Assembly: GCF_014844075.1 (NCBI RefSeq)
Contig: NZ_CP062165.1
Location: 2,418,001-2,482,000, forward strand
Length of the DNA: 64,000 nt
Reading direction: 5' to 3'
Origin: Paenibacillus sp. JNUCC-31
Lineage (GTDB): Bacteria > Bacillota > Bacilli > Paenibacillales > Paenibacillaceae
Translations under genes and position numbers: made by a program
The notes under the pieces: generated by a model
Told to the model about the DNA's origin: nothing
The model's database searches: none
Seen by the model: the letters and a program-made list of their open reading frames with translations, nothing else
In this document: in pieces, positions 1 to 64,000 of the stretch
Layout of the letters: each line of letters begins with the position of its first letter
Position numbering within the stretch: position 1 is the first letter of the stretch

Positions 1-1027
1 TTTGATCAACCTGCCCTTCCGTGTCTGACATTAGAAACCGGATGCCGGCTGTACCCTCGTACTTCACCTGTTGAATGGTAGGGCCGCGAAAAGCACATAA
101 TATTTGCTGCTCCAACATATCCACCCCTGTAGTGAGACGAATCAGTTCTGGAATCATCCCTCCTGCCAAACGACCGTTAATCTCAATAATGGAGCAGCCA
201 TTCTCCGTCCATTTGATTTCGGTATGTGCAACTCCATTACAAAATCCGATGATCTCAAGGGCATGCAGCACAGTCTGAATGATCGTGTCGGATTGCACTG
301 AACTTAATTTTGCCGGAAATAGATGTCCTGCTTCTACGAAAAAAGGAAGGCCTGCAAGTGACTTTTGAGTAATACCGATAATCTCCGTTTTGCCCTGCCA
401 GCTAATCGTCTCGACACTATATTCAGGAGCCTCGATATATCCCTCAATCAGAACTTCCTTCGGTGCTAATTGACCCCGCACATTAAATTTATTTGAAAGG
501 ATGTTAGACACGTGCTGTTCAGCCACTTCAAGACTCATGCAGAGACGAACTGCATTTGAGCCGCTATCCTCTGTTGGCTTGATTACACAGGGAAGACCAA
601 TGCTGTTTATTGCGTTAGCCAGTTCTGATTCATGGCGAACCACCCTGAAAGGGGGCTGAATCATACCTGCCTGTGCAAGTATCCTGCGTGTCTTTGCTTT
701 GTTTCGCACCCTGCGAACAACTTCAAGGGGATTCCCTGGAAGGCCGTACTCTGCGCTCAGCGCAGCCACCTGCTCCAAGTAAAACTCGCTAGTTGTCGTT
801 ATCCCCTGTATTCCCGAAAGATCGATTGTCTCTGCAAGGTGTTTACGCAACTGATTCAAATCATTCGTATCGCACACATGAACCTGACATCCCGTTTCCT
901 TTAATCCGACGTATCTATCTGGATTATTTGTATAAAATACGGGGTCAAGCCCCCAACTTGCTGCACGAGTCAAGGCGAGCATTCCTGTACCTGTCGTGTT
1001 TGCTTCAATAAACACCAGTCTAGACAC
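1..1027 (-). CDS. ATP-grasp ligase of the NRPS operon (partial, runs off left edge)
   Basis: At least 342 residues are visible and the C-terminus lies outside the window. The first residues read VSRLVFIEANTTGTGML; the GTG start overlaps the stop of the upstream cysteine-synthase-like gene, which suggests translational coupling. ATP-grasp signatures are seen: the nucleotide-binding segment CVIKPTEDSGSNAV near residue 140 and the metal-binding segment EINGRLAGGM near residue 305. The family joins a carboxylate to an amine or thiol through an acyl phosphate. Substrates cannot be read from sequence. Its place as a late gene of the operon suggests it makes or caps a building block (for example an amino acid ligase) or gives self-protection; this is inference. 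The family call is solid, the role is not. Confidence 0.85.
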   Translation of the reverse strand, partial: MSRLVFIEANTTGTGMLALTRAASWGLDPVFYTNNPDRYVGLKETGCQVHVCDTNDLNQLRKHLAETIDLSGIQGITTTSEFYLEQVAALSAEYGLPGNPLEVVRRVRNKAKTRRILAQAGMIQPPFRVVRHESELANAINSIGLPCVIKPTEDSGSNAVRLCMSLEVAEQHVSNILSNKFNVRGQLAPKEVLIEGYIEAPEYSVETISWQGKTEIIGITQKSLAGLPFFVEAGHLFPAKLSSVQSDTIIQTVLHALEIIGFCNGVAHTEIKWTENGCSIIEINGRLAGGMIPELIRLTTGVDMLEQQILCAFRGPTIQQVKYEGTAGIRFLMSDTEGQVDQ

Positions 1028-2054
1028 GGTGCATCACTCCCGAGAGCCTAGCGTAGGACCACGAATAAACGACAGTCTCATAAGGAACCAATTGCGGTCC
1101 CTCAGGCAAGCGCAAAGCATCAATTTGCTTTTCTTTTCTGTAGTCCCTGTTATAGATGGTACTGGCGTAACGGTCTCCCCGGTCCGGGAAAATGGCCAAT
1201 ATATTTGTATCTTGAGGGACATTGGACTGTAGCCATTTGGCTACCGCGTAGACCGAACCAGAGGAATTCCCAGCAAAAATTTGCTGTTCTCTTGCCAGAG
1301 CGAGCGTTGCAGCAAACGCTTCTTCGTCGTTCAGCCAGTGCACTTCGTCAACGATCGAATGGTCCACGTTTGGTGCAATTAGGGAATTGCCCAGCCCGCC
1401 TTGCAAACGTTGGGGCCAATCGGGCTGTCCAAAAATAACGCTGCCAATACAATCAACCGCCACCACCTTGAGATCTGGATTGTACCTTTTGAGTGCACGG
1501 GCTGTTCCTGTCATAGACCCGCCACTTCCAACAGAAGCAACCAGGTAATCTACACGTCCAAGATCATTCATGACCTCATGAGCAAGCTCACGATATGCAG
1601 CAGGGTTGTTGGAATTTTCATATTGTCTTGGCCAGTAGGCCCCCGGAAGCTCCTTCATCAATTCGTTGAGTCGCTGCAATCGTGCGCTCTGCCATCCGTT
1701 TGTGCCCATCTGTTCCACAATATCAATCTTGCAGCCTAACGCTGTCAGCTTGGCCAGCGTAATCTGGTCCATTCGCGGATCGGTAACAATATGAACTTCA
1801 TGCCCCAGGCAGGTCCCAACCATTGCAACGCCGCAAGCCATTGTTCCGGACGAACTTTCAATAATGGGAGCTCCATCCTGCAATTGCCCACTGTACTTCG
1901 CTTCCAAAATAATTTGTTTGGCTACGCGGTCTTTCATCCCAAAGGGATTCATCAATTCAAGCTTGGCATAGACATTACCACCGATGATCCGATTATGGTT
2001 TAATTGCACCAAGGGTGTATTGCCTATCGTCTCGATCATGTTTGTGCAAATCAA
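1020..2054 (-). CDS. Cysteine-synthase-like PLP enzyme, likely 2,3-diaminobutyrate branch
   Basis: Fold-type II PLP beta-substituting enzyme of about 344 residues. It shows the family start IGNTPLVQL, the PLP lysine in NPFGMKDRVAK, and the phosphate-binding loop GSGGSMTG. The usual SGNTG substrate loop is SSGTMA, and the C-terminal DSGERY-type segment is DRGDRY, so the substrate probably differs from O-acetylserine. With the GHMP kinase and lyase-like gene at the other end of the operon it fits the friulimicin/pacidamycin scheme, in which O-phosphothreonine is beta-substituted by an amine donor on the way to 2,3-diaminobutyrate (known for those pathways, inferred here). I chose the TTG at 2054 because GGGGGG precedes it; ATG at 2039 and TTG at 2069 are alternatives. 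Making Dap from phosphoserine is another possibility. Confidence 0.85.
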   Translation of the reverse strand: MICTNMIETIGNTPLVQLNHNRIIGGNVYAKLELMNPFGMKDRVAKQIILEAKYSGQLQDGAPIIESSSGTMACGVAMVGTCLGHEVHIVTDPRMDQITLAKLTALGCKIDIVEQMGTNGWQSARLQRLNELMKELPGAYWPRQYENSNNPAAYRELAHEVMNDLGRVDYLVASVGSGGSMTGTARALKRYNPDLKVVAVDCIGSVIFGQPDWPQRLQGGLGNSLIAPNVDHSIVDEVHWLNDEEAFAATLALAREQQIFAGNSSGSVYAVAKWLQSNVPQDTNILAIFPDRGDRYASTIYNRDYRKEKQIDALRLPEGPQLVPYETVVYSWSYARLSGVMHRV

Positions 2055-2098
2055 ACAGCTTCCCCCCAAGCCTTAGTATTCTTTTCTTGCACAACTGG

Positions 2099-5000
2099 TC
2101 AGGATCTCATCATAGCTTCTACTTCTTCGTCACTCATCTGCTGAATCTGCTCGTAGAGAAACTCCTCCACTCTGGATGCAAACTGCCTGATGGTTGGATG
2201 AAGCAGCACTTCACGTAATGGAACCTCCAGCTTCAATTGGCGGCGAACTCTGGAGACAATTTGTGTAGCCAGCAAGGAATGTCCACCCAAGTCGAAGAAA
2301 TGATCCTCTACACCGACATGCTCCATATTTAAAAGCTCACGCCAGATTCCCACGAGGTACTCCTCCATCTGAGTTTGAGGCTCCACGAAGCTGGCAGCAG
2401 CATAGTGGCTGAGTCGTTCAGGCTTGGCAAGCTGGCTTCGGTCTATCTTTCCGTTCGCATTTAGAGGCATCCGATCAAGCAGCAGAATAAACGAAGGAAC
2501 CATATAATCAGGCAGCACGTCCTTTGCCATTTGGCGAAGTTCCTCGCTTATATCTGCGGAGGTATCCAAAGGCACAACATAAGCTACCAAACGTTTGATG
2601 TTAGATGAGTCTTCATCCACAAGCACGACGACTTCTTTTACATTTTCATGAAGCAGCAGCACCGCTTCAATCTCCCCCAATTCCACCCGCATGCCGCGTA
2701 TTTTCACTTGATTATCGGCACGTCCTATAAACTGGAGAGAGCCATCGGGACGATAAAAGCCGAGGTCGCCTGTATGATACATCCGTTCTCCAGGAACGAA
2801 TGGATCTGGAATAAATGCCTGAGCCGTTCGTTCCGGCATATTCAGATAGCCTTGGGCAAGCCCTACACCTGCGAGATACAGTTTACCGTTAACTCCGGGT
2901 GGGACCGGCTGTAAATAGTCATCCAGCACGTAACATCGGTTGTTATCAATCGGTTTACCGATACACACTGCCCCTTCGGCTTCCATATCCTCGCTCGTTG
3001 CTACATGAAGCGTGGAGTCAATCGACACCTCCGTAGCACCCCAAGTGTTATTAAGCGTCCCCGGCAACTTGGCGAAGAAGCGTTTAACTGTGTTTGCTGT
3101 CAGCGCTTCCCCGGATGAGATCGTACTGCGAAGCTTATGGAGTCGCCGCTCATCATCAGATGTGAGTTCATCCAGTACCAGATTCAGCATACTTGGCACG
3201 AATTGAACGTGAACAGCTTCATATTGAATACATGCTTCAATAATTGAACGTGGATCACGGTGCAAACCAGGCTCCAGCAGCGCCACACGTCCGCCAGAGA
3301 TCAAAGGCCAGAAAAATTCCACTGCTGCATCGTCAAAGGTCAGCGTTGTTTTCTGAAGAACGGTTTCCCCTGCTTGCAACTTAAAGTGCTTCTGCATCCA
3401 ACACATTCGATTTACCCAACCCCGGTGAACATTGATAAGTCCCTTCGGCTTGCCGGTAGAACCTGAGGTATAATACACCGACACAGGCGAATCCGCTGTT
3501 ACGTTGCGTATAGGTCTGCTTGTTGGCTGCTGCTTGATAATATCCCACTCCGAATCGGGGCAGATGAGGACAACTTCGTCCATTGTAAGTTTCTCTCTTG
3601 CATGTTCCTGGACAAGACATACCTTCACATCCGCATCTTGCAAAATGTGCCGAATTCGGCTTGAAGGCAGTTCCATGTCGATGGGAACGAAAGCAGCGCC
3701 TGCTTTTAAAATCGCCATCAGACCGACTACCAGCTCCAAAGACCGCTCTACGCAAACCCCTACAACACTTCGTTCGCCCAGATCGTGAAGCAACAGGTAA
3801 TTCGCAAGCATATTGGAGCGTTTCTCCAGTTCCTCGTAAGTTATCATTTTGTTCTGATAGATTGCCGCTATAAGCTGTGGAGTTTCACCTGCCTGACGTT
3901 CAAATAATTCATGCAGGCATACCTCAGAAGGAAAAGCTGCAAAGGTATCATTCCACGTAAAAAGAATACGCTGCTGCTCCTCCACCGATAACAGAGGCAA
4001 CCTGGCTATGCTCTGCTCTGGATCACCCAAAATCGCTTCCATCAGGGAGGTAAAGCTCTTAATCATTCGATCTATTGTTGCTCTCCTGTAGAGTCGAGTA
4101 TTATATTCGAATGTACATGACAACTGTCCGGAGGCTGCTTCCTTCACAAAAAGTGTCAGATCAAATCTCGAAATCTTGCTGTTCACTTCGATTGGATGTA
4201 CTGTCAGATCACCAAGCTCCAGCATTTCCTCTAACTGGTTTTGATAAGCGAACATGACCTGAACAATCGGAGAATAGGCATGATTCCGTTCCGGTTGCAG
4301 CTCTCTTACCAGCAATTCAAATGGGATGTCCTGATGCTCATAGACGTTTAGGCACCGTTCTTTGACCTTTTGCAAATAGACACGGAAGCTGTCTTCTCCC
4401 TTAAATTGGCTGCGAATAGCTACCGTATTTACGAAGAAGCCCATCATTTGCTCCAGGCCGTGCTGATTCCTATTCGCTATGGGTGACCCGACAATGATAT
4501 CCTTTTGACCGGAGTAACGATGAAGCATGAGGCTAAAAGCGGCCTGCAAAATCATATATACGGATGCTTCCGTCTGCCGGCCAAGCGCCTGAATGCGCGA
4601 CATCCACTGCTCTGGAAGTGTAAAATGTATTTTATCCCCCGCAAAGGTTTGAATAGGAGGTCTAGGTTCATCGGTTGGTATCTGCAAAATGGGCAGTTCT
4701 CCCGATAGTTCGTTTTTCCAGAAATCAAGCTGCTTCCGAAGACCATTCTCCCGAATCCATTCCTTGTGCCATACAGCATAATCGGAGTATTGCAGGGGCA
4801 GCTTCAATAGCGGACTTGGTCTGTAATCAAGATAAGCTTTGTACAGAATGTTCAGTTCATCCAAGAAAATCACGTTCGACCAGGCATCTGTTATCAGATG
4901 ATGCATATTGATGAAGAGAATGTGGCTACCCTCTCCAAGTTTGAACAGAACCGTTCGGATCAAAGGTCCCTGCTCAAGGTCAAAAGGCTTGCGCGCTTCC

Positions 5001-7144
5001 TCGCTCAGTCTTTGCTGAATGAGTGTTTCTGGATGATCCTCTGCACCCGTTTCCAATGGAATGATCGGGAACTGTAGCTCCAGTTCTTCAACAATGATCG
5101 GTACGGGTTGGTCATTTACAACGGTAAAGGTTGTTCTCAACGCCTCATGCCGACGCATTAATTCGAGCAACGCCTCATGCAACGCCCGGGTATCCACATC
5201 ACCTTCCAATCGGTAAGCCAAAGGCTCGTTATACACCGGATCGAGCGGGTCCATTTGCTGTACAAACCATAGACGTTCCTGGGCAAAAGACATCTCCCGC
5301 TTTTGATCGGCCAGCTTATTGGAAGTAAATAATGTCTGTGTATTCAAGTTCTCGCCCTGGTAACCACGATCTTCAAGATACCTGGCTAGATCCTGCACGT
5401 TTCTTTCGGCAAAGATCAGTGTCAGAGGCAGGTTCGGATCCGTACAGGAACGAAGCAGACTTATAACCTTTGAAGCAGAAATGGAATCTCCCCCAACTTC
5501 AAAAAAGTCATCCATCCGTCCGACTCGTTCAAGCCGTAGGACATCCGCGAACGTTTCAGCGAGAAAAGTTTCCATCTTTGTTTTCGGTTCATTCTCTGTT
5601 GTAGAGTCGCCAACAGCAACCGACGGGATGGGCAAGGCGAGACGATTGAGCTTGCTATTGCTGTTCAGCGGCAGCTCATCCAGTAGCATAATAAAATGCG
5701 GGATCATATAAGCAGGTAGCTTTTCCTGTAAAGCCTCTTTGATTTGTCCCGCCGTTGTTGACTGATCGGGGTACAATACGACATATGCTGTCAGGCGCTG
5801 GATATTGGGAATGTCCTCGCGTAGCAGCACCGCAGCTTCTTTAACGTAGGATTCGGCGATCAACGTGGCTTCAATCTCACCAAGTTCAACACGAATGCCG
5901 CGAATTTTGACCTGATGATCGGACCGTCCCACAAACCCAATGCTTCCATCCTCGTGAAAATAGGCCTGATCCCCCGTTCGATACATTCGTTCATCTGGAA
6001 CAAACGGATCTTGGATGAACACCAAATTCGTGCGTTCGGGATCATTGATATATCCCTTTGATAAACCTTGGCCCGCGACATATAGGTCGCCGGTCATGCC
6101 AGTCTCTACCTTTTGCAAACGGTGGTCCAGAATATAAACCCTGCTGTTGCTCAAAGGTGTTCCAATGGAAATTTGACCCTCTGCCGAGAAGTCCTTTATC
6201 GTGCAGCGATGTAACGTGGAACCAATAGAGAGTTCCGTTGCCCCCCAAAGATTGTATAAGTCTCCAGGCATATTAAGCTGCATGTATCGGCGCCCCATCT
6301 GTGCTGGAAGTGCCTCTCCCCCTCCGAAGCACCCCCTTAAGTGTGTCATGCTTTGGACCTGTTGCGACGTAACTACATCCAGCAATCGGCCAAGCATACT
6401 TGAGACTAGAACAAGGAAAGCGACGTCATATCGTATGACAGCCTCTACGATCGCCTCAGGGTCCCGATGCAACCCTGGCTCAAGAAGTGCGATTCTTCCC
6501 CCAACAAGCAGCGGCCAAAAGATTTCCAGCGCCGCATCATCAAAGGTCAGTGTCGTTTTCTGCAAAACGGTCTCTCCAGGTTCTAGCTGCAAGACCTGCT
6601 GCATGGACAGTAGCGCCGTCACCCAGCCTTGATGCATGTTGGCAACACCTTTCGGCTTGCCGGTAGAACCTGAAGTATAATAAACAGAGACAAGATGATC
6701 CGGACGAACCCCGCTACGCGGCGAGCTGTCAGGCTGATTTTTGAGTTCCTCGAAGAAGGCCGCGAAGACAAGCATCTCCTCTGCAATGTATGAATTATCG
6801 GGCTGCCCGACTTGGTCGGTGATGTAACAACGAGCTCCTGCATCGATCAATACTTGTTGCTTGCGGGAATATGGAGCTTCCGGGTCGAGTGGCACGTAAG
6901 CACCGCCAGCTTTTAATATCCCGAGCAATACCACAATCAGCTCTGGTGAGCGATTCATGCAGACGCCTACTGGTATATCCGGGCCTACCCCTTTTTGGAT
7001 CAAATAATGTCCAAGCCGGTTGGACTGTCTATCTAATTCCTCATATGTAAGGCATGAATCGTTCATGAGGACCGCAATAAGCTGCGGAGTCCGCTCGACC
7101 TGCTGTTCGAAAAGCTCATGAAGGCAAGCATTCGGAAATTCCAA
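2099..7144 (-). CDS. NRPS, A-T-C-A-T (predicted initiating subunit)
   Basis: 1681-residue synthetase. Rough domains: A 1-500, T 520-590 (FFEVGGDS), C 615-1055, A 1070-1570, T 1590-1660 (FFDLGGHS). There is no N-terminal C domain and no thioesterase, so it should start the chain and pass it on. Both A domains carry FDDAA at motif A4 and WGATE instead of YGPTE at A5. My manual pocket codes are DDLVFGLIG and DDVQISTID. The second Asp could bind a side-chain amine, consistent with 2,3-diaminobutyrate made by the operon (inference). The C-domain motif is HHLITDAW, with Ala in place of the usual Gly. The protein ends in an acidic tail, MSDEEVEAMM, like short C-terminal docking motifs. TTG start at 7144 follows GGGAGGGG at good spacing. 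Confidence 0.95.
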   Translation of the reverse strand: MEFPNACLHELFEQQVERTPQLIAVLMNDSCLTYEELDRQSNRLGHYLIQKGVGPDIPVGVCMNRSPELIVVLLGILKAGGAYVPLDPEAPYSRKQQVLIDAGARCYITDQVGQPDNSYIAEEMLVFAAFFEELKNQPDSSPRSGVRPDHLVSVYYTSGSTGKPKGVANMHQGWVTALLSMQQVLQLEPGETVLQKTTLTFDDAALEIFWPLLVGGRIALLEPGLHRDPEAIVEAVIRYDVAFLVLVSSMLGRLLDVVTSQQVQSMTHLRGCFGGGEALPAQMGRRYMQLNMPGDLYNLWGATELSIGSTLHRCTIKDFSAEGQISIGTPLSNSRVYILDHRLQKVETGMTGDLYVAGQGLSKGYINDPERTNLVFIQDPFVPDERMYRTGDQAYFHEDGSIGFVGRSDHQVKIRGIRVELGEIEATLIAESYVKEAAVLLREDIPNIQRLTAYVVLYPDQSTTAGQIKEALQEKLPAYMIPHFIMLLDELPLNSNSKLNRLALPIPSVAVGDSTTENEPKTKMETFLAETFADVLRLERVGRMDDFFEVGGDSISASKVISLLRSCTDPNLPLTLIFAERNVQDLARYLEDRGYQGENLNTQTLFTSNKLADQKREMSFAQERLWFVQQMDPLDPVYNEPLAYRLEGDVDTRALHEALLELMRRHEALRTTFTVVNDQPVPIIVEELELQFPIIPLETGAEDHPETLIQQRLSEEARKPFDLEQGPLIRTVLFKLGEGSHILFINMHHLITDAWSNVIFLDELNILYKAYLDYRPSPLLKLPLQYSDYAVWHKEWIRENGLRKQLDFWKNELSGELPILQIPTDEPRPPIQTFAGDKIHFTLPEQWMSRIQALGRQTEASVYMILQAAFSLMLHRYSGQKDIIVGSPIANRNQHGLEQMMGFFVNTVAIRSQFKGEDSFRVYLQKVKERCLNVYEHQDIPFELLVRELQPERNHAYSPIVQVMFAYQNQLEEMLELGDLTVHPIEVNSKISRFDLTLFVKEAASGQLSCTFEYNTRLYRRATIDRMIKSFTSLMEAILGDPEQSIARLPLLSVEEQQRILFTWNDTFAAFPSEVCLHELFERQAGETPQLIAAIYQNKMITYEELEKRSNMLANYLLLHDLGERSVVGVCVERSLELVVGLMAILKAGAAFVPIDMELPSSRIRHILQDADVKVCLVQEHAREKLTMDEVVLICPDSEWDIIKQQPTSRPIRNVTADSPVSVYYTSGSTGKPKGLINVHRGWVNRMCWMQKHFKLQAGETVLQKTTLTFDDAAVEFFWPLISGGRVALLEPGLHRDPRSIIEACIQYEAVHVQFVPSMLNLVLDELTSDDERRLHKLRSTISSGEALTANTVKRFFAKLPGTLNNTWGATEVSIDSTLHVATSEDMEAEGAVCIGKPIDNNRCYVLDDYLQPVPPGVNGKLYLAGVGLAQGYLNMPERTAQAFIPDPFVPGERMYHTGDLGFYRPDGSLQFIGRADNQVKIRGMRVELGEIEAVLLLHENVKEVVVLVDEDSSNIKRLVAYVVPLDTSADISEELRQMAKDVLPDYMVPSFILLLDRMPLNANGKIDRSQLAKPERLSHYAAASFVEPQTQMEEYLVGIWRELLNMEHVGVEDHFFDLGGHSLLATQIVSRVRRQLKLEVPLREVLLHPTIRQFASRVEEFLYEQIQQMSDEEVEAMMRS

Positions 7145-7166
7145 GCCATTCCCCTCCCTTAATTGT

Positions 7167-8216
7167 TCATGCCAGTGTATCCCTCATATGATGCAATGCC
7201 TCCTCAATCTGCTGTGAGTTGACTCCTACATGAGTCACTGCCCGAATACGGCCATGTCCAAGCTCATCGACGTGTACTCCTTTTTGATGTAATTTCTGTA
7301 CAAAGCTCTCCCACGTAAATCGGGGGTCGGTTACGCGAAAAAAAACGATATTGGTCTCTACAGTCTGAGGATCACATGCAATACCCGGAATGGACGATAA
7401 TCCTTCCGCGAGCCGTTTGGCATTCAAATGATCTTCCGCCAGCCGCGATACCATTTTGTTTAAGGAAACCAATCCCGCTGCTGCAATTATGCCTGCCTGT
7501 CGCATGCCTCCGCCAAGCATTTTGCGATTTCGGTATACCTTTCGAATGAACGCCTCGCTGCCAACAACCATTGATCCAATGGGAGCAGATAAGCCCTTGG
7601 AAAGACAAAACTGGAGGGATTCGGCGTAATCGGCAATCGCAGCTACCGGTATTCCCATTGCTACAGAGGCATTCCAGATGCGGGCACCATCCATATGCAC
7701 AGGGATTTGATGCTCATTGGCAAATGCCCGAATGTCCTCCAGATAAGACAGTGGCAATATTCGTCCGCCCATGCGATTATGGGGATTTTCCAGGCAAAGC
7801 AACCCCGGCAAAGCAAATTGCGGGTCTTCCGGGTCCCGGGGAATTGCCTTTTGCAGGTCTTCGAGATCAAGACGCCCATCAGCTTGGGTGCTGATTGGTT
7901 CGTACATAATCCCTCCACAAACACTCGCCCCCGCTGCTTCATAAATATAAATATCCGACTCATCACCAACGAGTACCTTGGATCCACGTGGGCAATGGGC
8001 CATAATAGAAGCAAGGTTAGCCATCGTGCCGCTGGGCATAAAAATGGCCGCTTCCTTTCCCAGCATTTCAGCTGCCTTCAATTCCAGCTTTTTTACAGTA
8101 AGGTCTTCACCGTACACATCGTCCCCAAGCTCAGCCTGAAACATGGCTTCCAGCATTTCAGGAGTAGGCAGAGTAAAGGTATCGCTGCGAAGTTCAATCT
8201 TGGAAAAATCAGACAT
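7167..8216 (-). CDS. Low-specificity threonine-aldolase-like PLP enzyme
   Basis: 349 residues, the usual length for L-threonine / L-allo-threonine aldolases, with the N-terminal LRSDTFTLPT, the GDDVYGED motif, and the PLP lysine in CLSKGLSAPIG. The family reversibly cleaves beta-hydroxy-alpha-amino acids to glycine and an aldehyde. It lies between the thioesterase-like gene and an NRPS gene with short gaps and an ATG start after GGAGG, so it is part of the operon. It may supply glycine or a beta-hydroxy amino acid, or cleave a hydroxylated amino acid released from the MbtH-A-T/P450 pair, as proposed for nikkomycin-type routes. The sequence does not decide the direction or substrate. Confidence 0.88.
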   Translation of the reverse strand: MSDFSKIELRSDTFTLPTPEMLEAMFQAELGDDVYGEDLTVKKLELKAAEMLGKEAAIFMPSGTMANLASIMAHCPRGSKVLVGDESDIYIYEAAGASVCGGIMYEPISTQADGRLDLEDLQKAIPRDPEDPQFALPGLLCLENPHNRMGGRILPLSYLEDIRAFANEHQIPVHMDGARIWNASVAMGIPVAAIADYAESLQFCLSKGLSAPIGSMVVGSEAFIRKVYRNRKMLGGGMRQAGIIAAAGLVSLNKMVSRLAEDHLNAKRLAEGLSSIPGIACDPQTVETNIVFFRVTDPRFTWESFVQKLHQKGVHVDELGHGRIRAVTHVGVNSQQIEEALHHMRDTLA

Positions 8217-8259
8217 ACCGTCTCCTCCAGACTAAAAGCAAGATGTTCATTTCATGCGA

Positions 8260-9015
8260 TTAAATATAGCGCCTCATCGCTTCGGCAATGGTACTTAGCA
8301 ACTCCATCGGGGCTTGGAGGAAATCATGATGATCTCCATCCAACACTTTGAAGGACGCTTGTCCGTATTCTTTCCAGCCGCCTAATAGGGACGGGTTCAC
8401 CTCTTTGTCTCTATTCCAGCCGATAGCGGTTACCGGAAAAGGAAGAGTCTCGGGGCAATCTTGTTTATAACTGCGATTCGCTTCCAGATCAGAACGCATG
8501 ATTCCGGTGTTCAGCTCAACAATGTCAGGCAAAGCCTTGCCCCCCATTTTATGAATGAGCAATTCGATCTCCACTGCAAGCTCCTGATCATCCAGTTCCA
8601 GAAACCGGCCATAGGGGCCTTCATGGGGTGCGACTTGGGATGATATAAACAAGTGTGACGGCAATGGCCCTCCATTACGCATCAATTGAACGGAAGCCTC
8701 ATAGCTGGGTAACGCCGAACCACAGTGGCCAAAAAACGCAAAGGGACGATCCATATAAGGGCGTAGTGCTTCATTAAAATTCTCTGCAAGTTGCTCATAG
8801 GATGAATAAGTGGGTTCATGAAATCTGTTCTCGCGACCAGGAAGCTGGATCGGGCATACTTCGATCTTGCCAATGAATTCAGGCCAGTGGCGATACATGC
8901 TTGCACCGCAGCCGGAGTAGGGTATACAGAACAAACGTGCTTTGGCAAATGGGGACGGCTCTCTGAGGAGCCATGGATTGTTTTGAATTTCCGCTTCTTC
9001 AATAACGTATTCCAA
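8260..9015 (-). CDS. Thioesterase-like protein with Cys nucleophile (candidate aminoacyl carrier transferase)
   Basis: About 251 residues, alpha/beta-hydrolase of the type II thioesterase family (CIPYSGCGAS near the N-terminus, LPGRENRF). At the nucleophile elbow, where such enzymes read GHSMG, this one reads FFGHCGSAL, so Cys replaces the catalytic Ser. The acid (NRDKEV) and the His (LDGDHHDF) are present. Cys-type members such as SyrC and CmaE move aminoacyl groups between carrier proteins rather than hydrolyse them (known from recall). Its position next to a stand-alone A-T protein, a P450 and an NRPS with a dead A domain supports that role (inference). A TTG start at 9015 sits after GGAG just past the P450 stop; ATG at 9045 would overlap the P450 and has no proper spacing. 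Confidence 0.9.
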   Translation of the reverse strand: MEYVIEEAEIQNNPWLLREPSPFAKARLFCIPYSGCGASMYRHWPEFIGKIEVCPIQLPGRENRFHEPTYSSYEQLAENFNEALRPYMDRPFAFFGHCGSALPSYEASVQLMRNGGPLPSHLFISSQVAPHEGPYGRFLELDDQELAVEIELLIHKMGGKALPDIVELNTGIMRSDLEANRSYKQDCPETLPFPVTAIGWNRDKEVNPSLLGGWKEYGQASFKVLDGDHHDFLQAPMELLSTIAEAMRRYI

Positions 9016-9028
9016 GTTTATCCACTCC

Positions 9029-10270
9029 TTACGATTTTCGTGCATACCCTCGAACAGGCATATGTTTGATGCCGCTAATAAAGTTGGAGCCCAAATATTC
9101 GACGGGTCCCATGATGTCAAAGCGTTCGTAATTCGCGAATAGCTCCTCATACAGCATGGTCATCGTCTGCTTCGCCGTTTTGTGACCGATACAGTGGTGG
9201 GGACCGCTGCCAAAGGCAATGTGCGGATTTGGCGTTCGCCGAATGTCGAAGGTATAGGGATCGGCGAAGATATCCTCATCTCGGTTAGCCGAGCCAAGCC
9301 ACACAACAACAGCATCGCCTTCTTTAATTTGCGTTCCCCTAATTTCAACATCACGCGTCGCGTATCTCATAAAATGACTGGCTGGAGAAGACCAGCGAAA
9401 TACTTCTTCGAGTCCACTGTCCATGCATTCCGGGTGGGAGGCAAACTCACTGTACAGATCCTTTTTGACCAGTTCCAAAAAAGAGATACTGGCAGCATGG
9501 GGTGTAGTGACCGTTGCTCCGAGTAAAATACTGTAACAGTTGGAAATCACGGTCCCCGTATCTATCTTGGCTCCATCCATTTCCACATTCATCAGAATGC
9601 TGATCAAGTCTTCGCCTGGAGAGCGACGACGCTCACTAACGATGTCCAGAAAGTAACCGAACAACTCCCGATGTGCTCGTTGCAGGGTGGCGGTACTCCC
9701 CTCGACCAACATGTATTCTTCATCATCAGGAGCAATGGCCATCGTGGTAAGCTGCGTCAGCATCGGCCAATCCTCTTCAGGCAGATCCAACATGCATCCA
9801 CTCACGGCAATGGACATCTCGAACATGGCACGGGCAAAGTCTACTCCGTCCGCTTCCAAGCAAGGAGATAACAATCTGCGGATGGTCTTGCGAATCTGTT
9901 CCTCATGTTTGTCAATTGAATTGTGATTGAACCCGCGCTGGAGCGGGCGACGAATCTGGGTATGACGCGGTGGGTCTGTGACCGCCATTTGCTTCCTGCC
10001 GGCCGGGTCCTTTGTTCCCAGTAGGTTCACCAAGCTGCCCTGTTCCGAAGTAAATGTGTTGTAGTCTTTTAAAACTTGAATGGCATCTCTATGCTTCGTA
10101 ATGGACCAAAATCCCAGTTCCTCATTAACCTGCTGCCAATGAACAGGCGCCTCACGGCGCATAACGTCCCATACAGCGTAAGGCTCCCCATGGCTATATA
10201 ACCGAGGGTCGAGCAAATTGACTTCGGCTAAATTCACTTGTGATGTATTTGGGGCATTGGTTGTTGGCAT
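9029..10270 (-). CDS. Cytochrome P450, likely carrier-bound amino acid hydroxylase
   Basis: 413 residues, soluble bacterial P450. The heme-binding loop FGSGPHHCIG and the ExxR motif in LEEVFRW are clear. In the I helix the usual acid-alcohol pair is changed: the segment reads LLGATVTTPHA, with Val where Asp or Glu normally stands before the Thr. The gene lies directly after the MbtH-A-T gene, the same arrangement as NikP1/NikQ, where a P450 beta-hydroxylates an amino acid held on a carrier domain. By analogy it probably hydroxylates the valine predicted for the MbtH-A-T protein. ATG start after AAGGAGG. P450 identity is certain; the substrate is inference. Confidence 0.93.
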   Translation of the reverse strand: MPTTNAPNTSQVNLAEVNLLDPRLYSHGEPYAVWDVMRREAPVHWQQVNEELGFWSITKHRDAIQVLKDYNTFTSEQGSLVNLLGTKDPAGRKQMAVTDPPRHTQIRRPLQRGFNHNSIDKHEEQIRKTIRRLLSPCLEADGVDFARAMFEMSIAVSGCMLDLPEEDWPMLTQLTTMAIAPDDEEYMLVEGSTATLQRAHRELFGYFLDIVSERRRSPGEDLISILMNVEMDGAKIDTGTVISNCYSILLGATVTTPHAASISFLELVKKDLYSEFASHPECMDSGLEEVFRWSSPASHFMRYATRDVEIRGTQIKEGDAVVVWLGSANRDEDIFADPYTFDIRRTPNPHIAFGSGPHHCIGHKTAKQTMTMLYEELFANYERFDIMGPVEYLGSNFISGIKHMPVRGYARKS

Positions 10271-10288
10271 GTATCCATCCTCCTTGAG

Positions 10289-12352
10289 TTAGCCTTGTGT
10301 GACCGGTTTGCTATCCTCGATCATGACAGCAAGCTCCGCAACCGTCGGCTTCGTATAAAGGAAGCGGGCAGGTATGACCGTTTCCAGTAAGTTCTCCATA
10401 TTAACGATCAGTTCAGACAGGATCAGCGAGTCGCCGCCAAGTGAGAAGAAGTTGTCGTGAATGCCGACAGGCTCCACCAACAAGTTCTCTCCCCATAGTC
10501 TGACAAGTTCCGATTCCATCGCATTTCTCGGCGCAGTATAGGGTGTGCCCAATCTGCGAGGAGAGCGCACAGCCGCAGGCAATTGTCCCCTGTCTACCTT
10601 CCCGTTCGGCGTTAACGGCAATTCTGCCAACGGCATGATGGCCCATGGAACCATGTAAGGAGGCAACTGCTGACTCAGGTATTCATACAACCCGGTCAGC
10701 TTCCCAGATTCCTCATCTGGAGAAGCGTTGGTCACAACATATGCAAGCAGACGCTTGTTGCCCAACCCGTCCTCTTGTGTTGTAACTACGGCAGCCTGAA
10801 CATCTCCATGTTTGGTGATGACCATTTCGACTTCATCCGGCTCTACCCGGTATCCCTGAATTTTAACCTGTCGATCTGCACGACCGATAAACTCCAAGCT
10901 TCCGTCTTCAAACCACCGAGCAAGGTCCCCTGTTCTCAACATTCGGGCCCCGGCTGTTTTACTCCATGGATTTGGCATGAATCTGCTCGCCGTCTCTGCC
11001 GGATTATTCAGATATCCTCTCGCTAAACCTGCCCCAGCAACGTATAATTCACCCTCCTGTCCCGGGGGCACCGGATTCAGATTCTCATCGCAGACGATTG
11101 CCCACGTTCCGTTGATCGGTGAACCAATCGGGACAGTAGGGTGGGTCGTCATCGTCGTGGTGGTCCAGCAGGCCGAGAATGTCGTATTCTCCGTTGGACC
11201 ATATCCATTGGTGAACGTCAGATGCGGATGGGTTGCCAGAAGCAGCTCAAGGTGTGCAGACGAGATCACATCCCCACCTGCCAACACATGTTTAAGCCCC
11301 TTAAACATATCCAGATAGGAATTCACCATTACCTGAAACAATCCAGCGGTTAGCCATACGGTCGTTACTCCCTCCGTTCGGATCGTTTCAGACAGCAGGT
11401 CCGGACGTATCACTCCGCAATCGTAGATAACCAGCCGCCCGCCATTGGTAAGAGGAGACCAAAGTTCAAACGTGGAAGCGTCGAAAGCGACCGGTGAAAC
11501 AAGCAAAAATACATCATTGGGTGTAAACGAGAAATCCTTGGCATTATCGACTAAACGAGAAACCGCCCGATGCGGTACACATACGCCCTTCGGCGTGCCT
11601 GTCGAACCTGATGTATAACTAATATAAGCCAAGTGCTCTGGTGTCACTTCTGCTTTCTTCCGCCTATGGGCCGAAACAAAAGTCTGTTTGTCATGATCCA
11701 GCAGCAGTACAGGTATCGAATGTCCTTCGAACCGCTCACTGAAGCAGCTTTGAGTAATAACCAGGCAGGGCGAAGCATCTTCAAGGATAAAATTCAGCCT
11801 TGCCTGCGGAACATTTGTCTCGAGCGACAAGTAGCATCCCCCTGCCTTTAGGATGGCTAATAACGAAATCACGAGGTCAAAAGAACGATTGGCAAGAACC
11901 GTAACGATGCTGTCAGGGCCAACTTCAAACTCTGCCAGCCTGTTTGCGAGAGCTTCAGCAGCTTCATCCAGTTCACGGTAAGTCATATGTGTGGATTCAT
12001 AGGTCAGTGCAACGCTATCAGGATTCGCTTGCGCATGGCGTTCGAACAAGTGATGGATGCAGGAAGACGGATTCAAAGGGATGACGCTCCCGCTCCAAAA
12101 TGGGGCTGGCTCCGTTTCCGAAATTTCCTGAATACATCCCTCTTTCACTAAATCGCTGACAAATGAAGGATTAGGCTGCAGGCTTACTGGCCGCATATCC
12201 GTCCAGACGCCTTCGATCTGCTTCAGACATTCCTCGACCGTTCCTTCAAAGCCCGCGTATTCCCAGCCATATGCAAGCTCTCTCTCCACAGGCCAGATAG
12301 AATATTGTCCGTCGCTATTTCTAAGCGTTATATATCGCAATTGGGCTGACAT
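10289..12352 (-). CDS. MbtH-A-T fusion protein, predicted to load valine
   Basis: 687 residues with no C domain. Residues 1-65 form an MbtH-like domain (YSIWPVERELAYGW and VWTDMRPVSL), fused in front of an A domain (about 90-590; YTSGSTGTPKG, GYGPTEN, RTGDLARW, NGKVDR) and a T domain (about 600-680; NFFSLGGDSL). My manual pocket code is DAFWLGGTF, which matches the known valine code DAFWxGGTFK. The fused MbtH part is the chaperone that A domains often need, and the same architecture occurs in NikP1. The start codon overlaps the upstream NRPS stop as TGATG, so translation is coupled. A protein like this holds one amino acid for tailoring in trans, here probably by the P450 encoded next to it. 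Confidence 0.93.
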   Translation of the reverse strand: MSAQLRYITLRNSDGQYSIWPVERELAYGWEYAGFEGTVEECLKQIEGVWTDMRPVSLQPNPSFVSDLVKEGCIQEISETEPAPFWSGSVIPLNPSSCIHHLFERHAQANPDSVALTYESTHMTYRELDEAAEALANRLAEFEVGPDSIVTVLANRSFDLVISLLAILKAGGCYLSLETNVPQARLNFILEDASPCLVITQSCFSERFEGHSIPVLLLDHDKQTFVSAHRRKKAEVTPEHLAYISYTSGSTGTPKGVCVPHRAVSRLVDNAKDFSFTPNDVFLLVSPVAFDASTFELWSPLTNGGRLVIYDCGVIRPDLLSETIRTEGVTTVWLTAGLFQVMVNSYLDMFKGLKHVLAGGDVISSAHLELLLATHPHLTFTNGYGPTENTTFSACWTTTTMTTHPTVPIGSPINGTWAIVCDENLNPVPPGQEGELYVAGAGLARGYLNNPAETASRFMPNPWSKTAGARMLRTGDLARWFEDGSLEFIGRADRQVKIQGYRVEPDEVEMVITKHGDVQAAVVTTQEDGLGNKRLLAYVVTNASPDEESGKLTGLYEYLSQQLPPYMVPWAIMPLAELPLTPNGKVDRGQLPAAVRSPRRLGTPYTAPRNAMESELVRLWGENLLVEPVGIHDNFFSLGGDSLILSELIVNMENLLETVIPARFLYTKPTVAELAVMIEDSKPVTQG

Positions 12353-15300
12353 CAGACCGACTCCTTCGCTTCATGGGTATAGGATTTCAGATACGCTGCA
12401 ATCCGTGCAATATTCGAGGGATTCATCATGGAATAGTGATCCCCGTCCAGCATGATGCTATCTACTTGCTTGGCATAGTTGCTCCAGTCACCCTCCATAG
12501 ACAGAGCACGTTCCTCCGCTTGGGCCTTGAACCAGGTTAACGTACCACCAAACCATTGGGGAACATGCTCGTGCATCGCCCTGTAATTGGATTTGAACAG
12601 AGTATAGAAATGATTCAGATGCTCCTCATCAGGACTCCACTCTTTTTTCCGCTCATCAGAACGATCCCCTATCATTTGTACGCCTGTAAGGTCCTGCAGG
12701 AAATGTTCCTTCCATTCGTTCTCCGAAAGCTCAAACGCTGCTTCGTCATGAGACCTTAGTCTTGCATCAAGCAGCATCAGCATCTCGACCTCTTCTCCCA
12801 CCTGTTCAAGCTGGCAGGCCATTTCATGCGCCACAATACCGCCGAATGACCAACCTAACAAGGCATAGGGTCCTGTTGCCTGCACAGCCCTGATCTGTGC
12901 AATATACTGATGAGCCATATCCTTAATCGAAGAGAAGGAACGCTCTGGCATGTCATAGTTCATGGGTCCGTTCAAATGCTCGTCCTGAATGGCGTAAACA
13001 GGCCATTCCGCTCCCAAAGCCTGTGGAAAAGCGTTATAACATACGATGCTTCCACCTACAGGATGAATGCAATAAAGGGGCGTTCTGGAACCTGAAGCAT
13101 TTAAAGCAACAAGAGATGATGGTTTTGGCTCTCCTGTCGGAGCCTGACTCAGCAGTGTGGCTAACCGCTCGATCGTGTCATACTCTAGAATCGTTGATAA
13201 TGGCAGCTTGCGGTCAAATGCCTGTTCTACTCTGGCCATGAGCTGAATCGCGAGTAATGAGTTACCGCCCAGGTGGAAAAATGAGTCCCTGATGCCTGGA
13301 GCAGCGATTTGAAGAACCTGTTTCCAAATATCCGATAATTGGTGCTCATAGGAATTCCTTGGCGGCTGGAATGCATCATTCAGTTCTGCCACAGGGTCCG
13401 TATTGGGCTGCGGGAGCGCCTTCCGGTCTATTTTTCCGCTAGTCGTTAACGGCATTTTATCAATGAACATCCAATGAGCAGGGATCATATACTCAGGCAT
13501 GCGATTTTTTGAGAAGCTGTACAAGTCTTTGCGAACCAGCGGAGCATTCGGGTTGCTTTGCACGATGCAAGCAACTAGCTGCACATGCTGCCGATTGTCA
13601 CTGGTCGTGTATACCACGCATTCCGCAATGCCGGGATGTTCGCCCAATCTGGCCTCAATCTCCCCCATTTCAATACGATGACCGCGTATTTTGACCTGGT
13701 GGTCTAGACGACCTATATATTCAATAGCTCCGTTCGGAAGATACCTGGCTTCATCCCCTGTTTTGTACAGGCGTGCATTTGGCTCGGTTCGGAGTGGATC
13801 GAGTATAAATCTCTCCGCATCCAATTCCGGCCGGTGATGGTATCCGCGTGCCAGGCAGACGCCGCCGATATACAGCTCACCAGGTACACCGACAGGCACA
13901 GGCAACATCCGTTCATCGAGTATCCGCAGATAGACATTGGCAATGGGATAACCGATTGGAACGTGGATATCTTCCGGTTTGCATGACCAACTGGTTACAT
14001 CAACAGCAGCCTCCGTAGGTCCATACAGGTTATGCAATTCACACGACAGCTTTTCAAAAAATAGTTGTTTTAACATATGCGTAAGTGCTTCCCCGCTGCA
14101 AATGACCCTTTTCAGTGTGGTACATTGCTCTACTCCTCGTTGAGCCAAAAAAGCATGCAGCATGGAAGGCACGAAATGTATCGTTGTAATCTCTTCTTCC
14201 TGAATGAGCTTAACCAGATATTCCGGGTCCTTATGCCCTTCAGGCTCTGCAATGACTAATCCCGCTCCCGAAATCAACGGCCAGAAAAACTCCCATACGG
14301 AGACGTCGAATGTAAATGGTGTTTTCTGAAGCACCCGATCCATTCCGGTTAATCGATATTCTTTCTGCATCCAGAGAAGACGGTTAGCAATCGCTTTATG
14401 CTCGATCAACACCCCTTTGGGTCTTCCCGTAGAGCCGGAGGTATATATCATGTATGCAAGCTGCTCAGGCAGGCACGGGACAATGGGATTCGATGCAGAC
14501 TCGGTGGCTAATTCCTCATGAATCCGTTCCATATACAGAACTGTTCCAGCGTATCCTTCAAATAATGAAGCCCACTTTTCGCTGGTCACGACAAGCCCAA
14601 GATCAGCATCCTGAATAAGCTCCTGAACGAAAACTGCCGGATGATGCGGATGAATCGGTACGTAGGCGCCGCCCGCCTTCAGAATAGCCATCAGACTGGT
14701 GACCAGTTGAGTGGATCGTTCCAAACATATACCTGCCTTCACATCTGGCCCAACTCCATGTTTATGCAAGTAATGAGCTAGCCGATTCGCTTGTTCATTA
14801 CACTCACGGTAGCTTAAGCGTTGACCTTGATAAGCAAGAGCAAGCTGCTCAGGTGTGCTCTCCACTTGCTGCTCGAATAACTTGTGCAGCAGATGGACCT
14901 GGGGAAAATGGTTTTCCGTTTGATTCCAGTTATCTATTTCCTGAAGTTCCTCAACAGACAGTAAGGTGTCGTGATCAGCGACTTCATAGGTATGATGAAC
15001 GATTGCACGGAGCGCCATCTGATAGTATCCGGCAACTCGGCTCATTTGCTCTTCGCTGAACAGCACCTGATCCCAACGGAGCGCCAGCCTTAATTCACCA
15101 CTTTCACCATCCAGCGAAAATTCAGCACCAAATGGAAAACTGTTATCGGCGTATCCCGGCTCCTCAACAATGTGCAGTTTCCCATAGGAACCCAGCTTCT
15201 GCTCAGATACATAGAAATGAGTGAAATTAAAGAATGTCTCAAATAACTTGCCGTTTCCGGTATCCTGTTGGATCTGGGCCATAGGATATCTGCGATATTG

Positions 15301-18300
15301 CAGCATTTCCTTTTCGGTTTCCCACGTTTTTTCCGCAATGGCGGCCCAGGTCCCTCCGTCCAGTTGCATGCGAAATGGCAGTGTATTCAGAAATAAGCCC
15401 AGGGCGCGATCACCATCCTTCTGCTCAAGACGACCGTGGAACAGCACTCCCGTTGTGATGTCCCGCTGATTGGTTAATGTTTTTAAAATGTGTATGTGAA
15501 CGGCCAGCAGCCAGCTCTTGATCGGAATCAGCGTCCTCTGTGCGAGTTCATGCACGTCACGTGAAAGAGATGGCGATATGTCCACCTCCTTGAGCTTCAT
15601 GACGGGAGGAGCTGTATCTGCCGGTTCCCACTGTGGAAGCCTAATTCGGGAAAAGCCGTCCAGTTTTCCCTCCCAGTACTCCTTGTGCTCGGGGGATTGT
15701 AATGCGTTCAATTCCTCTCTCACATATTGCTTGAATGTCGTTTGTAATCGTGGAGCAGGCTCCAATACCTGATCTTGCAAAAGGTGATCCACTGTTCCGA
15801 ACAACTCTGCTGTAAAATGGGCCACACTCCAGCCATCCAGTACGGAATGATGCATGGACACGATCAGTTGAACCCAGTCCTTCGCGCGCTGCAACAGAAC
15901 GACACGCAGGAGCGACTGACTCCAATCAAAGGATGTATCCATTTCATGCTCCACCCATTCCTGAAGCATTTCCTGTTGTGTGTCAGGGTCCATATCGCTT
16001 ACATCTACATACTTGATAGGCAGCTTGCCTTTTGTATGCACCAATTGCAGAGGAAGACTGTAACTCGAGAGATCAAACGTCGTACGCAAGATCGGATGAC
16101 GGTTGATTAACATCTGGAAGGCTTCGTCCCATACTTTCCTATGGAAGGAACCCTTTATGGAAAATTGAATGAGATCATGGTACAACCTGGACCCCGAATG
16201 CAGCTCACTTTGAAACAACATGCCTCGTTGCAGTTGTGTAAGAGGGTACGCATCCTCTATTTCTTCAGGCAGTTTGGCAAGGTCCTCTTCAGGCACCAGA
16301 TCAAACCTCTTGTCTGTAAGCTTGACGATGTCCTGATTCATCAATACATGAGGGGCAAGCTCCCGGATTGTTTGATGAGATAACAAGTCCCTGATACCGA
16401 AATAGAGATTGGCATCTTTGGCAAGAGCAATAATCGACAGCATCCGGATTGAATCTCCTCCACAGACGAAATAATTGTCCTTGACGCCGATCCTGGAAAC
16501 TTCAAGCACAGTCTCCCATATGTTTACCAGGCTCTCCTCAATTGGATTGGCTGGGGGCACATAAGCGGACCGCCTCGACTTATGTTCCGTGTTACTCTGA
16601 AGAAGATCATAGTCTATCTCACCGCTGGTCAATCGAGGCAGTTGTTCCACCCAAAGCAACGTTCCCGGAACCATATATTCAGGGAGCTTGTCCCGCAGAT
16701 CATGCTGAACCTGTTGTACGGGAACAGTCTGCCCAGTCACAGCAACTAGGTAAGCCATCACATACTCAACACCGTATTCGTCTCTCTGTACCTGAATTGC
16801 TGCTTCCTGAACAGCCGGGTGATGAAGGCACGCCATTCGTATTTCATCAAGCTGAACGATATATTCACCTAGCTCCGCTTGGTTATCCAAATGACGTAAG
16901 CATTCGATCTCTCCGTTCGGTAAATAGCGACACATATCGTCCAGACGATATAACCATACACCGGGCTCGCCGTTTACTGAACGATAGCTCCATCGCTCAT
17001 CGAGGTGACTGGCGTGAAACGCTCTTGCATGATCCGAATCCGGCTCGCTCACATGCAGTGTACCCGCGGCACCCATCGGCACAACCTCGCCACTGGCATC
17101 AAGAATATACAGCACCCGCCCAGTTAATGGTGCACCAATTCCTCGATCTGGTCGTTCATATGAATTTCCACTAGCCGGAATGATACGACTACTGACCACG
17201 CCCCCCAGTTCGCTCAGGCTGTTTATTTGAATGAGTTGCGGCTGGTGACGGGTATGACGACCTAACCACCCATTCAATGAAGGTATGGTTATGTTCTTTC
17301 CTTTAATAAAAATCGTACGAAGGTCCAACTTCCCTTTTGCATTGGTTTCATCCAGCCTGATCCAGGCGAGAAATGAAGCCTGAGTTAGTGTAAGACGCGT
17401 TATTTTTTCCTGAATCAGCAGTTCATTCATATATTTAGGTTGATCGGCAATCCATCCAGGCACGATAACCAGTGTTCCTCCATTGAACAACGCTCCGCAT
17501 ATTTCCCATAACGCAAGTTCACTGTCCACTGCATGAAGCATGGCCCATACATCATCCTGATTCAAATCAAACGTTCCCGTTGCCGATTGGGATAGCTGCA
17601 CAATTCTGTAATGAGGGACAGCGACAGTTTGTGAAGCACCAGATGCTCCAGCATTCCAGAACAGATACGCTCCATCATGTGCAGCCACCTGTACCTCAGG
17701 ATTGGCAGCATACGCAGGGATGTCAGGAATCCGTTCCAAACAAAAGATCTCTTGTCCTGCTTGCGGGACTTTGCGGACGTTGTTTTCGTTTGTAACAATG
17801 CATGATACACCTGCATGTTGCAGCATCATAGTATTCCGTGCTACAGGATGCTCAGAATTCAACGCAACGCAGCAGCACCCTGCTTTCCATACGCCCAACA
17901 TACTCACAACGAGGTCTATGGATGGATCAAGCCATAGTCCTACGGCCGTGCCGGGAACAACCCCGTTCTCACGCATATACCACGCAACCTGATTGGCTCT
18001 CTGATTAAGTTCAGCGTAGGTCATTGCTTCACTTTGATCACGAACGGCAATGGTATCCGCTTGCAAGACAGCCCAGTGTTCAAACGAATGATGGCCACAT
18101 GTCGAACTCGGTACTTGGATCTTCGTATCCTTTTGCTGATACAGTTGTTCGTTTATAGACCGCTTCTCTTGTTCATGCATAAAAGGAATATGCCATATTT
18201 GCTGCTCCGTATCCTCCAGAATGCTTTCTATGAGTTGCACATAATGGACAGATAGCTGTTCAATCAGAGCCTCATCATATAAATTCTTTTGGTATTCGAA

Positions 18301-19506
18301 TATGCCATGTAGTCCAGCTGACGATTCCGCAACGTCTAGATACAATTCGAACTTGGCTGTACCCAGATCTAACTCAACCGGCTTAATATCGATATGTGGC
18401 AAATCGAGCTCTAGCTTCGGATGATTCTGAAACGAGAACATCGCCTGAAAGATTGGTGTCTGTCCGAGACTACGCTCCGGGGCCAGTCTTTCAACGAGCA
18501 TATCAAAGGGTACATCCTGATGCTCGTAAGCTTCTAATGCAGTCTTTCGTAGCTGCATCAGCATTTCCCGAAAGGTAGGATTGTCATGCAGACGAGCACG
18601 CAAGGTCATTGTATTCACAAACATCCCAATGACGTTCTCAAGCTCAATGTGATGCCGATTGGCGATAGGCGTTCCGATAATAATATGGTCTTGACCCGAA
18701 TAACGAGCCAGAAGCAATTGGTATACAGCCAAGAGCCCAATATATAACGACGTACCGCTGCTGCTGCATAACTGCGCGAAGCGCTCAGATAGCTGTAGAG
18801 GAATGTGAAATTCAAGAGAAGCTCCTGTATTATCGATCACAAGTGGTTTTGCTGGATCAACAGGAAGATCCAGAACAGGTAGTTCTCCTTCCAGATGCTT
18901 CTCCCAAAATTGCATTTGTTTCTCCAGCCCTTCGCCTTGCAGGCTTTCTCTTTGCCATTGCGAAAAGTCAGCTACCTGGATCGGCAGCTCTGGTAACTCA
19001 GCCTCTTTTCCTTGTCGTCCAGCGGAATACAGCAAACTCAGCTCCCGCATGAAGACAGAATAGGACCAACCGTCCGTAATAATATGGTGCATGTTGATTA
19101 AAAGGTAATGTTCCTGTTCACTAATGGAGTAAAGAACCATCCGGAAAAGGGGGGCCTGTTCCAATGAAAACGGACTGCGTATGTCCCGCATTATCCGCTC
19201 ATTAATTCGCATGACAGCTTCGGTCGGTAATTGAATATGACTGATGACATAGTCCAGTTCGGGAATGATGACTTGCATGATGTCATTGTTCTCCACTGTA
19301 AAATAGGTTCGGAAGGATTCGTGACGCTCCACCAGTTTGTTAATAGAGCGCTGAAGTACTTCGAGATCAACGGGTCCGTCAAGCTTATACAGCAGCGGCA
19401 CATGATAGACAGAAGGATCAGTTATGGTCTCCTGAACAAACCATATTCGTCTTTGAGCAAAGGACGCTGGAAACAAATAATGGTTACTGCTAATCGTTGT
19501 ACTCAA
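12352..19506 (-). CDS. NRPS, C-A(degenerate)-T-C-A-T-TE (predicted terminating subunit)
   Basis: 2384 residues. Rough domains: C 10-450 (MHHIITDGW), degenerate A 475-970, T 985-1060 (FVCGGDS), C 1085-1530 (MHHSVLDGW), A 1560-2050, T 2070-2140 (FFHLGGNS), TE 2160-2384 (GWSFGG, His in DGDHYS). The second A domain has the manual code DVWHISLVD, the serine type. The TE makes this the last subunit, releasing by hydrolysis or ring closure, although its gene comes before the predicted initiating NRPS gene. The second C domain starts YPLTQLQRGML, which resembles DCL/dual-type C domains, yet no epimerization domain is present. The TTG start at 19506 follows AAGGGGA. The TE is intact by motif. Confidence 0.96.
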   Translation of the reverse strand: MSTTISSNHYLFPASFAQRRIWFVQETITDPSVYHVPLLYKLDGPVDLEVLQRSINKLVERHESFRTYFTVENNDIMQVIIPELDYVISHIQLPTEAVMRINERIMRDIRSPFSLEQAPLFRMVLYSISEQEHYLLINMHHIITDGWSYSVFMRELSLLYSAGRQGKEAELPELPIQVADFSQWQRESLQGEGLEKQMQFWEKHLEGELPVLDLPVDPAKPLVIDNTGASLEFHIPLQLSERFAQLCSSSGTSLYIGLLAVYQLLLARYSGQDHIIIGTPIANRHHIELENVIGMFVNTMTLRARLHDNPTFREMLMQLRKTALEAYEHQDVPFDMLVERLAPERSLGQTPIFQAMFSFQNHPKLELDLPHIDIKPVELDLGTAKFELYLDVAESSAGLHGIFEYQKNLYDEALIEQLSVHYVQLIESILEDTEQQIWHIPFMHEQEKRSINEQLYQQKDTKIQVPSSTCGHHSFEHWAVLQADTIAVRDQSEAMTYAELNQRANQVAWYMRENGVVPGTAVGLWLDPSIDLVVSMLGVWKAGCCCVALNSEHPVARNTMMLQHAGVSCIVTNENNVRKVPQAGQEIFCLERIPDIPAYAANPEVQVAAHDGAYLFWNAGASGASQTVAVPHYRIVQLSQSATGTFDLNQDDVWAMLHAVDSELALWEICGALFNGGTLVIVPGWIADQPKYMNELLIQEKITRLTLTQASFLAWIRLDETNAKGKLDLRTIFIKGKNITIPSLNGWLGRHTRHQPQLIQINSLSELGGVVSSRIIPASGNSYERPDRGIGAPLTGRVLYILDASGEVVPMGAAGTLHVSEPDSDHARAFHASHLDERWSYRSVNGEPGVWLYRLDDMCRYLPNGEIECLRHLDNQAELGEYIVQLDEIRMACLHHPAVQEAAIQVQRDEYGVEYVMAYLVAVTGQTVPVQQVQHDLRDKLPEYMVPGTLLWVEQLPRLTSGEIDYDLLQSNTEHKSRRSAYVPPANPIEESLVNIWETVLEVSRIGVKDNYFVCGGDSIRMLSIIALAKDANLYFGIRDLLSHQTIRELAPHVLMNQDIVKLTDKRFDLVPEEDLAKLPEEIEDAYPLTQLQRGMLFQSELHSGSRLYHDLIQFSIKGSFHRKVWDEAFQMLINRHPILRTTFDLSSYSLPLQLVHTKGKLPIKYVDVSDMDPDTQQEMLQEWVEHEMDTSFDWSQSLLRVVLLQRAKDWVQLIVSMHHSVLDGWSVAHFTAELFGTVDHLLQDQVLEPAPRLQTTFKQYVREELNALQSPEHKEYWEGKLDGFSRIRLPQWEPADTAPPVMKLKEVDISPSLSRDVHELAQRTLIPIKSWLLAVHIHILKTLTNQRDITTGVLFHGRLEQKDGDRALGLFLNTLPFRMQLDGGTWAAIAEKTWETEKEMLQYRRYPMAQIQQDTGNGKLFETFFNFTHFYVSEQKLGSYGKLHIVEEPGYADNSFPFGAEFSLDGESGELRLALRWDQVLFSEEQMSRVAGYYQMALRAIVHHTYEVADHDTLLSVEELQEIDNWNQTENHFPQVHLLHKLFEQQVESTPEQLALAYQGQRLSYRECNEQANRLAHYLHKHGVGPDVKAGICLERSTQLVTSLMAILKAGGAYVPIHPHHPAVFVQELIQDADLGLVVTSEKWASLFEGYAGTVLYMERIHEELATESASNPIVPCLPEQLAYMIYTSGSTGRPKGVLIEHKAIANRLLWMQKEYRLTGMDRVLQKTPFTFDVSVWEFFWPLISGAGLVIAEPEGHKDPEYLVKLIQEEEITTIHFVPSMLHAFLAQRGVEQCTTLKRVICSGEALTHMLKQLFFEKLSCELHNLYGPTEAAVDVTSWSCKPEDIHVPIGYPIANVYLRILDERMLPVPVGVPGELYIGGVCLARGYHHRPELDAERFILDPLRTEPNARLYKTGDEARYLPNGAIEYIGRLDHQVKIRGHRIEMGEIEARLGEHPGIAECVVYTTSDNRQHVQLVACIVQSNPNAPLVRKDLYSFSKNRMPEYMIPAHWMFIDKMPLTTSGKIDRKALPQPNTDPVAELNDAFQPPRNSYEHQLSDIWKQVLQIAAPGIRDSFFHLGGNSLLAIQLMARVEQAFDRKLPLSTILEYDTIERLATLLSQAPTGEPKPSSLVALNASGSRTPLYCIHPVGGSIVCYNAFPQALGAEWPVYAIQDEHLNGPMNYDMPERSFSSIKDMAHQYIAQIRAVQATGPYALLGWSFGGIVAHEMACQLEQVGEEVEMLMLLDARLRSHDEAAFELSENEWKEHFLQDLTGVQMIGDRSDERKKEWSPDEEHLNHFYTLFKSNYRAMHEHVPQWFGGTLTWFKAQAEERALSMEGDWSNYAKQVDSIMLDGDHYSMMNPSNIARIAAYLKSYTHEAKESV
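16597..18084 (-). other. Degenerate (pseudo) adenylation domain inside NRPS
   Basis: Residues about 475-970 of the NRPS keep the length and general pattern of an A domain (MTYAELNQRANQVAWYM at the start, LPEYMVPG at A9) in a fully open frame. Every catalytic motif is changed. A3, normally YTSGSTGxPKG, reads FWNAGASGASQTV and has lost its Lys. A5, normally NxYGPTE, reads INSLSELGG. A7 TGD reads LDD. The A8 hinge reads HLDNQAELGEYIVQLDEI. The A10 NGKxDR reads SGEIDYD, so the catalytic Lys is Glu. It cannot be expected to make an aminoacyl adenylate. The following T domain looks intact and must then be loaded by another protein. Confidence 0.9.
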
Positions 19507-19539
19507 TTGGTCAGTCCCCTTTTTCCTTAGATGGTGGCT

Positions 19540-22500
19540 TCACGCTTTCGTGCCCCTCGGCATTCTTGAAATTTTCGGAATTTCCACTTTGTTTTCCGCT
19601 TCAATACTGCTGATAATCTGAGCCAATTCCATAATCGTTGGCGAATCAAAGATCGCTTTAATGGGTACGTTCTTGGAGAACTCCTTGCGGATTAGAGAGT
19701 TCATCTGGGTTGCAAGCAGAGAATGGCCACCTATCTCAAAGAAGTTTTCCTTCGTCCCAACTCCCTTTCGATGAAGGAGTTGACACCAGATCCGAGACAA
19801 GCGTTCCTCTGTTTCATTCGCAGGCTCCACTGAACCTGTATTTTCCGCTGAACCTACATCCGGTTTCGGAAGAAGCGCGCGATTAATCTTTCCACCCGCC
19901 GTAAACGGGAAATTCTTCAATGTCACGTAGAAGGATGGTTGCATATAAGAGGGCAGTAGCTGCTTGGCATCATGGCGGATGGTATCCAGAACAGCCTCTC
20001 CATTTTTGCATTTGATGTAGGCGACAAGTTGCTGCCCGGAGGCATCCAAGTCATCTCTCACCGTCACCAAAGCCTGTTCAACCTGTGGTAACTGTTCCAA
20101 ACAAGACTCAATCTCTCCAAGTTCGACGCGATACCCTCTAATTTTGACTTGCGAATCTTTCCTTCCGATGTATTCGATCTGGCCGTCCGCACGATAACGA
20201 ACGTAATCCCCGGTTTGATACAAGCGTTCCCCCTGTTGGAACGGATGAGGAATAAAGGCCTTGTCGGTTAGCCCCGGTTGATGCAGATAGCCTTGGGCCA
20301 ATCTCACTCCGCCTATAAATAATTCCCCTGCAACACCAATGGGTACGGGCTGAAGCAAGTGATCCAGAATGTATAGCTGTGTATTCGGTAAAGGTCTGCC
20401 AATCGGAATGTCCTCATGCTCTTCATGCAGCTTATCCATATCATCATAAAAAGTGGTCGCCGCTACCGTTGCCTCTGTCGGCCCATACGCATTGCTCCAG
20501 CGAATACGTCCCTGCGTAATCTGCTTCCATCTTTCGTATATGGCTATGGAGGCTTTTTCTCCGCCGACGGATACCAGCTTCAAAGACGCTGGAAAAGCAT
20601 CTGTTTCATCCCACTCGCTGACGAGCAAATGCCAGTAAGCTGTAGGCAAGTAAAGTACACTGATTTCTTTCACGTTTAACCAGCGGACGAACTCATGCGT
20701 ATCTAATACCGATTTCGGACGCAGTACGAGCGTTGCACCTGTGAGAAGCGCTGGAAACATCTCATGGATGGAGAAGTCGAAGCTGATCGCTGAAAATTGC
20801 ACAATCCGGTCGTTATCGTTCAGACGGTTCCCCTCTATGACAGTCTGAACATGATCCGCAAGCGAACGCTGCGAAATCATGACTCCCTTGGGCTTACCCG
20901 TAGACCCCGAGGTATAGATTACATAAGCTGTATTTTCCATGGATATGCACTTCGAAGGTAGTCCAACTTCCTCTTGGGAGACACGTTCCACCTGTATTCC
21001 TTGCAGCTTGTCCACGGCTACCACACAATCATGATCAATAGGCAAACCATCCATTAAATCGGAGTGCGTCAAGACAATCGGTATCCTGCTGTTCTCCACC
21101 ATCCAGCGAATACGCTCTGCTGGGTACTCAGGGTCGATCGGCACAAAGCAGGCGCCTACCCTCAACGTCCCGAGCATGGACGCCACCAGTTCTATCGAAC
21201 GCTCCATGTACAAACCAATGACTGTACCCGCCTCAGCTTGTGCATCCCATAACATGCATGCAATCGTCTGAGCTTGGGTCTGAAGCTCTTCATACGTGAT
21301 TGTTCGTTCTCCATCCTCAATGGCGACAGCATGTGGATGACGAAGGACAGCTTGCGAAAATTGCTGATAGATGTCCTGCTCCTGGGCCCTATGACTTACC
21401 CCGGACCTCGCCGTATCATTCCAGTCGACGAGCAGTTTCCTCCGCTCCTGTTCGGTCAACAGGGAAGCTTGTGCAATCGATGTTTCCGGCTGCTGTATCA
21501 TGCTCTCCAGTAACTGTGAATAGTGCTGGGCGAACCGCTCGATGGTTCCTCGTTCAAACAGAGCAGCCCCATACTCAATCGTGACTTGAAGCTCGTGGCC
21601 CTCCTCAATGAACATGCTGATATCAAACAACGAATTGATGTTTTCCAGATTATACGGGCTGAACTTTAATGCCTCTCTATCATTTACATGTTGCATATTT
21701 TGTAGGGAAAACATCACCTGGAATACGGGCGAAAATCCCTGGGAACGTTCCGGTTGCAACTCTTGGACCAGCTTTTCAAAAGGAATCTCCTGATGGGAGA
21801 AAGCCTCCAACGTGACCCTTTTCACCCTGCCCAACAGATCCTTCCACGTCATCTCAGAAGACACACTAGTTCGGAGCACCAATGTATTCACGAAAAAACC
21901 GATCAACTGCTCCCATTCCGTCCGATTGCGATTGGTCATGGGTGAACCAACTAGAAGGTCTTGCTCCCCAGTATATCGATACAACAGGGCCTTGAACGTC
22001 GTAAGCAGGGTCATATATAATGATACATTTTCCTGCTTACTGAATTGCCTCGCTTTCTCGGCGAGTCGTCGATCTATAGTAAAGTCAACATGCGCCCCTT
22101 TATACGATTGCTGGGCAGGTCTCGCCCGATCGGTAGGTAATTGCAGAATGGGAAGTTTACCTTGCAATTGGTTTTTCCAATAGGCCATTTGTTCTTCCCA
22201 ACGGACACCTTGAAGCATATTTCGTTGCCAAATCGCATAATCCACGTATTGTAGAGGAAGGGCTTCCCTTTGAAAAGAAGGGTCCTGCTTGCAGCGATCA
22301 TAATTTTCCCACCATTCCTGTTCAAGCAACGACATGGACCAACCGTCGAAAATAATATGGTGTACCACCAGCAGTAGAACCCACTCTTCATCGTCCAAAC
22401 GATACAGACTCGTTCGAATTAACGGATCGTTGGCCAAATCAAATGGCTGTTGCTCCTCCTCAGCAATCAAAGCTTGGAGACGGACATACTGGCGCTCATC

Positions 22501-25500
22501 CATGTCATTACGCAAATCTACCCGTCTAATCGGAAGGGACCGAAAGGGATGGATCATTTGCTTCGGCTGTCCGGCTTGATCCACAAAGTTGGTTCGCAAG
22601 CTCTCATGACGCTCAATTAATTGCTGGTAGCTCTGTTCCAGAGCTGCTTCGTCCAACTCCCCCATAACACGTAAAGCCTTGGAGATGTTATACATGGATG
22701 AGTCCTGCTGCCATTGCTCAAAAAACCAAATTCGCTCCTGAGCATAAGAGAGTGGCATATAAGGCTCGCGAGGTACTGGAACTATACTTTCACTTTCCGA
22801 TGAAAGACGTTCATGCTGTGTTGCCAGGTAATGCACTAAATGTGCTGCAAAGTCACTAAGCTGTGGAAACTCAAAAATGGTATACAGCGGCAAATCGGTC
22901 TGGAACGCGCTTCGGATGCGAGAGATAACCTTGATCGCCAGCAATGAATGACCGCCCAGTTCAAAAAACTGGTCCTCCAGTCCAACTTCTTCGCATTCGA
23001 GAATATCTACCCAAATGGCGGCAACACCCTTTTCCGCTGCAGTGACAGGAGCTGTCTTGTTTTTTCCTCCCATGTTGCGTTTGGGCTGTGGAAGAGCAGA
23101 TCGACTGACCTTGCCACTCGGTGTCAGCGGCATCTCCTCAATCTTCATGAAAATGGTAGGAAGCATGTAATCCGGCAATTTCTTTTTTAAGTGCTCCCTT
23201 AATTCAGGCTCTGCAATATCCTTATCCACTACAACGTAAGCGACCAGTTCATGTGGTGCTTGCTGTTCCTGGTATGCCACGACCACCGTCTCCCGAATAC
23301 CAGGATAAGTGCTAATGACTGATTCCACCTCACCTGGTTCCACGCGGAAGCCGCGAATTTTGACCTGCTCATCCATTCTCCCTAAAAATTCAACATCACC
23401 GCTTGGCAGAAAACGGGCCAGATCCCCCGATTTATACATACGCTGACCAGGCTCATCTGCAAACGGATTAGGGATAAATCTGTCCGCGATCAGTTCCTCC
23501 CGATTCAAGTATCCTCTCGCGAGACATATTCCACCAATATACAGCTCTCCATATACACCAACCGGGACAGGTTGAAGTTCGTTGTCGAGAATGTATATTT
23601 CACAGTTATCAATGGCTCTGCCTATGGGTGGCAGCGGATTAACTTCATCCATATCTTCAATCATAAATGCGGTAACGACATGGGTCTCCGTTGGGCCATA
23701 GTGATTCTGAACCGTGCAATTCCCAAGCTTTTTATGCCAGTTTCTGATCTGTGGTGTAACGCGAAGCTGCTCTCCTGAAACAGTAATATCTGTAATCTCA
23801 TATTCGATGCCTTCGATCTGCTCGGCGACTTCAGCCAGCTGCTGGAAGCTGATGTAGGGCAAGTGCAAACGCTGAACTTTATGCTCAATGATCAGTTCAA
23901 GTAGACTCTCCGGATTTTTGCGAGTCTGCTCATCGACCAGAATCACCGTGCCTCCGCTGCCAAAAGCTGAAAACATCTCGTGGCATGACATGTCGAAATT
24001 CAGGGTCGAAAACTGAAGCACGGTCGCCTGTTGCGGTGACTTCAGGTTTTTCATTTGCCAAGCCATCAGATTTACGATAGGGCGATGATCCATCACGATG
24101 CCCTTTGGTTTGCCCGTTGAACCCGAAGTATACAATATGTATAAAATATGATCTGGACCAACACCAGACTCCGGGACTTCTTCCACAGGCTCAAGCTCTT
24201 CAATATGATCCAGAACGAACAGATTTGTGCCAGCCTCCCCAATAAGCGACAACAGTGTGGATTGAGTAATTACAACCGGGACATCCGTATCCTCCAAAAT
24301 ATAAATTAAGCGGTCCTGAGGATAATGTGGATCAAGCGGGACGTAAGCTCCTCCAGCTTTTAGAACACCAAGCACCGCAACGACCATTTCCAATGACCGT
24401 TCCATACAGATTCCGACGCAAACATCTGGGCCCACCCCATGCTCCCTAAGCTTGAAAGCAAGCCCGTTAGACAGACGATCTAACTCCTGGTAACTCAAGC
24501 GAGTGTCCTTAAAGACGATAGCACTCTTATCAGGTGTCTGTTTGACCTGACGTTCGAAATACTGGTGCAAGCAGATGTCATCCGGATAAGGCACGGTCGT
24601 CTGATTCCATTGCTCCAGAAGCTGACATTCCTGTTTCGATAAAAATTGAAGCTGCGAAATCGGAACATCCGGATGCCGAACGACGGACTCCAGCAGCAGC
24701 AGATAGTGCTGGATTAAGCCGGTAATGGTATCTTCCTTGAACCGGTCGGTACTATATTCAAATCCACCAGACATCCCTTCAGCGTGTTCAATCAGGGTAA
24801 GCTCCATCTCAAACTTCGATGTTTGATTATCAATCTCCAGAGAGGTAACATGAAGCCCATCCAGACTCAGCCGAACATCGTTAATCAGATTGAACATCAC
24901 CTGAAATAGCGGGGTTCCACCCAGATTCCGCTCAGGTTGAATGGCCTCAACAATGGTGTCGAATGGCACATCCTGATTCGCATAGGCATCCAGTGTTACT
25001 TGCTGTACCCGTTTCAGCAGGTCCACAAAGGACATGTCGCTGGATATGGATGTACGAATCACTAAGGTATTCACAAAAAATCCAATCAAATCTTCCAATT
25101 CATTGATATTACGATTGGCGATTGGCGTTCCTACGATCAGGTCTGCTTGTCGTGTATATCGATATAAGAGAATTTTATAAACGGTCAGAAATGCCATAAA
25201 AGGAGTTGCTCCATACGTTCGGCTTATCTGCTTCAATGCAACATTTATTTCAGATGGAATCGTAAAGGTAGTAAATGCACCTTTGAACGTTTGGCGAGAA
25301 GGACTTGGAAAATCATATGGAAGCTGTAATACCGGTAAACTACCACTCAGCTTCTCCTCCCAATAAGACAACTGCTGCTGAACTTCGCTTCCTTTCAGAT
25401 GCTCGTTCTGCCAGTGTGCATAATCTGCATACTGAATCTCAAGAGGCAGCAGAGGCACATCCTCACCATTCCGATTCGCACGATAAAGCAGTTCCAATTC

Positions 25501-26070
25501 CTGGCACAGGACGCCTGTTGACCAACCATCAAAAACAATATGGTGGATGTTCATCATGAAAAAGTGATCATCCGGCTGAACGCGAATCAAACCGGAACGC
25601 AACAATGGCCCTGTCGATAAATCAAACGCTGTCTGTGCTTCCCGCTGGAACAACTCCATGGCGGCGAGTTCCCGCTGTTCTTCAGGCAGATCGGTTACAT
25701 CGTTCATTCTCCAGTGATATTCAGACTGATCATGGATAATTTGAACGGGTTCCCCGTCTTCAACTGCAAAGGTGGTTCGCAACGACTCATGCCTGCTGAC
25801 CATCTGCTCAAGACTTTTGGTTAAAGCACTCGTATCCAGCTCTCCTTTGAAGCGAAATAGAAAAGGAATATTGTAAAATGCGTTTTGTGGATATAACTGA
25901 TCCAAAAACCAAAGACGCTTTTGAGCAGAGGATACCGGAGAAGATTCCGTCCGCGATACAGGCTGAATAGTTGTATAAACGGCTGTGTTTCCCACTCTTT
26001 GTTGCAGCAATCTTTGGAGCATTTCTTGCTTGGATGCAGGAATTGAAGACTTGCGTTGACCTGTTTCCAT
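19540..26070 (-). CDS. NRPS, C-A-T-C-A-T (predicted middle subunit)
   Basis: 2176 residues. Rough domains: N-terminal linker 1-45, C 45-480 (IHHIVFDGW), A 500-1000, T 1020-1090 (FFELGGHS), C 1110-1545 (VHHIIFDGW), A 1570-2070, T 2090-2160 (FFEIGGHS). No TE or E domain. Manual pocket codes: first A DMHHTSHVV, which shares its last three residues with the proline code DVQLIAHVV but differs elsewhere; second A DFHYVVAVA, not recognised. Both are left unassigned. The start with a C domain and the end with a T domain place it between the A-first and the TE-ending subunits. ATG start with GGAAGGAG seven bases upstream. Confidence 0.96.
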   Translation of the reverse strand: METGQRKSSIPASKQEMLQRLLQQRVGNTAVYTTIQPVSRTESSPVSSAQKRLWFLDQLYPQNAFYNIPFLFRFKGELDTSALTKSLEQMVSRHESLRTTFAVEDGEPVQIIHDQSEYHWRMNDVTDLPEEQRELAAMELFQREAQTAFDLSTGPLLRSGLIRVQPDDHFFMMNIHHIVFDGWSTGVLCQELELLYRANRNGEDVPLLPLEIQYADYAHWQNEHLKGSEVQQQLSYWEEKLSGSLPVLQLPYDFPSPSRQTFKGAFTTFTIPSEINVALKQISRTYGATPFMAFLTVYKILLYRYTRQADLIVGTPIANRNINELEDLIGFFVNTLVIRTSISSDMSFVDLLKRVQQVTLDAYANQDVPFDTIVEAIQPERNLGGTPLFQVMFNLINDVRLSLDGLHVTSLEIDNQTSKFEMELTLIEHAEGMSGGFEYSTDRFKEDTITGLIQHYLLLLESVVRHPDVPISQLQFLSKQECQLLEQWNQTTVPYPDDICLHQYFERQVKQTPDKSAIVFKDTRLSYQELDRLSNGLAFKLREHGVGPDVCVGICMERSLEMVVAVLGVLKAGGAYVPLDPHYPQDRLIYILEDTDVPVVITQSTLLSLIGEAGTNLFVLDHIEELEPVEEVPESGVGPDHILYILYTSGSTGKPKGIVMDHRPIVNLMAWQMKNLKSPQQATVLQFSTLNFDMSCHEMFSAFGSGGTVILVDEQTRKNPESLLELIIEHKVQRLHLPYISFQQLAEVAEQIEGIEYEITDITVSGEQLRVTPQIRNWHKKLGNCTVQNHYGPTETHVVTAFMIEDMDEVNPLPPIGRAIDNCEIYILDNELQPVPVGVYGELYIGGICLARGYLNREELIADRFIPNPFADEPGQRMYKSGDLARFLPSGDVEFLGRMDEQVKIRGFRVEPGEVESVISTYPGIRETVVVAYQEQQAPHELVAYVVVDKDIAEPELREHLKKKLPDYMLPTIFMKIEEMPLTPSGKVSRSALPQPKRNMGGKNKTAPVTAAEKGVAAIWVDILECEEVGLEDQFFELGGHSLLAIKVISRIRSAFQTDLPLYTIFEFPQLSDFAAHLVHYLATQHERLSSESESIVPVPREPYMPLSYAQERIWFFEQWQQDSSMYNISKALRVMGELDEAALEQSYQQLIERHESLRTNFVDQAGQPKQMIHPFRSLPIRRVDLRNDMDERQYVRLQALIAEEEQQPFDLANDPLIRTSLYRLDDEEWVLLLVVHHIIFDGWSMSLLEQEWWENYDRCKQDPSFQREALPLQYVDYAIWQRNMLQGVRWEEQMAYWKNQLQGKLPILQLPTDRARPAQQSYKGAHVDFTIDRRLAEKARQFSKQENVSLYMTLLTTFKALLYRYTGEQDLLVGSPMTNRNRTEWEQLIGFFVNTLVLRTSVSSEMTWKDLLGRVKRVTLEAFSHQEIPFEKLVQELQPERSQGFSPVFQVMFSLQNMQHVNDREALKFSPYNLENINSLFDISMFIEEGHELQVTIEYGAALFERGTIERFAQHYSQLLESMIQQPETSIAQASLLTEQERRKLLVDWNDTARSGVSHRAQEQDIYQQFSQAVLRHPHAVAIEDGERTITYEELQTQAQTIACMLWDAQAEAGTVIGLYMERSIELVASMLGTLRVGACFVPIDPEYPAERIRWMVENSRIPIVLTHSDLMDGLPIDHDCVVAVDKLQGIQVERVSQEEVGLPSKCISMENTAYVIYTSGSTGKPKGVMISQRSLADHVQTVIEGNRLNDNDRIVQFSAISFDFSIHEMFPALLTGATLVLRPKSVLDTHEFVRWLNVKEISVLYLPTAYWHLLVSEWDETDAFPASLKLVSVGGEKASIAIYERWKQITQGRIRWSNAYGPTEATVAATTFYDDMDKLHEEHEDIPIGRPLPNTQLYILDHLLQPVPIGVAGELFIGGVRLAQGYLHQPGLTDKAFIPHPFQQGERLYQTGDYVRYRADGQIEYIGRKDSQVKIRGYRVELGEIESCLEQLPQVEQALVTVRDDLDASGQQLVAYIKCKNGEAVLDTIRHDAKQLLPSYMQPSFYVTLKNFPFTAGGKINRALLPKPDVGSAENTGSVEPANETEERLSRIWCQLLHRKGVGTKENFFEIGGHSLLATQMNSLIRKEFSKNVPIKAIFDSPTIMELAQIISSIEAENKVEIPKISRMPRGTKA

Positions 26071-26119
26071 TCAAATTCTCCTTCCGTGGATCAGAATGAA
26101 TAACTGTTTTTCAGACGGC

Positions 26120-27010
26120 TTACATATTGGTATGAAAAATTGTAACCTCGCCATGCAGTAAACTCATCAGTTGATAGGCCTTATGTAATTGCCAGCAATA
26201 CTCGCCATCAGTTTGGTCCAGCAAAATTCCAATGCAGGTACCGCTATGCGTGATGACAATACCCAACCCGCCCACCTCATTGCATATATCCAGAACCTGC
26301 TCCATCTGTTTTTTCTCCAGCAGTCGCTGATTCATAATTGCGCTTTGAGTGGAGATTCTCCCCATAGCCTTCAAATCATTTTCTTTTATCGCAGCAGAAA
26401 TGCTTGCAAGCATTTGGTCGTAATCCAGCTTCTCCACTGCAGTAAAGGATCTGGAAATTTTATTGAACTCTGTTGTATCAACTTCGCCACCTTCATCAAT
26501 ACTTACAATAGACAAATTTGGAACCGGGCCAAGACTCTCACGTAACCTCACAGCCCGATGATAATAAGATACGATACCGTCATACATGACACCGTCCGTT
26601 GGTTCAATCTCCTGGATTAACGCCTCCAATTGTTCTGTGGTCAGATTCAAACCAAAACAATGATCAATCGCTCGGGCAGTTGCAACAATATCAGCTGAGG
26701 AACTGGCCAAACCCTTTCCAACCGGAATGTTGCTGTTAATCTCAATAAATCCTCCCATCGGAAGGTCATACAATTGAAGAATTCTAAGCGCGATTTGTCT
26801 AGACTTCGATCTGTAACTGGGAGATACAATCAGGTGGGGGAGGCTCGGCTGTGACTGAAATGTTACATGTGAATATCGGTTGATCGGCAGCGTGATCAGG
26901 AAATTCTGTGCATCGGTTCCCACCCCTTGAAGAAGTTCACCAAATGTCCCGAATGATTTTCCAACTCCAATCGACTTTGTTACATTTTTCCCCTCCAAAT
27001 ATGAGCTCAT
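26120..27010 (-). CDS. GHMP kinase, PduX / threonine-kinase-like
   Basis: 296 residues. The N-terminal GTFGELLQG and the ATP-binding PVGKGLASSSAD motif mark the GHMP superfamily and resemble L-threonine kinase (PduX). The reaction would be L-threonine + ATP to O-phosphothreonine. In friulimicin and pacidamycin such a kinase starts the route to 2,3-diaminobutyrate together with a cysteine-synthase-like and an argininosuccinate-lyase-like protein (known there; all three are in this operon). Start chosen at ATG 27010, with AGGGGG seven bases upstream overlapping the stop of the lyase-like gene; the frame stays open further upstream but without a good site. Phosphorylation of serine or another alcohol is possible. 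Confidence 0.88.
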   Translation of the reverse strand: MSSYLEGKNVTKSIGVGKSFGTFGELLQGVGTDAQNFLITLPINRYSHVTFQSQPSLPHLIVSPSYRSKSRQIALRILQLYDLPMGGFIEINSNIPVGKGLASSSADIVATARAIDHCFGLNLTTEQLEALIQEIEPTDGVMYDGIVSYYHRAVRLRESLGPVPNLSIVSIDEGGEVDTTEFNKISRSFTAVEKLDYDQMLASISAAIKENDLKAMGRISTQSAIMNQRLLEKKQMEQVLDICNEVGGLGIVITHSGTCIGILLDQTDGEYCWQLHKAYQLMSLLHGEVTIFHTNM

Positions 27011-27021
27011 CTGGTAACCCC

Positions 27022-28497
27022 CTAGGTCAGTAAATAAGTTCGACTTCTCTCCTTCACATTCTGCACATATTCCCAAGTCAACGCTCGTTCCCGTTCTTGA
27101 ATGGATATAAGCTCTGCCACCTGATCCGGGTGAGTAGATCCTGAAGACCGCTTCGCAGATAAACCAGATTCAGCGGAAAAACATTGGATCAAAATCTCAT
27201 CCTGAAGTTGACTGACATAACCCATCTCAGCGCATATCGTTCGGAGTAACTCTGAATCAACATCCAATGGCCTTCGCCCCTGTTCAATCATGGCTGTAAT
27301 GTACTTTCCTGCTATGATCTGAGCATTTCGATAGGGGATATCGCACTGCAAGGTTAGTTGATTCGCTAAGGAGAATCCGCCAAAAAACTGCTCGTTGCAA
27401 ACCCGTTCCATTTGCTCTTGATCAAAGCTTACATGCGTAATGACATGAGTCAGCAATTGAATCGCGCTATTCATAGTCTCAAGCATGGTTAAAAAATGGC
27501 TACCTCCCTCCTTTGCTGTCTCAACCAAATTGGTATATGGAGTTCGTTGTTGCCCCATCACAAGATCGAGATAATATGCAGGAATATGAGCCAATTTCCC
27601 TCTAATTCGTTCTAAAATAGTAAAATTTTTCTTTTGAGGCATGGCTGAAGAAATGCCGCACAGATGATCGGGCAACTGCAAGAAACGGTATTCGCTACTC
27701 CCCCAATTCATGAAATCTGTCATAAATCGCGTTAACGTCACACTCACATTGGATAACTCCGCACCAATCAGCAGCATGAAATCCTTGGAGGCGACACCCA
27801 TCAATGCATGACGACATTCCCGATCAAATCCTAACATTCGTGCCATGTTCCTTCGGTCCCACTGTAATTCCAGACCTGACATTGCCCCTGAGCCTAGCGG
27901 ACATTCATCCAGGCTTGTCCAATGGTTTTGAAAGCGTCCAATCGTTTGTCCAATGTGCTCCAGCATTGCTGCAAAATAAAAACCCGGGCTGATGATTTGT
28001 GCTGATTGGTAATGTGTATAACCGGGCATTTTGGTATGGATATGTTTCAGTGCAAGTGGATGAATAGCATCAGCGAGTGAGAGTAGAGCTTCCATCATAT
28101 CGAGCAGTTGGTCTCTGGCAAGCATGACCTGAGCTGTTGCCTGTACATCATTACGACTTCGATCCAGATGCCAAGCTATAATAGAGTGGCTGGTATTCTG
28201 TTCTACATAACGTTCAATCGCAAACAAGATATCCGTCATGTTTTCCTGAGGATTGCCTACCAATGTGTCCATGTCGAGTTTGTCCAATTGAAGCAAAATA
28301 TGCTGCAACGCTTCATGTTCTAGCAACCCCATGCGGGTATATTCCATGGAAATGACTTTTTCGATTTGAATATAATAGGGAAGCAGGTGTTGAACCTCGT
28401 ATTTGAATTGAGGATACAATATTTCATCATGAATAAAGGTGTTAGGTTGCTCCTTTAGCCGCCCAGTTAGTGTGTTTTGGCCCATCCTTTTGTCCAT
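27022..28497 (-). CDS. Argininosuccinate-lyase-like protein, first gene of the NRPS operon
   Basis: 491 residues, fumarase/aspartase/argininosuccinate lyase superfamily. The signature loop reads SSAMPQKKNF and the substrate segment GSGAMSGLELQWDR; HYQSAQ near residue 160 fits the catalytic His region. Family members release fumarate from an aspartate adduct. No argininosuccinate synthase lies beside it, so arginine synthesis is unlikely. It more likely splits an N-(aspartyl) adduct of a threonine-derived amino acid to give 2,3-diaminobutyrate plus fumarate (by analogy with friulimicin and pacidamycin). ATG start eight bases after GGAAG. It is followed almost at once by the kinase gene. Confidence 0.88.
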   Translation of the reverse strand: MDKRMGQNTLTGRLKEQPNTFIHDEILYPQFKYEVQHLLPYYIQIEKVISMEYTRMGLLEHEALQHILLQLDKLDMDTLVGNPQENMTDILFAIERYVEQNTSHSIIAWHLDRSRNDVQATAQVMLARDQLLDMMEALLSLADAIHPLALKHIHTKMPGYTHYQSAQIISPGFYFAAMLEHIGQTIGRFQNHWTSLDECPLGSGAMSGLELQWDRRNMARMLGFDRECRHALMGVASKDFMLLIGAELSNVSVTLTRFMTDFMNWGSSEYRFLQLPDHLCGISSAMPQKKNFTILERIRGKLAHIPAYYLDLVMGQQRTPYTNLVETAKEGGSHFLTMLETMNSAIQLLTHVITHVSFDQEQMERVCNEQFFGGFSLANQLTLQCDIPYRNAQIIAGKYITAMIEQGRRPLDVDSELLRTICAEMGYVSQLQDEILIQCFSAESGLSAKRSSGSTHPDQVAELISIQERERALTWEYVQNVKERSRTYLLT

Positions 28498-28997
28498 AAA
28501 TCACTCTTCCTACCGTCATATTTAAAAAGCATTTTAACTGCAACCTGACTAGAGAAAAAAGACAAAAAATAATTAGGAAAATTTTCATATATTTGATGTA
28601 ATTATGTTTTCTTCTTCTTAATTACTTTTAACACAACCCACATGTCGAAGTAAGTCGCTTCTTGGTAAAATACCTTGATAATTTGTTTTTTTTCACATTT
28701 CTTTCTCAACAGCCTAGAATTGTGTGCGAATCGGTTATGACAGTTTTTTCACAAAAGGTAGTTATATGTATTGATAGACATGCACCTGATGAAATATCAG
28801 AAATATCTATGAAATTCACTCCGACCATCAAAGACTTGGTTTAGTATCCTTTTGATTTGAATATGTCATGACACATAAAAAAGGCCGTCCAAAATGACTC
28901 GGATGACCTCCTTTTCATGCAGTGTTATGCAACAAACATACAGCCCGTTAGTCCCAAAAAGAAAGTTGGAAACTTGTACTTTACGATAATATAATTA
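28498..28997. other. Intergenic region upstream of the NRPS operon
   Basis: AT-rich stretch that must contain the operon promoter for the 28.5-kb minus-strand unit, but I could not pick a convincing -35/-10 pair. Around 28886-28918 there is an imperfect inverted repeat (AAAAGG...GTCC / GGAT...CCTTTT) that could be a weak terminator. Short open frames here show no ribosome binding site or family motif. No gene is called. Confidence 0.4.
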
Positions 28998-29435
28998 TCA
29001 TAACCATTTCCTCAATATACTGAATGTCGCATATAACGTGCTTAAATGATCAATCTTCCTTTTCAAAGAATTATCTCCGATAATCTGTCCATCTTTAGTC
29101 CATTGTCCATATATTTGAACTAATCGCCCTGTAGTTCGTGAGAGTTCAAGAAGGGTGCCATTGCCTAGACTTAAGCTTGAATCCGAATTAGTTATAGTAG
29201 GTGAAGTAGTCTCGAACGGTCTAAAGGGCGATGGCCGTTTTTGTACACTTGAGATCTTCGAGGTAGAACGTTTCAGACTTTAGTGTGGAATGAAACGAGG
29301 GGCATTGTCAGCGGGCGTTCCTTTACGGGACATGCTCATGGTAATGCCTTTTCCTTTTCCTTTTACTACAGTCTGGTAAACTTGAGAAGTATACACGCTA
29401 GCTAAGACGATAATCCATATGAAAATCACCAGCAT
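28998..29435 (-). pseudogene. Interrupted hypothetical ORF with in-frame TAA
   Basis: An ATG at 29435 opens a 51-codon frame with a hydrophobic N-terminus (MLVIFIWIIVLASVY), stops at TAA (29282-29280), and then stays open in the same frame for 93 more codons to TGA at 28998. The downstream part reads like protein (SLGNGTLLELS, VQIYGQWTKDGQIIGD). No family was recognised and there is no good ribosome binding site. It may be a decayed small membrane-anchored protein gene; chance is not excluded. Confidence 0.3.
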
Positions 29436-29569
29436 AATTTATACGAACACAACGATCGTTCCAACTCGCTCAATGTCACCTAAGAAACTCCAATGGTAAT
29501 AGCGAACTCAGTTTGATTTAACTTATGTAGCTTCCGTATGCTTCTAATTCGTTCTCCAATAGTAGACAA
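29426..29569 (-). pseudogene. XRE-type HTH regulator remnant with in-frame TAG
   Basis: A strong AAGGAGG is followed by a TTG start at 29569 and the first part of an XRE/Cro helix-turn-helix: STIGERIRSIRKLHKLNQT, EFAITIGVS, then TAG (29482-29480), then VTLSELERS in the same frame. In intact homologs the recognition helix continues through this point, so one base change (for example CAG to TAG) would explain the stop. The frame ends at 29426 without a C-terminal domain. Truncated and dead as written. Confidence 0.7.
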
Positions 29570-29583
29570 ATAACCTCCTTAAA

Positions 29584-29621
29584 TTAAAGAAAAGTCCTGA
29601 TGACATTTAATCATCAGGACT
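29584..29621 (-). terminator. Rho-independent terminator, minus strand
   Basis: A perfect 11-bp inverted repeat (AGTCCTGATGA at 29593-29603 and its complement at 29611-29621) with a 7-base loop. On the minus strand it is followed by TTTTCTTT. No intact gene ends just upstream, so it probably belonged to a lost gene. It would shield the decay zone from transcription coming from the right. Confidence 0.65.
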
Positions 29622-30043
29622 CCTTAATGTTACACTTCAAAGTATTAATTTTATAAACAATGATCGTTGTTTTGACTTACCAACTATAATGTAACTGAAC
29701 ACATCTTTGCTTTTGAAGAAGTTAAAAATAGTTCGCAACTGAAAACCCATGACACTTCTAACTTTCCTTGTCTTAGGATCGATTTAAAGCTTGTAACTGA
29801 ATCTTCTTTACAGGAAAATAAATTTTGTAACTTCATATCAGGGTAGTCCATTTCAGTAGATCTGTTTATTGATTCAGTTTCCAAAAAAATATTTATCCCA
29901 CATCTTAGAATTTCGTAACTTTATGCTCTCAGCCCGACTATACCTTTCATCATCATCACGAATCATAAGATCGGTATTGATCTGTTGTAACTATTAAATC
30001 TTATATTTTCATAACTCTTTGATGAAGAAATTATAGGCTCTCT
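29622..30043. other. AT-rich intergenic remnant
   Basis: No supported gene. A 66-codon minus-strand frame at 29684-29884 shows no family motif and is not called. The right part runs into the truncated AraC fragment. Confidence 0.5.
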
Positions 30044-30490
30044 GTGCGCTTATTCTTCATTAAGCTGAGCAACCGGATTCACTCCACCCAGAAGGAAGTC
30101 GGCAACACGCATTACAACAAGATGTCCGTCATCCGCACCAAAATCTACAACCAGCCCTTCCTGAACTGGACGATCGAAGGCCTATCCCACGAGCTGACCA
30201 TGAGCCGGTCCTGCTTCCAGCACCTGTATAAGGACTTCTTCGGCGTAAGCCCGATGGCTGACGTCATTGCCAGCCGGATCGAACATGCCAAATATCTGCT
30301 CACGACCACAGACATCTCCGTCAAAAAGATCGCCGAGATGAGCGGCTACGCCAGCGAGATTCACTTCATGCGCCAATTCAAGCAGCAGACGGGGCAGACG
30401 CCATCAACAGTCCGTCTGCACCAGCTGGCAGTGTCCAAGCAACTCGTCAGGCGTGTACTGGTCACAGTACTTTTTATACTCAGGAAATAA
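30044..30490 (+). pseudogene. AraC-family regulator, C-terminal HTH fragment
   Basis: The frame reads the two helix-turn-helix units of an AraC DNA-binding domain: WTIEGLSHELTMSRSCFQHLY, with the second unit around TDISVKKIAEMSGYASEIHF and FKQQTGQTPSTVR. The N-terminal sensing domain (normally 150 residues or more) is absent; the frame is closed by TGA at 30023. From about 30410 the reading is antisense to a macro-domain gene, so the natural end was replaced at a recombination junction. Not expected to be functional. Confidence 0.75.
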
Positions 30491-30616
30491 GTTCGGATAT
30501 CGGTCCCGCAGAATCTTCGCGATCCCCGACCCCATCACCCCCTGACAATTCACCTGATGCCCAAGAATATTTTCACTGGCTTCTAATAGATCGCCGTTTA
30601 TGATTTGGATGGTCAT
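30404..30616 (-). pseudogene. Macro-domain protein, N-terminal fragment
   Basis: 70 codons beginning MTIQIINGDLLEA, followed by HQVNCQGVMGSGIAKI, the ADP-ribose-binding start of a macro domain (Appr-1''-p processing family). It breaks off after LLGHCQLVQTDC, roughly half the usual 140-150 residues, at the junction with the AraC fragment. ATG at 30616 is preceded by AAGGAGAG, so the 5' end of the old gene is intact. Function is likely lost. Confidence 0.75.
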
Positions 30617-30915
30617 GGTTCTCTCCTTGTTGTTGTGACTTGGGTGTTTGGCAGATAGATTGAACTTAAGAATGTCCGTTCCGGGATAGCCGTGACTACA
30701 GAGAATGTTTGGCCTTCCGGCCGCTGTTGTCCCCAGATTTCTTGATTTGAACTATATTAGCAGTAGAAATCCGGCGACAAAGGCGGACGCTACCGCTCCT
30801 CCAGCTCCAAAATTCTCCTCCGTCACTCTTCCCTAACCGAATAGTTTCAATTTCAATCTATCTCATTCTTGTATTAGGATTATATCATTCTCCCCCTAAG
30901 CCATTCCTCCTCCGT
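30617..30915. other. Intergenic region, no gene seen
   Basis: About 300 bases between the macro-domain fragment and the protease gene. It should hold the old promoter of the macro gene. No RNA or clear repeat recognised. Confidence 0.5.
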
Positions 30916-31599
30916 CTACAGCGTAGAATAATAGAGAAGATTGAGGCCGTTATACACGATATGCACCACGACTCCCGGCCAGATGGAGCCTGTCTTGCGG
31001 AACAGGTATCCCACCAGGATGCCGACCATGAATGCGTCTAACAGGATAACGGTGAATCCATGAATCACGCCGAAGATTGCAGCGCTGCCGACCACCCCGG
31101 CCCATGCTCCATATCGGTTCAGTGCATTGGCAATTACGCCGCGGAATACAAACTCCTCGCTGAGTGGCGTGAGGATGGCCCCGGTGATAATCAGAATGAA
31201 GAGCGAGAGCGGACCGCCTTGCGCTGCCGTCTGGAAGTCCGCCTGGGTGTTGATCTCGGTAATAAAGTGATAATAGATTCCTTCAATAACAAAGCATCCC
31301 CCGAACGCGGCAATGCCGATTACGACCGCCACCAGCAACCATTTCCGTTCAGTCATCCGAAACCCGAAAGCACGTAAATTGCGAATCCGCAAGGCGTAGG
31401 CTGCAAACAAAGCCAGGAAGCCAATCAGACCATTGCCCGCACCTCCGATATTAATCCGCAAGATGGCTTGCTCATCAGGAAGTTGAAGCATCCAGACACC
31501 AAGGATAACAACGCCAACCATATAGAGGGACAGTGCAGTTAGGATCTCCGGCCAGCCGGGCCGGGTTTGAGGTATTTCAGACATGGATGGACTGCTCAT
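30916..31599 (-). CDS. CPBP family intramembrane metalloprotease
   Basis: 227 residues, strongly hydrophobic with several membrane segments. It carries the CPBP (CAAX-protease and bacteriocin-processing, formerly Abi) motifs: TPLSEEFVFRG (EExxxR) near residue 155, FGVIHG, and VVVHIVYNGLN at the end. Such proteins act in the membrane, often in bacteriocin immunity or processing; the substrate here is unknown. ATG at 31599 has GGGAGG six bases upstream and is preferred over the ATG at 31623. It is divergent from the two-component system, which could regulate it (inference). Confidence 0.88.
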   Translation of the reverse strand: MSSPSMSEIPQTRPGWPEILTALSLYMVGVVILGVWMLQLPDEQAILRINIGGAGNGLIGFLALFAAYALRIRNLRAFGFRMTERKWLLVAVVIGIAAFGGCFVIEGIYYHFITEINTQADFQTAAQGGPLSLFILIITGAILTPLSEEFVFRGVIANALNRYGAWAGVVGSAAIFGVIHGFTVILLDAFMVGILVGYLFRKTGSIWPGVVVHIVYNGLNLLYYSTL

Positions 31600-31779
31600 T
31601 GCCAGCCTCCCGGTAGTGACCATTTTTTACTCATGCTATTAACCTCCGCTTTAATAGATTGAATGCAACCATCCTTTTCCTGCTACTCCTCTCATCGAAG
31701 CTCGAATATGCTGCTCAGACCTATCCTACCAACCCCGCTGGAACGGAACTTAAACGAACCGATGAATTTTTGCTTAATT

Positions 31780-31809
31780 TTGTCCCTGCTGTTTAGGTCC
31801 TGTTAAGAT
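31780..31809 (+). promoter_or_regulatory. Possible sigma-A promoter of the two-component operon
   Basis: TTGTCC (31780-31785), 18-base spacer, TAAGAT (31804-31809), about 30 bases before the response regulator start. Partial consensus only. Confidence 0.3.
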
Positions 31810-31839
31810 AAATATGCTATTTTGAAAAAGGGTGAGAAA

Positions 31840-32574
31840 ATGCCAAATCTATCCGCTATTAAAATCGCTATCGTTGACGACGAACCTTCGATGATCACCA
31901 TGCTGCAAATGGTGCTTCGCCGGGAAGGTTTTCATCAACTGTACGGGGCTTCCACTTATACCGAAGCTCTCAGCCTAGTGCAACGCGTGGTCCCCGATAT
32001 TGTTCTGCTTGACATTATGCTTCCCGACGGCAGCGGACTGGAGCTCTGCTCCAAGATCCGCGAATACGGGAACCCGTATATACTGTTCCTGACAGCCAAG
32101 GCGTCCGATCTCGATATTCTAAAAGGCTTCGCCATGGGTGGGGATGATTATATCACCAAGCCCTTCAACCCCCTGGAGGTAGCCGCAAGAATTCAAGCGC
32201 GCATACGCCGGTTGGAGCCGGAAGCCCTGGCGTCCGGTTCTGCGAAGCATCCCGATGCGGGAATTTACCGGTTCGGCCGCTTTACCATCAACGAGTCGGA
32301 GGGCGAGCTGACCGTAGAGGGACAGCCCGTTCCTTGCCCTGCACAGGTTTTCCAGCTATTACTGCACTTCTGCAGACATCCCGGAATCGTATTCTCCAAA
32401 ACCCAGCTCTACGACAATGTCTGGGGGATCAACGGACAGGGCGATGATTCGACCGTGATGGTGCATATCCGCCGCATACGGGAGAGGATTGAACTCGATC
32501 CCGGCAATCCAAAGCTGCTGCTTACGGTACGCGGACTTGGCTACAAGCTGGTGAAGGAGCCGGAGGAGCGATGA
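31840..32574 (+). CDS. OmpR/PhoB-family response regulator
   Basis: 244 residues. Receiver domain about 8-120 with the acidic pair in IVDDEP, phospho-acceptor Asp in VLLDIMLPDGSG, and the conserved Lys in YITKPFNP. The C-terminal winged helix about 145-240 includes VMVHIRRIRERI and TVRGLGYKL. It acts as a DNA-binding partner of the histidine kinase encoded next. ATG at 31840 follows GGGTGAG; the upstream TTG at 31822 is less likely. The target genes are not evident; the divergent protease gene is a candidate. Confidence 0.95.
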   Translation: MPNLSAIKIAIVDDEPSMITMLQMVLRREGFHQLYGASTYTEALSLVQRVVPDIVLLDIMLPDGSGLELCSKIREYGNPYILFLTAKASDLDILKGFAMGGDDYITKPFNPLEVAARIQARIRRLEPEALASGSAKHPDAGIYRFGRFTINESEGELTVEGQPVPCPAQVFQLLLHFCRHPGIVFSKTQLYDNVWGINGQGDDSTVMVHIRRIRERIELDPGNPKLLLTVRGLGYKLVKEPEER

Positions 32575-34313
32575 AAATCCAGCAACGTATGGCTTTCCAC
32601 TTCACGTATCAGTTGATTTTCTATGCTCTGGCAATTGTGACCATTGCTTTGGTTGCCTGCATCCTGTTCTTTCAGAACATGACCAGTAATGAGATACGCC
32701 GGAACTTTCCGGTTGGCGTCCTGCAACAGATTGCCCAAGAAGCCCAGTACAAAGACGGAAAAATTCACATCTTCCCCCAGTGGGACAAGCTTATCGAAGA
32801 GAAAGAGATGTGGCTGCAGGTGGTTAGTGCGGAAGGAGACGTAGTCTACAGCATTAATACAACTCCCTACCCCGCACTACCTGCCTCCTACTCCACCGCT
32901 CAATTGCTCGATATCCAGGAGACACGGAGACTGGGGTCTTATGCTGTGCAGACGCAACTGAATTTCTCGTTCCAGGACCCGCTTCTATATGTACTCGGCT
33001 ATCCAACCCCTGACCTTGACCAGCTCACGGCGTGGTTCAACGCTTACGGACAGCAGGGCATGGTAAGAAGTGAAGCGGTTCCCCTCTTGGAACAGCAGCT
33101 TCGAAAGACTGGCAGTTATCTGCAAGTGATCGACCCTGAGAGTAACACCGTACAAGGCATTGGCGATCAAACGTATGTACAAAAGGCATATCGGCCGCTG
33201 GATATTCTGGCCATCCAGCAGTCTCCAGACAACTATGAAGCGGGTATTGTGGCCCACCGGGACGAGCCGAGCGGAATGACCTGGATCGTCTATACGCCCC
33301 ATGCAGCCGGACTCCCTCTGAAGCATCCTGTATTGGAAAACGCAACGCCGAGACTCATCTGGATTGCGGTACTGATCCTGATCCTCGCTCTGTCGATCTC
33401 CATCTGGCATGGCTACCGCTATGGGCGGCCTCTGATTCTGTTCGCAGGCTGGTTCGAACGGATGGGCCAAGGGCAGTACGACGAGGTGCTGACCGCCAAG
33501 GACAAACGCAAGGTATTCCGCCGCAATGGCACTATGCGAACCCGCAACAGGCTCTATCAGGAAGTCATTCAAGCCTTCTATCAAATGACTCATCAATTGG
33601 CTCAAATCGAGAGGGACCGCAAGAGGCTCGAGAAGGAGCAGGCGGAGTGGATGTCAGGGATCTCCCATGATTTGCGCACACCTCTGGCCACGATTCAAGG
33701 CTACGGATATATGCTGGAGAAGCTGCCTGAGCAATGGAGCCAAGAGGAAATGCGGATCATGGGTGCGACCATCCGGGAAAAAGGGGATTATATGCTTGAG
33801 CTGATCTCCGACTTCTCTCTAATCCATCAGCTCAAGCAGAGCGATTCCATCATGGTCCGCCGGGACATCGATCTGGCAGAGTTGATACGCTGCTCCGTGT
33901 TGAAGTACGTCAACGATGCCACCATGTCTGAGTATCTGTTTCACTACACCGGGGAAGAGGGTTCCCTGTTGATACAGGGAGATGTAACCTGGTTACAGCG
34001 GCTGATGGACAATTTGCTGTCCAATGCGGTCAAGCATAATCCGCCAGGCACAACCATTACCGTCAATCTTATCCGAGTCAACGGCCAAGCTTGCATACGG
34101 GTACTCGATAATGGGAACGGGATGGATGAGGAGACACTGCATCATTTGTTCAATCGCTATTACCGCGGAACCAATACCGAGGAATCAACAGACGGCTCCG
34201 GACTCGGAATGAGCATCGCCAAAACCATCGTCGAAGCACACGGCGGCGAAATCAAGGTCCAATCGAAAATTGGGCAAGGCACGGAATTTGAGATTCTTTT
34301 GCCCTGCTGCTAG
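32571..34313 (+). CDS. Sensor histidine kinase
   Basis: 580 residues. Membrane segments near residues 12-35 and 262-282 enclose an extracellular sensor region of about 225 residues. Then come a HAMP-like linker, the HisKA box (MSGISHDLRTPLATI) near 362, and the HATPase_c domain with N box (LLSNAVKHNP), G1 (DNGNGMD) and G2 (GSGLGMSI). The ATG overlaps the regulator stop (ATGA), so the pair is translationally coupled. The signal sensed cannot be inferred. Confidence 0.95.
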   Translation: MKIQQRMAFHFTYQLIFYALAIVTIALVACILFFQNMTSNEIRRNFPVGVLQQIAQEAQYKDGKIHIFPQWDKLIEEKEMWLQVVSAEGDVVYSINTTPYPALPASYSTAQLLDIQETRRLGSYAVQTQLNFSFQDPLLYVLGYPTPDLDQLTAWFNAYGQQGMVRSEAVPLLEQQLRKTGSYLQVIDPESNTVQGIGDQTYVQKAYRPLDILAIQQSPDNYEAGIVAHRDEPSGMTWIVYTPHAAGLPLKHPVLENATPRLIWIAVLILILALSISIWHGYRYGRPLILFAGWFERMGQGQYDEVLTAKDKRKVFRRNGTMRTRNRLYQEVIQAFYQMTHQLAQIERDRKRLEKEQAEWMSGISHDLRTPLATIQGYGYMLEKLPEQWSQEEMRIMGATIREKGDYMLELISDFSLIHQLKQSDSIMVRRDIDLAELIRCSVLKYVNDATMSEYLFHYTGEEGSLLIQGDVTWLQRLMDNLLSNAVKHNPPGTTITVNLIRVNGQACIRVLDNGNGMDEETLHHLFNRYYRGTNTEESTDGSGLGMSIAKTIVEAHGGEIKVQSKIGQGTEFEILLPCC

Positions 34314-34477
34314 ATCACGCTAATCTGTCAAGTTCAGCTAATTCTGTAATGAAGCAAAGAATTCAGGCAATCGGCCCTTAATCGTACGATATCAATTCAC
34401 TTCAATCCAAATGGGGGAATTAAAGTTTCTGAAATAACTTACCAAATTATAGAGTTAATATTGAATGGATAAAAACC

Positions 34478-34514
34478 AAAAATGACTGTGCAGAAATCTG
34501 CAACAGTCATTTTT
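34478..34514. terminator. Bidirectional terminator
   Basis: Inverted repeat AAAAATGACTGT / ACAGTCATTTTT with runs of T on both strands, between the kinase gene and the convergent XRE gene. Confidence 0.75.
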
Positions 34515-34519
34515 GTGTT

Positions 34520-34765
34520 TTATATTCTCTTGGCTCCAGCAATCTCTTCCTCCACAAGCCTAACCAATTCCGAAGCCTTCATATTCAACGCCTCAGCAAG
34601 CGCTAGCAATGAGTTCAGGGTAGGCTGATGAATCCCGCGTTCCAGCATCGATATGTAAGTCCGGTCAAGATTGCTTTGGAAGGCTAACTTCTCTTGACTC
34701 ATCTTGTTTCTCTTCCGAATAGTCTTTAACACTTGCCCAAAGATTTCTTCTGATTTCAAGGCCAT
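34520..34765 (-). CDS. XRE-family small HTH regulator
   Basis: 81 residues, a single Cro/C1-type helix-turn-helix: VLKTIRKRNKMSQEKLAF, then TYISMLERGIHQPTLNSLL. Chromosomal homologs of this size repress their own promoters or neighbouring genes. It is divergent from the 104-residue small protein gene at 34873, and the shared intergenic region is the likely operator. Intact, with an ATG start. Confidence 0.85.
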   Translation of the reverse strand: MALKSEEIFGQVLKTIRKRNKMSQEKLAFQSNLDRTYISMLERGIHQPTLNSLLALAEALNMKASELVRLVEEEIAGAKRI

Positions 34766-34872
34766 ACCTCTTTTAGGTTAATTATCTAGTTGTCCGAACA
34801 TTCAAATCCACGTAGTATACTCTACAAAATGATAATAATTCATGATATAATTTGCATAATGGGGATGAGGGA

Positions 34873-35187
34873 ATGAAGAGTCTTTTAGAAAAGCTATATC
34901 ATGGCCATTTGCATCCGAATGAAAACGTAATACCAAGTGACCCGCAATACTCTGAATTATGTCAACAAACATCTGAAATCATAGAGATTTGGAAGAAACG
35001 ACATACAGAAGAGGAGTTCCAACAATTAGAAGCATTGTTAGACCTAAACGCTCAGACACACGGCATGGAGCTATCCTCGATTTTCAAATATGGATTCCGT
35101 CTAGGAGCAGGCATTATGGTTGAGGTTTTAACGGGGGAGGAGGATCTTGCTAGTAGGTTGAGTAGTGTCACTGATAAGACTCAGTGA
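34873..35187 (+). CDS. Small acidic protein, DUF6809-like
   Basis: 104 residues starting MKSLLEKLYHGHLHPNE, a start typical of small Paenibacillus proteins annotated as DUF6809 (from recall). It contains the segment EEFQQLEALLDLNAQTHG and a C-terminal FKYGFRLGAGIMVEVL. Function unknown. ATG at 34873 with GGGGAT upstream is preferred over 34852. It is divergent from the XRE regulator and followed by a terminator, forming a two-gene module. Confidence 0.75.
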   Translation: MKSLLEKLYHGHLHPNENVIPSDPQYSELCQQTSEIIEIWKKRHTEEEFQQLEALLDLNAQTHGMELSSIFKYGFRLGAGIMVEVLTGEEDLASRLSSVTDKTQ

Positions 35188-35239
35188 TTAACGGAAAAAT
35201 TCTGCGTGGTTCATAAATGTTAACCTCAATTAAAAGTAA

Positions 35240-35569
35240 TCAGAAACCTTGATTTCTCAAGGTTTTCTTTGCAATGCCAGAGTGAGCGGCTATTATTGAT
35301 CTCCGGTCGCTCAGTCGTTTTAGTACATCTCTCATAAAGCTAAAGTGTATCTGAAAATGCAACTTAAACTGGGTATCGTCAAGCATACTGCAGTCCCTTG
35401 CAGGTTGCCAGGGCAGAATGCTGGTAGGCAGAAATACACGGGGATTTTCGGTGCTCAAACACTTGGGCCGAATCCAGACATCCCGAATCCCGCGCACCTC
35501 AATTTTCCGCTGCGTAATCCTTCTCGACTTGTCCAGATATATGATTTCTAAAGTTTGGACGATGTTCAT
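35240..35569 (-). CDS. Hypothetical protein, probably with a frame-worn C-terminus
   Basis: 109 codons from ATG 35569. The first 60 residues look like a real conserved protein (LEIIYLDKSRRITQRKIEV, VFLPTSILPWQPA), a pattern I associate with short Paenibacillus proteins next to WYL regulators. The last ten or so codons run through the terminator of the opposite-strand gene, so the present C-terminus is probably not original. Function unknown. It is divergent from a WYL-regulator fragment. Confidence 0.45.
   Translation of the reverse strand: MNIVQTLEIIYLDKSRRITQRKIEVRGIRDVWIRPKCLSTENPRVFLPTSILPWQPARDCSMLDDTQFKLHFQIHFSFMRDVLKRLSDRRSIIAAHSGIAKKTLRNQGF
35243..35270 (+). terminator. Terminator of the 34873-35187 gene
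   Basis: AAACCTTGA (35244-35252) pairs with TCAAGGTTT (35257-35265), followed by TCTTT on the plus strand. Confidence 0.6.
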
Positions 35570-35580
35570 CCTTATGATTT

Positions 35581-35907
35581 ATGTCGGAGCTTTTCGAGCT
35601 GGAAGATACATTTATGTTGCCAGCAGATTTCCTTTTAGATGTATACCAGCCTCCAGATGATCGCGACGTCCGTGTGCGCATCTGGGTCCAACCTGACATT
35701 GCCGATAAGGTAAGGGAATCGAACAACTTCTATATAGAAACCATAGAGGATCATACGGAAGGGTTGCTGGTGACCTTACGTGTTCGGCAGCCTGAGGAAT
35801 TGCTGCATTGGGTGCTCGGCTGGGGAGGCGAAGTGGTTGTGCTGGAGCCGGAATCCTTCCGACATCGGGTTAGAAACGAACTGAAAAAAACGTTAAAACG
35901 CTACTGA
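35581..35907 (+). pseudogene. WYL-domain regulator, C-terminal fragment
   Basis: 108 codons that match the end of a YafY/DeoR-type WYL regulator: DRDVRVRIWVQPDIADKV, then EGLLVTLRVRQPEELLHWVLG and GGEVVVLEPESFRHRV. The N-terminal winged helix and the WYL core (about 200 residues) are missing, and no trace of them lies upstream, where another frame runs on the minus strand. The old 3' end and its terminator are kept. Probably not functional, although a free C-terminal domain could still be translated from ATG 35581. Confidence 0.7.
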
Positions 35908-35932
35908 CATAACGGTGTCAGTAGCGTTTTTG
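35895..35932 (+). terminator. Terminator of the WYL gene
   Basis: A 15-bp inverted repeat (35895-35909 with 35916-35930) overlapping the stop codon and followed by TTTTTG. A second small hairpin, AAAAGCTC / GAGCTTTT, follows at about 35948-35970. Confidence 0.85.
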
Positions 35933-36024
35933 TATACTTCAAATAAGTAAAAGCTCGAATTTGAGCTTTTATTATATCTCCTGTTATAACTATTTGTGTT
36001 ATAACAAGAAACATTACAATTATT

Positions 36025-36303
36025 ATGGAGGAATCACTCGCGTCCGCACTTGGAATCGTTTTGGGCAAGGAGGTTCTCGGCCAGCAAGTAGATGATGCCA
36101 CCTATGCCGAGATCATGAAAAAGGCTGGCGTACCGGACTTCGTTATTCCGATTCTTGTAGGGATTCAGCAAGGTATTCGGGGAAGAGCTTTTGAGGTGGA
36201 AAGCAACGATTTCGATAAGCTGCTTGGCCGGCCATTAACGCCAACGAACGAAGCCCTAAGTCAACTTGTACAAGGGATCTCCTATAAGCAGTTGGATAAC
36301 TAG
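36025..36303 (+). pseudogene. NmrA-like / SDR oxidoreductase, C-terminal fragment
   Basis: 92 codons with the C-terminal look of NmrA-type NAD(P)-binding oxidoreductases: DDATYAEIMKKAGVPDFV, then FEVESNDFDKLLGRPLTP. These proteins have about 280 residues; the nucleotide-binding N-terminal two thirds is absent. No ribosome binding site stands before the ATG, since AT-rich hairpin sequence lies immediately upstream. Dead fragment. Confidence 0.65.
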
Positions 36304-36649
36304 ACTGCCGTGTGGCGAATGACCCTCGAGCGAGTTATGAGTTAGAGAGCTCCGAAAGGCTCCAGACACGAATAGTGCGTTAAGGTCAAGCCGTGTGGTC
36401 GCAAAACAGCTTCTATTGACATACGTAGTGTAATGGCGGTTTCCTTGAAAAGGTACCCAAGAGAGGTATCCAAATCTATCTGCGATTGTTTTTGACTCAT
36501 GTCAGGAGAATGTTAAACCTTCGTGTAATTGGTATTAATTTCCACAAAGGAGGTGTTGCCCAAGGAAGAAAAGTTGAAACATTCCCGATGTCAGTATTAC
36601 GACTTATATTAATAACATAAACAACCCCACATACAAAGGAGGACATTAA
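36304..36649. other. Intergenic region, no intact gene
   Basis: Contains TTGACA near 36417 without a clear -10, and an AAAGGAGG near 36546 followed by a TTG and an 18-codon frame, which may be the start of a lost gene. The right end carries the VOC gene's ribosome binding site. Confidence 0.45.
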
Positions 36650-37018
36650 ATGTCAGTAATTGGACCCGACTTCATTTCACTTCAAGTGAGCAATCTTGAA
36701 GGCTCTGCGGAATTCTATCAAAACTATCTCGGACTGGTCCGCTCACAGGCGGGACCACCTCATGCTGTGGTCTTTGAAACAAAGCCTATTGCATTTGCTC
36801 TTCGTGACCTAATGCAAGGAATAGAACTCGGTTCAGGTACTCAGCCTGGACTTGGTGTCGCTCTGTGGCTTCATGCCCCTGATACGCAAGAAATCCACGA
36901 CAAGCTTATTGCAGGAGGCGTAAAGATTACATCCGCACCAATAGATGGACCATTCGGGCGAACCTTTACATTTGCCGACCCAGACGGTTACCTAGTTACC
37001 CTTCACAGTAAAGCCTAA
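36650..37018 (+). CDS. VOC family protein (glyoxalase/bleomycin-resistance fold)
   Basis: 122 residues, one complete vicinal-oxygen-chelate unit: DFISLQVSNLEGSAEFYQN at the start and DGPFGRTFTFADPDGYLVTL at the end. The Glu/His metal ligands of enzymes are only partly evident, so it may be an enzyme, a dioxygenase-like protein or a drug-binding resistance protein. Strong AAAGGAGG before ATG 36650. Intact, and alone among fragments. Confidence 0.85.
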   Translation: MSVIGPDFISLQVSNLEGSAEFYQNYLGLVRSQAGPPHAVVFETKPIAFALRDLMQGIELGSGTQPGLGVALWLHAPDTQEIHDKLIAGGVKITSAPIDGPFGRTFTFADPDGYLVTLHSKA

Positions 37019-37047
37019 TACGCAAATGTATCCAGGGGGATGGTTCA

Positions 37048-37233
37048 GTGAATGAGTTTTTCATAAGAAAAGTTAATCATCTAGAAACCTGTAAGTTGAT
37101 GCATCTCGTTGAAGAAAGTACGCGCGAAGGTGCTAAAAGAAACCAAGAGCAATTTTCTGCTCTTGGTTTCTTTTTACTGATCTTTTTGATTTCTAGAATC
37201 TCATCAGGAAAGCACAACGAGAATAGGTACTAA
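37048..37233 (+). pseudogene. GNAT acetyltransferase, N-terminal fragment
   Basis: A GTG at 37048 after GGGGGATG begins NEFFIRKVNHLETCKLMHLV, the typical first strand and helix of a GNAT N-acetyltransferase. After about 30 residues the frame runs into a terminator hairpin, so the acetyl-CoA-binding part is missing. Further codons to 37233 are terminator read-through. Remnant only. Confidence 0.55.
37135..37175 (+). terminator. Rho-independent terminator
   Basis: A 17-bp stem (37135-37151 with 37158-37174) around CCAAGAGCA / TGCTCTTGG, flanked by A and T runs. Works on either strand. Confidence 0.85.
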
Positions 37234-37405
37234 TTATTATTAAAAAAGTGCTGCTAAAAATCACATATTAGAAACCATCATTTATTATCCCTTCTCTTTT
37301 TCCTAAGCCCCTAGGCAAGCTACCAACGGTGCTCTGTGAACCCCAAAGTACAATAAGATACTTAGATTGGCCGTTAGCCCATTTCATGGCCCTTAGGAGG
37401 ACCAT

Positions 37406-37528
37406 ATGTGTTGGAGACATATATTTTCGACAAAAAGGCTGTTGAATGGCAATTTAAGCCCCGAGAACGGCCACTCCAATACGGAATTTGTTTTTAATCT
37501 TATTAAGACCCCTGATTTTCCTGATTAA
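37406..37528 (+). CDS. Small ORF of 40 residues with strong RBS and terminator
   Basis: ATG at 37406 stands five bases after AGGAGG (37395-37400). The frame encodes 40 residues (MCWRHIFSTKR...TPDFPD) and stops four bases before a perfect terminator hairpin. An overlapping GTG frame at 37408 (28 residues, LETYIFDKKAVEWQF) could use the same site. Neither was recognised. It may be a small-protein gene or the start of a truncated gene. Bases 37176-37405 show nothing else. Confidence 0.35.
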   Translation: MCWRHIFSTKRLLNGNLSPENGHSNTEFVFNLIKTPDFPD

Positions 37529-37531
37529 ACA

Positions 37532-37565
37532 ACAAATGAGCTCAGACTAATCTGAGCTCATTTGT
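37532..37565. terminator. Terminator shared by glmS and the small ORF
   Basis: A 15-bp perfect inverted repeat (ACAAATGAGCTCAGA and its complement) with a 4-base loop, downstream of glmS on the minus strand and of the 40-residue ORF on the plus strand. Confidence 0.8.
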
Positions 37566-37649
37566 ATGTTGGTTAAGAAGTTACAATCTATATTTTTCAG
37601 TTACATACTAAATTTAACGCATTCATCTTTGAAATTAAAGACTCTTCCC

Positions 37650-39482
37650 TTACTCTACCGTTACACTCTTCGCCAGGTTACGTGGTTTATCCACATCGTG
37701 ACCCAGAGCGAGAGAAGCGTAGTATGCAAGCAATTGCAAAGCTACAACGGATAGAGCCGGGCTGAGCAGTGGCAACGTCTTAGGAATGGCAAACGCTTGG
37801 TCAACCGATTTCAGCAATGGTGCTACGTGCTCTTCGTACGTAATTGCCAGTACGTCTGCACCACGTGCTTTCACTTCTTTGATGTTGCTCACCGTTTTCT
37901 CCAGAACGTTCTCCTGCGTTGCCAGAGCAATGACAGGGATACCGTCCTCGATCAATGCGAGTGTACCATGTTTCAACTCACCCGCAGCATACGCTTCGGA
38001 GTGAATATAAGAGATCTCTTTCAGCTTCAAAGAACCTTCTTGTGCTACTGCATAATCCAGACCACGGCCGATGAAGAAGAGATGTTGATGTTTGGAAATT
38101 TGTTCTGCATATCCTTTAATGGCTTCCGCTTGCTCCAGCATAGATTCCACTTGCTCAGGCAGAGCTTGCATTGCTGCGAGCGTGTGAGCAATCTCTTCTG
38201 CTGTTTGTGTACCACGAACTTGTGCAAGGTACAGACCCAGCAGGTTAAACGCAATCAATTGCGAAGTATACGCTTTGGTAGAAGCTACAGCAATTTCCGG
38301 TCCTGCCAATGTTGCGATCACATCGTCTGCATCACGTGCAATGGAGCTACCTACAACGTTAGTGATGGCGAGTACATGTGCACCATTCGATTGTGCTTCG
38401 CGCAGTGCAGCAAGAGTATCTGCAGTTTCGCCAGATTGGCTCACTACGATTACCAGTGTATCTTTGTTAACGATTGGAGAACGATAGCGGTACTCGGAAG
38501 CAACGTCAGTTTCTACCGGAATACGCACCAATTGTTCAATTACAGTACGTCCAACCAGACCTGCATGGTACGCTGTACCACAAGCAATGATTTGAACGTT
38601 ACGAATATTTTTAATTTGCTCTTCTGTCATTTTCAACTCAGGAAGTTGAACTTTTTTGCCTTCATTGTCGATGCGACCCAGCATTGTATCACGGTATGCT
38701 TTTGGTTGCTCATGAATTTCTTTCAGCATGAAGTGCTCGAATCCGCCTTTTTCTGCAGTTACAGCATCCCAATCGACATGAATCATTTCCCGAGAAATAA
38801 AGTTGCCTTCAATCGTCATCAATTCGACAGCATCATGTGTCAAAACAGCCATCTCACCATCATTCAGAATATACACATTACGTGTATGTTCCAGAATGGC
38901 CGGGATATCGGAACCGATAAAGTTCTCGCCTTTACCAATACCGATAATCAGCGGGCTTGCTTGACGCACAGCTACGAGTTTCTCAGGCTCATACTCTGTC
39001 AGAACACCCAGCGCGAATGCTCCGCGCATCAATGTGATCACTTTTTGCACTGCTTTAACGATATCTCCATCGTATTCACGTGCAATCAGGTGGGAGATGA
39101 CTTCAGTATCTGTCTCGGATGTGAATGTGTGACCTTGAGCAATCAGTTCGTCTTTCAGATCCAAATAGTTCTCGATAATTCCGTTGTGAACAACAGAGAA
39201 CTTCTGGCTCTCATCCGTGTGTGGATGGGAATTCTCGTCAGATGGTTTACCATGAGTAGCCCAGCGAGTGTGTCCGATTCCGGCATTACCTACCAGCGGA
39301 GCACCATCCAGTTTGGCTTCAAGGTTCGCAAGACGTCCCAGAGCTTTGGAGATTTGCAGACCATCCGGTGTAAATACCGCAATACCTGCAGAATCATAAC
39401 CACGATACTCAAGCTTTTTCAGTCCTTCGATCAATACCGATTGAGTGTTCTTATTACCAATATATCCAACAATACCGCACAT
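37650..39482 (-). CDS. glmS: Glutamine-fructose-6-phosphate aminotransferase
   Basis: 610 residues, full length. Cys at position 2 (MCGIVGYIG) is the N-terminal nucleophile of the glutaminase domain, with HTRWATHG and HNGIIEN. Two SIS isomerase domains follow (VSQSGETADT; C-terminal motif DKPRNLAKSVTVE). The enzyme makes glucosamine-6-phosphate for cell wall synthesis. ATG start after CGGAGGAAC. Its mRNA leader holds a glmS ribozyme, so expression should fall when glucosamine-6-phosphate is abundant. It follows glmM on the same strand. Confidence 0.98.
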   Translation of the reverse strand: MCGIVGYIGNKNTQSVLIEGLKKLEYRGYDSAGIAVFTPDGLQISKALGRLANLEAKLDGAPLVGNAGIGHTRWATHGKPSDENSHPHTDESQKFSVVHNGIIENYLDLKDELIAQGHTFTSETDTEVISHLIAREYDGDIVKAVQKVITLMRGAFALGVLTEYEPEKLVAVRQASPLIIGIGKGENFIGSDIPAILEHTRNVYILNDGEMAVLTHDAVELMTIEGNFISREMIHVDWDAVTAEKGGFEHFMLKEIHEQPKAYRDTMLGRIDNEGKKVQLPELKMTEEQIKNIRNVQIIACGTAYHAGLVGRTVIEQLVRIPVETDVASEYRYRSPIVNKDTLVIVVSQSGETADTLAALREAQSNGAHVLAITNVVGSSIARDADDVIATLAGPEIAVASTKAYTSQLIAFNLLGLYLAQVRGTQTAEEIAHTLAAMQALPEQVESMLEQAEAIKGYAEQISKHQHLFFIGRGLDYAVAQEGSLKLKEISYIHSEAYAAGELKHGTLALIEDGIPVIALATQENVLEKTVSNIKEVKARGADVLAITYEEHVAPLLKSVDQAFAIPKTLPLLSPALSVVALQLLAYYASLALGHDVDKPRNLAKSVTVE

Positions 39483-39754
39483 AGTTTAGTTCCTCCGATT
39501 GTATATGAATACTGTGTCACGAAGAGAAACAGGCTGGCACGGCATATCGAAAAAATGAAAATGATTGCCTAACGTATCATGAAAACTTTCAACTATTCAA
39601 TTATCAATGATCAGAGCAGCCTCTTGCCGCTCCGCAGTCATAAGCTGTTATTAGATGCAATCATGAATGTACATCATTTTCCCGTCCGCGCACTGTACAC
39701 GCTCTTCGCGCACATTCATTTTAATTTTAGTTGACTCTTGCACCTACCGGCGCG

Positions 39755-39952
39755 TTGTGTGGACAGTCACCCATCCATTTTCCGCAATCCGGTTTACGGC
39801 TCTGGTGCATCACCGGGAGGTCCCCGCCGAACAATTCGAACACCCCCACCTCGTCAGCTTGATTGCCGTCGATTATTGCTCAGTAGCATCTTAAGCTTCA
39901 AGATTCATACTGGTCAAAATCCTTCCCGCGCAACTTCAAGCTCTGGCGCTTG
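39755..39952 (-). ncRNA. glmS ribozyme riboswitch
   Basis: On the minus strand the leader contains the core elements of the glmS ribozyme: GCGCCAGAGCUUG at its 5' end, GCUGACGAGGUGGGGGUG, UUCGGCGGGGACCUCCCGGU, and AUGGAUGGGUGACUGUCC. Cleavage is expected between the A at 39950 and the G at 39949, with glucosamine-6-phosphate as cofactor. It lies about 270 bases before the glmS start, as in Bacillus. Boundaries are approximate. The rest of the 39483-40223 gap holds leader sequence, and upstream of the ribozyme the promoter is not resolved. Confidence 0.93.
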
Positions 39953-40223
39953 TGTAACTAGTACCTTACGATCCTCACTTTCTGTGTCTGAATGACGACT
40001 CCACTCATTATATGCACGTCACGTTCATTTTGCAATGGAGCAAAGTACCTGTGACAATTTCGGCATATTTACCCACAATCCCGACCGAATAAACAGACCC
40101 ATGGTCTCACTAGGCCGGGACGTAGGAATATGGATTTGTATGGCATAACCCCTGTTAGATTAAACCTTATAAGACAGTGATTCCCTTGAAATAACCGGGT
40201 TTGGAAGGCCTATTGATCAGGTC

Positions 40224-41564
40224 CTATACCAGTTCTTTTTGCACAACATCCGCAATTTGAGACACGAATTGTTCAAGTTCATCCTTATCTGGTCCTTCCG
40301 CCATAACACGGATCAGGGATTCAGTACCGGACGCACGAACAAGTACACGTCCATTATCGCCCAGCTGCTGCTCTACTGTAGCAATCGCTTGTTCAATCGC
40401 AGAATTGCCCTCATATTTGCTCTTATCTTCAACACGCACGTTCACCAAAACTTGTGGGTACTGAGTCATCATTGCTTTCAACTCACTCAGCTTTTTACCG
40501 GAAGCTTTTAGCGTATCCACGAGTTGAATGGCCGTCAGCATGCCATCTCCAGTGGTATTGTAATCCAGGAAAATAACATGACCGGACTGCTCTCCCCCCA
40601 GGTTGTAACCGCCACGACGCATTTCCTCCATCACATAACGATCACCCACTGCGGTTTTGGCAGTTTTCAATGCGAGCTTCTCGGTTGCTTTGTAGAATCC
40701 AATGTTACTCATTACGGTGGAAACTACAGTACTGTCTTTCAGCTTGCCTGCACGATTCATCGCATCACCACAGATACACAGAATAAAGTCGCCATCGACC
40801 TCTGCACCTGTCTCATCAATTGCAATCAGGCGGTCTGCATCACCGTCAAAAGCAAGGCCCAGATCCGCTTTATGTTTCAGCACCTCTTGTTTCAAATGCT
40901 CCGGGTGAGTTGATCCGCATTGCTCATTGATATTCAGGCCGGTAGGCTCCGCGCCAATAGCAATGACTTCTGCACCAAGTTCTTTGAACAATTTGGGTGC
41001 CAGCTCATAAGCTGCTCCATTAGCACAGTCGAGAACAATTTTGAGTCCTGAGAACGATTCATTTACCGTTGTCTTCAAGAAATCCAAATAACGGAAACGG
41101 GATTCATCATCCGTCGTTACAGTACCCAAACCACCACCAACAGGACGAGGCAGTTGATCCGTTTCAGCATCCATCAATTCTTCGATCCGGTTCTCGGTTT
41201 CATCAGAAAGCTTGAATCCATCACCACCAAAGAACTTGATTCCATTATCCTCAACCGGATTGTGAGAAGCCGAGATCATTACCCCTGCATCTGCCTTCAG
41301 CAGACGACTAATATAAGCCACTCCAGGTGTAGATACAACACCCAGACGAATCACATCAGCGCCAATGGAGAGCAGACCTGCAACCAGTGCGGATTCCAGC
41401 ATCAGTCCCGAGATTCGGGTATCCATACCGATAACCACTTTGGGTCTTTCCACACCACCTGCAAGCACATAACCACCACAACGCCCGATGCTGTAAGCCA
41501 GCTCCGCCGTTAATTCTTTATTGGCAACACCTCTTACACCGTCTGTACCAAAATATTTCCCCAT
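40224..41564 (-). CDS. glmM: Phosphoglucosamine mutase
   Basis: 446 residues. The phosphoserine loop is [13 protein letters not shown] (Ser near 100), the metal loop FDGDADR, and the C-terminal phosphate site [12 protein letters not shown]. It converts glucosamine-6-phosphate to glucosamine-1-phosphate for UDP-GlcNAc. It lies downstream of cdaA-cdaR, the conserved order in Bacillales, where GlmM is also known to bind and inhibit CdaA. ATG start preceded by AGGAG. Complete. Confidence 0.98.
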
Positions 41565-41633
41565 GATCTAACTCCTTCTATTCGCATCATATAAGAGCAT
41601 AAACATTATTTTCAAATTTCTGAATCTGAACAT

Positions 41634-43124
41634 TTACGGGTTTGAGCCACTACTGCTGCTCCCGCTGTTATTGTTATTTGTATTACCTCGATTGGTTGCA
41701 TTACCTTGTTGGCTCTGCTCCTGATTGTCCGTATTCGATTCGGTTTCCTCTTCATCAGGAACAGGTTCCGTATCCCCATTCTCAACCTCTGCAGGTGAAG
41801 GCTCAGGCCCTACCGTCCCTTCATCATTCGGGTCCTCTCCGGGGGCTACCGTCGTATCTTCAGCTTTTTCGCTAATTTTGACAGTAGCACTCAGACCTTT
41901 TGATGAATCTTCAAGTTTGGCAAAACGCGGCAAGTCCGCTTCAAGTTTCACTTCATGTGTTCCTGCGGCGAGTCCGGCAAGATCTGCAGTCAGCTTGATA
42001 TCATCACTATTCAGACCCTCAAGCATACTTGATGAACCTTTGAGCGTGATATTTAGACCGCCGCTTTTGGGAGTGACCAGTGTACCTTCCAGTCCATTCT
42101 CAGCACCCGTAAGCGTAATGGGTACGTTGGGAAAGACTCTGGTCGTCTCCTCAAGCTCATCGAATGGTGATACCGTCACCTTGAGCTGAATCGAACTAGG
42201 CTCGATTTTCTCAAAACCGGAAGGCGGCGTCAAGTCCACGTTAACTGTCGACGTACCTGCCTCATCGAACTGGGTCAAATCAAGGGTTACTTGGTCGTAG
42301 GACTGTATACCCGCAAGCACGTCCTCTGTTCCGTAAACCGAGACTTCTTTCACGCTTGGCTCAACCGTGGAGAGCACCAATCCCTCCGGCAGCTGTCCTG
42401 AATATTTGATTCTTAAGGGTACAGTTGTATAGGGCTGATTGACCGGAATGCGGACTTCAACCGTTTCTGGCGTAACAATGGCATTCTCGATGACTTTGCC
42501 TTCGGCATCATAGGCCTGTAACTTCACTTTCTTCTGCGTCACATCATCCTTCGCATCCTTCACGCTCACACTGCCCTGAACCTTCGCTACGGCGTCAAGT
42601 TGCCCTTCGGGCAGAGTAACCTTAACTGGACCTGAAGGCTCAACAACGGGCGTTCCAGTGCTGTATCCGGCGGATGGTTCTCCTTCGGGTACAATATTCA
42701 CATCGAAGGATTTGGTGCCCAATTTTTCCACATTGACTGTAACCATAGAAGGCTCCATACTGACCACTTCAACCCCTGAAGGTAAATCAGGGACTAATGG
42801 TAACGTATTAGACCCATCTTTCACCTGACTGAGGTCAACGAGCACTTTATAATCATCATTCGTAAATATGGAAGTTAACATGGAGCGCTGTCCTTTGATC
42901 TCCAGACGCACTTCATCCGTACTGAGCGAAGTAAGTACATAGGAATTGCTATCGAGCCCATAGGGCTGAACAGGAACCGTTCGCTCCACAACCTTATTGG
43001 TTGTCCCGGTCGCGATTGTTGGCGTAGTCGGTACTTCATCCAGATGTATCATGAACCAAAGCAACAAACTGACGGCAAGGGCAAGAATCTTAGCGAAATT
43101 GTTATTGTTAAACCATTTATCCAT
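41634..43124 (-). CDS. cdaR: CdaA regulatory protein, YbbR repeats
   Basis: 496 residues. An N-terminal membrane anchor (AKILALAVSLLLWFMIHL) is followed by about four YbbR repeats outside the membrane and a low-complexity Asn/Ser/Glu-rich tail after about residue 440. CdaR modulates the diadenylate cyclase CdaA. Start chosen at ATG 43124, with GGGGGG upstream and an 8-base overlap with the end of cdaA; the longer frame to 43166 lies inside cdaA. The acidic then Asn-rich tail is unusual in length. Confidence 0.95.
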   Translation of the reverse strand: MDKWFNNNNFAKILALAVSLLLWFMIHLDEVPTTPTIATGTTNKVVERTVPVQPYGLDSNSYVLTSLSTDEVRLEIKGQRSMLTSIFTNDDYKVLVDLSQVKDGSNTLPLVPDLPSGVEVVSMEPSMVTVNVEKLGTKSFDVNIVPEGEPSAGYSTGTPVVEPSGPVKVTLPEGQLDAVAKVQGSVSVKDAKDDVTQKKVKLQAYDAEGKVIENAIVTPETVEVRIPVNQPYTTVPLRIKYSGQLPEGLVLSTVEPSVKEVSVYGTEDVLAGIQSYDQVTLDLTQFDEAGTSTVNVDLTPPSGFEKIEPSSIQLKVTVSPFDELEETTRVFPNVPITLTGAENGLEGTLVTPKSGGLNITLKGSSSMLEGLNSDDIKLTADLAGLAAGTHEVKLEADLPRFAKLEDSSKGLSATVKISEKAEDTTVAPGEDPNDEGTVGPEPSPAEVENGDTEPVPDEEETESNTDNQEQSQQGNATNRGNTNNNNSGSSSSGSNP

Positions 43125-43956
43125 TTTTACGTCCCCCCTTCCGTTTCCAGAAGGTAGCCCAACCATTCTTTTTATTCAAATTGGATGTCGGACGCAGTTC
43201 CTCGTACAGTTTGGCAATTAGTGACTCTTCTTTAATATCACGTACAACCTGTCCATTCATCGCGAGCGACACCTGACCTGTCTCCTCCGAGACGACCAGA
43301 CAAATCGCGTCCGCCACTTCGGTAATCCCGATTGCTGCACGGTGACGCGTCCCCAGCTCCTTACTGATAAACGGATTTTCGGACAGAGGCAAATAACACG
43401 CTGCAGCCGAAATCTGTTTGCCTTGTATAATGACGGCTCCATCATGGAGCGGTGTATTGGGAATAAAAATGTTAATCATCAGCTCTGAGCTGACCAGTGA
43501 TTGCATCTGGATCCCGGATTCCGTGTAATCGTTCAGACCCGTTTCCCGTTCGAATACAACCAATGCACCGATTTTTCTCCGAGACAAATAGTTCACAGAC
43601 TTAATAATCTCACCGATTAACACGGTTAATTCTTCATCACTCGCTGCGGTCGTGCGTCCAAACAGCTTGCCACGCCCCAATTGCTCCAGACCACGGCGCA
43701 GCTCAGGCTGAAAGATAATAAAGACGGCAACGACACCAAACGTAAACATCTGGTTCATCAGCCATTTAAGCGTATAGAGGTTTAGCCACGTACTTAATGC
43801 CCAGATCACCACAAGGAACAGAATGCCCTTAAGGAGCTGAACCGCACGGGTCCCCCGCACCAGTAAAATCAGCTTGTACATAATATAGGTAACGATCAAT
43901 ATATCGATAACGTCCTTAATGGACTCTTTCCACGTTAAGTCAGCAAAATAGTTCAT
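43117..43956 (-). CDS. cdaA: Diadenylate cyclase (c-di-AMP synthase)
   Basis: 279 residues: three N-terminal membrane segments (to about 85), then the DAC domain with the two catalytic motifs, LHDGAVI near 172 and GTRHRAAIG near 203. It makes c-di-AMP from two ATP at the membrane and controls potassium and wall homeostasis. First of the cdaA-cdaR-glmM-glmS set and overlapping cdaR. Complete. Confidence 0.98.
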   Translation of the reverse strand: MNYFADLTWKESIKDVIDILIVTYIMYKLILLVRGTRAVQLLKGILFLVVIWALSTWLNLYTLKWLMNQMFTFGVVAVFIIFQPELRRGLEQLGRGKLFGRTTAASDEELTVLIGEIIKSVNYLSRRKIGALVVFERETGLNDYTESGIQMQSLVSSELMINIFIPNTPLHDGAVIIQGKQISAAACYLPLSENPFISKELGTRHRAAIGITEVADAICLVVSEETGQVSLAMNGQVVRDIKEESLIAKLYEELRPTSNLNKKNGWATFWKRKGGRKNG

Positions 43957-44250
43957 AAGCCAGCCCCCGCTATCCCCATTGATGAGTAAACCCTGATCTC
44001 ATATTAACCCTTTAGGATTTTAAATAATCCTTTGTCTTAGCATTACAAAATGCTTTTCTATATGTAGTAGTATGTTCTCTTTAGTATCTAGGTTATAACG
44101 TTCACGTTCAGGTTGCAAGTTACGGGAGTCACAAACTGCGCAGAAACGACTCATATTCCATAAATTACAAACCCATAAGATAAAAAAAGAGTACCCCAGC
44201 AATCTGGAGGTACCCTGCTTGGTATATACCCTTGAAGAATTTACCCTATT
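43957..44250. other. Intergenic region between rsiW and cdaA
   Basis: Holds the rsiW terminator on its right side and presumably the promoter of the cdaA operon. No gene seen. Confidence 0.5.
44182..44215 (-). terminator. Terminator after rsiW
   Basis: On the minus strand AGGGTACCTCCAG pairs with CTGGGGTACTCT (G-U pairs allowed), followed by seven T. Confidence 0.7.
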
Positions 44251-44865
44251 TTAGCGGTAAGCCACTTCATTTACCATATTGGTTATTTTGTACCAGAACC
44301 AGTCCAAGGCCTGATCAATACTTTTCACCTGACCTGAAATATGCGCCGTTGAAGCCTGATACAACTGTCCATCAATAACCGTCAGATTGCCATTTACATC
44401 ACCGTAAACCTGAGCGGTTCCATTCTCTATCGTAAGATCGCCAGCAATTGACTTGCCTTCTGGAACAATAACTGTGTTTCCTTCAATCACGATCTGGTCC
44501 AAGTTATTTCCCTTCACAACCATTTCGTTATTTTGATTCCAGAAATTCCAAGCGCTAAAGAGCATCACGACCAAAAAGAAGGCTGCCGCCGTCAGCGCGG
44601 GATGTCCTTTGACCCATTTGAGCCATACTTGCTGTCTCTTGGGCTGAGGCAGAGCATTCATAATTCGATTGGTCAGCTCATCCGAGGCAGACGGTGAATA
44701 GTGTTTCATGGCAAAGAGTAGCATTTCCGTCTGTTCCAACTCTTTAAAGCGCATGCGACAATCCGGACAGGTCACAAGGTGACTTTTCAATTCAACCTTC
44801 TGGGTCGGGGACAACGACTCATCCAAACATTCATGCATTAAAGAGACGGCCGAGTTGCAATCCAT
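44251..44865 (-). CDS. rsiW: Anti-sigma-W factor
   Basis: 204 residues. The cytoplasmic zinc anti-sigma domain carries His and HLVTCPDC (HxxxCxxC); one membrane segment lies near residues 90-108 (LTAAAFFLVVMLFSAWNF), and the outer part has polymer-forming repeats (GNTVIVPEGKSIAGDLTIEN). It holds SigW inactive until regulated proteolysis. Start chosen at ATG 44865 (MDCNSAVSLMHECLD), matching the B. subtilis layout; GTG 44892 is an alternative. Confidence 0.92.
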   Translation of the reverse strand: MDCNSAVSLMHECLDESLSPTQKVELKSHLVTCPDCRMRFKELEQTEMLLFAMKHYSPSASDELTNRIMNALPQPKRQQVWLKWVKGHPALTAAAFFLVVMLFSAWNFWNQNNEMVVKGNNLDQIVIEGNTVIVPEGKSIAGDLTIENGTAQVYGDVNGNLTVIDGQLYQASTAHISGQVKSIDQALDWFWYKITNMVNEVAYR

Positions 44866-44999
44866 ATGAGAGCCAATCCTTTCTTCAATCACTTAGTCCC
44901 TGCATCATCAAAAAGCACGCATAAGACTTGCATACATTACATACGCATCCGTTTCGGATATGTTTCAAATAATTTCGCCCAAAATAAAGACGTTTCACT

Positions 45000-45566
45000 T
45001 TACAACTTATACTCCAGTTTTTTCCGCAAAAAATCACGGCCCCGATGAACACGAGTTTTAATCGTTGTTACGGGCATGCCTGTCACATCACTGATTTCCT
45101 GTAGCGACAAGTCCTGTAAATATCTCAAAATCATGACTGATTTATACTTGGCCGGCAAACTGTCAATGGCTTCACGAATAAGTGTCTGCGTCTCTGACAG
45201 AAGTGCTTCACTCTCTGGTGTACGATCATCACTCGGAAGCATTGCGTAACCGTCAGATCCTTCCTGATCATTCAACTCCGCATCCAGTGAGTAAGATGGT
45301 TTCTTTCTCCGTAGGCGGTCGATACACAGATTGGTTGCAATCCGATAAATCCAGGTTGAAAACTTCTGGTTCGGATCATACTTCTCCATATTACGAAACA
45401 CACGCAAAAACGTCTCCTGTACAACGTCTTCAGCCTCATGACGGTTGTTCAGCATCCGATATGCCAGATGAAACAGCTTGTCCTTGTATAATTCAACGAT
45501 TTCTGCAAAGGCCCGCTGGTCACCCTTCAGTACCAGCTTAACCAGCCTGTTCTCCAAATTGTCCAC
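45000..45566 (-). CDS. sigW: ECF RNA polymerase sigma factor SigW
   Basis: 188 residues, as in B. subtilis (187). Region 2 has YRMLNNRHEAEDVVQETFLR; region 4 has LPAKYKSVMILRYLQDLSLQEI and MPVTTIKTRVHRG. It directs the envelope stress regulon and is controlled by the rsiW product encoded next. I chose GTG 45566, which has GGGGG seven bases upstream, over the longer frames. Confidence 0.94.
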   Translation of the reverse strand: MDNLENRLVKLVLKGDQRAFAEIVELYKDKLFHLAYRMLNNRHEAEDVVQETFLRVFRNMEKYDPNQKFSTWIYRIATNLCIDRLRRKKPSYSLDAELNDQEGSDGYAMLPSDDRTPESEALLSETQTLIREAIDSLPAKYKSVMILRYLQDLSLQEISDVTGMPVTTIKTRVHRGRDFLRKKLEYKL

Positions 45567-45639
45567 CCTTATTCCCCCAGACATGCTGATGGGTCTTCCG
45601 CCTTCTGATACCCGTCCACACTTGTAATTCACCAATCAA

Positions 45640-45668
45640 ATCGTAAATCAACTTTGGTCAAAAATCAA
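45640..45668 (-). promoter_or_regulatory. Possible sigma-A type promoter of sigW
   Basis: TTGATT (45668-45663), 17-base spacer, TACGAT (45645-45640). No TGAAAC-N16-CGTA autoregulatory box was found where it would be expected. Confidence 0.3.
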
Positions 45669-45700
45669 GACTGTATGACAAATATCCGCCAAAAACAGTA

Positions 45701-45730
45701 AAAACGGGAACTCCCGCAGGAGTCCCGTTT
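45701..45730 (-). terminator. Terminator after ppc
   Basis: AACGGGACTCC pairs with GGAGTTCCCGTT on the minus strand, followed by TTTT. It lies about 100 bases past the ppc stop. Confidence 0.75.
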
Positions 45731-45826
45731 CATCTCTCGCTCCGTAGAGCAGAGAATGGAGCTTTTATTCAACAAAGTAATGGGTAACTGGCTACATATA
45801 ATTATTCAAATGCAGCAGTTCAATGA

Positions 45827-48619
45827 TCAGCCTGTATTACGCAGTCCTGCAGCAATGCCATTGATTGTCAGCAACACTTCTCTAAGCAGTTCCGTATCAT
45901 CCTCACCACGTTCACGCATATCTCTGAGCTCGCTCAGAAGTTGAACCTGCATGTAGGACAATGGATCAACATAAGGATTGCGTAGTCGGATTGACTCTTG
46001 AATCACCGGTACGTCATCCAGAATTTCAGCTTCTCCGGTAATTTTCAAAATAAGCTCTTTAGTCAGCTTAAATTCGGATTCAATCTGACCATAGATGCGG
46101 TCACGCGCTTCCTTGTTGGAAGTCATGGCTGAGTATTCTTTGGCAATCACCAGATCTGCCTTGGCTACAGCCATCTGAACCGTATCAATCAGCGTGCGGA
46201 AGAATGGGAAGCTTGCATACATTTCTTTCAGGACAATCAGATTTTCCTCTTTATCCTGATAGAAACTTTGCAGCCCTGTTCCAGCCGCATACCATGCTGG
46301 AAGCAGATAACGACTTTGTGTCCATGCAAATACCCAAGGAATCGCTCTGAGATCTTCGAACTTGTCGCTACCTTTCCGCTTGGACGGACGTGAACCAATA
46401 TTCAGTTCACCCACCTCTGGAAGCGGTGTGGATTCCTTGAAGAAGGTAAAGAAGTCCGGATCACGGAAAATCAGATCCTGATATTTCGTCAGGGATACTT
46501 CCGAAATCTCTTTGATGATGCTGTCCCAATGACGCTCGGATTCTGATTCTTGCGGCTCAAGACCATTCAGTGCTGCTGTAATCAAAGCAGAAGTTGCCTG
46601 CTCCAAACTACGGTATGCAATCCCCTGAAGGGAATAACGAGAAGAAATGACCTCTCCCTGCTCTGTAATCTTGATGCCTCCGCCAATGGTATGCGGTGGT
46701 TGAGCAAGAATACTGCGGTTGAGTGGCATGCCGCCACGTCCAAGAGCTCCGCCACGTCCATGGAAGAACTTCAGCTTAACGCCGTGTTCATTTCCTACAG
46801 CCGTGATCGCATTCATTGCTACACGCAGTTCCCAGTTGGCTGTAACCACCCCGCCATCCTTGTTGCTGTCGGAGTATCCCAACATGATTTCATGCAATTC
46901 ATTCCGTCCGCTCACACTTGCACGGTATACCGGAAGGTTAAACAGCTTTTGCATAATATCGGAAGCGGCATGAAGATCATCAATCGTTTCAAACAGTGGA
47001 ACTGCTTGAAGCGAAGATACCACTTCGCCGTTAGGTCCTTTGCTGAACAAGCCTACTTCCTTGGCAAACACCATGACTTCAAGCAGATCACTTGCTCCCT
47101 GGGTCATACTAATCAAATAACTTGTGATACAACCGGCCCCAAACTCGCTTTGAGCACGCTTAATTGTACGGAACACGTCCAAGCACTCTTTAGTCCCCTC
47201 CGTGTATTGGTGATAAGGAGAAGTAAGCGGACGAGGGTCGTCCAGCAAACGAGCGAGCAAATCGATTTTGCCATCCTCCGTCAGACGAGCATAATCTTCT
47301 ACGATGTTCATCTTGGCCAAAATCTCCGACATCGCATTTTCATGCTCTTTGCTGTGCTGACGTACATCCAATGCAGCCGTATGGAAACCAAACAGCTCCA
47401 CTTGACGAATCATTTTGCGAATGGTCGTATCCGCTACATAGTCCGCAAAGTGATGACGTAGGCTGCGATCGATAATCATCAGATCATCCATCAGACCTTG
47501 AGCGCTGTCATAGCGGTCAGGCTGTCCCACTTTGTTCTCATCCAAGACATTGTTCAGCTTGGCAATCATATATGCCAATTTGATCCGATATGGCTCTTTT
47601 TCATTCCGCCACATATCCACTTTTTTCAACGTTACACAACTACGGTCCTGCTCAATTGACTGCACCAGCTCATCCGATACGTGGATGATGTTCGTGCTGA
47701 AGCTGAGATGTCCCATAAGTTCAATCATAATCCGCTGATACTCACGCAAAGCGAGTTTACGCTGCATCAACAGTGTCTGCCATGTTACGTCTGAAGTTAC
47801 CGAAGGATTTCCATCCCGGTCTCCACCGATCCAGGAACCGAACCGCAAATACGTCGGCACATGCCAGTCATGGTCAGGGTAAAATTTATTCAAGCAGCGT
47901 TCAAGCTCCTGATATACATCCGGAAGTACGTGGAATAACGTTTCATGAAAGTAATACATCCCGTTCCGCACTTCATCGAGCACAGTCGGTTTACGGTCAC
48001 GAAGCTCATCGGTTTGCCATAGAGTAATGACTTCGTTCAGCAGCTTTTCCCGTAACTGTTCACGTTCACGCAACGTCAGCGTAGGATTATCAAGTAGCAT
48101 GACATCTTCGGATATCCGTTTGTGGATGTCCAGTATAACCCGACGCATAGCTTCGGTTGGATGAGCTGTCATAACTAATTCCAGAGACAAATCCTCTAGA
48201 ATATCCTCTACTTCTGTATGAGACAGTCCGCGTTCCTTCAGATCCTGTACTGCTTTCTCAATCGATCCTGGCTGCACAGCGTTCCCTGCAGAACGTTCAT
48301 AATCCCGTTTACGCCGGATCCGATGGTTTTGTTCAGCAATATTAACTAATTGAAAATAAATCGCGAAAGCCCGAATAACCTGATGGCGATTTTCCGAGTC
48401 TAATTCCTGGATCATCGTTTTGAATTCTGCATAAAGTTCTGGCAAGAACTCTGCTCGCAACGATTTGCTCGTTTCCCGAATCTTCTCAACGATATCTAGA
48501 AGCTCCGTGCCTCCTTGATGGACAAGAACTTCTCCGAGTATGTTGCCCAGGAACCGCACGTCTCGCCGAAGCAGGTTGTTGGATTGGCTTTTGCTGGCGG
48601 TTACCATAGTTTCAGTCAT
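45827..48619 (-). CDS. ppc: Phosphoenolpyruvate carboxylase
   Basis: 930 residues, full length. Catalytic motifs: VMTAHPTEAMRR (His) near 165, RFGSWIGGDRDGNPSV near 265, and FHGRGGALGRGGMP near 600; it ends with RNTG as usual. It carboxylates phosphoenolpyruvate to oxaloacetate to refill the citric acid cycle. Start chosen at ATG 48619, which has GGGAGG six bases upstream, rather than the in-frame ATG at 48685. Single gene with its own terminator. Confidence 0.98.
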   Translation of the reverse strand: MTETMVTASKSQSNNLLRRDVRFLGNILGEVLVHQGGTELLDIVEKIRETSKSLRAEFLPELYAEFKTMIQELDSENRHQVIRAFAIYFQLVNIAEQNHRIRRKRDYERSAGNAVQPGSIEKAVQDLKERGLSHTEVEDILEDLSLELVMTAHPTEAMRRVILDIHKRISEDVMLLDNPTLTLREREQLREKLLNEVITLWQTDELRDRKPTVLDEVRNGMYYFHETLFHVLPDVYQELERCLNKFYPDHDWHVPTYLRFGSWIGGDRDGNPSVTSDVTWQTLLMQRKLALREYQRIMIELMGHLSFSTNIIHVSDELVQSIEQDRSCVTLKKVDMWRNEKEPYRIKLAYMIAKLNNVLDENKVGQPDRYDSAQGLMDDLMIIDRSLRHHFADYVADTTIRKMIRQVELFGFHTAALDVRQHSKEHENAMSEILAKMNIVEDYARLTEDGKIDLLARLLDDPRPLTSPYHQYTEGTKECLDVFRTIKRAQSEFGAGCITSYLISMTQGASDLLEVMVFAKEVGLFSKGPNGEVVSSLQAVPLFETIDDLHAASDIMQKLFNLPVYRASVSGRNELHEIMLGYSDSNKDGGVVTANWELRVAMNAITAVGNEHGVKLKFFHGRGGALGRGGMPLNRSILAQPPHTIGGGIKITEQGEVISSRYSLQGIAYRSLEQATSALITAALNGLEPQESESERHWDSIIKEISEVSLTKYQDLIFRDPDFFTFFKESTPLPEVGELNIGSRPSKRKGSDKFEDLRAIPWVFAWTQSRYLLPAWYAAGTGLQSFYQDKEENLIVLKEMYASFPFFRTLIDTVQMAVAKADLVIAKEYSAMTSNKEARDRIYGQIESEFKLTKELILKITGEAEILDDVPVIQESIRLRNPYVDPLSYMQVQLLSELRDMRERGEDDTELLREVLLTINGIAAGLRNTG

Positions 48620-49194
48620 GCTTATCCTCCCATCTGATCGTTCCAATCGTACACGCAAATTTGACACCTTCATAACATCATACAATAAAATGGTACGAAA
48701 ATCTTTATTTTTCTACTAGTAAAAATGGGGATCAGCCCCGATTTACAGCACAAAAACACGCTTTATTATTCATTTTCTTGTTCTGCTTCGATCAATGGTC
48801 AAATGCTGTCCCATGATACATTTATCACGTACTATTCATAATACAAAATTCACATACCTATTCCTAATTTCTTATAAATATACAGTCGTACGGGTATGAT
48901 TTACTTTCGAATAGATTCATGTCTACAAGCATTTCCACTGCTACAAACCAGACGAAACATACAGAAACATGACCGGCAAAGCAAGCTTTTGTATACTTTA
49001 CCACAGTGACGTAATAAATTAAAGGTCAATTTGTAATTTTCTTTCCTCTAAATGGCGCTTACTTTAGAATTTGTTATATACGTTGTGAGACAGCTGTAAT
49101 CATAGGAATAACTTAACATTCATATTTCTACATAATATTCTTTTGCACTTGGGCAGATTAAAGGATAGTTCAAACATAAAAGGGGGGCTAACAA
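48620..49194. other. Intergenic region between ppc and the WGxxGxxG gene
   Basis: AT-rich, about 575 bases. It must contain the divergent promoters of ppc and the small secreted protein. No clear gene, RNA or repeat was found. Confidence 0.5.
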
Positions 49195-49500
49195 ATGAAG
49201 AAAAAAAGTACTACTTTTATCGCTTCCATGCTTTTAGTGGCTGCATTGGCAGGTACAGCCGCTGCCCAGGGCCACACGACGAAAGGAATGGAACCCAATG
49301 CTACACATATGAGCACGTACGATAACAGCAACTACACTAACAGCAACTACACTAACGGTGACTACCGCACCAACAACGTTCGTACAAATGCTGCTACAAC
49401 AGATCGAAACAAGGGAATGGACTGGGGCTGGCTTGGTTTGCTGGGTCTACTTGGATTAGCTGGCATGCGCAGAAAAGTAACTGATCATAACGATCGTTAA
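49195..49500 (+). CDS. Small secreted WGxxGxxG-type protein
   Basis: 101 residues. A signal peptide (about 1-25, cut after TAAA) leads to a Asn/Thr/Tyr-rich linker with the tandem unit NSNYTNSNYTNG and then the C-terminal segment WGWLGLLGLLGLAGMRRK, a Trp-Gly start, hydrophobic Gly-rich stretch and basic end. This is the layout of WGxxGxxG-CTERM sorting signals (from recall of family names). It is probably held in or sorted at the membrane. ATG preceded by AAAGGGGGG. Single gene with a terminator; role unknown. Confidence 0.8.
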   Translation: MKKKSTTFIASMLLVAALAGTAAAQGHTTKGMEPNATHMSTYDNSNYTNSNYTNGDYRTNNVRTNAATTDRNKGMDWGWLGLLGLLGLAGMRRKVTDHNDR

Positions 49501-49541
49501 TTTCGGCCAAACTCCCTATAAGCATTTACTTACAAGTTAAC

Positions 49542-49594
49542 CAAAGAGCCAAGACCCTCTTGTCATTCAGTGATAAGAGGGGCTTGGCTCTTTG
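49542..49594 (+). terminator. Terminator after the WGxxGxxG gene
   Basis: CAAAGAGCCAAG...CTTGGCTCTTTG long stem. Confidence 0.75.
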
Positions 49595-49639
49595 ATATGT
49601 TTTCAACAAAACCTTAGTATCTGCACGCATAAAAATAAA

Positions 49640-49670
49640 GAAAAGCCTCTGCATTTGCAAAGGCTCTTCA
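49640..49670 (-). terminator. Terminator of the rRNA-tRNA operon
   Basis: AGCCTTTGCA pairs with TGCAGAGGCT on the minus strand, followed by TTTTC and further T, just after the last tRNA. Confidence 0.75.
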
Positions 49671-49682
49671 GTACAACAATTA

Positions 49683-49753
49683 AGCGGGTGATGGGAATCG
49701 AACCCACGCTATTAGCTTGGAAGGCTAAAGTTCTACCATTGAACTACACCCGC
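49683..49753 (-). tRNA. tRNA-Gly (TCC)
   Basis: 71-nt cloverleaf, acceptor GCGGGTG, anticodon TCC. Last gene of the array; CCA is not encoded. Confidence 0.96.
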
Positions 49754-49761
49754 AAGTAAAA

Positions 49762-49835
49762 TCGGGATGACACGATTTGAACATGCGACCCCCTGGTCCC
49801 AAACCAGGTGCTCTACCAAGCTGAGCTACATCCCG
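49762..49835 (-). tRNA. tRNA-Pro (TGG)
   Basis: 74-nt cloverleaf, acceptor CGGGATG, anticodon loop TTTGGGA. CCA not encoded. Confidence 0.96.
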
Positions 49836-49854
49836 ATACTTATGAAAATAATGG

Positions 49855-49928
49855 CGCGCCCTGAGAGATTCGAACTCCCGGCCTTTTGATTCGTAGTCAA
49901 ACGCTCTATCCAGCTGAGCTAAGGGCGC
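49855..49928 (-). tRNA. tRNA-Arg (ACG)
   Basis: 74-nt cloverleaf, acceptor GCGCCCT, anticodon ACG, read as ICG. CCA encoded at 49852-49854. Confidence 0.96.
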
Positions 49929-49937
49929 AAATATTGG

Positions 49938-50009
49938 AGCGGACGACGGGAATCGAACCCGCGACCCTCGCCTTGGCAAGGCGATGCTCTACCGCTGAGC
50001 CACGTCCGC
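49938..50009 (-). tRNA. tRNA-Gly (GCC)
   Basis: 72-nt cloverleaf, acceptor GCGGACG, anticodon GCC, CCA encoded. Confidence 0.96.
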
Positions 50010-50019
50010 TTATAAAGGA

Positions 50020-50100
50020 TGCGCGTGGAGGGACTTGAACCCCCACGTCAAAGACGCTAGATCCTAAGTCTAGTGCGTCTGCCAATTCCGCCACACGCGC
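50020..50100 (-). tRNA. tRNA-Leu (TAG)
   Basis: 81 nt with a variable arm, acceptor GCGCGTG, anticodon TAG. CCA not encoded. Confidence 0.95.
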
Positions 50101-50110
50101 ATATAACAAG

Positions 50111-50183
50111 TGAGCCATGAAGGGCTCGAACCTTCGACACCCTGATTAAAAGTCAGGTGCTCTACCAACTGAGCTAATGGCTC
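50111..50183 (-). tRNA. tRNA-Lys (TTT)
   Basis: 73-nt cloverleaf, acceptor GAGCCAT, anticodon TTT. Confidence 0.96.
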
Positions 50184-50195
50184 AAAATAAAATGG

Positions 50196-50267
50196 CTGGG
50201 GATATAGGATTTGAACCTATGCATGACGGAGTCAAAGTCCGTTGCCTTACCGCTTGGCTAATCCCCA
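50196..50267 (-). tRNA. tRNA-Gln (TTG)
   Basis: 72-nt cloverleaf, acceptor TGGGGAT, anticodon TTG, CCA encoded. Confidence 0.96.
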
Positions 50268-50280
50268 TTAAGTTAAGTGG

Positions 50281-50353
50281 TGGAGGCTGAGGGGATCGAA
50301 CCCCCGACCCTCTGCTTGTAAGGCAGATGCTCTCCCAGCTGAGCTAAGCCTCC
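50281..50353 (-). tRNA. tRNA-Val (TAC)
   Basis: 73-nt cloverleaf, acceptor GGAGGCT, anticodon TAC, CCA encoded. Confidence 0.96.
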
Positions 50354-50356
50354 ATC

Positions 50357-50374
50357 CTATGACCCGTAGGGGAT
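50357..50374. repeat. Duplicated 3' end of tRNA-Glu
   Basis: The 18 bases at 50357-50374 are identical to 50473-50490, the 3' acceptor and T-arm part of tRNA-Glu. About 98 bases of unrelated sequence lie between the copies, the only long gap in the tRNA array. It looks like a direct-repeat scar of a lost or partial insertion, or a tRNA duplication. Confidence 0.7.
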
Positions 50375-50475
50375 ACTCTCACTTCGTTCGAGACTGCGAT
50401 GTCATTGCTAACGAAGTTTATCCTCCGACGACCCTTTGGGATTCTCATCCCTTTTCAAGCTAATAAATATAGCTA

Positions 50476-50547
50476 TGACCCGTAGGGGATTCGAACCCCT
50501 GTTACCTCCGTGAAAGGGAGGTGTCTTAACCCCTTGACCAACGGGCC
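50476..50547 (-). tRNA. tRNA-Glu (TTC)
   Basis: 72-nt cloverleaf, acceptor GGCCCGT, anticodon TTC. Its 3' end is repeated 116 bases downstream. Confidence 0.95.
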
Positions 50548-50557
50548 CCATTTCCAA

Positions 50558-50630
50558 AGCTCTCAACCGGGATCGAACCGGTGACCTCATCCTTACCATG
50601 GATGCACTCTACCTACTGAGCTATGAGAGC
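50558..50630 (-). tRNA. tRNA-Thr (GGT)
   Basis: 73-nt cloverleaf, acceptor GCTCTCA, anticodon GGT. Confidence 0.96.
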
Positions 50631-50636
50631 AAATGG

Positions 50637-50709
50637 CTCCCCGAACAGGGCTCGAACCTGTGACAACTCGATTAACAGTCGAGTGCTCTACCAACTGAGC
50701 TATCAGGGA
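50637..50709 (-). tRNA. tRNA-Asn (GTT)
   Basis: 73-nt cloverleaf, acceptor TCCCTGA, anticodon GTT, CCA encoded. First tRNA after the distal 5S gene. Confidence 0.96.
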
Positions 50710-50793
50710 ATAATATGCATTTGCAGTGCAAATGCAATTCATCGTACAACGTCAACATGCAGAGCCTGTTTTCTATGTATGATGAAAGAGTTC

Positions 50794-50910
50794 GCTTGGC
50801 GGCGTCCTACTCTCCCAGGACCCTGCGGTCCAAGTACCATCGGCGCTAGAGGGCTTAACGGTCGTGTTCGGGATGGGTACGTGTGGAACCCCTCCGCCAT
50901 CGCCACCAAA
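50794..50910 (-). rRNA. rrf: 5S ribosomal RNA (distal copy)
   Basis: 117 nt, beginning TTTGGTGGCGATGGCGG on the minus strand and ending GCCGCCAAGC. It follows the 23S gene as usual. Confidence 0.96.
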
Positions 50911-51054
50911 CATGATTTGTCGAAGCATCGCTTCTTGAAATCCATTGTGGAACTGAAAATCATACACACATTCTGTGATGTACCTATTTTCATTTCAGAG
51001 ATTATTCTCTGAAAACTAGATCCGAAACGAAACCTGCGATTACAACCTGCATAT

Positions 51055-54102
<3,048 letters not shown>

Positions 54103-54308
54103 ATTTCGCTCGTGTTCGAGCTGTCGCTCCGCTTGTTTTGGACTACGTCCAAAGCCAAAAGTCGCTCCATTTCGATCACTCGCTCATGCAATCTACCGTT
54201 TTTATTGAAACTTGTTTAACACAAGTTCAGCTAAAAAGGAATGTTCTAATTCGCATTTTTCGTTTCGATATCTAGTTTTCAAAGAACAAGCTTGTAAAAT
54301 CTTGTTGG

Positions 54309-54381
54309 TGGAGCCAAGCGGGATCGAACCGCTGACCTCCTGCTTGCAAGGCAGGCGCTCTCCCAGCTGAGCTATGGCCCC
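54309..54381 (-). tRNA. tRNA-Ala (TGC)
   Basis: 73-nt cloverleaf in the rRNA spacer, acceptor GGGGCCA, anticodon TGC, CCA encoded. Confidence 0.96.
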
Positions 54382-54406
54382 ATATTAGATTTTAAGGTAT
54401 ACATGG

Positions 54407-54480
54407 TGGGCCCTGGTGGACTCGAACCACCGGCCTCACCCTTATCAGAGGTGCGCTCTAACCAACTGAGCTAAGGGCCC
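54407..54480 (-). tRNA. tRNA-Ile (GAT)
   Basis: 74-nt cloverleaf in the rRNA spacer, acceptor GGGCCCT, anticodon GAT, CCA encoded. Confidence 0.96.
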
Positions 54481-54516
54481 ACATTATATATCATATTGAA
54501 ACCCATAAGGGTTTAC

Positions 54517-54633
54517 GCTTGGCGGCGTTCTACTCTCCCAGGACCCTGCGGTCCAAGTACCATTGACGCTGAAGGGCTTAACGGTCGTGTTCGGGATGGG
54601 AACGTGTGGAACCCCTTCGCTATCGCCACCAAA
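54517..54633 (-). rRNA. rrf: 5S ribosomal RNA (extra copy between 16S and tRNA-Ile)
   Basis: 117 nt, complete, differing from the distal 5S gene at about eight positions. It lies between the 16S gene and the spacer tRNAs, an unusual place. Several differences fall in facing helix strands, so pairing seems kept. Confidence 0.95.
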
Positions 54634-54736
54634 CGTTTGAGAGTTTGAGCTCTCAAAACTGAGCAACGAGTGAGTAACTAGCCGACCTGGCTAGATTTTG
54701 TATTTGAATGTTTCCGTTACAGGAAACGATTCTCCA

Positions 54737-56292
<1,556 letters not shown>

Positions 56293-56504
56293 GTATTGAA
56301 AAGAGCGATAAGCTCAATTTGAATCTGACGAGATTAAAAACCTCATTTGTGCTTCGAAATCATACCGTCCGAAGACGTGTACCGATTTCTCAGCGTCGAT
56401 CTTGCAAGCAAGATCGTTACTCACTCGTTGTTCAGTTTTCAAAGATCAAACATTCAATTTGTTACTGTTTTTCGCGTCACCGTGTTTTCAGCGGCGACTT
56501 TTAT

Positions 56505-56533
56505 AATATATCATGTTTAAGTTTACTTGGCAA
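56505..56533 (-). promoter_or_regulatory. rRNA operon promoter (proximal)
   Basis: TTGCCA (56533-56528), 17-base spacer, TATATT (56510-56505). Confidence 0.7.
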
Positions 56534-56614
56534 GCACTTTTTTCGATTTAATTCTCATCACTCTATTTCAGCGCTTGTTTCGGTTAACTTCTCCTTAAAA
56601 ATGGAACGAAAATT

Positions 56615-56643
56615 AATTTATCATATTGAATAAAAAAGGTCAA
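56615..56643 (-). promoter_or_regulatory. rRNA operon promoter (distal)
   Basis: TTGACC (56643-56638), 17-base spacer, TAAATT (56620-56615). About 110 bases upstream of the proximal one, the usual tandem layout for rRNA operons. Confidence 0.65.
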
Positions 56644-56787
56644 CCCTTTTTCGACAAATTGTTTCCTATCCCTTCTCAAGCTCTTCTCTTCTTTAACCTT
56701 ATATCTCATTCATAGTGTTTGAGGTACAGCACTGGCTATACGGGCCGCACCTCTCTTATATTCTGAATTATCCTTATAGGCATATCG

Positions 56788-57018
56788 TTATGGCTTGGAC
56801 TTTTTTAATTTACCGCCTCTTGCATATTTGGATAGCTCTTTGGGTGGTGCAAAGCGTGCATACATCCGGAACACTGTCTTGTAGCGACTCGCAATGGCGT
56901 ATTTGATCTCTTGATCGAGACGGTTATCACTTAAATCGAACAGCATTTCATCAAGTTCTTTGCGTAATACATAATCCAGTTCTTTGCATTCCTTCTCGTT
57001 AAACAGCATACCCAGCAT
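56788..57018 (-). CDS. Hypothetical protein, 76 residues
   Basis: Charged, helix-rich small protein (LFNEKECKELDYVLRKELDEM; RYKTVFRMYARFAPP; basic end KLKKSKP). No family recognised. ATG 57018 follows AGGAGAA, and the coding pattern (charged amphipathic helices, no low complexity) supports a real gene. Probably cytoplasmic. It lies between the rRNA promoter region and the SpoIIM-like gene. Confidence 0.7.
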   Translation of the reverse strand: MLGMLFNEKECKELDYVLRKELDEMLFDLSDNRLDQEIKYAIASRYKTVFRMYARFAPPKELSKYARGGKLKKSKP

Positions 57019-57225
57019 TAGAGTTCTCCTTTTTCTGCAAATGGATAATTGGCGTGCCTATGTATTCAAGTTCATGCCCTTTCGGTCAGAGCTCTATATT
57101 GGACAACGCCGGTTTGAGAAGCAACCCCAGGATCATCTTTATTTGCCCTTTGTGGTTGCTTCTGAAACCCGTTTTATTGTTATGGTCAACTTTCTGAAAA
57201 TTTATGAATACCATCCCATATTAAT

Positions 57226-57843
57226 TTATCCTCGCACCAGGCTGTATGTGAGTGTACTTTCGATTATCGCTGCAACAAGAAGCAATATAACAATCCAATA
57301 GGAGGCGGTTACGGTAGTGCGCATAAATGAACCCCACTGGCTGCCGAGCTTATTTCGTTTGTCCCCTCTAAATTGGACAAGACTTTTGAGAACCAACCCA
57401 CCAAATCTTAATCCGAATGCACATGCGATAATAATGACCGGAATTTCAATAATACCATGGGGAAGAAGCCCCTTAACGACAATATCGAAAAAGCTTGCCC
57501 CATAGTTCATTGTGGTGTGCACCAGAAAACCGATAACCATTCCATTAATCAACAGGAAAATGACAGGTAGAATACCAAAGAACAGACCGGCGTATATCAC
57601 GAGTACGCTTTTGATGGCATTATTGAAAAAGATAAAAAGGAAAAAGTTCCATTGCACATTCCCCCCCTGCTCCAGCCGTTCACTGACTTCTCTAAGTCCC
57701 CCAATCTGTTTTAACAACAAATCCTCCAGTGGACCCGTACCGACCCACCCTGCACCTATGCCAACAACAAACAGCGCAACTGACCAAATTAATGCACTCC
57801 TAATCGAACCTAGAGCTCTGAGAAATGTACTGAATTTTAACAT
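57226..57843 (-). CDS. Stage II sporulation protein M-like membrane protein
   Basis: 205 residues with about five membrane segments (SALIWSVALFVVGIGAGWVG; KSVLVIYAGLFFGILPVIFLL; a C-terminal IVILLLVAAIIE). The pattern FFNNAIKSVL...GILPVI...PHGIIEIPVI is that of the SpoIIM/DUF95 family. In SpoIIM itself the protein works with SpoIID and SpoIIP in engulfment; this may be a paralog, since it stands alone here. ATG 57843 has AGGAGG upstream; the longer frame to 57936 is not needed. Confidence 0.85.
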   Translation of the reverse strand: MLKFSTFLRALGSIRSALIWSVALFVVGIGAGWVGTGPLEDLLLKQIGGLREVSERLEQGGNVQWNFFLFIFFNNAIKSVLVIYAGLFFGILPVIFLLINGMVIGFLVHTTMNYGASFFDIVVKGLLPHGIIEIPVIIIACAFGLRFGGLVLKSLVQFRGDKRNKLGSQWGSFMRTTVTASYWIVILLLVAAIIESTLTYSLVRG

Positions 57844-57963
57844 GATAACCTCCTGTGGAAACAAGATGATGGACAAACAAACGTCTGATACGAATAACTG
57901 CGAGGTACGAGCATACATTGGAGAGTAAACAAGCATTTCTTAAGGGAGAGGGGCGCTTATTGA

Positions 57964-58740
57964 ATGAACTCGTTCTATGTATTTAGCGGCAAAAAGATCA
58001 AACGTTTCCTGATTGTGCTGGTTGCTGCCGTCTTTGCTATCGGGATTATTTATCTGGAGAGCGGCAATATTTCTGTATTCTCGGAGGAAGCACCATCCGC
58101 CGTGTACAGCGTTCCAACCGAAAAGAAGGTGATTGCACTCACCTTTGACATTAGCTGGGGAGATAAAAGGACAGAACCTATTCTGAAGGTCCTTCAGGAT
58201 AATAAAGTTCAGAAGGCCACTTTCTTCTTGTCCTCCCCCTGGAGTAAGACACACCCCGAGATTGTAAAAGCCATCCAAGACGCAGGATACGAGATTGGCA
58301 GCCACGGGCACAAACACGACAACTACAGCAGTTTGACTGAAGACCAAATACGCAAGGAAATTTCTACAGCTCATAGCATTTTAACCGATTTAATAGGAAA
58401 AGAACCGAAATTACTGCGCCTGCCTAATGGGGATTTTGACAAACGAGTTCTTCAGGTAGCCAATAGCCTAAACTATCAAGTTGTCCAGTGGGATACCGAT
58501 TCGCAGGATTGGAAGAACCCTGGTGTACAAACCATTGTTGATCGTGTTGTTAGCAAGGCACATCCGGGTGACATCGTGCTGCTGCACGCCAGTGATTCAT
58601 CGAAACAAACGCACGAAGCATTGCCTGTCATTATCGACAAGTTAAAAAAGCAAGGGTATGAATTCGTGACTGTTTCCGAACTGCTCAATCATTCAAGTGT
58701 TAAAGGTAAAGAGGTTCGCGATCAAGCCAGTGCACAGTAA
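57964..58740 (+). CDS. pdaB: Polysaccharide deacetylase family sporulation protein PdaB
   Basis: 258 residues. N-terminal membrane anchor (about 13-32), then a NodB deacetylase domain: ALTFDISWGDKR, ATFFLSSPW, SHGHKHDNYS (metal His pair), LLRLPNGDFD. PdaB is needed for spore stability and is expressed in the forespore in Bacillus. The first motif has DIS where PdaA-type enzymes have DDG, as in known PdaB. It is divergent from the SpoIIM-like gene and convergent with kbaA. Confidence 0.93.
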   Translation: MNSFYVFSGKKIKRFLIVLVAAVFAIGIIYLESGNISVFSEEAPSAVYSVPTEKKVIALTFDISWGDKRTEPILKVLQDNKVQKATFFLSSPWSKTHPEIVKAIQDAGYEIGSHGHKHDNYSSLTEDQIRKEISTAHSILTDLIGKEPKLLRLPNGDFDKRVLQVANSLNYQVVQWDTDSQDWKNPGVQTIVDRVVSKAHPGDIVLLHASDSSKQTHEALPVIIDKLKKQGYEFVTVSELLNHSSVKGKEVRDQASAQ

Positions 58741-58825
58741 CGTTAATCGCATAGCTTAGCTGCTGCAACTACCGTAATCGTAACCTTTGGAGTTATCCAG
58801 TAAAAGCGCTGAATCACCATAAATG

Positions 58826-58853
58826 AAAAGAGCTAACCTGGTTAGCTCTTTTT
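58826..58853. terminator. Bidirectional terminator between pdaB and kbaA
   Basis: AAAAGAGCTAACC / GGTTAGCTCTTTT hairpin with T runs on both strands. Confidence 0.85.
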
Positions 58854-58872
58854 GGCGTTTTTAAGATAATCG

Positions 58873-59505
58873 TTACGCATGGCTTTCTTGTATTTGCTCT
58901 TTCTTTTCGCTTGCCCGTTCCTCCACGGCTCCATCCACCAGCTTATGCAATATCAGCATTTGGTATGCATTACAGATTAGCAGTGGAACCACAATAAAGA
59001 TGGTGGCCGCATTCACATCAATTCGCAGCACACCGATCGTCTCCACTACGGTAACAGCTACCATGAAAAAGAGCGTAGGCACCAGGGCCGTAATATGCGT
59101 CTGCTTCACCTTTACGTAAGCGGTAACAATTCCAGCTGCCAAAATAATGATTCCAAGCACAATATCGGATAGGCGTTCTCGTTCCCCACCGACAAACAAG
59201 CGTAAAAACATCACATCAAGCAAAGCCAACACGGTTAAAACAATCTGTACCATTTGCCAACTTCGTTTTGAAAATACACCTTTACCCATATAGTTCAATA
59301 TCAAGTATGCGAAAAAACCCATCTGCGAATACACGCTAATCATAATTCCGGACCCAAACAAAATCAGGAGATAAATTAAAAAATCGGTTACCCCATTCGT
59401 TTTTTCTCCATTAACCAACATCATAATTAGACCCGTCACTAATGATCCTGCAGCCCCAATCAGCAAAGCTGACCAAAATAGGAAAAACCATTTACGTAAA
59501 TTCAA
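58873..59505 (-). CDS. kbaA: KinB-signalling pathway activation protein
   Basis: 210 residues, about six membrane segments (FFLFWSALLIGAAGSLVTG; FLIYLLILFGSGIMISVYSQMGFF; IVLGIIILAAGIVTAYV). Length, topology and position between pdaB and gerD match KbaA, which promotes KinB activity in sporulation initiation. ATG start. C-terminal charged tail EERASEKKEQIQESHA. Confidence 0.88.
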   Translation of the reverse strand: MNLRKWFFLFWSALLIGAAGSLVTGLIMMLVNGEKTNGVTDFLIYLLILFGSGIMISVYSQMGFFAYLILNYMGKGVFSKRSWQMVQIVLTVLALLDVMFLRLFVGGERERLSDIVLGIIILAAGIVTAYVKVKQTHITALVPTLFFMVAVTVVETIGVLRIDVNAATIFIVVPLLICNAYQMLILHKLVDGAVEERASEKKEQIQESHA

Positions 59506-59630
59506 ATGTTTTCCACCCCCGAGAGTTTATTTTACCAACCTTCACAGCAAAAAACCATCATCATTCAACATATTTAGCGGTTTACCATCACATACTACAT
59601 CCAGTATCTAATCAAGGAGGGGTTGTGCAC

Positions 59631-60401
59631 ATGAAACGGCCTATGTGGCAGTTATGCTGTGTCGTAATTGGACTATCCGTCATGCTCGCCGGCTGTGGCT
59701 CAGATCAGAATTACTCGCCTCCTCAGGGCGGTTATAAAGAGATGAAAACGATGGTCGTGGATATTCTCAAAAGTGACGAAGGAAAAAAAGCGGTTGAAGA
59801 AGCTCTTACGGGACAAAGTTCTTCCGGAGGCGGAGAAAGTGGAGGCGCCGGCCAAGGTGGTGGTGCAGGCGGTGGATCTGGGACAGTGGGAATGAAAATG
59901 TTAATGCCAATGCAATCTTCGGAACAAATACGTATTGCTGTAAAAGATACCATCACTGCTCCAGAGTACAAGAAGGAATTCGAGAAAATCATGACAGACC
60001 CTCAATTCGCAGGCGAATTTGCCAAAGTAATCAATGCTCAAAGCAAACAACTGCATATGCAATTGATCAAAGACCCAACGTATCAAAAGTCGATTGAAGA
60101 TGTCATGAAATCCCCTGAAGTATCCAAGATGTTTATGGACATGACCAAAACACCTGAATACCGTAAACAAACGATGACTGTTATGCAAGAAGTCATGCAG
60201 AACCCTTTGTTTCGCATGGAGGTACTGACCTTATTAAAGAAAGTAGTACAGGATGAACTCCAGCCCAAAACTGAAAGCGGCGGTCAAGGAGAACAACAAG
60301 GTAAAAGTAAAGGTGAAGATGGCGGTAGCGGCGGTGGGGATGGAGGAGATGGCGGCAGCGGCAGCGGCGGCGGAGAGTCTGGAAGTAGCGGAGGATCTTA
60401 A
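59631..60401 (+). CDS. gerD: Spore germination lipoprotein GerD
   Basis: 256 residues. Signal peptide with lipobox LAGC (Cys near 23), then the helical core (MKTMVVDILKSDEGKKAVEEA; repeated VKDTITAPEYK, MKSPEVSKMFMDMTKTPEY). GerD organises germinant receptors in the spore inner membrane. Two Gly/Ser-rich stretches are present: one of about 25 residues inside the core and a long Gly/Ser/Asp tail of about 35 residues. ATG 59631 follows AAGGAGGGG. Confidence 0.93.
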   Translation: MKRPMWQLCCVVIGLSVMLAGCGSDQNYSPPQGGYKEMKTMVVDILKSDEGKKAVEEALTGQSSSGGGESGGAGQGGGAGGGSGTVGMKMLMPMQSSEQIRIAVKDTITAPEYKKEFEKIMTDPQFAGEFAKVINAQSKQLHMQLIKDPTYQKSIEDVMKSPEVSKMFMDMTKTPEYRKQTMTVMQEVMQNPLFRMEVLTLLKKVVQDELQPKTESGGQGEQQGKSKGEDGGSGGGDGGDGGSGSGGGESGSSGGS

Positions 60402-60469
60402 GATAGGATAAAAACGCCTCAAATGCTTCGAAATAAAGCAGTTTTGTAGGGATACACGATATAGATGCA

Positions 60470-60506
60470 CAAAAGCCCGCATTCGAAGATGTGGGCTTTT
60501 GTTTTT
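60470..60506. terminator. Terminator between gerD and salA
   Basis: ACAAAAGCCCGCAT / ATGTGGGCTTTTGT stem followed by TTTTT; convergent genes share it. Confidence 0.85.
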
Positions 60507-60528
60507 ACATTTTACATATTCCAAAAAT

Positions 60529-61629
60529 TTAAAACTTGGTATCAATAGACAGAGCAACCTCATCGTAAATCGCTCCAATTCGCGACTCTGCCTTATAAAC
60601 AGATGGGGAAAAGTCCGGTTCCGAAATATGATTGTCCGGCGCTCCCAATGGAATTTGCGCTAGCAAAGTTGTATGCAGGCTCTCGGCAAGAGTTCCACCG
60701 CCACCTCGGCCAAATACGTAATCCTTCTCCCCGCATTTGCTGCATTCATAATAAGCCATGTTTTCCACAACACCAAGAAGTTCATGTTCCGTCTGAATCG
60801 CCATGGCACCTGCACGTGCAGCTACAAAGGCAGCTGTTGCATGCGGTGTTGTAACGATAATTTCTTTGCTATGTGGCAGCATCTGATGCACGTCCAATGC
60901 GACGTCACCCGTTCCGGGAGGCAGATCGAGCAGCATGTAATCCAACTCCCCCCAATTTACATCGGTAAAGAATTGACGCAACATCCGTCCTAACATTGGT
61001 CCACGCCAAATCACCGGATTGTTCTCTCGAATAAAGAATCCCATGGACATTACTTTTACACCAAACCGCTCTACAGGCTGAATGATTCCATCCTCGACGA
61101 CTGGATATTCTTCAATCCCCATCATATCAGGTACACTGAAGCCGTATATATCTGCATCAATCAAACCAACCTTCTTGCCTTGACGTGCCAGAGCTGCAGC
61201 CAGATTAACGGTTACGGTTGATTTGCCGACGCCTCCCTTACCACTTGCGATCGCAATAAAGCGAACCCCGGAATCAGGACTTAACAATTCATGCCCATCC
61301 AGCCCTGCTGCGTGGCCTTTTACAAGCACTTCGTCCTGCTCACCCTCATCTTCAGCCTGTCCCATATTCAGGCTCTCACGCTCATGCTCAGACGCTGCAC
61401 GCAGACGAATATGTACATCATTCACTCCGTGTTGGGACAACAGATTGCGCGCGGCATCACTAAGGGCAGTGGTCTCCTCTGAGCGGTTCTCCAACGTCAC
61501 AATGGTAAGAGCAACATGATTTTCTTTAACCATGACATCGCGGACCCACTGGAGTTCAGTCAAACTTACTCCCAATTGCGGTTCCAGTAATGGCTGCAAT
61601 AGTTCAAGTATCTGTTCTTTTGATAACAT
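60529..61629 (-). CDS. salA: Mrp/ApbC-family P-loop ATPase (SalA)
   Basis: 366 residues. N-terminal MIP18-like domain (about 1-80), then the deviant Walker A GKGGVGKSTV near 122, DADIYGFSVPDMMG, and the metal-site pair CSKCGE. Mrp proteins carry Fe-S clusters; SalA in B. subtilis represses the scoC protease regulator gene. It has the conserved position beside gerD and cwlD. ATG start, complete. Confidence 0.95.
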   Translation of the reverse strand: MLSKEQILELLQPLLEPQLGVSLTELQWVRDVMVKENHVALTIVTLENRSEETTALSDAARNLLSQHGVNDVHIRLRAASEHERESLNMGQAEDEGEQDEVLVKGHAAGLDGHELLSPDSGVRFIAIASGKGGVGKSTVTVNLAAALARQGKKVGLIDADIYGFSVPDMMGIEEYPVVEDGIIQPVERFGVKVMSMGFFIRENNPVIWRGPMLGRMLRQFFTDVNWGELDYMLLDLPPGTGDVALDVHQMLPHSKEIIVTTPHATAAFVAARAGAMAIQTEHELLGVVENMAYYECSKCGEKDYVFGRGGGGTLAESLHTTLLAQIPLGAPDNHISEPDFSPSVYKAESRIGAIYDEVALSIDTKF

Positions 61630-61709
61630 CAGACAGCACCTCAGCTTTATCTATTGGCATGTAATTTAGGTATGCTGGTCCAATTATATCATTACCTTTC
61701 TCATAATGA

Positions 61710-62465
61710 CTAACTTTTAGGTCGTTCTCCTGAGGAATAACGGAGAATGCCGTTATAGATCGATGCAGCCACTTTGCGCTGATAGGCTTCATCGGCAAGC
61801 ATGCGCGCCTCTTCCGGATGAGAAAGGAATCCTACCTCCACAAGTGCCGAAGGGATTTTTAGAGCCTGGAGCAAGTAAACCGTATTAACCGTTTTAGCTA
61901 TTCGATCTGTATTCTCCAAATTACGAATCATTTCTTGCTGGAGCAGGTTGGCCAGCCCCTCATTGTCAGGATGGTTCGGTGTATAAAAAACTTGCGCGCC
62001 ACTCCACCGGTTCGAAGGAACACTATTCATGTGAATACTGATAAAAAGATCCGCTTGTTTATCTTCGATTCTTCTTACCCTCTGTTTCAGATCCTCCGTC
62101 TTGCGTTTGGAGTAGCCTTTGGTATCTGAAGCAGCCAGATCGGTGTCTATTTCTCGGGTCATCACAACCAAGGCCCCAGCCTGCTGCAGATAATCGCGTA
62201 CATATAGGGCAATGGACAAATTGATGTCTTTCTCAATGACTCCCTGCTTACTGACTGCTCCCCCATCTGGTCCTCCATGCCCGGCATCAATGGCTATGAC
62301 TTTACCTGCTAACGGCAAACTCCAGTAACCGGACATTTTGGATGAAGGGAGTTCATACGTAACTACCGCAACAAACATCGCAAGCAGGCAGAGACTTAGC
62401 ATGACCCTCTTGATTGTACGCAACCTGATCCAGACCACAAAGTGCTTCCCCATATTTTTACGCAT
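61710..62465 (-). CDS. cwlD: N-acetylmuramoyl-L-alanine amidase CwlD
   Basis: 251 residues. N-terminal signal anchor (about 18-38), then Amidase_3 with zinc ligands in AIDAGHGGPDGG (His), VIEKDINLSI (Glu), FISIHMNSVP (His), and catalytic Glu in LVEVGFLSHP. CwlD with PdaA makes muramic delta-lactam in spore cortex. ATG start after a weak GAGGTGG. Confidence 0.94.
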   Translation of the reverse strand: MRKNMGKHFVVWIRLRTIKRVMLSLCLLAMFVAVVTYELPSSKMSGYWSLPLAGKVIAIDAGHGGPDGGAVSKQGVIEKDINLSIALYVRDYLQQAGALVVMTREIDTDLAASDTKGYSKRKTEDLKQRVRRIEDKQADLFISIHMNSVPSNRWSGAQVFYTPNHPDNEGLANLLQQEMIRNLENTDRIAKTVNTVYLLQALKIPSALVEVGFLSHPEEARMLADEAYQRKVAASIYNGILRYSSGERPKS

Positions 62466-62533
62466 AAAAAAACCACCTCGTCCCTATAAATGATTCTAAT
62501 CATCTATATGGGACAAGATGGACAAATATACCG

Positions 62534-63703
62534 TTAGGAGCGGACTTGCTCAGCCATTCCTTCGATCAGCACCTCAGCTACCTCAGGACGCGTAAATTCA
62601 GGTGGAGGGCATTGACCGTCTCGAAGCAACCCACGTACTTTGGTGCCGGACAGCGCCATATGATGTTCTTTATCATGAGGGCAGGTTTTGCTTGATGCCA
62701 TGTTGCCACATTTGGTACAGAAAAAACTATGCTCGAAAAACAAAGGAGTGATCCCGAGTTCTTCGGCTGTAAAGTTAGTAAAGATCTCCTGAGCTTCATA
62801 CGTTCCATAGTAGTCACCCACACCTGCATGGTCACGGCCTACAATAAAGTGGGTACAACCGTAATTTTTGCGAACCATAGCATGGAAAATTGCCTCACGT
62901 GGACCAGCATACCGCATCGCAGCCGGGAACACCCCGAGAAATGCACGATCGGCCGGATAATAGTTCTCCAGCAAAACCAGGTAACTCTTCATTCGCACAT
63001 CAGCAGGCACATCATCTGACTTCGTTTCCCCTACAAGCGGGTTTAAGAACAGAGCGTCTACTATCTCCATTGCGCTCTTCTGAATGTACTCATGGGCACG
63101 ATGGACCGGATTGCGTGTCTGAAAACCGACAACCGTCTTCCACCCCTTATCCTGGAACGTTTTCCGTGTCTCAGCGGGATCAAAGTAAAACTGTTCGAAT
63201 TTGGCCGGTTTGGGGCGATTCAGCACTTGAATTGGACCTCCTACATACGTTGCAGGTCGTTCCAGCAGTTTTTTCACACCCGGGTGCTCTGGATCATCCG
63301 TCTTGAAGACACGACGTGCTTCTTCACCCTGATCTACTTGGTATAAGCTCTTCACTTCCAGCAGACCATAGGTTACCCCGTCATCATCGCCAATAAGTGC
63401 CACAGTCTCACCGATCTGGAGCGATGCAGCCTGCTGTTCATCTACAGCCAGAGTAATCGGTATACTCCATACTGTTCCGTCAGCAAGACGCATACGAGAT
63501 ATAACCGACAAATAGTCTTCCTCATTCATGAAACCCTGAAGCGGTGAAAATGCACCCACACCAATCAGATCCAAATCGGAAATGGTCCAGCTGTTGATAC
63601 GTAGAGAGGAAAGTTTCTCACTCTCCCGTAATAATTGTTCCCGTTCTTCTCCTTGTACGACACGCTGAATCAGCGTACCTCCATGAGGCAGAATCGAAGT
63701 CAT
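62534..63703 (-). CDS. sat: Sulfate adenylyltransferase (ATP sulfurylase)
   Basis: 389 residues, single-domain bacterial type. Motifs [13 protein letters not shown] (sulfate/ATP site), [12 protein letters not shown] and the Zn-type Cys cluster [15 protein letters not shown]. It activates sulfate to APS with ATP. ATG after AGGGAG. It lies directly downstream of cysH, so the two form a sulfate assimilation operon. A weak hairpin lies between it and cwlD. Confidence 0.97.
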
Positions 63704-63788
63704 CTTGTCAGCTCCCTATTACTTCATTTTTTATATCCCAAGATTGAATTCATAGCACTATAACATCTAACGCATATTCTAAACGGAT

Positions 63789-64000
63789 TTATTTATGAAG
63801 CCCACATTCCGTTTTATCATTTCCAGACCAGCGTCCTGCTCGTGGATCTTCTCCAGGCATAACCTGACGTGTGCAATACTCACAGCCGATACTCGGATAA
63901 TTCTGATCATGCAGTGGGTTGTACACGACGTTATTGGCACGAATATAATCCCATACATCTTCTGTTGTCCAGTGGGCAATCGGGTTGAACTTCATGAGAC
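63789..64000 (-). CDS. cysH: Phosphoadenylyl/adenylyl-sulfate reductase (partial, runs off right edge)
   Basis: The last about 70 residues are seen: HWTTEDVWDYI, GCEYCTRQVMPGEDPRAGRW, and the C-terminal KTECGLHK with the catalytic Cys. The CxxC of the GCEYCT motif is typical of assimilatory reductases that carry a 4Fe-4S cluster and reduce APS or PAPS to sulfite. The N-terminus lies outside the window. It precedes sat in the same direction. Confidence 0.95.
   Translation of the reverse strand, partial: LMKFNPIAHWTTEDVWDYIRANNVVYNPLHDQNYPSIGCEYCTRQVMPGEDPRAGRWSGNDKTECGLHK

Follow-up and report, generated by a model that had tools for sequence, protein, structure and literature searches.

How can a nonribosomal peptide synthetase (NRPS) module incorporate an amino acid when its own adenylation (A) domain has decayed and its carrier (T) domain has not? 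The question is posed by a locus of Paenibacillus sp. JNUCC-31, in a stretch of 64,000 nucleotides (contig NZ_CP062165.1, positions 2,418,001 to 2,482,000, hereafter the window). The first-pass annotation had proposed that valine is loaded on a stand-alone protein, beta-hydroxylated there by a cytochrome P450 and moved onto the orphan carrier by a thioesterase (TE)-like protein with a cysteine nucleophile. Comparative sequence analysis leaves this trans-loading as the best reading, with a dehydration added to it: we put at about even the chance that the cassette loads hydroxylated Val through the Cys-type thioesterase (Cys-TE) onto carrier T1, as residue 5 of a hexapeptide, and that the following condensation (C) domain, C2, then dehydrates it.

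Organisation of the assembly line

Three synthetases make up the line (Table 1). Their order, N3, N1, N2, is deduced from the missing first C domain of N3 and the TE domain on N2. The intact second A domain of N2 carries a code that we take to be serine-like, and among the codes of the five A domains of the line other than A* none is valine-like.

Table 1. Features of the locus, numbered from the first nucleotide of the window.
Feature	Position	Strand	Description and evidence
SbnA/CysK-like PLP enzyme	1020..2069	-	PF00291; NCBIfam SbnA is best match, below cut-off; in 5 of 6 homologous clusters read
N3	2099..7144	-	A-T-C-A-T, start modules 1 and 2; sole synthetase of the line without N-terminal C domain
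PLP aldolase, GntG family	7167..8216	-	Same operon; NCBIfam GntG 460 bits, cut-off 230
Cys-TE (type II), probable aminoacyl shuttle	8260..9045	-	Pfam PF00975, fold match, motif
Cys-TE, probable triad	Cys codon 8722-8724; Asp 8407-8409; His 8329-8331	-	
Cytochrome P450, probable beta-hydroxylase of carrier-bound Val	9029..10270	-	Pfam p450
Stand-alone MbtH-A-T	10289..12352	-	Code DAFWLGGTFK, valine-like; carrier GGDSL
N2	12352..19506	-	C-A*-T-C-A-T-TE, modules 5 and 6; Pfam domains, motif positions
N2 C-terminal TE domain, release	12400..13080	-	Pfam Thioesterase
N2-A2, intact	13432..14877	-	Code DVWHISLVDK
N2-C2, C domain of dehydrating (CmodAA) type	14932..16269	-	PDB search
T1, orphan carrier in N2	16327..16554	-	DNYFVCGGDSI
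A*, degenerate A domain in N2	16582..18084	-	Core motifs and Lys/Asp lost
N2-C1, ordinary C domain	18154..19470	-	Acceptor side of T1; HHIITDG
N1	19540..26070	-	C-A-T-C-A-T, modules 3 and 4
GHMP kinase	26120..27076	-	In 5 of 6 homologous clusters read
Argininosuccinate-lyase-like protein	27022..28497	-	In 5 of 6 homologous clusters read

The SbnA/CysK-like enzyme, the GHMP kinase and the argininosuccinate-lyase-like protein probably serve the supply of a diamino acid (for the first of these, a 2,3-diamino acid). Membership of the aldolase in the valine cassette is rejected, as only 3 of 80 cassette loci have an aldolase within 10 kb on either side. A fourth has one in its wider flank (L174), and all four are clusters of the window's own type. 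Across homologous clusters the aldolase co-occurs with PALP and lyase genes; that it serves the diamino-acid branch, for example with allo-Thr, is no more than a guess.

Module 5 combines a degenerate A domain with an intact carrier

The dead A domain and intact T domain described by the first-pass annotation are both confirmed. In A* (N2 residues 475-975) motif A3 reads NAGASG/AS, YGPTE is absent at A5, A7 reads YRLDD and A10 reads SGEIDYD, with its Lys lost; cores A3, A5, A7 and A8 are gone, and the pocket line ELWTFKSVSE retains neither Asp235 nor Lys517. Judged by these motifs, A* is nonfunctional, and the module has the pattern of a trans-complemented inactive A domain, with A present, catalytic Lys lost and T intact. 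The A10 Lys is missing from all seven aligned full-length N2 orthologs (the window and six others; one has Arg), and in the same seven the T1 carrier and the T1, C1 and C2 motifs are all intact. In the five more distant orthologs the A* core is 44-60% identical to that of the window, against 58-82% for C1, T1, C2 and A2. Fast change is not unique to A*, since the C-terminal TE of N2 is almost as divergent (48-66% identity).

In Actinokineospora and Solihabitans the homologous clusters read C-T-C-A-T where the window reads C-A*-T-C-A-T, and so have no A domain at this site, the linker from C to T being 25 and 28 amino acids. The T1 counterpart is GGDSI in both, and a homologous A-T/P450/Cys-TE set adjoins. 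These homologs strengthen the trans-loading reading. If that reading is correct, the passage from a dead A domain in Firmicutes to an absent one in Actinobacteria, beside homologous cassettes, illustrates how a site of an assembly line becomes outsourced.

A probable cassette for modified valine

The stand-alone protein matches Pfam MbtH, AMP-binding, AMP-binding_C and PP-binding, each above cut-off, and its code, noted in the first pass as that of valine, is indeed valine-like. DALWMGGTFK is quoted as a code for Val (PMC3943440, extracts). Codes of the cassette A domains at large fit the pattern DA[LF]W[LIV]GGTFK in 34 of 74 cases and the wider D[AV][LFMW]W[LIV]GGT[FY]K in 47; the other 27 are not valine-like, which counts against the best explanation. 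From its code and domains, the window's protein would activate L-Val and keep it on its own carrier.

The P450 gene directly follows, also as annotated, and its product has the heme motif FGSGPHHCIG and ExxR. Its best PDB matches are two CYP125MRCA chains (277 bits), followed by 4l0e (246 bits) and 3mgx (193 bits). The last two we take to be P450sky and OxyD, both presumably acting on carrier-bound amino acids. That CYP125MRCA and not these hydroxylases is the nearest solved relative speaks against the best explanation. Family and position suggest that the P450 would hydroxylate carrier-bound Val at C-beta.

The third protein matches PF00975 alone in Pfam and nothing in NCBIfam, and its nearest folds are RifR, RedJ and other type II thioesterases. 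By Pfam and fold it is a RifR-type type II thioesterase; its proposed likeness to SyrC and CmaE, which move aminoacyl groups between carriers and whose nucleophile is reportedly Cys, survives as an analogy. The gene probably starts at an internal ATG at 9045, and not at 9150, since its closest relative (P0001) starts there. The Cys nucleophile seen in the first pass lies in the motif GHCGSALP and is shared by all 49 of the sequences aligned (window included); at GHCGS the motif departs from the GHSxG Ser-Asp-His triad of the LgnA type. GHC is likewise found in 120 of 120 among the matches listed of 1055 relatives gathered without a motif filter; at the 80 Cys-TE genome loci, the 80/80 for Cys is partly by construction, the scan patterns having included FGHC[GA] or a second motif. 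The Cys nucleophile is not proof of transfer, because LgnA, a proven shuttle, uses Ser. Within the favoured reading, the enzyme would take the aminoacyl group onto its Cys and hand it to T1.

It might instead hydrolyse beta-hydroxy-Val off MbtH-A-T, the free acid being used elsewhere. The window has an A-T (with MbtH), a P450 and a TE in one operon, a set like NikP1/NikQ/NikP2 by gene order, Pfam and the description of the latter; the Nik set reportedly comprises an MbtH-containing A-T, a beta-hydroxylating P450 and a TE thought to release the free amino acid, with His as substrate. A comparable TE of echinomycin biosynthesis is thought, in extracts of the literature, to free beta-hydroxy-Trp. 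Qui18/Qui15/Qui14 are also such a set (A-T, beta-hydroxylating P450 and TE), with Trp as substrate and a TE thought to release the free amino acid (PMC3578932, extracts), and PlyS was read as hydrolytic by the authors of the polyoxypeptin study (PMC3943440, extracts). Against release, no A domain would then be at hand to activate the freed acid again for T1, the other five codes not being valine-like, and both T1 and the dehydrating C2 are kept intact; we consider it unlikely.

Recurrence of the cassette

The set of A-T (or T), P450 and Cys-TE occurs at 65 of the 80 Cys-TE loci; the full trio is missing at 15. Its members vary together (Mantel r 0.79-0.85, 63 loci; the loci are related, and neither these nor the Fisher values given here are strict probabilities). 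C..T pairs deficient in A make up 34 of 92 near Cys-TE genes but 1 of 49 in the NRPS regions used as controls. Speaking against the favoured reading, no deficient pair is seen in six of the 18 wider clusters that have C..T pairs, among them L031, in which A* is dead and the C domain is cut off. Ser-type TEs are found in 19 of 20 Paenibacillaceae control regions, the exception (L124) having GHCFG and no C..T pair.

Another sample was drawn from the P450 side: 83 of 295 Streptomyces genomes gave a match, and 60 regions were taken. Within 10 kb, Cys-TE and an A-deficient module show no association (5/10 vs 4/12 non-redundant loci, p 0.67; 7/18 vs 7/20 over all loci), which counts against the best explanation. 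Cys-TE does associate with a stand-alone carrier (12/22 vs 1/12 non-redundant loci, p 0.011).

In a further alternative, MbtH-A-T itself loads or trans-thiolates T1 and the Cys-TE does no more than edit. Bripiodionen BpdD/BpdC, a dead A domain with a stand-alone A-T, tolerates deletion of its TEII without effect, and CmnI of capreomycin is loaded by the A domain of another module (both from extracts). Against such direct loading, the Cys-TE has stayed next to the A-T/P450 pair in two phyla and covaries with it, and 17 of the 60 Streptomyces regions hold a Ser-type TE as well as the Cys-TE. We regard direct loading as rather improbable.

More broadly, we advance as a tentative proposal, held with somewhat less than even confidence, that type II thioesterases with a Cys nucleophile form a distinct family in Firmicutes and Actinobacteria, a dedicated shuttle for P450-modified stand-alone carriers that are often Val-loaded, and that in one cluster type common to both phyla they feed a C domain of the dehydrating kind, so that P450, shuttle and CmodAA domain together form a route to dehydrovaline. 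TEs of the polyoxypeptin type, at present called hydrolases, may be members. Many enzymes that carry an ordinary type II TE annotation would then be transferases, recognisable by GHC.

The C domain after the orphan carrier

In a PDB search with single C domains, which is the independent evidence on this point, C2 has McyA (8jbr, 327 bits) and AmbE (7r9x, 211 bits) as top matches, the next being at 134 bits. C2 of Actinokineospora behaves likewise (McyA 298, AmbE 180 bits), whereas three of the line's other four C domains reach only 63/64, 106/79 and 77/not listed against McyA/AmbE; one of these three is N2-C1, which has Txo1/Txo2 as best matches and is weak to both. The McyA C domain is one that we take to act in dehydration. 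The AmbE domain acts in dehydration, and the GGDSI form of the upstream carrier is tied to dehydrating C domains (review PMC10880069, extracts). T1 has this form; the first carrier of N3 has it too, yet precedes an ordinary C domain. By sequence, C2 is classed as a dehydrating (CmodAA) domain. Beta-hydroxylated Val as the final residue needs amendment: the first-pass annotation missed the dehydrating type of the C domain after the orphan carrier, from which residue 5 is probably dehydrovaline and not beta-hydroxyvaline.

Under the preferred trans-loading, C1 would join the tetrapeptide of N1 to the residue on T1, and C2, as its similarity suggests, would remove water to give 2,3-dehydrovaline and condense this with the final residue, probably Ser, before the TE domain of N2 releases the peptide.

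A general link between dehydrating C domains and the Cys-TE is rejected. Since the DHC profile derives from the window itself plus six homologs (L133, L129, L134, L031, L066, L068), its seven matches after deficient carriers are no independent test; they represent five distinct clusters, L029/L133 and L030/L134 being DNA of the same genomes. Four carriers with working A domains in cassette clusters also precede a C domain closer to the DHC profile, at weaker scores (260-355 bits). The shuttle could act as proposed with C2 not dehydrating, so that the product retains beta-hydroxyvaline: among 25 A-deficient carriers followed in the same reading frame by a C domain, 18 precede another C type, so that dehydration is not a requirement of the cassette. 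In the window's type of cluster C2 nevertheless lies clearly closest to McyA/AmbE, and this outcome too we hold to be rather improbable. That module 5 is dead and skipped, the peptide passing an unloaded T1, would suit a nonfunctional A* but is very improbable given the intact T1, C1 and C2 motifs of all seven orthologs and the T domain retained in homologs that dropped A.

Should trans-loading with dehydration be correct, it would offer a portable means of setting amino acids, either hydroxylated or dehydro-branched, at a position of choice, and a testable way to the rare residue dehydrovaline.

Comparison with known systems

Zorbamycin is said to involve hydroxyvaline chemistry. It has a CmaE-like homologue (PMC8748450, extracts). 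Carrier, P450 and TE adjoin, as in the window, in the sets PlyQ/PlyR/PlyS of polyoxypeptin (PMC3943440, extracts), where plyQ, plyR and plyS are each essential, and ArtL/ArtM/ArtN of aurantimycin (PMC5031334); the likeness is by description, and both differ in making 3-hydroxyleucine. For cryopeptin CrpA/CrpB/CrpC, a conversion of Val to hydroxyvaline and dehydrovaline with modAA C domains has been proposed, as here; CrpA is, in contrast, of the metallolactamase family, and the extracts mention no stand-alone A-T or shuttle (PMC12181424).

The first-pass annotation had held a NikP1-like cassette with a SyrC-like shuttle into a degenerate module to be non-standard, which needs qualifying, as two systems do nearly the same. 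The legonindolizidine system LgnA/LgnB/LgnD (PMC8748450, extracts) shares the stand-alone A-T, a type II TE as aminoacyl shuttle, a GGDSx carrier lacking an A domain and a dehydrating next C domain, and the window shares its layout, an A-dead module accompanied by a stand-alone A-T and a protein of type II TE fold. It differs in that LgnA uses Ser77 and carries Thr; neither a hydroxylase nor a degenerate A remnant is mentioned in the extracts. Cystobactamid CysH/CysJ/CysB/CysK module 3 (PMC7966384, extracts) shares a stand-alone module, an oxygenase acting on the carrier-bound amino acid, a shuttle and an acceptor A domain without the A10 Lys. It differs in its substrate (Asn), its oxygenase (CysJ), an AMDH domain and a SyrC/CmaE-like shuttle, CysB, and the extracts note no dehydrating C domain. 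The combination in the window looks new, as a variant on a logic already known from these two systems.

Gene cluster and probable assembly-line order

The cluster lies in a genome of 7.55 Mb. The nonribosomal peptide synthetase (NRPS) N3 lacks an initial C domain, and N2 terminates with a thioesterase (TE) domain; the assembly order is therefore likely N3, N1, N2, which places A*, the degenerate adenylation domain of N2, at position 5. The first-pass annotation had noted a dead A domain with an intact carrier (T), a stand-alone MbtH-A-T protein, an adjacent P450 and a thioesterase-like protein with a Cys nucleophile (here a type II TE, Cys-TE), all of which are borne out by motifs, gene order and domains. 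Its interpretation, that valine is hydroxylated on the stand-alone carrier and moved to the orphan carrier T1, is partly supported and can be extended, as the next C domain, with McyA and AmbE as best PDB matches, is probably dehydrating.

Cluster genes in minus-strand order (28497 to 1020), with neighbouring features
Feature	Position	Strand	Domains or content	Basis
Argininosuccinate-lyase-like protein	first gene, from 28497	-		sequence families
GHMP kinase	after lyase-like gene	-		sequence families
N1	19540..26070	-	C-A-T-C-A-T	Pfam domains
N2	12352..19506	-	C-A*-T-C-A-T-TE	Pfam domains
MbtH-A-T, P450 (9029-10270), Cys-TE	after N2	-	in this order	sequence families
GntG-type aldolase	after Cys-TE	-		sequence families
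N3	2099..7144, after aldolase	-	A-T-C-A-T	Pfam domains
SbnA-like PLP enzyme	last gene, to 1020	-		sequence families
Nearby housekeeping genes	31822-48685		two-component pair, glmS and glmS ribozyme, glmM, ybbR, cdaA; also ECF-type sigma factor, zinc-finger protein, PEP carboxylase	
rRNA operon	50794-56291	-	16S, 5S, two tRNAs, 23S, 5S (extra 5S between 16S and 23S)	

The A* domain and homologs without it

The catalytic cores of A* are gone (A3 reads NAGASG, A7 YRLDD and A10 SGEIDYD, and YGPTE is absent), and its pocket line is ELWTFKSVSE. Six N2 orthologs (2370-2384 aa) were chosen among 120 matches listed to the A*-T region; the nearest relative among these matches, from Paenibacillus sp. QZ-Y1, is 93% identical across that region. 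In all seven aligned proteins, window included, the A10 Lys is missing (Arg replaces it in one), and DNYFV[C/R]GGDSI and both HHxxxDG motifs are kept. Identity to the window in the five more distant orthologs is 44-60% for the A* core, 58-82% for C1, T1, C2 and A2, and 48-66% for the terminal TE domain, which is almost as diverged as A*. Since the frame of A* stays open, the sequences suggest a scaffold role.

Homologous clusters occur in Firmicutes (G062, P. popilliae, P. nuruki and Thermoflavimicrobium daqui) and in the actinobacteria Actinokineospora globicatena and Solihabitans fulvus. The two actinobacterial N2 homologs (38-40% identity across window N2 residues about 980-2329) are C-T-C-A-T, with C-to-T gaps of 25 and 28 residues, beside homologous A-T, P450 and Cys-TE; judged from these proteins, the position-5 A domain is therefore dispensable, and the carrier kept, where such a cassette is present. 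No aldolase, PALP or lyase genes were seen in about 60 kb of Thermoflavimicrobium, and no GHMP kinase in 20 kb of Solihabitans. The GntG-type aldolase, SbnA-like enzyme and argininosuccinate-lyase-like protein co-occur in clusters of the window's type in two phyla (loci L066, L068 with its wider flank L174, L029 and L030). Frame 4396-10338 of L174 (Actinokineospora) encodes an N1 homolog in which one module likewise carries an A remnant (165 aa between C and T, with C-A-T following); a second residue may thus be trans-loaded there.

Recurrence of the cassette

Among 80 genome loci with Cys-TE relatives, examined up to ±10 kb, 65 have a P450 plus a stand-alone A-T or T nearby. Cassette A codes follow DA[LF]W[LIV]GGTFK in 34/74 cases and a wider valine-like pattern in 47/74, leaving 27/74 that do not fit; TE, P450 and A-T distances co-vary (r 0.79-0.85, 63 loci). 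C..T pairs without a working A domain make up 34 of 92 pairs near Cys-TE, in 31 of the 60 loci having any pair, versus 1/49 in the 28 regions used as controls: 0/23 pairs in 20 TE regions of Paenibacillaceae, 19 of Ser type, and 1/26 in eight actinobacterial NRPS regions. Flanks were widened to about 30 kb, contig allowing, at 24 of the 80 loci, of which 23 had shown no deficient pair within ±10 kb; 18 of these wider regions contain C..T pairs, and 12 of the 18 include a deficient one. However, in a P450-first sample of 60 Streptomyces regions Cys-TE was not associated with A-deficient modules, which runs counter to these counts. Both Cys-TE and Ser-TE occur in 17 of these 60 regions, and a division of labour between a Cys-TE shuttle and a Ser-TE editor would suit this co-occurrence. 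Many Streptomyces regions (L236-L247) carry a stand-alone T, P450 and Cys-TE (GHCAG or a close variant), often accompanied by a distinct GHSLG TE. At L049 of Fontibacillus panacisegetis, an A-T-C frame directly precedes the stand-alone A-T, P450 and Cys-TE, and from this arrangement A-T itself may be the acceptor.

Cassette enzymes and the probable dehydrating C domain

The predicted model of the Cys-TE (mean pLDDT 91.5; closest folds RifR and RedJ) places the Cys at the elbow where strand 102-107 meets helix 108-123. Neither Asp213 nor His239 varies across the alignment; an NCBIfam search gave no match.

In a PDB search the best solved relatives of the P450 were CYP125MRCA chains at 277 bits; next came 4l0e (246 bits) and 3mgx (193 bits), these two being P450sky and OxyD. 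The I-helix is LLGAx[V/A]TT in most variants listed (the window P450 and 63 cassette P450s), with a hydrophobic residue in place of the acid of the usual acid-alcohol pair. The putative role of the P450 is argued mainly from its location next to MbtH-A-T and from comparison with PlyR of the polyoxypeptin pathway, a protein described within the same kind of gene set and as resembling NikQ (PMC3943440).

Four of the five C domains of the line (N2-C1, N2-C2, N1-C2 and N3-C) were each searched singly against PDB and their McyA and AmbE scores compared. N2-C2 scores 327 and 211 bits (next match 134), and its Actinokineospora counterpart 298 and 180 (next 110). The scores are 63 and 64 for N2-C1 and 106 and 79 for N1-C2; N3-C scores 77 to McyA, with AmbE absent among its matches listed. 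As AmbE C2 is described as dehydrating a carrier-bound 3-hydroxy residue (review PMC10880069), N2-C2 probably dehydrates peptidyl-hydroxyvaline. Dehydration by LgnD-C2 of the legonindolizidine pathway is stated there to require a substrate on a GGDSx carrier, which would give a reason for a shuttle in this cluster.

Predicted product

The predicted product is a hexapeptide, X1-X2-X3-X4-dehydroVal-Ser (A codes for positions 1 to 6: DDLVFGLIGK, DDVQISTIDK, DMHHTSHVVK, DFHYSGAVAK, (Val), DVWHISLVDK). By analogy with pacidamycin, the kinase, the PLP enzyme and the lyase may together supply 2,3-diaminobutyrate, which would then occupy X1 and X2. We take antrimycin-type peptides as a candidate likeness.

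Comparison with known systems

LgnA carries Thr from LgnB to LgnD-T1 via an aminoacyl-enzyme at Ser77 (PMC8748450); by residue numbers only, Cys-TE 108-213-239 is spaced near LgnA Ser77-Asp184-His212. In cystobactamid biosynthesis, CysB carries Asn from CysH to the third module of CysK; the A domain of that module, like A*, has no A10 Lys (PMC7966384). WS5/WS20 and RthD are described as proposed shuttles. Bripiodionen has a dead A domain and a stand-alone A-T, its TEII being reported as dispensable (PMC10956176). Polyoxypeptin PlyQ, PlyR and PlyS are each reported essential, PlyS being interpreted as hydrolytic (PMC3943440). For cryopeptin dehydrovaline, its authors propose hydroxyvaline and modAA C domains (PMC12181424). 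Among the papers listed in literature searches with mostly open-access coverage, none was seen to unite a P450 with both a Cys-type TEII shuttle and a C domain of the dehydrating type; the trans-loading logic is already known, and the system proposed here would be a variation on it.
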